A stretch of DNA of 32,482 nucleotides from Candidatus Aminicenantota bacterium (GTDB taxonomy: Bacteria > Acidobacteriota > Aminicenantia > Aminicenantales > UBA4085): positions 1 through 32,482 of the forward strand of contig JAUYDS010000030.1 in the NCBI GenBank assembly GCA_030691735.1, read 5' to 3'. A model generated the notes under the pieces. That model worked only from the letters and a program-made list of their open reading frames with translations, searched no databases and was not told the origin of the DNA. The translations under genes were made by a program, and so were the position numbers. This document shows, one piece after another, positions 1 through 32,482 of the stretch (positions within the stretch are counted from its first letter, which is position 1; every line of letters starts with the position of its first letter).

Positions 1-7
1 AACCCGA

Positions 8-111
8 GTCAAGGGACGAGCCTTCGGCTCGCCACTCGCCCGTGGATACAAGCCACGGGCGAGTACGGCGGAAGTGGACCCCCGGGAAAGCCCGGGGCCC
101 CGGCCGCCGTC
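8..111 (+). repeat. Palindromic element, copy 1 (long form, 104 bp)
   Basis: Long copy of the element that recurs at 12233, 16166, 21528, 26734 and 29489. It begins GTCAAGGGACGAGCC and ends CCGGCCGCCGTC. It contains three hairpins: GAGCCTTCGGCTC, a CTCGCCCGTGG/CCACGGGCGAG stem, and a CCCCGGG/CCCGGGG stem. One base is missing from the loop of the third hairpin compared with the in-gene copies, giving 104 bases rather than 105. The frame that reads VKGRAF is open from the left edge to a TGA at 260-262, only 3 bases before the next start codon. The copy could therefore lie in the 3' end of an unseen upstream gene, but the AT-rich stretch at 226-246 looks intergenic. Positions 112-212 hold nothing else I can name. 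Confidence 0.85.
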
Positions 112-212
112 GGGAGCGAAGCCGTTTCCCGATCTTGTCTACAGGACCCGCGACCAGCAGAGCGTTCGCCCGCTTCGAGCGAGCTTCTCTCCTGAGCCTT
201 CGGGCAAACTTT

Positions 213-241
213 TTGCCTTTTTCCTCGTAATATATTATTAT
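213..241 (+). promoter_or_regulatory. Candidate promoter of the adaptor-ATPase-Yip1 operon
   Basis: TTGCCT at 213-218 and TATTAT at 236-241 are separated by 17 bases, in an AT-rich island within GC-rich DNA. Transcription would start near 248, followed by an AAAGG ribosome site at 253-257 and the ATG at 266. Confidence 0.45.
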
Positions 242-265
242 ATTTTGCTTCGAAAGGCGTGAACC

Positions 266-1501
266 ATGAAGAAGAAATCCATCATCATCATAGCCGTTGT
301 CCTCGTCATCGCCCTCATCGTCATCTTGAATCTCAGCTCCCATAGGGAAAAATCAGTCAAGGTGACCATAGAAAAGGTCAAAAGGACCGATCTGACCTCG
401 ATCATCTCCGCTTCGGGCGAGATCAAGCCTAAAAAAAGCGTCAACATCAGCGCCCTCATTCCGGGACGGATCATCAAGATCGGGGTCAAGGAAGGCGATG
501 AAGTCAAGGCCGGCGACTTCCTGCTGAAGCTCGACTCCACTCAATACGAAGCCATCGCCGAGCGCGACCGTGCTTTCATCCAGTCCGCCCAGGCTGAACT
601 GATCAAGGCCGACACCACCTTGGAGAAAAACAGGGGCTTTTACGAGAGGCAGAAAAACCTGTTCGACAACGGCCTGATCTCCAAAGAACAGCTCGAACAG
701 GCCAAGATGCAGCTCGACCTGGCCGACGCCTCCAACCGGTCGGTCAAATTCCAGATTCAGCAGGCTCAAGCCTCGCTCAAGAGCACGCTCGATAATCTGA
801 GCAAGACCGTTTTCTCCTCGCCGATCGACGGCGTCATCACCAGCTTGCGCATCGAGGAAGGGGAAATGGCCATCACCGGCACCATGAACAATCCCGGCAC
901 CGTTCTCATGACCATCGCCGACCTTTCGGTCATGGAGGTCGAGGTCGAGGTAGACGAAACGGACGTCGTCGGCGTTCAGCTAGGCCAGACATCCAACGTC
1001 CGCGTCGACGCTTTTCCCAGCCAGGTCTTCAAGGGAAAGGTCACCGAGATCGGAAGCTCCGCTCTCCAGAAGACCGCCGCGACCACCACGGAATCCAGGG
1101 ATTTCAAGGTCGTCGTCACCCTGGATAATCCCTCCAAGCTCCTGAAGCCCGGCCTATCCGCGTCGGCCGATATCATCTCGGCCGAGAAGAAACAAGTCCT
1201 GGCCGTCCCCATCTCCGCGCTGGTCCTGAAAGAAAAGAAAAGCGAAGGACAAGCGCCCGCGGCCGAAGGATCCAAGAGCCGGAGCGGCAATGAAGAGGAA
1301 GGCGTCTACGCCGTCGAGACGGGCCGGGCCAAGTTCGTCCCGGTCACAAAAGGCATCATGGGCGAGCTCATGATCGAGATCGCCTCGGGGCTCACCGAGA
1401 ACCAGGACGTCGTCGTCGGCCCTTACGACGCCCTCCGCCAGCTTAAGGACGGGGTCCTCGTCAAGGCCGAAGCTCCCAAGAAAGACGAAACAAAAAAATG
1501 A
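266..1501 (+). CDS. MacA/HlyD-type periplasmic adaptor of an efflux or export system
   Basis: 411-residue membrane fusion protein that would link an inner-membrane transporter to an outer-membrane channel. A single N-terminal membrane segment (residues 5-22) anchors it. The two lipoyl half-motifs sit at about residues 58-90 ([15 protein letters not shown]) and 183-205 ([17 protein letters not shown]), separated by a helical hairpin at about 92-180 rich in Gln, Ala, Lys and Glu. Beta-barrel and membrane-proximal domains follow, with the typical PGLSASADI segment. The tail is Lys-rich. The ATG follows an AAAGG site 8 bases away. Its stop overlaps the next ATG (ATGA), so it is translationally coupled to the MacB-type ATPase. 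MacA-like adaptors export macrolides, lipoproteins or peptides; the substrate here cannot be read. Confidence 0.9.
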
Positions 1502-2199
1502 GCGGCGAGAACCACCCCGTCATCCAGATCGAAAATATCGGCAAGGTCTACGACCTGGGCAAAACGCAGGTTAAGGCGCTGTGCGAAGTCTCGTTCGACG
1601 TCCAAAAGAACGAGTTCATGGCCATTATGGGACCGTCAGGATCGGGCAAGTCCACGCTGATGAACCTCATCGGCTGTCTCGATACGCCCACCGAAGGCAA
1701 ATATACCCTCAACGGCAAGCTGGTCAGCACGATGACCGAGAACGAGCTGGCCTACACCCGGAATCGGGAGATCGGTTTTGTCTTCCAAGTGTTCAACCTG
1801 CTGCCTCGGGCCACGGCCTTCCGCAACGTCGAGCTTCCCCTCATATACAAAGGCCTGAAAAAGAAAGAGAGGGAAGAGCGCGTCCGCCGGGCGCTCGAAC
1901 GCGTCGACATGAAGGAGCGCATGACCCACCGGCCGCCCGAGCTGTCGGGCGGCGAGCGCCAGCGCGTGGCGATCGCCCGGGCGCTGGTCAACGAGCCGTC
2001 GCTCCTCCTGGCCGACGAGCCGACCGGCAATCTGGATTCCAAAACCGGGCAGGAGATCCTCAATCTCTTTCATAAGCTCCACGAGAGCGGGAACACCATC
2101 ATCATGGTCACCCACGACTCGAACGTCGCCCAGCAGACGGAGCGCATCCTCTTCCTCAAGGACGGCAAGCTTGAGCGCGAGGTCCGGAAAGGAGCCTGA
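1498..2199 (+). CDS. ABC transporter ATPase, MacB/LolD type
   Basis: 233-residue nucleotide-binding subunit that would power the adaptor encoded just before it. Walker A is GPSGSGKST (residues 45-53), the Q-loop glutamine is Q97 in FVFQ, the ABC signature is LSGGERQR (149-156), Walker B is LLLADE (169-174) followed by the D-loop region PTGNLDS, and the switch histidine is H206. Length and the GNLDS motif fit the LolD/MacB subfamily. Only the ATPase domain is present; the FtsX-like permease normally fused to it (MacB) or encoded next to it is not in this window. The ATG overlaps the upstream stop by 4 bases and the next gene starts 2 bases after its stop, so all three genes form one operon. 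Confidence 0.93.
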
Positions 2200-2201
2200 C
2201 C

Positions 2202-2909
2202 ATGAGTTTCTTCGACCGCTTCCAAGGCATCTTCTTCAACCCCCAGCCGGTCTTCAAGGGGCTCTCCGAAAAGCCGGTCTGGAAGGACGCGCTGATCGTT
2301 CTCCTCATCGTCATGGCCGCGTTTTCCTACATCACCGCCCCCATCTCCCAAAAGGACGCGCTGAACGCCTTCAAGGACAACGTCAAGCTCCAGGACAAGA
2401 TGGGCAAAGAGGCCTTCGACAAGATGATCCAGGGCATGGAGAATCCCTCGACGACCGGGATAATCCTCCGCTCCGCCGTATTCAATCCCGTTTTGATGCT
2501 CGCCGGCTGGCTCATCGCCGGATTGATCATTCTCGTCCTCGGCCGGCTGGTCTCGACGGAGGGCGCTTTCCTGCCGATCTTCGCCGCCGTCCTCCACGCC
2601 AATTTTATCGACAAGATCCTCGGCACGCTCGTCCGGCTGATCCTGATCATGACCCGGAAATCCGTCATGCAGACCTCGACCAGCCTGGCCTTGCTCATGC
2701 CCGGGGCCGAATTCACCTCGACTCCCTTTATCATCCTCAGCCAATTCGATTTTTTCCAACTCTGGATGTTCGGCGTCCTCGGCCTCGGCCTGGCCCAGAT
2801 CTTCAAGGTCTCGGTCGCGAAGGGGGTGGCGATCTCCTACGGATTTTGGGCCCTCAAGAGCATCGTCTTTATCGCCCTCGGCTTCCTCAGCCGGAGCTTT
2901 TTGGGGTAG
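2202..2909 (+). CDS. Yip1-family integral membrane protein
   Basis: 235-residue protein with about five hydrophobic segments: near residues 28-46, 88-112, 122-150, 185-207 and 212-232. The N-terminus FDRFQGIFFNPQPVFKGL is the typical opening of bacterial Yip1 (YIP1/YckC-like) proteins, where an amphipathic stretch with an NP motif precedes the first membrane helix. Bacterial Yip1 proteins have no settled function. The 2-base spacing after the ATPase gene makes it part of that operon. It occupies the place where a permease gene would be expected, but it lacks the FtsX architecture, so I do not call it the permease. Nothing in the sequence looks broken. Confidence 0.75.
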   Translation: MSFFDRFQGIFFNPQPVFKGLSEKPVWKDALIVLLIVMAAFSYITAPISQKDALNAFKDNVKLQDKMGKEAFDKMIQGMENPSTTGIILRSAVFNPVLMLAGWLIAGLIILVLGRLVSTEGAFLPIFAAVLHANFIDKILGTLVRLILIMTRKSVMQTSTSLALLMPGAEFTSTPFIILSQFDFFQLWMFGVLGLGLAQIFKVSVAKGVAISYGFWALKSIVFIALGFLSRSFLG

Positions 2910-2969
2910 GCTCGGGGAACACAGTTCGAAACCACGCGGATTATCCCGGAAAAGCCTTTTGTATCCTAT

Positions 2970-2998
2970 TTGACAGAAATAGACTCCAAAGCTAAATT
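2970..2998 (+). promoter_or_regulatory. Strong promoter, probably giving a leaderless mRNA
   Basis: Perfect -35 TTGACA (2970-2975), a 17-base spacer and -10 TAAATT (2993-2998). Only six bases (AGTCCC) separate the -10 box from the ATG at 3005, so transcription is expected to start at or within a base or two of the start codon. No Shine-Dalgarno site is present. Confidence 0.75.
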
Positions 2999-3004
2999 AG
3001 TCCC

Positions 3005-4111
3005 ATGACGGTCAGCCTGTCCCAGCTCGAAGGGTCGTTCCTGGAGACGCCCTTTCCCCGCCTTCTCTTCAGGATCTGGCAGAAGGAAGGCTCGGGACGG
3101 CTTCGGCTCCAAAAGGGCGAGGAGGACAAGACCCTCTATTTCGACAAAGGCCGGATCGTCATCGAAAAAGAGGCCCTTTCCGAAAAGGACTTTCTCTCCG
3201 CCCTCGTCAAAAAGAGGATCCTCCCTATCGAGAAGGTCCGGCAGTGCGACCGCTACGCGGGCGCTCATACGATCTCCCGGATCAGGGCCCTCAGCGAGCT
3301 TGGGCTGATCTCTCCCCTTCCCCTGTGGAACCTGATGGAGTCGTTCTTCGTCCGGCAATTATTCTCGTTATTCGACTGGCAGGAGGGCCGCTATGCCTTC
3401 GAACCCGGCCTCTCCCTGGCCGGCGGCGAGCGCCTCGGCTTGATCCAGACGCACGATGTTCTTCTTCAGGGCATCCGTCAGATGAAAGAGACGCGCCTCA
3501 TCGAACGCTGCCTGCCCCCTGAAAACGAGCCGATCTACGTCTCCACGCCCTATTTCCTCCATCTTCTGAACTTCGAGCCTCACGAGCGCTACGCCCTCGA
3601 CGTCCTCCATCACGCGACGAACCTCCGCGTTTTTTATGAACGCTGCGAGATGGGGAAGAAAGCCGGTCAGAAGACGCTTTTCGCTTTCGTCTGCCTGGAC
3701 ATCCTGGCGGCGCCGGAGAAAAAGACGGACGCGCGGCCGGCCGCGGACGCGCCGGCGGCGGACCCGGAAAAGGTCCTGAATGCGCTTAACGAGAAGTGCG
3801 CTTACATCCATAAATACATCACCAAGCAGATCGGGCCTCTGGCCCGCACCATCCTCGGCAACTGCGTCGAGGAGGTCAAACCCGGCCTCGGCCCCCTGTT
3901 CCAAAAAATGAGGCTCCTGCCGGACGGCCGGATCGAGGTCGACTCGGCCATGAGCGCGACGGCCGGGCATCTCGCCGAGGAGATTTATAAAGGGCTGGTG
4001 AAAGGCTACGGCGAAATCCTCGTGGCCGAGGTCCTGGCCCTCAAGAAGTCCCTGGGCGGAGCGCACGAAACCGCCCTCGTTAAAAACCTGGAGAAGGTCG
4101 GATGTCTCTGA
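3005..4111 (+). CDS. DUF4388 (PATAN-like) domain protein
   Basis: 368 residues, soluble, no signal peptide. The N-terminal part (about residues 8-180) has the DUF4388/PATAN pattern: LEGSFLETPFPRLLFRIWQ, then GSGRLRLQKGEEDKTLYFDKG, a short beta unit followed by the helical region ending in LFSLFDWQEGRYAFEPG. This domain occurs in PatA-like and response-regulator-linked proteins that mediate interactions in signalling and motility. An Ala/Asp/Pro-rich linker lies near residues 238-258, and a helical C-terminal domain (about 259-368) is not recognised. No receiver or kinase domain is attached. It is preceded by a strong promoter and probably translated from a leaderless message. Its 3' end overlaps a 28-codon ORF and is followed by miaA, so the three are probably co-transcribed. 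The exact role is unknown. Confidence 0.7.
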   Translation: MTVSLSQLEGSFLETPFPRLLFRIWQKEGSGRLRLQKGEEDKTLYFDKGRIVIEKEALSEKDFLSALVKKRILPIEKVRQCDRYAGAHTISRIRALSELGLISPLPLWNLMESFFVRQLFSLFDWQEGRYAFEPGLSLAGGERLGLIQTHDVLLQGIRQMKETRLIERCLPPENEPIYVSTPYFLHLLNFEPHERYALDVLHHATNLRVFYERCEMGKKAGQKTLFAFVCLDILAAPEKKTDARPAADAPAADPEKVLNALNEKCAYIHKYITKQIGPLARTILGNCVEEVKPGLGPLFQKMRLLPDGRIEVDSAMSATAGHLAEEIYKGLVKGYGEILVAEVLALKKSLGGAHETALVKNLEKVGCL

Positions 4112-4188
4112 GCCGCAAGCAGGTCTTCTCGCTGCTCGTCCTGGTCACCCTGGCCGCGCTTTATATCCTGATCAAAATTGTTGCCTGA
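4102..4188 (+). CDS. Putative 28-residue single-pass membrane micro-protein
   Basis: A short ORF (ATG 4102, TGA 4186-4188) encodes a peptide starting MSLSRKQVF, followed by an uninterrupted hydrophobic helix (about residues 9-27) ending LIKIVA. Basic residues precede the helix, as in positive-inside single-pass peptides. A GGAGAAGG ribosome site lies about 5 bases upstream of the ATG. It overlaps the DUF4388 gene by 10 bases and the miaA start by 11 bases, so it fills what would otherwise be a gap between the two genes and may couple their translation. I do not recognise the family. It could be chance, but the position, ribosome site and clean membrane helix argue for a real gene. Confidence 0.45.
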   Translation: MSLSRKQVFSLLVLVTLAALYILIKIVA

Positions 4189-5101
4189 CAAGAACTCCCT
4201 CATCCTCATCGTCGGCCCGACGGGCGTGGGCAAGAGCGCCGCGGCTCTCGCCCTGGCCCCCAGGATCGGCGGCGAGATCATCTCCTGCGATTCCATGCAG
4301 GTCTATACGGGGTTCGACATCGGCACGGACAAGCCTTCGGCCGCGGACCGGAAGAAGGTCCCCCATCACCTCCTCGACATCATCGACGCCGCGACGCAGT
4401 TCACGGCCGCCGACTTCGCCGCGCTGGCCTTCAACGCCGTTCTCGCCATCGGACGGCGGGGCGGAGTGCCCCTAATCGTCGGCGGCACCGGCTTGTATTT
4501 CAAGGCCCTGCTCGACGGGTTGTTCCCTGGACCGGAACGGGACGAAGCCGTCCGCCGGGCTCTCGATCGGGAAGCCCGCGAATATGGGCTGGATCGTCTC
4601 TGGAAACGGCTGGAGACGGTGGATCCGATTTATGCCAAAAAGATCGGCTCGAACGACCGCATCCGGACCATCCGCGCGCTCGAAGTGCACGCCGTGACCG
4701 GAGTCCCGCTCTCGACGCATTTCGGCCGGACCCAAAGCCGGCTCCAGGATAGCGTCGCGATCAAAATCGGCTTACAATTGGAGCGAGAGGAGCTCTGTCG
4801 GAGGATCGAAGCCCGGGTGGACCGCATGTTCGAACGGGGCCTGGTCGAGGAGGTCCGGGCCCTGCTGGCCTCCGGCGTCGATGAAGCGGCTCCGCCCTTC
4901 AAGGCCCTGGGCTATAAACATGTCCTGCGCTTTCTCAAGGATCAGATCGGTCTGGAGGAGGCCATGGCGAGGACGAAGATCGAGACGCGCCAATACGCCA
5001 AACGCCAGATGACCTGGTTCCGGAAGATGGACGGGGTTCGATGGTTCCGGGGGGACGAGATCGAGGCCATTTATATGTATATCGAACAGAGTCTGAGCTA
5101 A
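4178..5101 (+). CDS. miaA: tRNA dimethylallyltransferase
   Basis: 307-residue MiaA, which transfers a dimethylallyl group to N6 of A37 in tRNAs reading UNN codons, the first step towards ms2i6A. The P-loop is GPTGVGKS (residues 13-20), the substrate motif DSMQVY (38-43) carries the conserved Asp, and VGGTGLY (101-107) and the C-terminal KRQMTWFRK segment are typical. Length is normal. The start is TTG at 4178 or the adjacent TTG at 4181; there is no ATG before the P-loop. Neither has a clear ribosome site, but the overlap with the upstream micro-ORF suggests coupling by re-initiation. Confidence 0.95.
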   Translation: MLPDKNSLILIVGPTGVGKSAAALALAPRIGGEIISCDSMQVYTGFDIGTDKPSAADRKKVPHHLLDIIDAATQFTAADFAALAFNAVLAIGRRGGVPLIVGGTGLYFKALLDGLFPGPERDEAVRRALDREAREYGLDRLWKRLETVDPIYAKKIGSNDRIRTIRALEVHAVTGVPLSTHFGRTQSRLQDSVAIKIGLQLEREELCRRIEARVDRMFERGLVEEVRALLASGVDEAAPPFKALGYKHVLRFLKDQIGLEEAMARTKIETRQYAKRQMTWFRKMDGVRWFRGDEIEAIYMYIEQSLS

Positions 5102-5128
5102 ATTGATAATATGAAAGGGAATAAGGTT

Positions 5129-5294
5129 GTCATTACGAGCGATCGAAGGGCGCGCGGCAATCCGACCCAGAGGGTCGTCCTGAGCGAAGCGAAGGATCTC
5201 ATTCGACCTCGGACGAGCTTAGATGAGATCCCTCGAAAGACTCGGGACGACTCTTCGAGTCGGATCGCCACGTCGCTTCGCTCCTCGCGATGAC
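5129..5294. repeat. Long imperfect palindrome (GTCAT...ATGAC family), copy A
   Basis: Begins GTCATTACGAGCGA and ends CTCCTCGCGATGAC, with nested inverted segments (GGGTCGTCC / GGGACGACTC, GGATCTCAT / ATGAGATCC). Related blocks lie at 8567-8814 and 16844-16912. Blocks of this type, with GCGATGAC ends and GAGCGAAGCGA motifs, are known as dispersed repeats in many bacterial genomes. Here it fills the gap between miaA and hflX, and its end abuts the AAGGGA ribosome site of hflX. Confidence 0.8.
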
Positions 5295-5302
5295 AAGGGA
5301 AC

Positions 5303-6565
5303 ATGGAAAAAGCGATTCTGGTCAATCTCGCCGTCAACGCGAAGCAAAAACTCGAGGCAGAGGAGTCCATGGACGAGCTGGCCGGCCTGGCCCGGGCCGC
5401 CGGCGCCGCCGTGGCGGAAAAGGTCTTCCAGGTCCGGCCTTCGATCAGCCCTAAATTTTTCATCGGCGAGGGCAAGGTCGAGGAGATCAAGCGGATCGCC
5501 AACGAGATCGACGCCGGCCTGGTCATTTTCGACCACGTCCTGCGCCCGACCCAGCTGCGCAGCCTGGAGAAGACCCTGGACGTCAAGGTCATCGACCGGA
5601 CCCAGCTCATCCTGGACATTTTCGCCCTGCGCGCCCGGTCGAACGAAGGGAAACTGCAGGTTGAGCTGGCCCAGCTGAGCTATCTCCTCCCCCGCCTCAG
5701 CGGCAAGGGGACGGCCCTCTCGCGCCTCGGCGGCGGGATCGGGACCCGCGGGCCCGGCGAACAGAAATTGGAAGTGGACCGGCGGCGCATCCAGAACCGC
5801 ATCGCCCGGATCAAGCGGGAGATCAAGAACGTCCAAAAACGGCGGGCGGGACAGAGGCAGAGCCGGAAGAAAAGCCTCATTCCCCTCGTCGCCCTGGTCG
5901 GGTACACGAGCGCCGGGAAATCGACGCTCTTCAACCAGCTCGCCCAGGAGCGCACGTTTACCTCGCCCCAGCTCTTCGCCACACTCGACCCGCTCGTCCG
6001 CCGCGCGTATTTCCCCGACGGGCTCTATTATTTCCTGAGCGATACGGTCGGGTTCATCAAGAAGCTCCCCGTCGAACTTGTCACGTCATTCAAGGCCACG
6101 CTCGAAGAGGTCACCGGGGCCGACACCATCCTTCAGGTCATCGACCTGAGCGCTCCCGGTGCGGAGGGACACGTCGAGGCCGTCGGCCGGATCCTCGAAG
6201 AGATCGGGGCGACCGATATCCCTCGTCTCATGGTCTACAACAAGATCGATCTTCTGCCGGACGGGGACGAGCTCTTGAAGCGGAACGGTCAGCCGGGATC
6301 GGACAGCTTCTATGTCTCCGCCGCGACGGGGGCCGGGGTGGCCGCCCTCAAAGAGCATCTCCGCTCTTTACTTTTCCGCCAACTCCAATTATTTTATATG
6401 CGCATCCCGAAAGACCGGACGGACGTGCTCGCGTCCATCCCCAATTGGTCGATCGTCCTGAAACGACGGGAGAATGGGGATTTTCAGGAGATGCAGATCA
6501 TGGCCGATCCGCAGCTGATGCTCCCCTGGGCGCCCTATATCGAACGAGGAGAACGACCGTGGTGA
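5303..6565 (+). CDS. hflX: GTPase HflX, ribosome-associated
   Basis: 420-residue HflX-family GTPase; the family binds 50S or 70S ribosomes and splits or rescues stalled ribosomes under stress. The N-terminal HflX domain covers about residues 1-190, including the glycine-rich RLGGGIGTRGPGE (141-153) and a long coiled helix. The G domain has G1 GYTSAGKST (200-208), G2 around FATLDP (225-230), G3 DTVGF (247-251) and G4 NKID (313-316), with G5 near SAATG. Start ATG 5303 is preceded by AAGGGA, which is close (2 to 4 bases). The 3' end overlaps the start region of the next gene, so the lipoprotein gene is probably in the same operon. Confidence 0.95.
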   Translation: MEKAILVNLAVNAKQKLEAEESMDELAGLARAAGAAVAEKVFQVRPSISPKFFIGEGKVEEIKRIANEIDAGLVIFDHVLRPTQLRSLEKTLDVKVIDRTQLILDIFALRARSNEGKLQVELAQLSYLLPRLSGKGTALSRLGGGIGTRGPGEQKLEVDRRRIQNRIARIKREIKNVQKRRAGQRQSRKKSLIPLVALVGYTSAGKSTLFNQLAQERTFTSPQLFATLDPLVRRAYFPDGLYYFLSDTVGFIKKLPVELVTSFKATLEEVTGADTILQVIDLSAPGAEGHVEAVGRILEEIGATDIPRLMVYNKIDLLPDGDELLKRNGQPGSDSFYVSAATGAGVAALKEHLRSLLFRQLQLFYMRIPKDRTDVLASIPNWSIVLKRRENGDFQEMQIMADPQLMLPWAPYIERGERPW

Positions 6566-7881
6566 AAAAGCTCAGCATCTTGGGCCTTCTGGCGATGGGG
6601 CTCGCGGCTTGCGCGATCGTGGCGCCGCCGCCCCCCTCCCTCTATATCGAGAGTCCGACGCCGGCCTATTCCGCCCAGCTCTCGCTCGACGACCGCCTGA
6701 CCGTGGAACAGGCTTGGGACTATCTCCGCCAAGGCCGGACGGACAAGGCCGAAAAGGCTCTTCTCCGGCTCGATCCCGCGAATCCCTTTTATTACGCCGG
6801 CTTCGGATATGCGGCCTACCTCAACGGCAATCTCTCGATCGCGGAACAGTATTTCCTCCGTTCCGCCCAGGAATTTCCCGACATGCCGATTCCCCATTTG
6901 GGATTGGGGCAAATCTACCGGAAGGTCGGCCAGACCGACTCGGCCTACAATGAATATCTCGAGGTCCTGAAAAGAAATCCCGAGAACCCCTGGGCTAAAA
7001 AAGAGTCCGAAGCCATCCGACTGGAGAAGACGGAGACGCTGATGGGCGAAGCCCGCGACTTCGCCTCGCTCGGCGACACGGCCAAGAGCCAGGAGTCCTA
7101 CCTCAAGGCCCTCGAATATACGCCTAAGCTCCAGGAAGCGCACCTGGCCCTCGCCCGGATCTACCTCAAGGAAAAGAACTTTCAGAGCGCCCTTTTCCAT
7201 CTGAAAACGGCGGACGGCAACGAGCCGAAGACCGAGGCCATCCTCCAGGACTATGCCGACGCCCTCTTTCAAGCGGGACAGCTGTCGAGGAGCTTGGACA
7301 CATATCAGCGTCTGCTCGACATCGATCCCCAGAACAAGCTCGCCCAAGAGCGGGCCGAAGCGATCAAGAACCGGCTGGGGGTCGTGGACCTTCCCAGCCA
7401 ATATAACAATATCCCGTCGCTCGAGGCGGTGACGAAAGAGGACGTATCGGCGCTCATCGGCGTCAAATTCAAGGACGTTTTGGACGAAACGCCGGCCAAA
7501 TCCCCGGTCATCGTCGACATCACGACGTCCTGGGCCTTCCAGCACATCGTCAGGGTCGCCTCATACGAGATCATGGAGGTGTTCTCCAACCGGACCTTCC
7601 AGCCGAGGAAAACGGTCACGCGGGCCGAGATGGCCGACATCCTCGTCCGCCTCGTCGCGCTCCTGAAGGAGCGAGGTTACAAGATCATCGAACAGGTCCC
7701 CATCGACCGGGTCCGGATCGCCGACGTGCCGCAGGAACATTTCTACTTCCAGCCGATCGCCCAGGTCATCGCTTATCAGCTCATGGACCTCGCCCCGAAC
7801 CGGACCTTCAAACCGGAGCTGCCGATGCCGGGCCGGGAGGCCATAAAAGCTTTGGATCTTCTTCTCGGACTGATAAAATAG
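6559..7881 (+). CDS. TPR- and SLH-containing lipoprotein
   Basis: 440 residues from the GTG at 6559, chosen because a GAGGAG ribosome site (6546-6551) lies 7 bases upstream; a second GTG follows directly. The N-terminus is a lipoprotein signal with lipobox LAAC (Cys18). A Pro-rich stretch follows, then TPR-like repeats at about residues 48-275 (for example YFLRSAQEFP and YLKALEYTP units). The C-terminus holds two S-layer-homology-like segments (about 320-368, with FQPRKTVTRAEMADIL; and 388-440, with FKPELPMPGREAI). SLH domains bind cell-wall polymers or the outer membrane, so the protein is probably an envelope scaffold. It overlaps the hflX stop by 7 bases. The exact function is unknown. Confidence 0.8.
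   Translation: MVKKLSILGLLAMGLAACAIVAPPPPSLYIESPTPAYSAQLSLDDRLTVEQAWDYLRQGRTDKAEKALLRLDPANPFYYAGFGYAAYLNGNLSIAEQYFLRSAQEFPDMPIPHLGLGQIYRKVGQTDSAYNEYLEVLKRNPENPWAKKESEAIRLEKTETLMGEARDFASLGDTAKSQESYLKALEYTPKLQEAHLALARIYLKEKNFQSALFHLKTADGNEPKTEAILQDYADALFQAGQLSRSLDTYQRLLDIDPQNKLAQERAEAIKNRLGVVDLPSQYNNIPSLEAVTKEDVSALIGVKFKDVLDETPAKSPVIVDITTSWAFQHIVRVASYEIMEVFSNRTFQPRKTVTRAEMADILVRLVALLKERGYKIIEQVPIDRVRIADVPQEHFYFQPIAQVIAYQLMDLAPNRTFKPELPMPGREAIKALDLLLGLIK
7852..7879 (+). promoter_or_regulatory. Extended -10 promoter for pgsA, possibly leaderless
   Basis: TGATAAAAT at 7871-7879 is an extended -10 (TGn plus TAAAAT); TTGGAT at 7852-7857 is a weak -35, 16 bases upstream. Seven bases separate the -10 from the ATG at 7887, and there is no Shine-Dalgarno site. 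The element overlaps the end of the preceding gene, so readthrough from that gene is also possible. Confidence 0.45.
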
Positions 7882-7886
7882 TCCCC

Positions 7887-8492
7887 ATGAGCGACGGCCG
7901 GGACCGGGAACGCACGGAGGCCTTAAAGTCCGCCGTCTTCACCATCCCCAATCTCCTCAGCGCGTTCCGGATCCTGCTCGTGCCCATCTTTCTCTGGTCC
8001 ATTTTGAACGGACGATCCTGGGAAGCCGTCCTGATCTTTTTCCTCGCCGGGCTCACCGACCTTCTCGACGGCTTCACCGCCCGCGTCTGGCACCAGCGGT
8101 CGAAACTCGGGACCATTCTGGATCCGGCCGGAGACAAGCTGCTGATGGCCGCATCTTACGTGGTCCTGACCCTGCCCCAGGTGGCCGGGCCGAATCACAT
8201 CCCCCTGTGGCTGACCGTGATCGTCTTCGCCCGCGACCTGCTGATCGTGGCGGGCGCCTTCATCGCCTTCCTGTCCTGGCACCAGGGGGCGTTCCCGCCT
8301 TCGTTCCTGGGCAAGATCACCACGGCCTGTCAGGTCGGGACCGTCTTTCTTGTCCTCTGGTTGAATTACCGCCAGGCCGTGCCCGGATTCATGTCTTGGA
8401 TTTATGTCATTACGCTTTTGACGACCATCGCCTCCGGCGTCCACTATTTCGTCTTCGGCCTGTCCGTCCTCCGCCAGCACCGGAAAAAATAG
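7887..8492 (+). CDS. pgsA: CDP-diacylglycerol--glycerol-3-phosphate 3-phosphatidyltransferase
   Basis: 201-residue CDP-alcohol phosphatidyltransferase that would make phosphatidylglycerophosphate, the committed step to phosphatidylglycerol and cardiolipin. The family motif is complete: D58, D61-G62, A65-R66, G75, D79 and D83 (segment DLLDGFTAR ... GTILDPAGD). IPNLLSAFRILLVPIF before it is the classic PgsA opening, and about five to six membrane helices follow. The start ATG lies 5 bases after the upstream stop without a ribosome site. Other CDP-alcohol transferases (PssA, Cls-like) are less likely given the N-terminal sequence and length. Confidence 0.9.
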   Translation: MSDGRDRERTEALKSAVFTIPNLLSAFRILLVPIFLWSILNGRSWEAVLIFFLAGLTDLLDGFTARVWHQRSKLGTILDPAGDKLLMAASYVVLTLPQVAGPNHIPLWLTVIVFARDLLIVAGAFIAFLSWHQGAFPPSFLGKITTACQVGTVFLVLWLNYRQAVPGFMSWIYVITLLTTIASGVHYFVFGLSVLRQHRKK

Positions 8493-8566
8493 AGGGCTCG
8501 GGGTGGGGGATTCGCTCCCTCGGAACCAGTTTAGGGGTTGTTTTTCTATAACACACTTACCTCACT

Positions 8567-8814
8567 GTCATCGCGAGGCACCGTAGGTGCCGAAATGCAC
8601 CGATCTTGTCATTGCGCGGCCGCGCAGCCGGCCGCGGCAATCCGACTCGAAGAGTCGTCCCGAGTCTTTCGAGGGATCTCATCCAGACTGATCGAGGTTG
8701 AATGAGATCCTTCGCTTCGCTCAGGACGACCCGTTGGGTCGGATCGCCACGGCATCTTCGATGCCTCGCGACGACTTCGTCGGATCACCGCGTCGCTCCG
8801 CTCCTCGTGATGAC
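8567..8814. repeat. Long imperfect palindrome (GTCAT...ATGAC family), copy B
   Basis: Begins GTCATCGCGAGGCACC and ends CTCCTCGTGATGAC. It shares long segments, inverted and direct, with copy A at 5129-5294, such as TCGAGGGATCTCATC and GGATCCTTCGCTTCGCTC-like stretches. A second GTCATTGCGCGG start lies within it at about 8607, so it looks like two units joined or one inserted in another. Confidence 0.75.
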
Positions 8815-8964
8815 ACAGCATTCTGCACAACTTTCTTAGCTAGCGCAAAGGGAAAGAAAGCGCTGCAATTAAAAGGGGATCTCGCCGGTGCACCTTCTTC
8901 CCCTCGCCAAGGCTGAAAAGCGGAGCATACGAGTGTGGTGTATTAGCAATGACTTTACAATGTT

Positions 8965-9189
8965 GTCATTCGGGACTTGATCCGGAATCCAGTCTTATAA
9001 ACTGGATTCCCGCCTTCGCGGGAACGACGTCTGGATTCCCGCCTTCGCGGGAATGACGGGGAAAAAGCGCCATGCCCTTGTCATCCCCGCGGAGGCGGGG
9101 ATCCAGGTTACTTGCCGAACGGGCTGGATTCCCGCTCCCCACTTTCGTGGGGACAAGTTTACCCCTGCGAAGGCAGGGGCGGGAATGAC
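8965..9189. repeat. Cluster of short ATTCCCGCC-TTCG-GGCGGGAAT hairpin repeats
   Basis: Begins GTCATTCGGGACTTGATC and ends GGGAATGAC. It contains two close copies of the hairpin unit ATTCCCGCCTTCGCGGGAA (at about 9006 and 9036), a GTCATCCCCGCGGAGGCGGGG unit at about 9079 and degenerate units beyond. Such CGCCTTCGCGGG hairpin units with GATTCC/GGAATGAC flanks are common dispersed repeats in bacterial genomes. The surrounding stretch 8815-8964 holds nothing I recognise. Confidence 0.85.
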
Positions 9190-9326
9190 AGTTCCAGGAT
9201 TATTGTAAAGCCGATATTGAGACGCAACACGAGGAAAGCGCTTATTGCCAGGGCGAGGGGAAGAAGGCGCAGCGACCACAAGGAGAGCTCGCCGTTGCGG
9301 TTCGGTTTTTTCGGCGGACGATTCAT
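9159..9326 (-). CDS. Doubtful 55-residue ORF with one membrane segment
   Basis: ATG at 9326 opens a 55-codon frame, MNRPPKKPNRNGE, followed by a clear hydrophobic stretch (about residues 16-46, LLPLALAISAFLVLRLNIGF). Its last codons run into the hairpin repeat cluster at 8965-9189, so the 3' end may be altered. The segment encoding the first residues is the left arm of an inverted duplication (see 9298-9597). No ribosome site is obvious. It may be the remnant of a small membrane protein gene or chance. Confidence 0.25.
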   Translation of the reverse strand: MNRPPKKPNRNGELSLWSLRLLPLALAISAFLVLRLNIGFTIILELSFPPLPSQG

Positions 9327-9597
9327 GGACGCGACGGCAGGGTTGGCCCCAAGGCCCCCATAGCGGAGGGGGGTCCCATCGGCTTGGCCGATGGGGGGAA
9401 CCGCCGGGTCACTCTTGGACGGAAACCCTTTGAGCGGGTTTCCTTCCAACGGTCCGGCGGGAAAATCCCGCCGTCCCTGCCTTCCTTCCAAGGAGCATGG
9501 TCCCGCGAATTGATACGTGGCGACTGGTTCCCCAGGGGGCCGGGGGCGACCCTGTCGCCGCATCGACTATTTGAATCAGCCGCCGGAAAAACCGAAC
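9298..9597. other. Highly structured inverted duplication of unknown nature
   Basis: Two arms of about 60 bases, 9298-9358 and 9534-9597, are inverted relative to each other and about three-quarters identical (both carry a GGTTTTTTCGGCGG-like segment and a GGGGGCC segment). Between them lie three strong hairpins: 9375-9383/9387-9395 (CCCATCGGC/GCCGATGGG), 9415-9428/9436-9449 (a TTGGA-GGAAACCC stem) and 9455-9462/9466-9473 (CGGCGGGA/TCCCGCCG). I cannot match it to a known riboswitch or transposon. It could be a non-coding RNA, a MITE-like element or a degraded repeat. Confidence 0.45.
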
Positions 9598-9647
9598 GAT
9601 GCAGGCGTCAAGATTTCCCCCAGGGAGCGAGCTTCTTCCACGAGCCC

Positions 9648-11114
9648 TTACTCGATGCTCTTGTCGATGAACCCTTTGCGGAAGGTCATCCAGAGGATCT
9701 TGAGGTCGAGGGCGAAGGTCCAGTTCTGGATGTAGTAGAAATCGTGTTCCAGCCGTTTTTCGATGGACGTGCTTTGCCGCAGGCCGTGGACCTGGGCCCA
9801 GCCCGTGATCCCGGATTTGATCTTGTGGCGGAGCATGTACTTGGGGATCTTTTCGGTGAATTCCTTGACGAACTCGGGTCGCTCCGGCCGCGGCCCGACC
9901 AGGCTCATCTCCCCCTTGAAGACATTGACGAGCTGGGGCATCTCGTCGATGCTGTATTTCCGCAGGAACCGCCCGATCCAGGTGATCCGCGGATCGCAGG
10001 GCGCGGACATCACCGGGCCGGTGTCCTGTTCCGCGTCGCAGACCATGGTTCGCAGCTTGTGGATGATGAAACGCGCTCCGTCCATGCCCACCCGTTCCTG
10101 ATAGTAGAAGACCGGCCCCTTGGACGTCAGCTTGATGAGCGCGGTAAAGATCAGGAAGAAGGGGAAGAAAATGACGATTCCTAATCCCGAGAAGACGATG
10201 TCGGCCATTCTCTTTATAACCCGGCGCGCCCCTCGAAGCGGCACCTCGTCGATCGAGATGACCGGAAATCCGTCCAGGTCCTGAATGTTGGCTTTGAGCG
10301 TCAGGAGCTGGAAGAGGTCGGGAATGAGGCGGACTTTGACCGGATACTTGTTCACGATCTGGATGGTCTCGAGGATCTTCGAGTAATTGTTGAGATCCAG
10401 GGCGACATAGATCTCGTTGAGGTTATGGTCTTCGATGACCCGGGCGAGGTCCTCGATGCGGCCGAGAACCGGCAAGGTGGCGCCGTCGATCCAAATCTCT
10501 TCGCCGCTTTTCCGCTCGTTGTCCAGGAACCCTTTGACGACGAAGCCCAGGTCTTTGTACTGGTACAGCTTTTGGGCGACGGCCACGCCCATCTCCCCGG
10601 CGCCGACCACGAGCACGTTCTGAAGGTTCAGGCCCCGGGCGAAGCGCCGTTTCATGACGAAATAGATTTGGTGGCGGAAGATCGAAATGGCCAGGATGAC
10701 GCCGAAGAAATAAATGATCAGAAAGAACAAAGACGGCCGTTCTATCATGAAGCCGAAGGCGGCCGGACGGTGGCCGCGGCTGTAGCCGATGATCATGTTC
10801 AAGATGGCCATATCGGCCAAAATGGTCAGGACCGCGTTCAGGCTGACGAAGAAGAAATCGTCGAGCTTCGTCCGCCTCAAACGGCTCTTGTAAAAACCCT
10901 GGAAATAGAAGATCACCATGTGGGCGGCGATGAACAGGGGCAGGACGATGAGGTAGGAACCGAAGACGGGAACGCCCTTGGCCGGATCCACGGGGAACAG
11001 ATAGATGATGGTGTTGAAACGCAGAAAATAGGCCCAGACATAGGTCAGGATGATGGCGAAGATATCGCTGGCGATGAAGAGCCCGACCAGCCGGGCCCGT
11101 TTGCTGGTGATCAC
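9648..11114 (-). CDS. Undecaprenyl-phosphate sugar phosphotransferase, WbaP/WcaJ type
   Basis: 488-residue polyprenyl-phosphate hexose-1-phosphate transferase that would load the first sugar onto undecaprenyl phosphate for a surface polysaccharide. The N-terminal half has about four membrane helices and a Rossmann-like CoA-binding-type domain (NVLVVGAGEMGVAVAQ). The C-terminal bacterial sugar transferase domain shows KRMADIVFSG with the membrane hairpin, IHKLRTM, DEMPQLVNVFKGEMSLVGPRPERPEF and SGITGWAQVHG. The GTG at 11114 is preferred: it overlaps the upstream stop as GTGA and has AAGGAA 5 bases upstream; an ATG at 11138 is the alternative. It is co-transcribed with the preceding glycosyltransferase. 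The sugar (glucose or galactose) cannot be deduced. Confidence 0.93.
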   Translation of the reverse strand: MITSKRARLVGLFIASDIFAIILTYVWAYFLRFNTIIYLFPVDPAKGVPVFGSYLIVLPLFIAAHMVIFYFQGFYKSRLRRTKLDDFFFVSLNAVLTILADMAILNMIIGYSRGHRPAAFGFMIERPSLFFLIIYFFGVILAISIFRHQIYFVMKRRFARGLNLQNVLVVGAGEMGVAVAQKLYQYKDLGFVVKGFLDNERKSGEEIWIDGATLPVLGRIEDLARVIEDHNLNEIYVALDLNNYSKILETIQIVNKYPVKVRLIPDLFQLLTLKANIQDLDGFPVISIDEVPLRGARRVIKRMADIVFSGLGIVIFFPFFLIFTALIKLTSKGPVFYYQERVGMDGARFIIHKLRTMVCDAEQDTGPVMSAPCDPRITWIGRFLRKYSIDEMPQLVNVFKGEMSLVGPRPERPEFVKEFTEKIPKYMLRHKIKSGITGWAQVHGLRQSTSIEKRLEHDFYYIQNWTFALDLKILWMTFRKGFIDKSIE

Positions 11115-12229
11115 TGCGCTTCCTTGAACGCCCGCCATTTCTGACGGATCGACGTCCCGATCTTTTCTTTAAAAATGTCCCGCGAGAAACCCTGCGCGTG
11201 GGCGCGAAGAGTCGTTTTATTAAATTCCAGGCCCCGGAATTTGTCAAGGGCGGCCAGCAGACAGGCGGGCTTGAGCTCGTAGAAGAAAACCCCCGTTCTG
11301 TCCTCGACGACCGTTTCGAGGGAACCGCCCCGCCCATAGGCCACGACGGGTGTTCCGCAGGCCTGGGCTTCGAGCGTCGCGATGCCGAAATCCTCTTCGC
11401 CGGGCAGGACCAAAGTCCTCGCGCTCTGGTAGAGCCGGCGCAGGTCGCCGCCCTCCTGAGCTCCCAGAAATTCGACGTTCGGCCGGGCCAGCCGGCGCAG
11501 TTTCTTGAAGTCGGGCCCGTCGCCGACGATCTTGAGCGGCCATCCGAGCCGGTTGTAGCCCGCGATGGCCAGGTCGATCATCTTGTAAGGCACGAGCGCC
11601 GAGACGATAAGATCGAACCTCCTTTCCGGCTCGACGTCCGGCGGCCGGAAGAAGTCCGTGTCGACCGGGGGGTGGACGACGTCGGCCTGTCGCCGATAAT
11701 ATTTCTCCACCCTCCGGGCGACGCAGCGCGAGTTGGCGATGAAGTGGTCGACCCGGGCGGAGGAGGTTACGTCCCATTGCCGCAGATAATGGATGATCGG
11801 CGGAATGAGGAGATTCGGAAAGAAGGAGAGCTTTTCACGCGAGAAATAGGCGTGGTATTGGTTCCAGGCATAGCGCACCGGCGAGTGGATATACGAAACA
11901 TGGAGGGCGTCGGGATGAGGGATGATCCCCTTGGCGACGCAGTGCGAGCTGGAAACGACGAGATCATAGCGCTGAAGGTCGAAGAGCTCGGCGGCCAGCG
12001 GAAACAGGGGCAAGTACCAGCGATAGTGCTTTTTGAGGAACGGCATCCGCTGAAGGAAGCTTGTCCCGACGACCTTTTTCTCGATGTTTTCGATCTGGCT
12101 CCCGGCGAAGTGAAAGAGGGTATAGATGGGCGCGTCGGGAAAGACCTCGGCCAGGGCTTCCAGGACCTTTTCTCCTCCCCGCTGGCCGGTCAGCCAGTCA
12201 TGGACGAGGGCCACTTTGATGTTTTCCAT
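11111..12229 (-). CDS. GT4-family glycosyltransferase, WbaZ-like
   Basis: 372-residue GT-B enzyme, probably adding a sugar such as mannose from a nucleotide sugar to a lipid-linked oligosaccharide. The N-terminus KVALVHDWLTGQRGGEKVLE and the segment HVSYIHSPVRYAWNQYHAYF are characteristic of WbaZ/mannosyltransferase B-like proteins found beside initiating transferases. In the C-terminal lobe, the E-x7-E nucleotide-sugar motif is in GEEDFGIATLEAQACGTPVV. The gene directly precedes, and overlaps, the initiating transferase. Its ATG lies 3 bases from a palindromic element (12233-12338), with no Shine-Dalgarno site visible, so initiation may be weak or use the element's structure. Confidence 0.88.
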   Translation of the reverse strand: MENIKVALVHDWLTGQRGGEKVLEALAEVFPDAPIYTLFHFAGSQIENIEKKVVGTSFLQRMPFLKKHYRWYLPLFPLAAELFDLQRYDLVVSSSHCVAKGIIPHPDALHVSYIHSPVRYAWNQYHAYFSREKLSFFPNLLIPPIIHYLRQWDVTSSARVDHFIANSRCVARRVEKYYRRQADVVHPPVDTDFFRPPDVEPERRFDLIVSALVPYKMIDLAIAGYNRLGWPLKIVGDGPDFKKLRRLARPNVEFLGAQEGGDLRRLYQSARTLVLPGEEDFGIATLEAQACGTPVVAYGRGGSLETVVEDRTGVFFYELKPACLLAALDKFRGLEFNKTTLRAHAQGFSRDIFKEKIGTSIRQKWRAFKEAQ

Positions 12230-12232
12230 CGT

Positions 12233-12338
12233 GTCAAGGGACTCGCCTTCGGCTCGCCACTCGCCCGTGACTTGTATCCACGGGCGAGTACGGCGGAAAT
12301 GGACCCCCAGGCGAAGCCCGGGGCCCCCAGCCGCCGTT
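12233..12338 (+). repeat. Palindromic element, copy 2 (long form, 106 bp) in a 5' leader
   Basis: Same element as at position 8, with several substitutions (GGACTCGCC for GGACGAGCC; GTGACTTGTATCCACGG in the central hairpin). At 106 bases it is one more than a multiple of three. It fills almost the whole space between a possible minus-strand -10 box at 12345-12340 and the glycosyltransferase start at 12229. Confidence 0.85.
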
Positions 12339-12339
12339 G

Positions 12340-12345
12340 ATTATA
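12340..12345 (-). promoter_or_regulatory. Candidate -10 box for the GT4-WbaP gene pair
   Basis: TATAAT on the minus strand, immediately outside the palindromic element. No good -35 hexamer is seen at the right distance. If it is used, the message would start within the element and carry nearly all of it as its 5' leader. Confidence 0.35.
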
Positions 12346-12386
12346 CAAAATTTCTATTGCATAGGATAGTCAAATCCTCTCTCCTC

Positions 12387-12414
12387 CCCCCTTTTCTAAA
12401 GAGGGGAAGGGGGA
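12387..12414. terminator. GC-rich hairpin between polysaccharide gene blocks
   Basis: CCCCCCTTTTCT and AGGGGAAGGGGG face each other across a loop of about four bases, just downstream of the minus-strand glycosyltransferase stop at 12426. The stem has mismatches on the minus strand and no T-tract follows, so it is a weak terminator candidate or another dispersed hairpin repeat. Confidence 0.3.
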
Positions 12415-12425
12415 TTAATGGAAGG

Positions 12426-13571
12426 TTAAAGGCTCATTTTCAGCGCGGCCAATTCGAGATACAGCCGCTCGGTTTTTTCGACCATCTCGGCCAGGGTGAA
12501 GAGCGGCGGGATCTCCTTTATCGCTCTCTCTCCCAGCCTCGCGGCCAGCCTCCGGTCCTCGAGCAGACGGACGACCGCCCCGGCCAGCCGGGCCGGATCC
12601 CCAGGCGGGACCAGGAGTCCTGTCTCGCCGTCCCGGACGACCTCGCGGACGCCGTCGATGTCCGTGGCGACGATGGCCTTGCCGAGAGAGGCCGCCTCGA
12701 TAAGGGCGAGGGGCAATCCCTCCCAGAGCGAGGGCAGGACGAAGATATCGAACAAGGAGAGGACCTCGCGGGCATCCCCGCGCTCGCCGAAAAGAAGAAA
12801 ATTGCGGCCCAACCCCAGATTCGCCGCCCTCCGTCGCAGACTTTTTTCGAGCGGTCCGCCGCCCACGACGACGATCCGGACCTCAGGATGAAGGGCATGG
12901 ATCTCCTTGGCCGCGGCCACAAGGAACTCGATGCCTTTCTGGCGGTGGAGTCGAGCGATGGCGCCGACGACCAGCGGCCCGAGGTTCAAGGCCGCTTTCA
13001 GCTTTTCGATCCGACTCGCGGTCCTCTGTTCCTTCATCATCCCGGACAGGTCCACTCCGTTCCGGATGAGCCGGCTCCTGTCTTGGGGAGCCAGCCGGAA
13101 TTTTTTCCCCGTTCGGAGGTCCGCCTCGGAGACGAAAATGACGGCGTCCGTCCGCCGGGAAAAATGACGTTCCTGGAGCACATAAAGACGCTTCAGGAGC
13201 GGGTTGCGGTAATGCAGATAATGGATGCCGTGGAGCGTGTGGACGATGACCGGGGTGCGGGCCCGCCGCGCCGCCCATCGGCCGAACAGGCCGGCCACGC
13301 CTCCGTGGGTGTGGAGGATATCGATGCCGTTTTCCGTGAGCCGGTCGGCGAGATCCCGAACGGCGCCTCGTCTGAGCTTTTTGCCGATGACGATCGGCAG
13401 GAAGCCGATCCCTTCGGCGCGGGCCGCATCCTCGAGAGGTCCGCCGCTCTGGGCGGCGATCATGACTTCGAACCGGCTTTTATCCAAGCCCCTGGCCAGC
13501 GACAGGAGATGGATCTGGCCTCCGCCCAGGAAGGGCTTGTCGATCATCTCGAGGACGCGGAGCTTTCTCAT
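12426..13571 (-). CDS. GT4-family glycosyltransferase
   Basis: 381-residue GT-B glycosyltransferase of a surface-polysaccharide cluster. The acceptor lobe begins LRVLEMIDKPFLGGGQIHLLSLARGL, with the glycine-rich loop after the first strand, and continues with ILHTHGGVAGLFGR. The donor lobe has VVGAIARLHRQKGIEFLVAA, then the E-x7-E motif in SLWEGLPLALIEAASLGKAIVATD, followed by GLLVPPGD. The ATG at 13571 overlaps the upstream stop as ATGA; longer in-frame starts would lie inside the upstream GT2 gene and are not credible. It is last in a run of four coupled glycosyltransferase genes. Donor and acceptor are unknown. Confidence 0.9.
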   Translation of the reverse strand: MRKLRVLEMIDKPFLGGGQIHLLSLARGLDKSRFEVMIAAQSGGPLEDAARAEGIGFLPIVIGKKLRRGAVRDLADRLTENGIDILHTHGGVAGLFGRWAARRARTPVIVHTLHGIHYLHYRNPLLKRLYVLQERHFSRRTDAVIFVSEADLRTGKKFRLAPQDRSRLIRNGVDLSGMMKEQRTASRIEKLKAALNLGPLVVGAIARLHRQKGIEFLVAAAKEIHALHPEVRIVVVGGGPLEKSLRRRAANLGLGRNFLLFGERGDAREVLSLFDIFVLPSLWEGLPLALIEAASLGKAIVATDIDGVREVVRDGETGLLVPPGDPARLAGAVVRLLEDRRLAARLGERAIKEIPPLFTLAEMVEKTERLYLELAALKMSL

Positions 13572-14449
13572 CTCGATCCGCCGCCCCGCCTCAACAACTC
13601 TGCGTATCTCTGTTTCAAACGGACCCCGTCCGCGCCGCGAAAAGCACCGTGGGCGGTCAGGAGGCGGAAATTCAACGCTAAATATAGCCTGAGGAAACGG
13701 GATGACATCCTCGAATTGTGTTTTTCGTAAAAATAGAGCTGGCTCTTGCGGTATTCGAAACGGCTGGCCGCGGCGCGCGGCGCCGTTGTCGCCCCGCCTT
13801 CGTGAAAGACTCGAACCCCCGGGACATGGACGAGTTTCCAACCGGCTTTCCTCATTCGGAAGCATAGGTCGATATCCTCGAAATAGATGAAAAACCGTTC
13901 GTCGAATCCTCCTGCCTGCTCGAACGCCGTCCGGCGGCAGAGCAGACAGGCGGCGCTCAGCCAGCCGACGGAGCGGTCCTTCCCGCCGCTCTTTTGCCGG
14001 ACTTCGAAATAGCGGTTCAGGACGAGCTTCTGCCAAAGCTGGGCCGCGAAATTCACCTTTCGACCGAAAGAGACCTGATAAGAACGCGGGCCGTGAACGA
14101 GCGTCGGGCCGGCGGCGCCGAGGGAGGGGTCGGATTTAAGCTTCGCCAATAGCCCGTCGAGGGCCCCCGAGGGAACGACCGTGTCCGTGTTCAAAAAGAG
14201 GAGGAACTCGCCTCGGCTTTCGCGGGCGCCGAGATTGTTGGCTTTGGAAAAGCCCTCGTTCCCCGGGCTTTCGATCAAGCGGACGGCGGGGAAGGCTCCG
14301 GCGATCCAGTCGCGGCTGCCGTCCGAGGAAGCGTTGTCGACGACGATGACCTCATGTTCGGCGGAAGGCGCGTGCTTTTGGAGAGACGAAAGACAGGCGT
14401 CCAGGTGCGGCCGGTCGTTGTAGTTGACGATGATGATGGACAGGTCCAT
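13568..14449 (-). CDS. GT2-family glycosyltransferase, rhamnosyltransferase-like
   Basis: 293-residue GT-A enzyme. The opening LSIIIVNYNDRPHLDACLSSL, the VVDNASSDGS loop, NEGFSKANNLG and the metal-binding region LLFLNTDTVV are all typical of the WcaA/RfbN-like GT2 group that often transfers rhamnose. GGFDERFFIYFEDIDLCFRMRKAGW carries the ED-type acceptor or catalytic base region. The gene is separated by one base from the upstream GT4 gene and overlaps the downstream one by 4 bases. The sugar assignment is by family habit only. Confidence 0.9.
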   Translation of the reverse strand: MDLSIIIVNYNDRPHLDACLSSLQKHAPSAEHEVIVVDNASSDGSRDWIAGAFPAVRLIESPGNEGFSKANNLGARESRGEFLLFLNTDTVVPSGALDGLLAKLKSDPSLGAAGPTLVHGPRSYQVSFGRKVNFAAQLWQKLVLNRYFEVRQKSGGKDRSVGWLSAACLLCRRTAFEQAGGFDERFFIYFEDIDLCFRMRKAGWKLVHVPGVRVFHEGGATTAPRAAASRFEYRKSQLYFYEKHNSRMSSRFLRLYLALNFRLLTAHGAFRGADGVRLKQRYAELLRRGGGSR

Positions 14450-14450
14450 A

Positions 14451-15599
14451 TTATTTTATCGTCTCCGCCAGCACCCGCTCGATCCCTTCGATCTGCCGGG
14501 CGATCGAGAATTTCTCTCGGACCGTCTTCCATCCTCCTTCGACCGCCAGGCGGACTTCAACGGGATTCAGGAAGAGGTGTTCCAGAGCCAGGGCGATCTC
14601 TTTGGGTTCCCGGGAATCGATGAGGAAGCCGTTCCGGCCGTGTTGGATGATCTCGGGCAATCCCCCCGCCCGGACGGCCAGCACGGGCACGCCGGCGGCC
14701 ATCCCATCCAGGGCCGCCCGGCCGAACGACTCGACGACCGAGGCCACGATCAAGACGTTCATGACCTTCAAGATATCGACCAGGTCGGGATGATAGCCGA
14801 CGAAGAGAACCCGGCCCTCGAGTCCGTTCTCTCTGACGATCTTCCGGAGACCGTCATAATACCCTTCCTTCCGGACCTCTCCGACAACGAGCAATTTCAG
14901 GTTCGGATATTTCCCGGAAAGCGCCGCCACGGCCAGGATCGCTTCCCGCTGCCCTTTTCCCTCATAGATCTTCCCGACGATGCCGGCGACAAGATCGTCC
15001 GCCGCGATCCCGAGATCCCTCCGGATGGAACTCTGCCGGCCTTCGTCGCCGGCCTGGATGTCGACTCCATTATGGATCAGGATCACGTTTTCGGCGCCCG
15101 CAAAGGCGGCCCTGGTGATCTCCGAATTGACGATGACGCGGACCGAGCTTTTGACGATGTATCTCGTCAGCGCCCGGCCTCCGAACAGATAACGAAGAAA
15201 GGGGCTCGGTCCCCGAAGGACCTCATGGATGGCCCAAACGTGGGGGATCCCCATTCTCCGGGCGGCCTTCGCGCCTGTGTTCATCGCCGCCGAATTCGTG
15301 AAGACCAGGTCGATCGACCTCTCGCGGATGATCGCCGCGATCTTCTTGACGCTTTTCAGGTTCCAGATCCAAGCGAACGGCTGCCGCCAAATCCGCGATC
15401 TTTCGGTGATCCACCATTTCATGGAAACGACGAAGGTTTCGAGACCCAGATCCGCGGCGGCATCCAGGAGAGGCCCCGGCCGGGGGACGATCAAAAACGG
15501 CGCATAGGACCGCCGGTCGAGACGTTTCAACGTCTCGAGCAACCACAGCTCCGCGCCGTTGAGCTCGGCGGAATGGGAGATGAACAGGATGTTCTTCAT
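14451..15599 (-). CDS. GT4-family glycosyltransferase
   Basis: 382-residue GT-B glycosyltransferase. The acceptor lobe starts ILFISHSAELNGAELWLLETL, a common WcaI/Rfa-type opening, with LVFTNSAAMNTGAKAARRMG further on. The donor lobe holds VAGIVGKIYEGKGQREAILA, then the conserved glutamates in VVESFGRAALDGMAAGVPVLAV; the second E-x7-E position is Asp here (ESFGRAALD), a conservative change seen in some members. The start overlaps the stop of the first gene of the operon by 4 bases. Substrates unknown. Confidence 0.88.
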   Translation of the reverse strand: MKNILFISHSAELNGAELWLLETLKRLDRRSYAPFLIVPRPGPLLDAAADLGLETFVVSMKWWITERSRIWRQPFAWIWNLKSVKKIAAIIRERSIDLVFTNSAAMNTGAKAARRMGIPHVWAIHEVLRGPSPFLRYLFGGRALTRYIVKSSVRVIVNSEITRAAFAGAENVILIHNGVDIQAGDEGRQSSIRRDLGIAADDLVAGIVGKIYEGKGQREAILAVAALSGKYPNLKLLVVGEVRKEGYYDGLRKIVRENGLEGRVLFVGYHPDLVDILKVMNVLIVASVVESFGRAALDGMAAGVPVLAVRAGGLPEIIQHGRNGFLIDSREPKEIALALEHLFLNPVEVRLAVEGGWKTVREKFSIARQIEGIERVLAETIK

Positions 15600-16795
15600 C
15601 GCCCCCTCAGGATCTGGCGATAGAAGGACAAGGTCTCCCGGGCCGTCTTTTGCCAGGTGAACGCCTTAGCCCGCTCCCGGCCCTTGGCTTGGAGCGATGC
15701 CCTCAATCGAGCATCTCCGAGGATCAGAATGATCTTGGCCGCCATGTCCTCGACGTTTTCAGGATCAAAATAGACCGCGGCGTCTCCCCCGATCTCGGGC
15801 AGGGCGGAAACGCCCGAGGCCGCGACCGGGAGGCCGCAGGCCATCGCTTCGAGGAGGGGTAGGCCGAAGCCCTCGCAATAGGACGGAAAAACGAGGGCCG
15901 AAGCGGCCTGATAGAGGTCCCGGATATCGGGATCGGGCAGATAGCCGAGCAACCTGATCCAGCGCTCCATGCCCCGGAAACGGATTCTGTCCAGGAGGGT
16001 CGCCTGATCCGCGCCTGCCCGGCCGACGAGCACGAGCGGGATCTTCGCGTATCGCTTGTGGACGACGGCCAGGGCATCGATCAGCCGGGGCAGATTCTTC
16101 CGGGGTTCGGAGGCGCCCACGAAGAGAAGAAAACCTTCGGGCAGATCGAACTTCCGGCGGGCCGCGTCAAGGGACGAGCCTTCGCGGCGAAAGTGGACCC
16201 CCGGGTAAAGCCCGGGGCCCCGGCCGCCGTCGACGGCTCCGGCACCGGCCGGCTCCTTGAAAATATCGTTCAATCCGAGATAGGTCACCTTGATCCGTTC
16301 GTCTCCGATTCCGAAGCGATCGATGAGAGCTTTTTTCGTGAACTCCGAGATCGTCACGATCCCATCGGCCTTGCGGAGAGACGACTCGGCCCGTTTTAAA
16401 AAATATCTTCTCGCCTCTTTATCGGCCCGGCCGGGGAAGTCCATGAAGAAAAGGTCGCAGACGGTGACGATCTTTTTCCCCGCCGTGGGAAGAATGAGCG
16501 GGGTCGGTGAATGGGTCAGGTCCAATCGCGTCCCGAAGATCGTGTCGAGCCGCGGCCGGCCGAGCTTGTACCAGGCGAAATTGACGCCCTTCACCGGCCA
16601 GCGAAGATCGCGAAACCGCCGGTTCTTGAACGGCGGAAGCTTGGCCGCGGGAAAGCGGTCCTTCCAAGAAGACGAAAAAAGGACGTATTCATTGTCGGCG
16701 TCGATGCGGGCCAACTCGAAGAGAAGATTCTTGAAATAGACCCCGACGCCTGTCTCTTCCCGAAGAAAGGAGCGAAGATCGAACCCGATGCGCAT
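15596..16795 (-). CDS. GT4-family glycosyltransferase with an in-frame palindromic element
   Basis: 399-residue GT-B enzyme, first gene of the polysaccharide operon. The N-terminal lobe opens MRIGFDLRSFLREETGVGVY and includes ADGIVTISEFTKKAL; the C-terminal lobe has FVGASEPRKNLPRLIDAL and the E-x7-E motif in SYCEGFGLPLLEAMACGLPVAA, as in mannosyltransferases of the WbaZ/MtfB type. Residues 189-210 are encoded entirely by a 66-base palindromic element (GGRGPGLYPGVHF...), placed between the two lobes just before the first strand of the donor domain. The reading frame is intact through it. The ATG at 16795 is chosen because upstream codons fall in a promoter and a dispersed repeat. Confidence 0.88.
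   Translation of the reverse strand: MRIGFDLRSFLREETGVGVYFKNLLFELARIDADNEYVLFSSSWKDRFPAAKLPPFKNRRFRDLRWPVKGVNFAWYKLGRPRLDTIFGTRLDLTHSPTPLILPTAGKKIVTVCDLFFMDFPGRADKEARRYFLKRAESSLRKADGIVTISEFTKKALIDRFGIGDERIKVTYLGLNDIFKEPAGAGAVDGGRGPGLYPGVHFRREGSSLDAARRKFDLPEGFLLFVGASEPRKNLPRLIDALAVVHKRYAKIPLVLVGRAGADQATLLDRIRFRGMERWIRLLGYLPDPDIRDLYQAASALVFPSYCEGFGLPLLEAMACGLPVAASGVSALPEIGGDAAVYFDPENVEDMAAKIILILGDARLRASLQAKGRERAKAFTWQKTARETLSFYRQILRGR
16166..16231 (+). repeat. Palindromic element, copy 3 (short form, 66 bp) inside a gene
   Basis: Short form: it keeps GTCAAGGGACGAGCCTTCG and the CCCCGGG/CCCGGGG hairpin to CCGGCCGCCGTC, but lacks the central hairpin of about 39 bases. At 66 bases (22 codons) it is read in frame on the minus strand by the glycosyltransferase gene. 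Confidence 0.9.
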
Positions 16796-16803
16796 AGGGG
16801 CTA

Positions 16804-16833
16804 AATGTATGCCGGGACCCTCACAAAAGTCAA
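16804..16833 (-). promoter_or_regulatory. Promoter of the polysaccharide operon, possibly leaderless
   Basis: On the minus strand TTGACT (16833-16828) and TACATT (16809-16804) are 18 bases apart. Eight bases separate the -10 from the ATG at 16795, and no Shine-Dalgarno site is present, so the transcript would start one to three bases before the start codon. Confidence 0.55.
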
Positions 16834-16843
16834 CTTGGGGCCT

Positions 16844-16912
16844 GTCATCGCGAGGAGCGAAGCGACGTGGCGATCTCATAGACCCTCGCGAGCATCACGC
16901 GAGGACGATGAC
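16844..16912. repeat. Palindrome (GTCAT...ATGAC family), copy C, short
   Basis: Begins GTCATCGCGAGGAGCGAAG and ends CGCGAGGACGATGAC, a 69-base relative of the blocks at 5129 and 8567. It lies between the divergent polysaccharide operon and the M20 peptidase gene. Confidence 0.75.
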
Positions 16913-16966
16913 TTGCCGTTTCCATCGATGATCTCGGACGAGTTTTCCTTATCGCTGGTTTTGTGA

Positions 16967-16972
16967 TATATT
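16967..16972 (+). promoter_or_regulatory. Extended -10 box of the M20 peptidase gene
   Basis: TGATATATT: an extended -10 (TGn then TATATT at 16967-16972). The -35 region (TTTTCC, near 16943) is poor. Transcription would start near 16979, giving a leader of about 30 bases with an AAGGAG site. Confidence 0.45.
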
Positions 16973-17008
16973 TTTTCGTAATGATCCCTAGCCGCAAGGA
17001 GCCCTTCT

Positions 17009-18235
17009 ATGTCCTTTGATAAGATCTTTCAGCGCATTGATTCCTATCGCAACGACATGATCGACCTTCAGATCAAGTTGGCCTCCATTCCGGCCATCTC
17101 CCCCTCGAGCGGGGGCGAAGGCGAGGCCAAAAAGGCCGAATTCCTGGTCAAGTTCCTCCAGGCGAACGGTTTCGTGGACGTCGAGGTCATCAAAGCCCCC
17201 GACATGGACGCCCCCGCGGGCTACCGCCCCAACATCCTCGCTTATTACCGCGGGAAAAGCCCGGCCAAGACGATCTGGGTCATGAGCCATACGGATGTCG
17301 TTCCGCCGGGCGAGCTTTCGCTCTGGCGCGACGATCCCTTCCGGCCCTGGGTCGAGGCCGGGAAGATCTTCGGCCGCGGTGTCGAAGATAATCAGCAGGA
17401 CTTGGTCGCCTCGATCTTCGCCGTCAAAGCCTTCCATGCCCTGGGCCTCAAGCCCAATTATGACATCGGCCTGGCCCTTGTCGCCGATGAAGAGACGGGC
17501 AGCGACAAGGGGATCGCCTACGTTCTCAAGCATTCGAAGGCCTTCCGCCATAAGGACCTGATCCTCGTCCCCGACGCCGGCAACGAGGACGGAACGATGA
17601 TCGAGATCGCCGAGAAGAGCATCCTCTGGCTGAAGTTCAAGACGCTCGGAAAGCAGGCCCACGGCTCCACGCCGGAGAAGGGCATCAACGCCTTCAAGGC
17701 CGCTTCGTTCCTGATCACGGAGCTCGACAAGCTGTATGAGATCTTTCCCCACAGCGACCCGGTCTTCGACCCGCCCATCTCCACGTTCGAGCCGACCAAG
17801 AAAGAGGCCAACGTCCCCAACATCAATACCATCCCGGGCGAGGACATTTTCTACATGGACAGCCGGATCCTACCCAAGTACAAGGTCGAAGAGGCCGAGG
17901 CCCGGATTCGGGAGATCGTGGCCGGGATCGAGAAGCGGTTCAAGGTCAAGATCACCATCGAAGAGCACCAGAAGGCCCCCGCCGCTCCCCCGACTCCGGT
18001 CAACGCGCCCGTCGTCAAGGCGTTGGAGAAGGCCATCAAGGCGGTCTACGGCAAGGACGGCAGGGCCATGGGCATCGGCGGCGGGACGGTTGCGGCCCTT
18101 TTCCGGAGGGAAGGTTTCGAGGCGGCCTGCTGGTCGCGCCTCGACGAAACGGCCCATCAGCCCAACGAGTACTGCATCATCGACAACATGGTCGGCGACG
18201 CCAAGGTCTTCGCCCATATTTTCTTGCAGGAATAA
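17009..18235 (+). CDS. M20-family metallopeptidase (ArgE/DapE/dipeptidase group)
   Basis: 408-residue cytoplasmic zinc peptidase or deacylase. Metal ligands and catalytic residues are all in place: H94 and D96 in SHTDVV, bridging D127 in GRGVEDNQQ, the catalytic pair E161-E162 in ADEETGS, D189 in VPDAGNEDG and a C-terminal His in ETAHQPNEY. The dimerisation lid is inserted between (about 203-320, with KQAHGSTPEKGINAFKAA). The architecture is that of M20 dipeptidases and carboxypeptidases; the exact substrate is not deducible. The start is firm: AAGGAG at 16996-17001, seven bases before the ATG. There is no signal peptide. It stands alone, converging with the deacetylase-like gene. Confidence 0.9.
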   Translation: MSFDKIFQRIDSYRNDMIDLQIKLASIPAISPSSGGEGEAKKAEFLVKFLQANGFVDVEVIKAPDMDAPAGYRPNILAYYRGKSPAKTIWVMSHTDVVPPGELSLWRDDPFRPWVEAGKIFGRGVEDNQQDLVASIFAVKAFHALGLKPNYDIGLALVADEETGSDKGIAYVLKHSKAFRHKDLILVPDAGNEDGTMIEIAEKSILWLKFKTLGKQAHGSTPEKGINAFKAASFLITELDKLYEIFPHSDPVFDPPISTFEPTKKEANVPNINTIPGEDIFYMDSRILPKYKVEEAEARIREIVAGIEKRFKVKITIEEHQKAPAAPPTPVNAPVVKALEKAIKAVYGKDGRAMGIGGGTVAALFRREGFEAACWSRLDETAHQPNEYCIIDNMVGDAKVFAHIFLQE

Positions 18236-18238
18236 GCG

Positions 18239-18398
18239 GAGACGTAGGGGTCGCGTCTACACTTTCCACTTTTTCCCCAAACGATCTCGGTCAAGAGACG
18301 TAGGGGTCGCGTCTACACTTTCCACTTTTTCCCCAAACGATCTCGGTCAAAATCCATAACATTAAAAGGATAAAAGTGGAAAGTGTAGACGCGACCCC
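18239..18398. repeat. Exact 56-bp tandem duplication plus an inverted partial copy
   Basis: Two identical 56-base units (18239-18294 and 18295-18350) start GAGACGTAGGGGTCGCG and end CGATCTCGGTCAA. A 27-base inverted copy of their core lies at 18372-18398, so unit 2 and this copy can form a perfect 27-pair stem (18303-18329 with 18372-18398). The block sits exactly between two converging genes and could act as a two-way terminator. It looks like a REP/REPIN-type element; no spacers or transposase are present. Confidence 0.9.
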
Positions 18399-18401
18399 AG
18401 C

Positions 18402-19346
18402 TCAGGCGAATTTTCGCGCCGTCCGCTGGGCGACCTTGATCGTGTTGATATGGACGGCCACGCTGTCCTGGACGTCCCGCGGATAGCCTCCGGCGAACAC
18501 CACCACGATCGGGATCCCCAAGCGCCGCGCTCCTTCGATCACGATCGTGTCCCTCGCCTCCAGGCCGGCCTTGGTGAGAGTCAGGCCGCCGAGCCTGTCG
18601 TTCTCGAGCGGGTCCGAACCGGCGACATAAAAAACCAGGTCCGGTTTGAATTTTCGGTAGAGCCGCGGAAAGCTCTCCTCGAGCGCGGCCAGGTACGTCT
18701 CGTCTCCGTCGCCCGCCCATAGCCCGATGTCCATCGTGCTGGCCGGTTTGTCGGCCGGATAAATGTCCATCTGGTGGATCGAGAAGGTGAAGACATAATT
18801 CTTCTTGGCGAAGATGGCGGCCGTCCCGTTGCCCTGGTGCAGATCGCAATCCACGATCATGGCTTTCCGGATTTTGCCCTCCACCTTCAGTTTTTCCAGG
18901 GCGACCGCGACATCGTTCAGGACGCAAAAGCCTTCGCCGTGATCCGCGAAAGCGTGGTGGAACCCCCCTCCGACATGAACGCATAGGCCGTCCGCCAGGG
19001 CCCGCTCCGCGGAGAGGACCGTTCCGCCGACGTACAGCCAGGCGAACCTGGCCAGGTCCTCAGAATACGGCAGCTCGAGTGTCTGGATCTCGGCTTGGGA
19101 AAGCGTCCCGGTCTTGAGCTTCTTGATGTACTTGGGGGTGTGGATGAGAAGAAGGTCGTCGTCGCTCACCGGCTCCGGAACGAGGAAATTCTCCTTTTTC
19201 ACCCCCATGGCCAACAGCTTCTCGTAGATCATCCGGTATTTCCTGATGGGAAAGACGTGCTTGCCGAGATCGACCATCCAATATTCGTCGCTATAAACGA
19301 ACTTGAACGGGAACTTTTTGCCCAGGAGCAGATGGATGATGCCCAT
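18402..19346 (-). CDS. Histone deacetylase-like (AcuC/HDAC family) amidohydrolase
   Basis: 314-residue class I/II-type deacetylase fold; bacterial members remove acetyl groups from small amines (polyamines) or from acetyl-CoA synthetase. Characteristic pieces are present in order: VYSDEYWMVDLGKHVFP, HVGGGFHHAFADHGEGFCVLND with the catalytic His pair, the zinc ligands in DCDLHQGNGT, the third ligand in GSDPLENDRLGGL and the GGY near the C-terminus. The ATG at 19346 is the best start; the frame stays open upstream only because it runs through palindromic repeats. No good Shine-Dalgarno site is seen; a poor TTGAGT/TATGCT promoter lies just upstream. The substrate is unknown. Confidence 0.87.
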   Translation of the reverse strand: MGIIHLLLGKKFPFKFVYSDEYWMVDLGKHVFPIRKYRMIYEKLLAMGVKKENFLVPEPVSDDDLLLIHTPKYIKKLKTGTLSQAEIQTLELPYSEDLARFAWLYVGGTVLSAERALADGLCVHVGGGFHHAFADHGEGFCVLNDVAVALEKLKVEGKIRKAMIVDCDLHQGNGTAAIFAKKNYVFTFSIHQMDIYPADKPASTMDIGLWAGDGDETYLAALEESFPRLYRKFKPDLVFYVAGSDPLENDRLGGLTLTKAGLEARDTIVIEGARRLGIPIVVVFAGGYPRDVQDSVAVHINTIKVAQRTARKFA

Positions 19347-19396
19347 AGAGAAAATAAAGCATACCACGTCTCCCGAAAAACTCAAGAGGAGCGCGG

Positions 19397-19607
19397 CCTG
19401 ACCGTCGAACAGTTTCGGGGACATGATTCCCTGTCCCCGTTGGAGACAATGAAATGATCGGTTTAGCCGGTCGAAACAGCAGGGGGAATTCGCAGACACA
19501 TACCGAATTCCTCGCTTTGCTCCGAATTCGGTATGTGTCTGCGAATTCTGAAAAGACGGGGACAGGGTATCGTGTCCCCCTTGTCTTGAAACTGTTCGAC
19601 GGTCAGG
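19397..19607. repeat. Three-tier nested palindrome between divergent genes
   Basis: Outer arms of 20 bases match perfectly (19397-19416 CCTGACCGTCGAACAGTTTC; 19588-19607). Next come GGGGACATGATTCCCTGTCC-type arms (19417-19438 and 19558-19579), related with two mismatches and each able to fold on itself. At the centre is a perfect 25-base inverted repeat (19486-19510/19524-19548, core CGCAGACACATACCG) with a 13-base loop. The central unit recurs at 23084-23140. It looks like a REPIN-like or MITE-like insertion into an older palindrome. The rest of 19347-19718 holds the promoter of the Fe-S oxidoreductase and nothing else recognised. Confidence 0.9.
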
Positions 19608-19649
19608 ACAGCGGCTGCGCGAGGCCCATTTCATTTTTCTGAAATGTGA

Positions 19650-19655
19650 TATAAT
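19650..19655 (+). promoter_or_regulatory. Extended -10 box of the Fe-S/FAD oxidoreductase operon
   Basis: TGTGATATAAT: TATAAT at 19650-19655 with an upstream TGn. The -35 is unclear. Expected start near 19662, leader about 57 bases ending in AGGAGG. Confidence 0.5.
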
Positions 19656-19718
19656 ACCGCGTTCTTGCGGACTGACACCCGGAAAGTGAACCTCAAGCAT
19701 GCCAGCCAGGAGGCTTTA

Positions 19719-21929
19719 TTGAGATCGTACCGCATCGACAAGCACCCTATCCTGAGCCCGCCCACCGCAGAGACTATCGATTTTTTTTGGAAAGGCCGGA
19801 AGCTCCTCGCCAAGAAGGGCGAGACGATCTCTTCCGCCCTCTTCGCCCATGGCCAGAGAATATTCAGCTATCATTATAAGGACCACGCGCCCCAAGGCAT
19901 TTTCTGCGCCAACGGCCAATGCGCCCAATGCCTGGTCCTGGCCGACGGACTTCCGGTCAAAGCCTGCATGGAGCTCGTCCGCCCGGGGATAAGGGTCGAG
20001 CCTGTGGACGGCCTTCCCGAGCTCCCGCGCCTTTCCGCATCCCCGCGCCTCGGCCCCGTCGAGGAGATCGCCGTCGCCGTCCTGATCATCGGCGGCGGGC
20101 CGGCCGGATTGTCGGCGGCCATCGAGCTCGGCAAGCTCGGCATCGAAACGCTCCTCGTGGACGACAAGCATCGGTTGGGCGGCAAGCTCGTCCTCCAGAC
20201 CCATCGCTTCTTCGGCTCTGCCGACATGGTCTACGCGGGCACGCGCGGCATCGACATCGCCACGAAGCTCGAGGCCGAGCTGCGCGCGTTCTCCAGCGTC
20301 CGCGTCTGGCTCCAGAGCGCGGCCCTGGCCGTCTTCAGCGACCGGAGGGTCGGTATCCTGGCCGAAGGCCGGCGCTACGCGCTGGTCCGGCCGCAGGCGC
20401 TCCTCGTGACCGCGGGCGCCCGGGAAAAATCCCTCGCTTTCCAGGGGAACACCCTGCCCGGCGTCTACGGCGCCGGCGCTTTCCAGACGATCGTCAACCG
20501 GGACCTGGTCCGCTCGTCCGAGAAACTATTCATCGTCGGCGGGGGCAATGTCGGGCTCATCGCCGGTTATCATGCCCTTCAGGCCGGGATCCCCGTCGTC
20601 GGCCTCGTCGAGGCCCTCCCCGAATGCAGCGGTTACAAGGTCCACAGAGACAAGCTGGCCCGGTTCGGCGTGCCCATCTATACGTCGCATACCATCCTGA
20701 GCGCCAACGGTCAGGACTCGGTCGAATCGGTGACGATCGCCCGGCTCGACGAGAAGTGGAAACCCGTCCCCGGCAGCGAGCGCTCTTTCGCCTGCGACAC
20801 CATCCTCATCGCCATCGGCCTCGACCCGGTCAACGAGTTTTACGACAAAGGGCGGGAATTCGGCATGGCGACGTTCGCCGCCGGCGACGCCGAGGAGATC
20901 GCCGAAGCGTCCGCGGCCATCTTCTCCGGAAAGATCAAGGGGCTCGAGGTCGCCCGATCCTTGGGCACCGACGTCGGCGAGATCAAAAAGGAATGGTATG
21001 AAACGGCCGAGATCCTCAAATCGAAGCCGGGCCGGACCGAAGCGGAGACCTATCCGGCGGACGAAAGCGGCGTTTTCCCGCTTCTCCACTGCGTCCAGGA
21101 GATCCCCTGCGATCCGTGCACGACGGTCTGCAAGCAGGACCTCATCCATATCCATTCCTCGGACATCCGCTGCCTGCCCGTCTTCGAGGTCAAGGACGGC
21201 GCCAAGGGCTGCACGGGCTGCGAGAAATGCGTCACGATCTGCCCCGGGCTGGCCATCTCGCTGGTCGATTACCGGAAGGACCCGGAATTTCCGACCGTAA
21301 CGCTCCCCTATGAGTTCATGAAAGACAGCATCGAGGTCGGCGACATCATCACCGTCCTCGACACCGAAGGCAACGCCCTCGCCGACGTCGAGGTCATCGG
21401 CGTCCGGGCGGTCAAGGTCAACGACCGGACGGTGCTCGTCAAGCTCAAAACGCCGCGCGCCGTGGCCAAGAAGGTCGCCGGTCTGCGGATCCAGGACGGC
21501 CAAGTCACAAAACCCATGGCCCGCTACGTCAAGGGACGAGCCTTCGACTCGCCACTCGCCCGTGGCGTGTATCCACGGGCGAGTACGGCGGAAGTGGACC
21601 CCCGGGCAAAGCCCGGGGCCCCGGCCGCCGTCGAGCGCCTGGCCGATGACACGATCATCTGCCGCTGCGAACGGGTGACGGCCGGCGAGATCCGGGATCT
21701 GGTCCGTCAAGGCTACCGTGACATCAATGAGATCAAGGCGGTGACCCGGGCCTGCATGGGTTCGTGCGGCGCCAAGACGTGCACGCCGCTCATCCACCGT
21801 CTGTTCCGCGAAGAAGGGATCGCGGAAAAAGATATCGTGGACCAGCCCAAGAGGCCGCTGTTCATGGAGGTCCCGCTCGGCACCTTCGCCGGCTGCGACG
21901 AAACAGAAGAGGCGGACCATGGCCGATAA
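19719..21929 (+). CDS. Multi-cluster Fe-S/FAD oxidoreductase (sarcosine oxidase/proline dehydrogenase alpha-like) with an in-frame repeat
   Basis: 736 residues. Start TTG 19719 is set by AGGAGG at 19708-19713. Domains: a [2Fe-2S] ferredoxin-like domain (about 15-100; C63, C68, C71, C83), a pyridine-nucleotide-disulfide FAD/NAD module (about 120-430; GGGPAG 125-130; second Rossmann loop FIVGGGNVG), a ferredoxin-type region with CDPCTTVC and CTGCEKCVTICPG (about 455-515), and a BFD-like [2Fe-2S] domain (about 643-700; CRC and CMGSCGAKTC). The order fits alpha subunits of heteromeric sarcosine oxidase, hydroxyproline/proline dehydrogenase and HcnB, here joined with small subunits usually encoded separately. 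Residues 604-638 come from the palindromic element, in the linker before the BFD domain. It overlaps the next gene by 11 bases; the two would pass electrons from an amino-acid substrate to NAD or another carrier. Confidence 0.85.
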   Translation: MRSYRIDKHPILSPPTAETIDFFWKGRKLLAKKGETISSALFAHGQRIFSYHYKDHAPQGIFCANGQCAQCLVLADGLPVKACMELVRPGIRVEPVDGLPELPRLSASPRLGPVEEIAVAVLIIGGGPAGLSAAIELGKLGIETLLVDDKHRLGGKLVLQTHRFFGSADMVYAGTRGIDIATKLEAELRAFSSVRVWLQSAALAVFSDRRVGILAEGRRYALVRPQALLVTAGAREKSLAFQGNTLPGVYGAGAFQTIVNRDLVRSSEKLFIVGGGNVGLIAGYHALQAGIPVVGLVEALPECSGYKVHRDKLARFGVPIYTSHTILSANGQDSVESVTIARLDEKWKPVPGSERSFACDTILIAIGLDPVNEFYDKGREFGMATFAAGDAEEIAEASAAIFSGKIKGLEVARSLGTDVGEIKKEWYETAEILKSKPGRTEAETYPADESGVFPLLHCVQEIPCDPCTTVCKQDLIHIHSSDIRCLPVFEVKDGAKGCTGCEKCVTICPGLAISLVDYRKDPEFPTVTLPYEFMKDSIEVGDIITVLDTEGNALADVEVIGVRAVKVNDRTVLVKLKTPRAVAKKVAGLRIQDGQVTKPMARYVKGRAFDSPLARGVYPRASTAEVDPRAKPGAPAAVERLADDTIICRCERVTAGEIRDLVRQGYRDINEIKAVTRACMGSCGAKTCTPLIHRLFREEGIAEKDIVDQPKRPLFMEVPLGTFAGCDETEEADHGR
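21528..21632 (+). repeat. Palindromic element, copy 4 (long form, 105 bp) inside a gene
   Basis: Starts exactly at a codon boundary (GTC) and spans 35 codons in the plus-strand frame, reading VKGRAFDSPLARG ... KPGAPAAV. It lies between the [4Fe-4S] and BFD-like [2Fe-2S] domains of the oxidoreductase. All three hairpins of the element are retained, one with a G-to-A change (CTTCGACTC). Confidence 0.95.
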
Positions 21930-23079
21930 GAGGTCCTTCGACGTCATCATCGTCGGCGCCGGCAGCGTCGGAACGCCGACGGCTATGTTCCTGGCCGAAG
22001 AGGGGCTCCGGACGCTCGTCATCGACAAATTTTCGAGCGCCGGACAGGGTTCGAACAAGCACGCCATCGGCGGCTTGCGCGCGACGCACTCCGACCCGGC
22101 CAAAATCCGCATCTGCCTGCGGAGCCTGGAGATTTTCGAGACCTGGAAAGAGGTCCGGGGCGACAACCTGGAGTGGCAGAAAGGCGGATATCTGTTCGCG
22201 GCCTATCACGAAAGCGAGGAACAGATCCTCAAGGAGCTGCTCGTCTCTCAGAAACGATACGGGCTGAACATCGATTGGCTGGACAAGAAGGAGCTGCTCG
22301 AGGTCGCTCCCGACCTGAATCCGGACGGTTTGATCGGCGGGACGTTTTCGCCCGACGACGGGCACGCCTCGCCCCTGGCCGCGGCCCACGCTTTCTTCGT
22401 CCGGGCCAAGAGGGCCGGGGCGGAATTCCGCTTCAATGAGGATGTCCGCGGCCTGATCGTCGAAGGCGGCCGCGTGCGCGGAATTCGGACGGACAAGGAC
22501 GACTACGGCGCGGAGGTCGTGGTCAACGCCGCCGGCCCCTGGGCGGCGGACGTCGCGAGATACGCCGGGATCGACATCCCCGTCCGACCCGACTCCCACG
22601 AAGGAGCCGTGACCGAGCCCGTCGCCCATTTCCTCGATCCGATGATCGTGGACATGCATCCCACGGACACGTCGGCGAACTATTATTTCTTCCAGCACAC
22701 CACCGGCCAGGTGATCTTCTGCATCACGCCCAGCCCGAACATCTGGGGGTTCGATACCCGCGAGACGAGCTCCTTCCTGCCCCAGGTCGCGAGCCGCATG
22801 GTCAACATCATGCCCCGGCTCAAGAACTTGCGGGTGAGGCGCACCTGGCGCGGGCTGTATCCGATGACGCCCGACGGCGCGCCGCTCGTCGGCTGGGCCC
22901 GAGAGGTCGAAGGGTTCCTCCTCGCCGCAGGCATGTGCGGCCAGGGATTCATGATCGGTCCCGGCCTGGGCGAAATGCTGGCCCATCTCGTCAAGGGCGA
23001 TCTCTCCCAAAAAGACCGGGAAGTCCTGGACACCTTATCCCCTTATCGGGAGTTCAAGGGGATGGAAAAGCTGGAATAA
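21919..23079 (+). CDS. DAO-type FAD-dependent oxidoreductase (sarcosine oxidase/proline dehydrogenase beta-like)
   Basis: 386-residue flavoprotein expected to carry the substrate-oxidising site and to pair with the upstream Fe-S protein. The N-terminal FAD-binding motif is DVIIVGAGSVGTPTAMFLAEEG, followed by VIDKFSSAGQGSNKHAIGGLR, the S/GxGxS-type region where sarcosine and glycine oxidase-like enzymes hold the flavin. VVNAAGPWAADVA and the C-terminal GFLLAAGMCGQGFMIGPGLGEM are family signatures. The ATG at 21919 overlaps the upstream gene by 11 bases, so stoichiometric, coupled translation is likely. The substrate may be sarcosine, proline, hydroxyproline or another secondary amino acid; a peptidase that frees X-Pro dipeptides is encoded nearby, which favours proline-type substrates but does not prove it. 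Confidence 0.88.
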   Translation: MADKRSFDVIIVGAGSVGTPTAMFLAEEGLRTLVIDKFSSAGQGSNKHAIGGLRATHSDPAKIRICLRSLEIFETWKEVRGDNLEWQKGGYLFAAYHESEEQILKELLVSQKRYGLNIDWLDKKELLEVAPDLNPDGLIGGTFSPDDGHASPLAAAHAFFVRAKRAGAEFRFNEDVRGLIVEGGRVRGIRTDKDDYGAEVVVNAAGPWAADVARYAGIDIPVRPDSHEGAVTEPVAHFLDPMIVDMHPTDTSANYYFFQHTTGQVIFCITPSPNIWGFDTRETSSFLPQVASRMVNIMPRLKNLRVRRTWRGLYPMTPDGAPLVGWAREVEGFLLAAGMCGQGFMIGPGLGEMLAHLVKGDLSQKDREVLDTLSPYREFKGMEKLE

Positions 23080-23083
23080 ATCA

Positions 23084-23140
23084 ATAATTCGCAGACACAT
23101 ACCGAATTCGTACCGAGTTCGGTATGTGTCTGCGAATTAT
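23084..23140. repeat. Perfect 23-bp palindrome between converging genes
   Basis: Arms 23084-23106 and 23118-23140 (core CGCAGACACATACCGAA) are exact inverted copies around an 11-base loop. The core is the same as in the centre of the 19397-19607 palindrome. The stop codon of the minus-strand pcnB gene (23137-23139) lies inside the right arm. It probably also acts as a terminator for both genes. Confidence 0.9.
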
Positions 23141-24378
23141 CTGCGCCTTCTCCGTTTTCGCGGCGATCCGACGGCCGCGCAGGGGAAAGCCGCCCGAAAA
23201 AGGCCTTCGAAGGATTCCTCCGCTTCGGGAGCTCGTCCCTTTTCGATCATGAAGGCCAGCCGGGAGGCCTGGGCGTAGTGAGTTCGTCGCTGAAGAGACC
23301 AGGGCATCCGGCCCGTGCGGAGGGCCTTCAGCATCGACTCGACGATAATCAGGGTCTGGACGGCGTTGGCCCGGATGATCCGCGGAACGGTCAAGGCCAT
23401 CCGAGCGTCCTCGAACGCCTTGAGCAGGACGGGATGCATGTCCCCTTCCTGCCCTTCGAATAAGGGTTGGAACCACGGCCGGAAGAGAAGGGTATACGTT
23501 TCGTCCAAGGAGAGCTCGCACTTCGCCGCCTTCGCTCCGTCCATGACGGATAGGAGCGAATTGAGCCTGGCGAACAGGACGGCGTCGGTCTCGAGATCCT
23601 CGCCCAGGCGGCCGAGGAAATGCTTGAGGACGCCGAATCTCCGGAGCTCTTGAATGACGGGGCGGGTCTCGTAAGCGAGGTCCTTGTTGAGCTCCTCATA
23701 AAGGCGGGACCCGGGGGACGCCGCCAACAAATGGCCGTGGGAACGGACGGCCATCGCGGTGGCTTCATCGATATCGAATCCTAATCGGGCGGCGTGACGA
23801 ACGACTCGCCAGACGCGCACGGGATCCTCGGTGAAGCGTTCCGCGGGATCGCCGATGACGCGGACTCTCCGGCGGGCCAGATCTTCGAGCCCTCCAACGT
23901 AGTCGACGACGGACGCCGAAGCGGCGTCATACAGAAGGGCGTTGATCGTGATGTCCCTCCGGAAAGCGTCCTCGCGCGGCGTCCCATAGGCGTTCTTCGG
24001 ATCGTGGTCGGTTTCGGGCGCGTTCTCTTCGCCCGGACCCGGGTCCTTCCGGAACGTAGCCACCTCGATGATCTTCCCCCCGCTGAAATGGATATGGGCC
24101 AACCGGAATCGCCGGCCGATGACGTAGACGTTGCCGAAGCGTTTCTTGACCTGCCCCGGCCGGGCGTCGGTGACGATATCGAAATCCTTGGGCCGCTTGC
24201 CCAGCATCAGGTCCCGGACCGCGCCGCCGCAGAGGCAGGCGATGAAACCGAGGTGATCGAGGCGATAGAGGATCTTGAGGGCGTCCGGATCGATGTCCCG
24301 CCGCGAGATCGGGTGCTGGGCCCTTTCCAGGATGACGGGTTCATCCGCCCGGCGGGAAGCGTCGTTGTTTTCGTCCAT
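23137..24378 (-). CDS. pcnB: Poly(A) polymerase / CCA-adding-type nucleotidyltransferase
   Basis: 413 residues, class II nucleotidyltransferase. HPISRRDIDPDALKILYRLDHLGF and the active-site region CGGAVRDLMLGKRPKDFDIVTDA are near-signatures of PcnB, which adds 3' A-tails that promote RNA decay; IGRRFRLAHIHF and RRDITINALLYD follow, then the RNA-binding helices (VRVIGDPAERFTEDPVRVWRVVRHAARLGF). The GG and DxD catalytic elements are intact. The arginine-rich C-terminus (RKRRRRR) ends abruptly at a stop codon within a palindrome, so the original tail may have been changed. The ATG at 24378 is chosen; an in-frame TTG at 24387 is possible. A CCA-adding role cannot be excluded. Confidence 0.88.
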   Translation of the reverse strand: MDENNDASRRADEPVILERAQHPISRRDIDPDALKILYRLDHLGFIACLCGGAVRDLMLGKRPKDFDIVTDARPGQVKKRFGNVYVIGRRFRLAHIHFSGGKIIEVATFRKDPGPGEENAPETDHDPKNAYGTPREDAFRRDITINALLYDAASASVVDYVGGLEDLARRRVRVIGDPAERFTEDPVRVWRVVRHAARLGFDIDEATAMAVRSHGHLLAASPGSRLYEELNKDLAYETRPVIQELRRFGVLKHFLGRLGEDLETDAVLFARLNSLLSVMDGAKAAKCELSLDETYTLLFRPWFQPLFEGQEGDMHPVLLKAFEDARMALTVPRIIRANAVQTLIIVESMLKALRTGRMPWSLQRRTHYAQASRLAFMIEKGRAPEAEESFEGLFRAAFPCAAVGSPRKRRRRR

Positions 24379-24431
24379 GTCTGTCAAACGGAATTCTTCG
24401 AAGTCCGGGATATCGGGCCGGAAGGGATAAT

Positions 24432-24460
24432 AAGATAAAGGAATCCGGCCGGGATGTCAA
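24432..24460 (-). promoter_or_regulatory. Promoter of pcnB
   Basis: On the minus strand TTGACA (24460-24455) and TATCTT (24437-24432) are 17 bases apart, giving a leader of about 47 bases. It lies back to back with the promoter of the dipeptidyl peptidase gene. Confidence 0.55.
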
Positions 24461-24478
24461 AACGGGCTCCGCCGCTTC

Positions 24479-24507
24479 TTGATAATGACGGCCAATCTTC
24501 ATATAAT
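24479..24507 (+). promoter_or_regulatory. Strong promoter of the dipeptidyl peptidase gene
   Basis: TTGATA (24479-24484), a 17-base spacer and a perfect TATAAT (24502-24507). The predicted start near 24514 leaves a leader of about 27 bases that includes GGAGG at 24528-24532. Confidence 0.75.
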
Positions 24508-24540
24508 TTCTCCATTATTCTCTTCGTGGAGGTCAGGACA

Positions 24541-26640
24541 TTGAAGAAACGTCATGCGATCGCCCTGAAACGGGGCCTGGTCGTCGCGTTCGTGATCCTG
24601 TTCGGCGTGATCACGGGGATTTCGAACGCGCAGGACCGTCTCAAGACATATCCGGGGTACGACCAGTACCAGAAGATGACCAAGGAGATGCAGGGCGCGG
24701 CCAAGCTCGGCACGCTCCGCGTGACCTGGAAGGACGGCGGGAAAGCCTTCGAATATACGAAGGACGGCAAGGTCTACCGCTTCGACGTCGGCTCGAAGAA
24801 AACGACCGAGATCGGCGCCGCGCCGGCTCCGATCAAACCGGAGGGCATGGGCCGGCCCGGCGGCGGTCCCGCCCGCGGGCGGCAGTTCACCGAAGCGGTC
24901 TCTCCTGATAAGAAGTTCAAAGCGTTCTATCGCGACCGCAACCTCTGGCTGAGCGACGCCGACGGCAAGAACGAGGCTGCGGTCACGACGGAGGGCAACG
25001 AAAAAGCCCGCATCAAGTACGGGACCGCCAGCTGGGTCTACGGCGAGGAACTGAACCAGAACACGGCCATTTGGTGGTCGCCGGACAGCGCCAAGCTCGC
25101 CTTCTACCGTTTCGACGAGAGCAAGGTGCCCGACTATATCTTGCAGATGAACCAGACCAAGCTGTACACGACAGCCGATATCGAGGCCTATCCGAAGGCG
25201 GGCGAGCCGAACCCCATCGAGGACATCTTCATCTACGACCTGGCGGCAAAGAAGACGACTCAAATCGACATCCGCGACGGCAAGCCGTTCGACAACGACG
25301 TCATCGGCCATTACGCCTACCGCGTCTCCTGGTCGCCCGACGGCAAGGAGCTCCTCTTCAACCGGACCAACCGCCGCCAGAACATCCTGGAGTTCACGGC
25401 CGCCGCCCCGGCCACGGGCAAGTGCCGGGTGATCCTCCGCGAGGAATGGCCGACCGGCTGGGTCGAGAATTCTCCGCCGATGCAGTATCTCAAGGACAAC
25501 AAGAGGTTCCTCTGGACCTCGGAACGCTCGGGGTTCCGGAACCTCTACCTCTACGACCTGAGCGGCAAGCTCCTGGCGACGTTGACGAACCATCCCTTCG
25601 AGGTCGCCAACGTCGTCCGCATCGACGAAGCCGGCGGTTTTCTTTATTACCTGGCCCGCGACGGGGCGAATCCGATGATGATGCAGTTCCACCGGGTCAA
25701 GCTCAACGGCAAGAAGGCCGTCCGCCTGACCGATCCGGCTTATAATCACTCGGTCGACCTCTCGCCGGACGGCAAATATTTCATCGACGTCGCTCAGACG
25801 CATGACATCCCGCCCTTCACCCGGCTGTTGGACGCCAAGGGCAAAGTCGCGGCCGAGCTGGCCAAGAGCGACTTGACCAAGTTCGACCAGCTCGGGCTGA
25901 AAAAGACCGAGCTGTTCAAGTTCAAATCCGCCGACGGCAGCCGCGATCTCTACGGCATCCTCAACGTCCCGTCCAACTTTGATCCGGCCAAAAAATACCC
26001 CCTGCTCGTGAGCGTTTACGCCGGCCCGGGCTGGAACGGCGCGCGGGAGACCTTCTCCACGCCCAGCACTCTCACCGAATACGGCTTCCTCGTGGCCTCG
26101 TTCGACACGCGAGGTTCATCCGGATCGGGCAAGCGAGCGATGGACGCCATCTACCAGCACCTGGGCGTCGTCGAAATGGACGACCAGGCGGCGGGCGTGA
26201 AATCCCTCTGGGACCGGCCCTACCTGAACAAGGAGCGCGTCGGCATCTTCGGGACGTCTTATGGCGGCTATGCCTCGACGATGTGCCTGCTCCGTCATCC
26301 TGACGTGTTCGCGGCCGCCTGCGCCCAATCCGCGGTCACTTCCTGGAACCAGTACGACAGCATCTACACCGAGCGCTATATGTGGATCCCGCAGGAGAAT
26401 AAGGAAGGCTATGAAGCCGGAAGCGCCATGAAATATGCCAAGGACCTCAAAGGCCGGCTGCTGCTCTATTACGGAACGGCCGATAACAACGTCCATCCGA
26501 CCAACGCCATGCAGCTCATCCAGGCGCTCCAGGCCGCCGGAAAGAGCTTCGAGGTCCAGGTCGGCCCGGACCTGGGCCATTCCGGCCTCAATCAGAACCG
26601 GATGATGGAGTTCTTCATCGAGAATCTCGTTTTGAGATGA
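24541..26640 (+). CDS. Dipeptidyl peptidase IV (S9 family), exported
   Basis: 699-residue serine peptidase that would release X-Pro or X-Ala dipeptides from peptide N-termini. Start TTG 24541 is supported by GGAGG eight bases upstream and by a promoter lying over the possible N-terminal extension. The signal peptide is residues 1 to about 31 (KKRHAIALKRGLVVAFVILF ... SNA). The N-terminal beta-propeller (about 50-460) contains WVYGEEL, the Glu-Glu motif that binds the substrate amino group in DPP-IV. The C-terminal alpha/beta hydrolase domain has the nucleophile S573 in GTSYGGY, D648 in TADNNVH and H680 in LGHSG. The protein is complete and should act in the periplasm or at the cell surface. 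It is transcribed divergently from pcnB. Confidence 0.93.
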   Translation: MKKRHAIALKRGLVVAFVILFGVITGISNAQDRLKTYPGYDQYQKMTKEMQGAAKLGTLRVTWKDGGKAFEYTKDGKVYRFDVGSKKTTEIGAAPAPIKPEGMGRPGGGPARGRQFTEAVSPDKKFKAFYRDRNLWLSDADGKNEAAVTTEGNEKARIKYGTASWVYGEELNQNTAIWWSPDSAKLAFYRFDESKVPDYILQMNQTKLYTTADIEAYPKAGEPNPIEDIFIYDLAAKKTTQIDIRDGKPFDNDVIGHYAYRVSWSPDGKELLFNRTNRRQNILEFTAAAPATGKCRVILREEWPTGWVENSPPMQYLKDNKRFLWTSERSGFRNLYLYDLSGKLLATLTNHPFEVANVVRIDEAGGFLYYLARDGANPMMMQFHRVKLNGKKAVRLTDPAYNHSVDLSPDGKYFIDVAQTHDIPPFTRLLDAKGKVAAELAKSDLTKFDQLGLKKTELFKFKSADGSRDLYGILNVPSNFDPAKKYPLLVSVYAGPGWNGARETFSTPSTLTEYGFLVASFDTRGSSGSGKRAMDAIYQHLGVVEMDDQAAGVKSLWDRPYLNKERVGIFGTSYGGYASTMCLLRHPDVFAAACAQSAVTSWNQYDSIYTERYMWIPQENKEGYEAGSAMKYAKDLKGRLLLYYGTADNNVHPTNAMQLIQALQAAGKSFEVQVGPDLGHSGLNQNRMMEFFIENLVLR

Positions 26641-26660
26641 ATAGAACCTAGGATCTCCAT

Positions 26661-26696
26661 ATCCGGTGACACACACGAACGTATGTGTCACCGGAT
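26661..26696. repeat. Hairpin after the dipeptidyl peptidase gene
   Basis: Arms ATCCGGTGACACACAC and GTATGTGTCACCGGAT (26661-26676/26681-26696), 16 pairs with one mismatch and a 4-base loop, 20 bases after the stop codon. No T-tract follows. The GACACATAC-like core resembles that of the palindromes at 19486 and 23084. Terminator or REP-like unit. Confidence 0.75.
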
Positions 26697-26733
26697 CGAT
26701 TTCGGAATACGCCATTGACGGGACGGCCTTCGA

Positions 26734-26877
26734 GTCAAGGGACGAGCCTTCGCGGCGGAAGTGGACCCCCGGGTAAAACCCGGGGCACTCACCCGCGATG
26801 TAAATACGCGGCTGAGCACGGCGGAAGCGGATCCCCAGACAAAGCCTGGGGCCCCTGCCGCCGCCCCGGCCGCCGTC
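26734..26877 (+). repeat. Palindromic element, copy 5 (composite, 144 bp)
   Basis: Begins as the short form (GTCAAGGGACGAGCCTTCGCGG, then the CCCCGGG/CCCGGGG hairpin), continues with a diverged central hairpin (ACCCGCGATG ... CGCGGCTGAG) and a second diverged third hairpin (CCCCAG ... CTGGGG), and ends CCGGCCGCCGTC. It therefore looks like two element halves joined. It is intergenic, but its 144 bases are open in the usual frame on both strands. It lies immediately upstream of the amidase gene and may have displaced that gene's promoter, as none is visible. Confidence 0.85.
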
Positions 26878-26914
26878 GAGCAGCGCCTTGGCCAACTACG
26901 GCGCCATACGAGGC

Positions 26915-29599
26915 ATGAGAAAAAGAAGATCATTTTCGGCGGCGGTCCTTCTCATCGGTTTGACCCTGGTTCTCATTTCGTCCTGCGCCGAGCGGCCGCC
27001 CATCGCCCATTCCGTCCAACCCGGCCCCTTCCCCGTGGTCGAGACGACCATCGCCGAAATTCATAAGGCCATGAAAGACGGGCGTCTCACGGCACGCGCC
27101 CTCGTCCAGGCTTACCTCGCGCGGATCGAGGCCTACGACCAGCCGAGCGGCCTGAACGCGATCGTCGTCATCAACCCGGCGGCGCTCGCGACCGCGGACG
27201 CTCTCGACGCCGAGTTCAGAAGAACAAAAAAACTGCGGCCACTGCACGGCATTCCGGTCATCGTCAAGGACAATTACGACACGGCCGACCTGCCGACGAC
27301 GGCCGGGTCGCTCGCCTTGAAAGGCTCGGTCCCGCCTGACGACGCCTTCCAGGTTCGAAAGCTCCGCGAAGCGGGCGCCATCATCCTGGCCAAGTCCAAC
27401 ATGGCCGAATGGGCCTTCAGCCCGTATCTGACGGAAAGTTCGATCGCCGGGGTGACCCGGAATCCGTATGACCTCGAACGCGTCCCGGCGGGTTCGAGCG
27501 GAGGGACAGCCGCTTCGATCGCCGCCTCCTTCGGCGCGGTCGGCCTCGGCACGGACACCGGGAATTCGATCCGCGGGCCGTCTTCGCACTGCGCCCTGGT
27601 CGGGATCCGCTCGACGATGGGCTTGACCAGCCGCGACGGGATCGCTCCGCTTTACCTGCGCAACGACGTCGGCGGCCCCATGGCCAGGACGATCGAGGAC
27701 GCGGTCCGCGTGCTCGAGGCGATCGCCGGCCCCGACCCGGCCGACCCGATCACCGAGATGAGCCGCGGCAAGATCCCGAAAAGCTACCTCCCCTTCCTGG
27801 ACAAGAACGGCCTCAAGGGCGCGCGGATCGGCGTTTTCCGGACGTTCATCGAGACCAAGACGGCCGATCCTCAGATCAAGGCCCTGGTTGAAAAGGCCGT
27901 CGCCGATATGAAAGCCCAGGGCGCCGAGATCGTCGATCCGTTCGTCATCCCGGATTTCGAAGCCCTGACCAAGAGCTTGTGGTGCGACATGTTCAAGCAC
28001 GACGTGGAAGCCTACCTGGCCTCGCGCGGACCGACCGCACCGTTCCATACGCTGGCCGATATCGTCAGATCCGGGCTGTACGTTCCGGCCAATGAACGCC
28101 GGCTGAAGCAGGCGCTGGCCGCGGACGAGAAGGAGACCGCCAAGTGCCTCGATCTCTATCACGACCCGCGGAACATCAAGTTCCGCGAGGCGGTCCTCAA
28201 GGCCATGGCCGAGCGGAAAGTCGACGCCTTCATCTATCCGACATGGAGCAACCCGCCGCGGAAGATCGGGGATATGGAGAGCCCGGCCGGCGACAACAGC
28301 CAGATCATCCCGCCGCATACAGGCCTGCCCGGTTTCAACATCCCCATGGGATTCACCTACGGGAACCTGCCTGCAGGCCTTCAGATCGTGGGGAAACTGT
28401 TCGGCGAGCCGGAGCTGATCAGGATCGCCTACTCCTATGAACAGACGACGAAACACCGCCGCCCCCCCGAGCGTTTTCCGGAACTCGGCGAAGGCCGCGG
28501 AACGAAAGCGGATGCGGAGCCGAGTCCCTTCACGCTCGAACTCCAAAAGTCCCCGGTTGAAACGAGCTTCCGCGCTCTCCGCGCCGTCTCATCATCGGCC
28601 GCTTGGGCAAGCGGGAGCCGCGGCGCGATCTGCAGGACGACGGACGGCGGAAAGACATGGGAGTCCGTCCTTGTCCCGGGCGGCGACAAACTCGATTTCC
28701 GTATGCTGGCCGCCTTCGACGCCGATCGCGCCCTCGTCGCCAACGCCGGAAGTCCGGGCTTCATATACAAAACGACGGACGGCGGAAAGAACTGGAAAAC
28801 CGTCCTCCGCGACGACCGGCCGGGCTTCTTCATCGACGCCCTGGTCTTCTGGGACGACAAGCGCGGCCTTGCCATCGGCGACCCGATCGATGGCGCGTTC
28901 CTCGCTCTGGCGACAGAGGACGGCGGAGAGACATGGCGGCCTCTGCCTAAGGACCGCCTGCCCGCGCCGCTCAAGGGCGAAGCGTTTTTCGCCGCCAGCA
29001 ACAGCTCTTTGGCCGTCCAAGGCCGGACGCTCGTTTGGTTGGGCAGCGGCGGCGGGCCGGCCTCGCGCGTCTTCGCCAGCCTGGACTCGGGGAGGTCTTT
29101 TCGCCCGGCCCCGGCGCCCGTCACGGCCGGGATGTCAACACGAGGAATCTTCGGCCTCGCCTTTCGGACCCCCCGAGAGGGTTTCGCCGTCGGCGGTGAT
29201 TACCGGGAGATGGATTTCCGCGACGGCATCGCCGCCGCGACGCACGACGGCGGTGAAACGTGGCAGCCGCTCGGCCCGGCAGGAGTGTCGGGCTTCCGGG
29301 AGGGCGTGGCCTTCGTCCCCAACCGGTCGTGGGTTCTGGCCGTCGGGCCGGGGGGCAGCGACGAGTCGCTCGACAACGGCCGGACCTGGCGCCCTTTCGC
29401 CCTCGACAGCTGTCACGTCGTCGCTTTCGCCCCGGACGGCAAGTTCGGCTGGGCGGCCGGCAACAAAGGCAAGATAGTCCGGATAGCTGTCAAGGGACGA
29501 GCCTTCGGCTCGCCACTCGCCCGTGGCTTAAATACACGGGCGAGTACGGCGGAAGTGGACCCCCGGGTAAAACCCGGGGCCCCGGCCGCTGTGAAGTGA
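26915..29599 (+). CDS. Lipoprotein amidase fused to BNR/Ycf48-like repeats
   Basis: 894 residues. A lipoprotein signal ([15 protein letters not shown] ... LISSC) precedes an amidase-signature domain (about 40-530) with the full triad: K118 in VKDNYD, cis-Ser S195 in GSSGG and nucleophile S218 in DTGNSIRGP. Such enzymes hydrolyse amides, peptides or amidated glycans. An Asp/Pro-rich link leads to a beta-propeller-like region (about 550-858) of BNR/Ycf48-type repeats, with [32 protein letters not shown] and [10 protein letters not shown]. Residues 859-893 are encoded by a copy of the palindromic element, one codon before the stop, so the natural C-terminus has been replaced or extended. ATG 26915 is preferred because the lipoprotein signal follows at once; TTG 26888 is possible. 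The ribosome site is weak. Confidence 0.85.
29489..29593 (+). repeat. Palindromic element, copy 6 (long form, 105 bp) at a gene's 3' end
   Basis: In frame from a GTC codon, 35 codons reading [13 protein letters not shown] ... KPGAPAAV, followed only by AAG and TGA. Same phase as the copy in the Fe-S oxidoreductase at 21528. Confidence 0.95.
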
Positions 29600-29627
29600 A
29601 AGGGGGACACTGTGCTACGTCCCCCTT
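29600..29627. terminator. Hairpin between converging amidase and MaoC genes
   Basis: AAGGGGGAC (29600-29608) and GTCCCCCTT (29619-29627) form a perfect 9-pair stem with a 10-base loop, starting directly after the amidase stop. An AT-rich stretch follows on the plus side. Likely a two-way terminator; it also resembles the GGGGACA hairpins at 19417. Confidence 0.6.
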
Positions 29628-29646
29628 ATACCCCTTATAAATACCC

Positions 29647-30105
29647 TTACAAATAAACCAGCACAAGCAGTTCGGCCAGGACCGCCGGCTCTTCGTTTCC
29701 TTCGATCTCCAGATAGTTCTCGATCTTGAGCAGAATCTTCCTGAACCCCCGTTTCCGGATCTCCCTGAGGACGGCCCGGTTGCGGACACGGGCGCCGGAG
29801 GGGACCGGAGTGATGAAGCGGACCTTGTCTAAGCCGTAGTTGGCGGCCATTTTGTATTTCATCTGAAGAAGCGGGATCACTTTGAGGAAATGGGGAAGGA
29901 GCGACAACATCAGAAAGCCGTGGGCGACCGTGCCTCCTAGTCGGCTCTTGGCCGCTTTCTCCGGATCGACATGGATCCATTGACGATCCTCGGTACACTC
30001 GGCGAAAGCGTCGATCCGCTCCTGGCCGACGACGAACCAGTCCGAGACCCCGATCTCCTTATCGACGAAGGCCTTCAATTTCCTCGGCGTCAACCGTTCG
30101 GGCAT
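29647..30105 (-). CDS. MaoC-like (R)-hydratase, hot-dog fold
   Basis: 152-residue MaoC-type dehydratase or (R)-specific enoyl-CoA hydratase. IDAFAECTEDRQWIHVDPEKA carries the catalytic Asp/His hydratase motif, followed by GGTVAHGFLMLSLLPHF, typical of PhaJ-like single hot-dog proteins. The remaining VRFITPVPSGARVRNRAVLREI strands fit the fold. The ATG at 30105 is chosen, with AGGA nine bases upstream; an in-frame ATG at 30144 would add 13 residues that look like leader sequence. It stands alone and is transcribed towards the amidase gene. It may act in fatty-acid or acyl-CoA breakdown; the exact acyl chain is unknown. Confidence 0.85.
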   Translation of the reverse strand: MPERLTPRKLKAFVDKEIGVSDWFVVGQERIDAFAECTEDRQWIHVDPEKAAKSRLGGTVAHGFLMLSLLPHFLKVIPLLQMKYKMAANYGLDKVRFITPVPSGARVRNRAVLREIRKRGFRKILLKIENYLEIEGNEEPAVLAELLVLVYL

Positions 30106-30236
30106 ATTGAATGATCCTGGGTAGATTGTCGAATCCCAGATCATTGTACATTTTCTAACGGTTGAAATGAAACCTGGTGAGAATTTCCAGGGATCCGGTC
30201 GTCAATTCTTATGAACGAGGGAAAGCGAAAAAAGAC

Positions 30237-30265
30237 TTGACGACTCACCTGGAAGCGGATAGAGT
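30237..30265 (+). promoter_or_regulatory. Promoter of the toxin-antitoxin operon
   Basis: TTGACG (30237-30242) and TAGAGT (30260-30265), 17 bases apart. The -10 box overlaps a pair of direct repeats that may be the antitoxin operator. Confidence 0.55.
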
Positions 30266-30280
30266 AAGACTTAGTAAGAC
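30263..30280 (+). promoter_or_regulatory. Candidate antitoxin operator, direct repeats
   Basis: AGTAAGAC occurs twice (30263-30270 and 30273-30280), spaced 10 bases apart, one helical turn, over the -10 and start-site region. Ribbon-helix-helix antitoxins commonly bind such repeats to repress their own operon. The function is inferred. Confidence 0.45.
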
Positions 30281-30299
30281 CCCTTCCGGAGGCCAGGAC

Positions 30300-30557
30300 A
30301 TGAGCCGAACGACAAAAACGATGACCGTGTCGCTTCCCCCTCAAATTTATAAAAAAGTGGTGGAGATGGCCATCTTTGAACACAAAACGAAAAGTGAGCT
30401 CTTCCGCGATATGATCGCCGTCTATGAAAGCCACCTTCTTGAGACACGTTGGCGAAGGGTGAGAGAGATGGGCCGGGAGATCGCCGAGGATTTCAGCATC
30501 AAGTCGGAAGAGGATGTCGAGAACATCATCCACGAGTTCAGACAATCCAAGAAATAG
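30300..30557 (+). CDS. Ribbon-helix-helix antitoxin
   Basis: 85 residues. The N-terminal segment TKTMTVSLPPQIYKKVVEMA followed by HKTKSELFRDMIAVYE is a CopG/Arc-type ribbon-helix-helix DNA-binding domain. The C-terminal helices (about 45-85, acidic, KSEEDVENIIHEFRQ) would wrap the toxin. GGAGG at 30288-30292, seven bases before the ATG at 30300, fixes the start. The PIN toxin gene follows two bases after its stop. It should neutralise that toxin and repress the operon. Confidence 0.87.
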   Translation: MSRTTKTMTVSLPPQIYKKVVEMAIFEHKTKSELFRDMIAVYESHLLETRWRRVREMGREIAEDFSIKSEEDVENIIHEFRQSKK

Positions 30558-30559
30558 AA

Positions 30560-30955
30560 GTGAGCCGAGTCGTTCTTGATACCGATGTCCTCCTCTCGGC
30601 CATCCTCCATGGAGGGAATCCTGAACGAGTTTTAAGATCGGCCTGGGAAGGAAAAATCCAGTTGCTCTCGTCACCGGCCCTTTTGATGGAGCTCGTGAAT
30701 GTATTAAAAATGAAATTTCCCTGCGATCAGGAAGCCATTCGAAAAGCCGTCCAAATCATCGGCTATTCGGCCGACCTGATCAAGCCCGTCCATCGGATCC
30801 GCGTCCTAGACGATGATCCTGACAACAGGGTTTTGGAATGCGCCGTCGAAGGCCGGGCGAACTACATCGTCTCGGGAGACGGTCATCTCCTCGCGCTCGA
30901 GGAATATCAGAAAATGCCCATTCTGAAACCGGCGGCGCTTCTTTCCCGACTATGA
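30560..30955 (+). CDS. PIN-domain ribonuclease toxin
   Basis: 131 residues from GTG 30560, two bases after the antitoxin stop. It is a complete PIN domain of the putative-toxin group (COG1569-like). The acidic metal-binding residues are present: the first Asp in VVLDTDVLLSA, Glu in LLMELVNVLK, Asp in LDDDPDNRVLECA and Asp in IVSGDGHLL. Such proteins cut tRNA or other RNA when freed from the antitoxin. No Shine-Dalgarno site precedes the GTG except a weak GAAG, so translation is probably coupled to the antitoxin, which would keep toxin levels low. Confidence 0.9.
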   Translation: MSRVVLDTDVLLSAILHGGNPERVLRSAWEGKIQLLSSPALLMELVNVLKMKFPCDQEAIRKAVQIIGYSADLIKPVHRIRVLDDDPDNRVLECAVEGRANYIVSGDGHLLALEEYQKMPILKPAALLSRL

Positions 30956-31000
30956 AGAGCGATACACGTCGCGTCCGCCCTTCCGCTTTTCCCGCCGAAA

Positions 31001-32482
31001 TCAGCGCTTACGCCCAGGCGACTTCGTCCTCTTCGTTGTTCTGACCGGAGCGGGCGTCTTCGCCGCGGGCGCGTTCAGCAGGGCCGCCCGGGCCGCCGCC
31101 AGGCGGGCGATCGGCACGCGGAACGGCGAACAGCTGACGTAGTTCAGGCCGATGAGGTGGCAGAACTCGATGCTCGAGGGATCGCCGCCGTGCTCTCCGC
31201 AGATGCCGAGCTTGATCCCCGGGCGCGTCTTCCGCCCTCTCTCGACGGCCATGCGCATGAGCTGGCCGACGCCGTCCCGGTCCAGGACTTCGAACGGGTT
31301 CTTGGCGTAGATCTCTTTTTCAACATAGGGACCAAGGAAGCGCTCAGCGTCGTCGCGGCTCACACCGAGGGTCGTCTGGGTCAGGTCGTTCGTCCCAAAG
31401 CTGAAGAACTCGGCCACGGCCGCGATCTCGTCGGCCGTAACGGCCCCGCGCGGGATCTCGATCATCGTCCCGACTAGGTATTTGAACTTGACGCCCTGTT
31501 CCTTCATGACGGCCTCGGCCGTTTGCCGGACGAGCTTTTCCTGATGGGCGAGCTCCTTGACATGGCCGACCAGCGGGATCATGACCTCGGGTTCGACCTC
31601 GATCCCCTTCTTTTTCGTCGCCGCGGCGGCCTCGAAGATGGCCCGAGCCTGCATTTCGGTGATCTCGGGATAGATGATGCCCAGCCGGCAGCCGCGGAAG
31701 CCGAGCATCGGATTGAATTCATGGAGCGATTCGACGCGCTCCTTGACCTTCTCGTAGGAGAGGCCCATCTCCGCCGCCAGCGCGCGCTGATCCTTTTCCT
31801 CGTGCGGGAGGAACTCATGGAGCGGCGGGTCGATCGTGCGGATGGTCACCGGGCGGCCGTTCATGACCTCGAAGATGCCGGCGAAATCTTTCCGCTGGAG
31901 GGGCAGCAGCTTGGCCAGGGCGGCTTTTCGCTGCTCGAGCGAGTCGGCCAGGATCATCTCGCGCATCGGGCCGATCTTGCCCTCGCCGAAGAACATGTGC
32001 TCAGTCCGGCAGAGGCCGATGCCCTCCGCGCCGAAGGCGACGGCGTTTCGCGCCTGGTCGGGCTGGTCGGCATTCGTCCGGATCTTCAAGGTGCGATACA
32101 TGTCCGCCCACCTCATGACCTTGTTGAACGTCTGGTAGACGGGAGCTTTTTTCGGGTCGAGCGTTTTCTCCACCATGACCTGGAGCACTTCCGACGGCTT
32201 CGTATTGATCTTGCCCTCGATGACCTGGCCGGTCGTGCCGTCGATGGAAATCCAGTCGCCTTCTTTGAGCGTCCGGCCCTTTACCGTCATGATGTGCTGC
32301 GCGTAGTCGATGGCCAGATCGCCGCAACCGGCGACGCAGACGCGGCCCATCTGCCGGGCGACGAGGGCGGCGTGGGAGGTCATGCCCCCGCGCGCCGTCA
32401 GGATCCCTTCGGCCGCGTTCATGCCCTTGATGTCCTCGGGCGAGGTCTCGATCCGGGTCAGGATGACCTTCTCGCCTTTCTT
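31001..32482 (-). CDS. ppdK: Pyruvate phosphate dikinase, C-terminal part (cut by the window edge)
   Basis: At least 493 residues of PPDK, which interconverts pyruvate, ATP and Pi with PEP, AMP and PPi. The visible part starts inside the swivelling phosphohistidine domain ([21 protein letters not shown], with the catalytic His in TSHAA) and continues through the PEP/pyruvate-binding TIM barrel: [58 protein letters not shown] and the catalytic Cys in [10 protein letters not shown]. The frame is open to the right edge, so the ATP-grasp domain lies outside. Beyond the normal end ([17 protein letters not shown]) there is an unusual Lys/Arg/Pro/Thr-rich tail of about 28 residues ending SPGRKR. The enzyme fits a PPi-dependent, glycolytic or gluconeogenic anaerobic metabolism. 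Confidence 0.95.

Follow-up and report, generated by a model that had tools for sequence, protein, structure and literature searches.

The gene for a GT4 glycosyltransferase at positions 15596–16795 of the window, by which we mean the whole 32,482-nucleotide stretch of Candidatus Aminicenantota DNA analysed here, is under purifying selection and was very probably entered recently, in frame, by a mobile hairpin element that is non-autonomous and belongs to a 63-bp class. For this analysis, the source genome of the window (G000; 2.86 Mb in 211 contigs) was compared to that of a sister of the same genus (G001) and to those of further relatives. The in-frame short repeat that the initial annotation had noted in this gene is real. 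The features concerned are as follows.

15596–16795, minus strand: GT4 glycosyltransferase gene with the insert, supported by Pfam domains on both sides of the insert, orthologues, and dN/dS against the sister
16168–16230, plus strand: short-form copy of the repeat, 63 bp, in the orientation CAAGGGACGAGCC...GGCCGCCGT, giving 21 extra residues on the minus strand; placed by alignment to the empty site of the sister
16166–16167, plus strand: target GT on the left flank of the insert, recurring at 16229–16230, where the element ends

The insert in the GT4 gene

The GT4 gene of the sister shares about 90% nucleotide identity with that of the window (roughly 9% divergence) and has no insert. At its empty site, ...GGCGCCGTC is directly followed by GAGGCGGCC..., and the window holds 63 bases more at this junction. 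The coding length is 1197 nt in the window and 1134 nt in the sister, and this difference of exactly 63 nt bears out the earlier statement that the insert is in phase. A size of 66 bp and 22 residues had been given for it; the true values are 63 bp and 21 residues, because one flanking Asp/Glu is ancestral and the 66 bp took in shared flank. The copy differs from the 63-bp consensus at 2 positions. Because GTC occurs at either end, the insert can be placed anywhere from 16166–16228 to 16169–16231, and the GT at 16166–16167 and 16229–16230 represents either a 2-bp duplication or a target requirement. The start of the gene is more likely at 16795 (MRIGFDL) than upstream at 16879; the stop is at 15596.

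Pfam analysis of a 427-residue frame placed the N-lobe domain PF13439 at residues 44–204 and the C-lobe domain Glycos_transf_1 (PF00534) at residues 244–403. The inserted residues are located at about 217–238, i.e. between the two lobe domains, as the initial annotation had it. Between window and sister, dN was 0.05 and dS 0.28 (dN/dS 0.18), demonstrating purifying selection on the gene, most of which is older than the insertion. An alignment with close relatives had been suggested as a check, with an unrelated loop at this position in orthologues counting against the insertion. No added residues occurred at this position in 25 of 26 relatives. In G006 alone, an unrelated loop extends the protein here by about 12 residues, and inspection of its DNA revealed no element sequence. 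This loop partly fits the refuting condition, but shows only that the inter-lobe loop tolerates changes in length. Among the species sampled, the insert is specific to the source species, and its effect is most likely just a longer linker between the lobes. In an AlphaFold model built from four paralogues of the window, the C-lobe was reasonable and the N-lobe and insert had pLDDT values below 50; therefore, we make no structural claim from this model.

Copy number, size classes and target site of the repeat family

The left end of the element (TCAAGGGACGAGCCTTCG, up to 2 mismatches) had 158 matches in the source genome, and a reversed control pattern had none, which places the repeat well above chance expectation. 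This number, based on left ends, is a lower bound, as contig ends hide further copies. Many contigs end in element copies about 120–140 bp from the end (C20:122, C67:122, C69:123, C72:123), indicating that the assembly breaks at the repeat and that the true copy number is underestimated. Five further copies are present in the window, all on the plus strand.

10–110, plus strand: long-form copy, 101 bp
12235–12337, plus strand: long-form copy, 103 bp (not a multiple of three), intergenic; the site is empty in the sister
21530–21631, plus strand: long-form copy, 102 bp, in frame in an FAD/2Fe-2S oxidoreductase gene just ahead of the Fer2_BFD domain; the sister has no copy
26736–26876, plus strand: composite copy, 141 bp, intergenic (short form plus a diverged second H2–H3 unit)
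29491–29592, plus strand: long-form copy, 102 bp, in the last codons of gene 26888–29599

The copy at 12235–12337 precedes the start codon of a glycosyltransferase gene (11111–12229) by a few bases and displaces the leader of that gene, and the one at 29491–29592, ahead of the stop codon, makes up the C-terminus of an amidase/BNR-like gene product. The window holds other repeats as well: a tandem pair of dRS3-like hairpins at 9002–9058 (CTGGATTCCCGCCTTCGCGGGAAYGACG), resembling CGTC-tagged REPs; dispersed repeats in inverted arrangement at 5129–5295, 8633–8775 and 16843–16875, with GTCATCGCGAGGAGCGAAGCGACGTGGCGATC at 5263 and 16844; two identical 56-bp units in tandem and, after them, an inverted copy of 27 bp in the interval separating two genes (18239–18398); and a further palindromic family with inverted repeats at 19486–19548 and 23084–23140 that have GAATTCGCAGACACATACCGAATTC in common. 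No Rfam match was obtained in the window.

Copies of the source genome were sampled by search and by stretches, a partial sample in part picked by similarity, in which the lengths of 103 copies were mainly 63 and 102 bp, followed by 129, 141, 178 and 180 bp. Exactly 63 bp were found in 23 of the 103, so that the second size class proposed from the GT4 copy is real. According to the alignment, the 102-bp form corresponds to the 63-bp form plus 39 bp (GCTCGCCACTCGCCCGTGGCTTGTATCCACGGGCGAGTA; hairpin 2 together with half of hairpin 1), while the 141- and 180-bp forms correspond to the 63- and 102-bp forms plus a diverged 78-bp repeat of the part containing hairpins 2 and 3. Some longer forms consist of one copy nested within another, at the latter's own GGAAGT^GGACC. 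Folding of the 102-bp form gives three hairpins (−43.1 kcal/mol; z of −6.9 versus shuffles), and one hairpin of the element has an 8-bp stem. The short class does lack the central hairpin, as had been described, but the 3' half of the first is missing too (39 bp in total), and only the third is kept. Copies in the source genome diverge by about 2% from the consensus, compared to the roughly 9% that separates the GT4 gene from its counterpart in the sister, and none of those sampled was autonomous. As the 63-bp form occurs with the identical deletion junction in G006 and other relatives, this class is old and spreads independently. None of 31 sampled copies in the sister belonged to this class, although it is present in the source genome and G006; it seems to be lost or inactive in the sister.

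Left-end counts in relatives were 78 for the sister, 38 for G006, 33 for G022, 23 for G016, and 6 for G002, and 0–2 for nearly all others. A scan of 396 genomes of the phylum revealed multiple copies in this one order only, with a patchy distribution within it; single left-end matches with one mismatch elsewhere in the phylum look like chance. An exact search with the left end against 84,980 species returned, among the matches listed, nearly only Candidatus Aminicenantes records, and viral contigs contained no exact match.

Joined flanks of insertions in the source genome were searched in the sister, and 14 sites besides that in the GT4 gene were aligned across the junction. The sister was empty at all 15 compared orthologous sites, which argues that the insertion is recent. 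Two of the 31 sampled sister copies share their site with a sampled copy of the source genome. Over 94 copies, the insertion point was GT^BGA (T in 100%, G in 96%, then B, G in 93%, and A in 73%). Most empty sites have GA, so that these two bases are part of the target. GT is found at both junctions in most of the 94 copies and is missing from the junction at 7 of the 15 empty sites of the sister. It may represent a 2-bp duplication or a requirement or, because of these seven sites, may be supplied in part by the element. The element is mobile and species-specific, and inserts at GT^BGA in either orientation.

Genic copies and their reading frames

Copies were called genic or intergenic by a codon-usage score with a threshold, which allowed classification of 88 copies with enough flanking sequence. 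Among these, 17 were in-frame intragenic, 3 were apparent shifts, 2 were situated between opposite genes, 33 had coding sequence on one side, and 33 were intergenic. All 17 in-frame copies, that of the GT4 gene included, have a length divisible by three (63 bp in ten, 102 bp in six, and 204 bp in one), as do 43 of the 66 one-sided and intergenic copies. With the frame-breaker counted, the ratio of such lengths to all others was 17:1 in genes versus 43:23 in one-sided and intergenic positions (Fisher p=0.011). The frame-breaker, L094 (G000:C45, around 1493–1680), is a 178-bp composite copy in a gene that is continuous in the sister. Two other candidate frameshifts, L030 and L035, were dismissed, as the sequence on inspection looks like gene boundaries. 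In G022, a 101-bp copy (L176) breaks the frame of a gene that, from reading its translation, is dTDP-glucose dehydratase-like. As these frame-breaking copies exist in genes, we concluded that insertion is not frame-aware, but survival is. In-frame copies also occur in relatives (two each in the sister and G006, one in G022).

Four reading frames are used. In the forward direction, the element is read as VKGRAF... in six copies and SRDEPS... in two; reversed, it is read as DGGRGPG... in five and TAAGAPG... in four. The GT4 copy is indeed read on the strand opposite to that of the copies at 21530–21631 and 29491–29592, the window's two further intragenic ones. That an open frame on this strand is notable, as the initial annotation had suggested, was not supported: the same orientation is used by 9 of the 17 in-frame genomic copies, and in 97% of cases dinucleotide shuffles of the 63-mer are open in at least five of six frames. 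With a single stop in all six frames, the element has an openness equalled by shuffles 97% of the time for the 63-mer and 11–14% for the 102-mer. Stop-free frames as a sign of selection for coding were accordingly rejected (P=0.97 for the short and 0.11–0.14 for the long form). Among the genic GT^BGA sites of the window, 54% have the phase of the GT4 copy, whose orientation follows that of the target, and 32% have the phase of the oxidoreductase copy, i.e. 86% fall into two (+/−,2) phases. Target phase together with GC-rich composition thus accounts for open frames in both orientations. Genes hold 94% of the GT^BGA sites in the window, but 20–25% of the copies, which implies that genic copies are strongly purged or that intergenic DNA is preferred.

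The inter-lobe loop had been regarded as a place where added residues should do least harm. Such a position is typical of the family: copies lie at a domain edge or between domains in the GT4 protein, the FAD/2Fe-2S oxidoreductase, a sulfatase-TPR protein, a GH94-type protein, a Fer4_20/Pyr_redox_2 protein, a protein with two ABC domains, a PilZ/acyltransferase protein, a rhamnosidase and HypF. It is not universal, as other copies lie within UvrD_C, PhzF, PGM_PMM_II, Glyco_hydro_38C and radical SAM domains; one more is located just past the matched part of a PAS domain.

The many copies between domains, and peptides rich in Gly, Pro, Ala and charge, might point to a protein module whose peptide is useful as a flexible linker, making the genic copies adaptive. 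We consider this very unlikely: four frames on both strands yield four different peptides, at the sites compared none of these shows conservation across species (the sister is empty at all of them), and genic copies are strongly depleted relative to target availability. That the insert is ancestral and was precisely excised from the sister, rather than recently gained, is more improbable still. Seamless loss would look identical at any single locus, but the sister is empty at each of the 15 sites compared, the GT4 insert is also missing from more distant relatives, and the copies are nearly identical to one another. Equally remote is an artefact of assembly or binning, through wrong joining of repeat reads to unique genes when the genome was put together from a metagenome; the assembler did struggle with the repeat, as the many contigs ending in copies indicate, but both flanks derive from the same gene, which is matched by one uninterrupted orthologue, the junction obeys the family motif, and in-frame copies occur in independently assembled genomes of other samples.

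We thus favor recent insertion of a mobile element into the GT4 gene. An enzyme provided in trans would copy the hairpin DNA as an intermediate and insert it at GT^BGA regardless of reading frame. Selection would then purge most genic insertions and keep those that extend a linker or loop. Tolerance would require no special coding function, as the element is GC-rich and nearly stop-free with main classes divisible by three, and would be further aided by a target motif that is phase-locked to the codons of GC-rich genes (GTB|GAN or NTC|VAC).

Candidate mobilising enzymes and known repeat families

No mobilising enzyme was found among the Y1, Y2, serine-recombinase and IS110 families, none of which follows copy number. 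PF01797 is absent from G022, PF04986 from G000 and G016, PF02371 from G016 and G022, and PF00239 (serine recombinase, IS607-like) from all five copy-rich genomes (G000, G001, G006, G016, and G022). No element copies flank the Y1 and Y2 genes examined. In L080, a partial copy has an IS91-like fragment next to it; this lead was dropped, as PF04986 is absent from G000. Two IS110 loci (G000/G001) with the element 1–2 kb away were taken as chance, since their arrangements differ and they are not at an element end.

A separate question, which does not touch on the insertion itself, is whether the mover is a HUH tyrosine transposase of the REP type (IS200/IS605 or RAYT), which would make this an ordinary REP family. 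An insertion motif that is short and fixed would fit such a mover, as would hairpins that lack terminal inverted repeats, and three Y1 transposases are encoded in the source genome. We regard it as unlikely, given that none is found in G022 (96% complete, 33 copies), that Y1 genes are common in copy-free genomes, and that those examined have no flanking element sequence. In addition, one-sided targets are usual for this class of transposases, whereas the specificity of the element reaches 3 bp downstream of the junction. As a tentative alternative, the mover might belong to an enzyme class new to such repeats; a GT^BGA target phase-locked to codons in GC-rich hosts, together with size classes divisible by three, might then routinely give viable in-frame extensions in either orientation.

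Among known systems, Rickettsia palindromic elements (RPE) are small hairpin repeats of about 100–150 bp that occur in frame in many unrelated genes, lengthen conserved proteins by tens of residues but do not destroy them, and have no known mobiliser (PMC2229807, PMC10969869, PMC3767692). The 63/102-bp hairpin repeats described here similarly lie in frame within conserved genes (17 genic copies). The host, however, is a GC-rich Candidatus Aminicenantes rather than an intracellular alphaproteobacterium, the sizes are modular (63/102/141/180), and four frames on both strands are used instead of a single conserved peptide and frame. Nearly every site is specific to one species here, in contrast to R. 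japonica, in which the RPE positions studied are conserved among orthologues (PMC2229807, PMC10969869, PMC3767692).

CGTC- and GTAG-tagged REPs are short hairpin repeats, some of them intragenic and adding 20–30 residues; a single REP is 20–40 bp long and carries its tag beside the stem, and the CGTC families have no dedicated transposase (PMC3733652). Our element resembles the CGTC type in a right end that reads CCGT followed by C in 43% of copies (CGT followed by B overall), in one 8-bp stem, and in the lack of an associated transposase gene at the Y1/Y2 loci examined. In contrast to a CGTC at one end beside an 8–9 bp stem with a 4–5 nt loop, CGT is about 11 nt from the nearest stem here, the base following it is that of the target, and the unit has 63–102 bp with up to three hairpins. 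Unlike in GTAG REP/RAYT systems, PF01797 is absent from the copy-rich G022, and the Y1 loci examined have no flanking copies. MITEs with open reading frames (the 107-bp species of Correia/NEMIS, ERIC, YPAL) are likewise non-autonomous with open frames fused to genes, and their size classes can differ in that a stop-free one is found in genes and another between them (PMC2229807). The ends of our element, CAAGGGACGAGCC on the left and GGCCGCCGT on the right, are not inverted copies, however, and there is no TA duplication. Going by these traits, we describe the family as one that works like RPE; we do not file it as one because it lacks the CGTC-tag geometry, the single peptide ascribed to RPE, and the terminal inverted repeats of MITEs.

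A literature search retrieved no paper on such repeats in Aminicenantes. It is in Rickettsia and Wolbachia that in-frame palindromic elements are best known, and the insertions studied there look old. In the pair of related genomes compared here, fresh insertions can be seen beside their empty sites; they occur in both orientations and in several size classes, at a target motif that is defined. Two questions thereby become testable: the identity of the mover of such elements, and the manner in which selection sorts small peptide additions to functional proteins.

Follow-up and report, generated by a model that had tools for sequence, protein, structure and literature searches.

A hairpin-rich interspersed repeat as the probable source of the C-terminal tail of an amidase-BNR protein in a Candidatus Aminicenantota genome

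The repeat at the 3' end of the amidase-BNR gene

A gene for a putative amidase-BNR lipoprotein, carried on a 32,482-nt stretch of contig JAUYDS010000030.1 from a Candidatus Aminicenantota bacterium (the whole stretch analysed, here called the window), ends in DNA that recurs elsewhere in the window. Does the protein take its C-terminus from the repeat, or does it still end at its own stop codon behind inserted sequence? An earlier note on this DNA had placed repeat sequence in the open reading frame at 29489-29593; those limits were reproduced exactly, and the DNA belongs to a repeat family. The features of the gene are listed here.

26888-29599, plus strand: open reading frame of the putative amidase-BNR lipoprotein, 903 residues (open reading frame list and Pfam)
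29489-29592, plus strand: repeat element, 104-nt form with one GT counted at each end, adding 102 nt net, or 34 codons (flank divergence among copies, and empty sites of other copies)
29495-29514, plus strand: hairpin 1 of this copy (fold)
29515-29545, plus strand: hairpin 2, whose stem is perfect over 11 bp in the fold; it belongs to the 39-nt module missing from the short form
29561-29579, plus strand: hairpin 3 (CCCCGGG/CCCGGGG), nested in an outer stem at 29546-29592 (fold)
29591-29599, plus strand: probable native 3' end of the amidase gene, GTG AAG TGA (V, K, stop), which would have been reused after insertion (net-insertion rule, gene call on element-removed sequence and homologue C-termini)

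ATG 26915 was judged the likelier start of the gene (start and lipobox assessed by eye). Residues 72-510 were assigned by Pfam to Amidase (PF01425, 4.9e-96) and residues 551-646 to a BNR/YCF48-type propeller. The fusion of the two was found only in G000, the genome holding the window, and in G001, a second genome of the same genus; in the other relatives, from a set of 59 genomes, just one of the two parts was matched, either the amidase or the BNR. At its 3' end the reading frame runs to KGKIVRIA, passes through 35 repeat-encoded residues (29489-29593, 35 codons) and closes with K and TGA. As single-stranded DNA the amidase copy folded into three hairpins, with z = -5.9 against shuffled sequences (0/200); folding of the 65-nt form at 16166 was similar to that of many shuffles (z = -1.3).

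The repeat family and its insertion rule

The window carries six copies, which in the 104-nt comparison share 61-92% identity with the reference copy. Besides the one in the amidase gene they are as follows.

8-110, plus strand: 103-nt copy at the contig start
12233-12337, plus strand: 105-nt copy just upstream of the glycosyltransferase open reading frame 11111-12229 (minus strand)
16166-16230, plus strand: 65-nt short form, in frame in a glycosyltransferase gene (15596-16879, minus strand); site empty in G001
21528-21631, plus strand: 104-nt copy, in frame in an Fe-S/pyridine nucleotide oxidoreductase gene (19665-21929); site empty in G001
26734-26876, plus strand: 143-nt compound form in the gap that separates 24454-26640 from the amidase gene

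The earlier note had called the amidase tail the same sequence as the insert in the Fe-S oxidoreductase. The two are close, at 92% DNA identity, but not identical, with 29/34 encoded residues (85%) in agreement. The window also holds other interspersed repeat families (5129-5295, 8633-8775, 16843-16875 and ~9000-9280), of TCATCGCGAGGAGCGAAGCGAC and ATTCCCGC..GCGGGAAT types, which resemble CGTC REPs; a perfect 56-nt tandem duplication at 18239-18350, downstream of the peptidase-like open reading frame 17009-18235; and, at 30300-30955, two small overlapping open reading frames that by eye resemble a ribbon-helix-helix antitoxin and PIN toxin pair.

Genome-wide copies were counted by searching for the repeat's right half as a pattern with up to 3 mismatches, the reversed pattern serving as control. 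This gave 63 + 85 = 148 matches in G000 and 36 + 24 = 60 in G001, and 0 in either genome for the reversed pattern, so the family is not a product of chance. Copies have in common the left end GTCAAGGGACGAGCCTTC and the right end CCCCGGCCGCCGT, and their outer flanks differ save for a [CG]GA preference on the right. Usual block lengths are 65, 104, 143 and 182 nt, that is, 39-nt steps, and an extra 37-nt hairpin gives more forms. This hairpin lies inside hairpin 3 of some copies (L168:220, L183, L188, L210 and L265) and alters the length by a non-multiple of three; copies with it are mostly outside gene interiors, and one of 204 nt net (L188) is interior. Some copies are nested in other copies, at their AA-GT-GGACC.

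Within the order, matches were obtained in 11/94 genomes: seven from the window's own family, three from one genus of another family and one, weak, from a third family. The spread is patchy, with non-carriers between carriers. No match to Rfam at the gathering score was found in 29000-30000, and the element had none among plasmid or phage records.

To what extent insertion follows a rule was read from sites that lack the element in the other genome. Left ends numbered 115 in G000 and 56 in G001; for 15 and 13 of them, respectively, both flanks were matched close together in fetched stretches of the other genome, and the 19 sites with a gap of ≤40 nt were compared base by base between the two. 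All were element-free in the other genome except L191:9650, which was occupied in both. Ten of the 18 empty sites were clean by eye (window 21527 and 16165, L191:15049, L186, L196, L200, L183, L259, L262 and L279), and in each of these the gain equalled the block length minus one GT. Net gains for the common forms are therefore 63, 102, 141 and 180 nt, each divisible by three. The dinucleotide at the clean empty sites was GT in 7/10 and CT or AT in 3/10, with GT on both sides of the inserted copies. The target was likely GT, changed later in the other lineage at the CT and AT sites, although the rule is unproven to the base. The element is short and high in copy number and inserts precisely, with an apparent 2-bp GT duplication that is equally readable as a single GT owned by the element.

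The native end of the gene

Removal of the net length at the amidase site by the empty-site rule leaves GCT GTG AAG TGA and a protein ending in ...RIAVK. A gene call on the element-removed sequence likewise ended the gene at GTG AAG TGA, 9 nt past the insertion point. The element itself opens GTC AAG (VK), so the ...RIAVK end is rebuilt ahead of the tail.

BNR homologues were collected by script from 26 loci, and 18 closed proteins aligned within 3 residues of position 866. Of these, 17 stop 2-8 residues later and one stops 24 later. In this comparison of C-termini, a good indirect test of the native end, none of the 18 carries the repeat peptide. The remaining 8 loci comprised G001 twice (open; L032 and L087), L092, L093, L099, L100 and L119, which align only further upstream, and L047, a poor match. 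A separate BNR alignment consisted of nine proteins. The orthologue in G001 is 89% identical over the BNR region, and its contig ends 14 codons before the insertion site; the gene downstream of the amidase was not found in that genome, and G001 was accordingly dropped as direct proof of an empty amidase site. In an AlphaFold2 model (mean pLDDT 85.8) the last strand is formed by model residues 324-329, VRIAVK, and pLDDT falls below 50 at residues 335-364, by which the tail is predicted to be disordered.

It is very likely, on these grounds, that the repeat entered the gene at a GT, two codons ahead of the amidase-BNR stop, keeping the frame, adding a disordered 34-residue tail and reusing the native stop. 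The pre-insertion site at the amidase gene itself would be the one reconstructed from the rule and the homologue ends. Because net removal gives RIAVK and a stop, and homologues end 2-8 residues on without a tail, the present stop is most likely the native one pushed 102 nt downstream, and the element adds to the protein rather than replacing its end. The earlier note was thus borne out in attributing a new C-terminal tail of the protein to an inserted repeat; homologues lack this tail both at their C-termini and in the alignment. It had also held that the native stop appeared displaced and that the element supplies the C-terminus; by the net-insertion rule the final V, K and TGA would instead be native.

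That latter reading, in which the gene ended right after RIA, the element supplied the end and VK-stop is a chance read-through into the flank, accounts for the in-frame tail and stop, and there is precedent in the near-stop copies elsewhere, 6/13 of which have the stop inside the element (L177, L222, L223, L224, L255 and L261). However, the empty-site rule leaves GTG AAG TGA in frame, and 17/18 homologues end 2-8 residues past that point, not at it, which makes this reading improbable. Nothing was found in favour of the tail being a conserved native C-terminus whose sequence spread later to give the repeat similarity. The tail is absent from all 18 end-aligned homologues, and the sequence is present ~148 times in unrelated contexts; a native conserved C-terminus was ruled out by the homologue ends, and we give it practically no credence.

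As to the preferred reading, insertion ahead of a native stop, the interspersed repeat would be non-autonomous, rich in hairpins and of the Rickettsia-palindromic-element kind, and would have entered the GT two codons ahead of the amidase stop. It would have brought 102 nt (34 codons) that preserve the frame and have no stop in it, so that the tail would hang past the last BNR-propeller strand and the protein would terminate at its own native stop. Survival of the insertion may be explained by the element's neutrality to frame and its lack of stops in most frames, and by a C-terminal extension being harmless. Judging from the sequence, the tail would be translated. Transposition is the presumed cause of the amidase copy, and the insertion was presumably neutral.

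Copies in other genes and comparison with known repeats

Behaviour in genes was followed across both genomes. A home-made codon-pair model was used to call genes after removal of the elements, in stretches chosen for holding copies. This gene finder over-extends some starts, for example that of the amidase, which it placed at 26666, across the 26734-26876 copy; near-start cases were therefore set apart as 'N-term ambiguous' (8 in G000, 4 in G001). There were 98 blocks placed in G000 and 53 in G001, and those within 120 nt of a stretch end were left out of the percentages (19 in G000, e.g. L165, L166, L167, L172 and L238, and 1 in G001). Assembly breaks seem to fall at the element, and copy number is probably underestimated.

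In G000, 22 blocks were interior and 39 intergenic, while 10 lay within 60 nt of a stop and 8 near a start; the corresponding counts in G001 were 11, 34, 3 and 4. About half of the copies are thus intergenic, a strong over-representation against random points (11.3% and 8.8% intergenic). Net length was divisible by three in 33/33 interior copies (22 in G000, 11 in G001) vs 52/73 intergenic ones (Fisher p = 1.6e-4), and no interior copy (0/33) introduces a stop into its host open reading frame. Since copies are over-represented between genes and the interior ones are all frame-keeping and stop-free, most genic insertions have probably been purged. Near-stop copies showed some excess in G000 (10/79 vs 4.9%, p = 0.005) and none in G001 (3/52, p = 0.74). 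The 13 comprise six that, like the amidase copy, add a peptide in frame ahead of the retained native stop, six with a stop lying in the element itself and one that ends at a different stop; two of the six that keep the native stop are in small open reading frames (83 and 96 aa) that may be non-genes. Ten host proteins were searched with Pfam and nine had a family, including amidohydrolases, an ABC ATPase and glycosyltransferases. In G001 the NAD-dependent DNA ligase LigA (L279:13214-15448), the product of an essential gene, holds a 180-nt compound copy that keeps the frame and lies near residue 185, in the region of the adenylation domain; this site is empty in G000.

Such copies could be taken to mean that the element is a selected peptide module, its stop-free frame and 39-nt steps maintained to add a useful peptide, with a functional amidase tail (e.g. 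in anchoring or binding). The net lengths of the main forms (63, 102, 141 and 180 nt) agree with this, as do the LigA copy and the finding that frame +1 is open in 32/32 intergenic 104-nt copies, the consensus being open in 5/6 frames. Against it, about half of the copies are intergenic vs ~9-11% of random points, which implies removal of most genic insertions; genic copies occur in several frames and in both orientations and thus favour no one peptide; closeness to the consensus is no greater for interior copies than for intergenic ones (0.968 vs 0.978); and the amidase tail is disordered by prediction. The preference of genic copies for one phase is the one already shown by the GT[CG]GA target, 82% of whose sense sites in genes are in phase 0, and was ruled out as a sign of coding selection. 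A selected module is accordingly very improbable. The peptide itself is probably not selected, and the element is compatible with coding by its make-up.

A mobiliser was sought among transposase genes. Y1_Tnp genes were present in 10/11 genomes searched. Within ~1.5 kb to either side, the 20 Y1 loci that were fetched had no element, by which a RAYT/Y1 transposase as neighbouring mobiliser was ruled out. A remnant beside a partial left end at L173, which we take to be an IS91-like C-terminal remnant, was considered as the parent element and dropped, as its flanks are absent from every other fetched stretch. No transposase was linked to the repeat family, and no parent transposase was found.

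By analogy, the element appears closest in kind to the Rickettsia palindromic elements (RPEs) and to intragenic REPs. RPEs are interspersed palindromic repeats lying in frame in many unrelated protein genes, where they add tens of residues and are apparently tolerated (PMC10969869; PMC3733652). The present element, likened to them by behaviour, is also palindromic and in frame in unrelated genes without stops. The likeness extends to 18 sites, ten of them clean, at which the other genome has no element; for the amidase gene this point is drawn from homologue ends. It differs from RPEs in belonging to another phylum, in its abundance between genes as well, its occurrence in both orientations and several frames, its modular 39-nt step and its GT-centred target.

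GTAG and CGTC REPs are described as 20-40 bp stem-loops with that tetranucleotide tag, the CGTC ones with a CCA-like tail; a CGTC REP is defined there by the CGTC tag, one 8-9 bp stem opening with AT pairs and the CCA-like tail, and 'slightly more than 10%' of REPs in open reading frames are placed at coding-region ends (PMC3733652). The element resembles intragenic REPs of these classes as a short stem-loop repeat that is chiefly intergenic with some copies in open reading frames, but it is mostly 65-182 nt long, forms three hairpins in the 104-nt form and has neither tag arrangement. Starting GTCAAGG, ending CCGCCGT and having three hairpins, it was rejected as a CGTC REP; a GTAG REP with RAYT was rejected for want of a GTAG terminus and of any element near Y1_Tnp loci. 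A MITE was likewise rejected, the ends CAAGGGACGAGCC / GGGGCCCCGGCCGCC not being inverted repeats of each other by eye. A literature search for Aminicenantes with palindromic or MITE-type repeats, within the one library searched, returned no title or abstract describing the element.

For annotation, tails or inserts of the type 'VKGRAF...VDPR.KPGAPAA' or 'GGRGPGL.PGVHFRREGSSLD' in these proteins should be read as repeat-derived and not as domains. The two genomes of the same genus, with 18 sites element-free in one of them, are a well-resolved data set for measuring insertion rules and purging. A more speculative and rather doubtful suggestion is that the family is a frame-neutral genomic parasite, which its 39-nt steps and the 5/6 stop-free frames of its consensus allow to sit in genes in either orientation, even in LigA of G001. 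It would then steadily supply the proteome of the lineage with new disordered peptides and new C-terminal tails, some of which might be kept for use. With this finding, the invasion of genes in frame by palindromic repeats, for which Rickettsia is the best-known case, is extended to an uncultured phylum.
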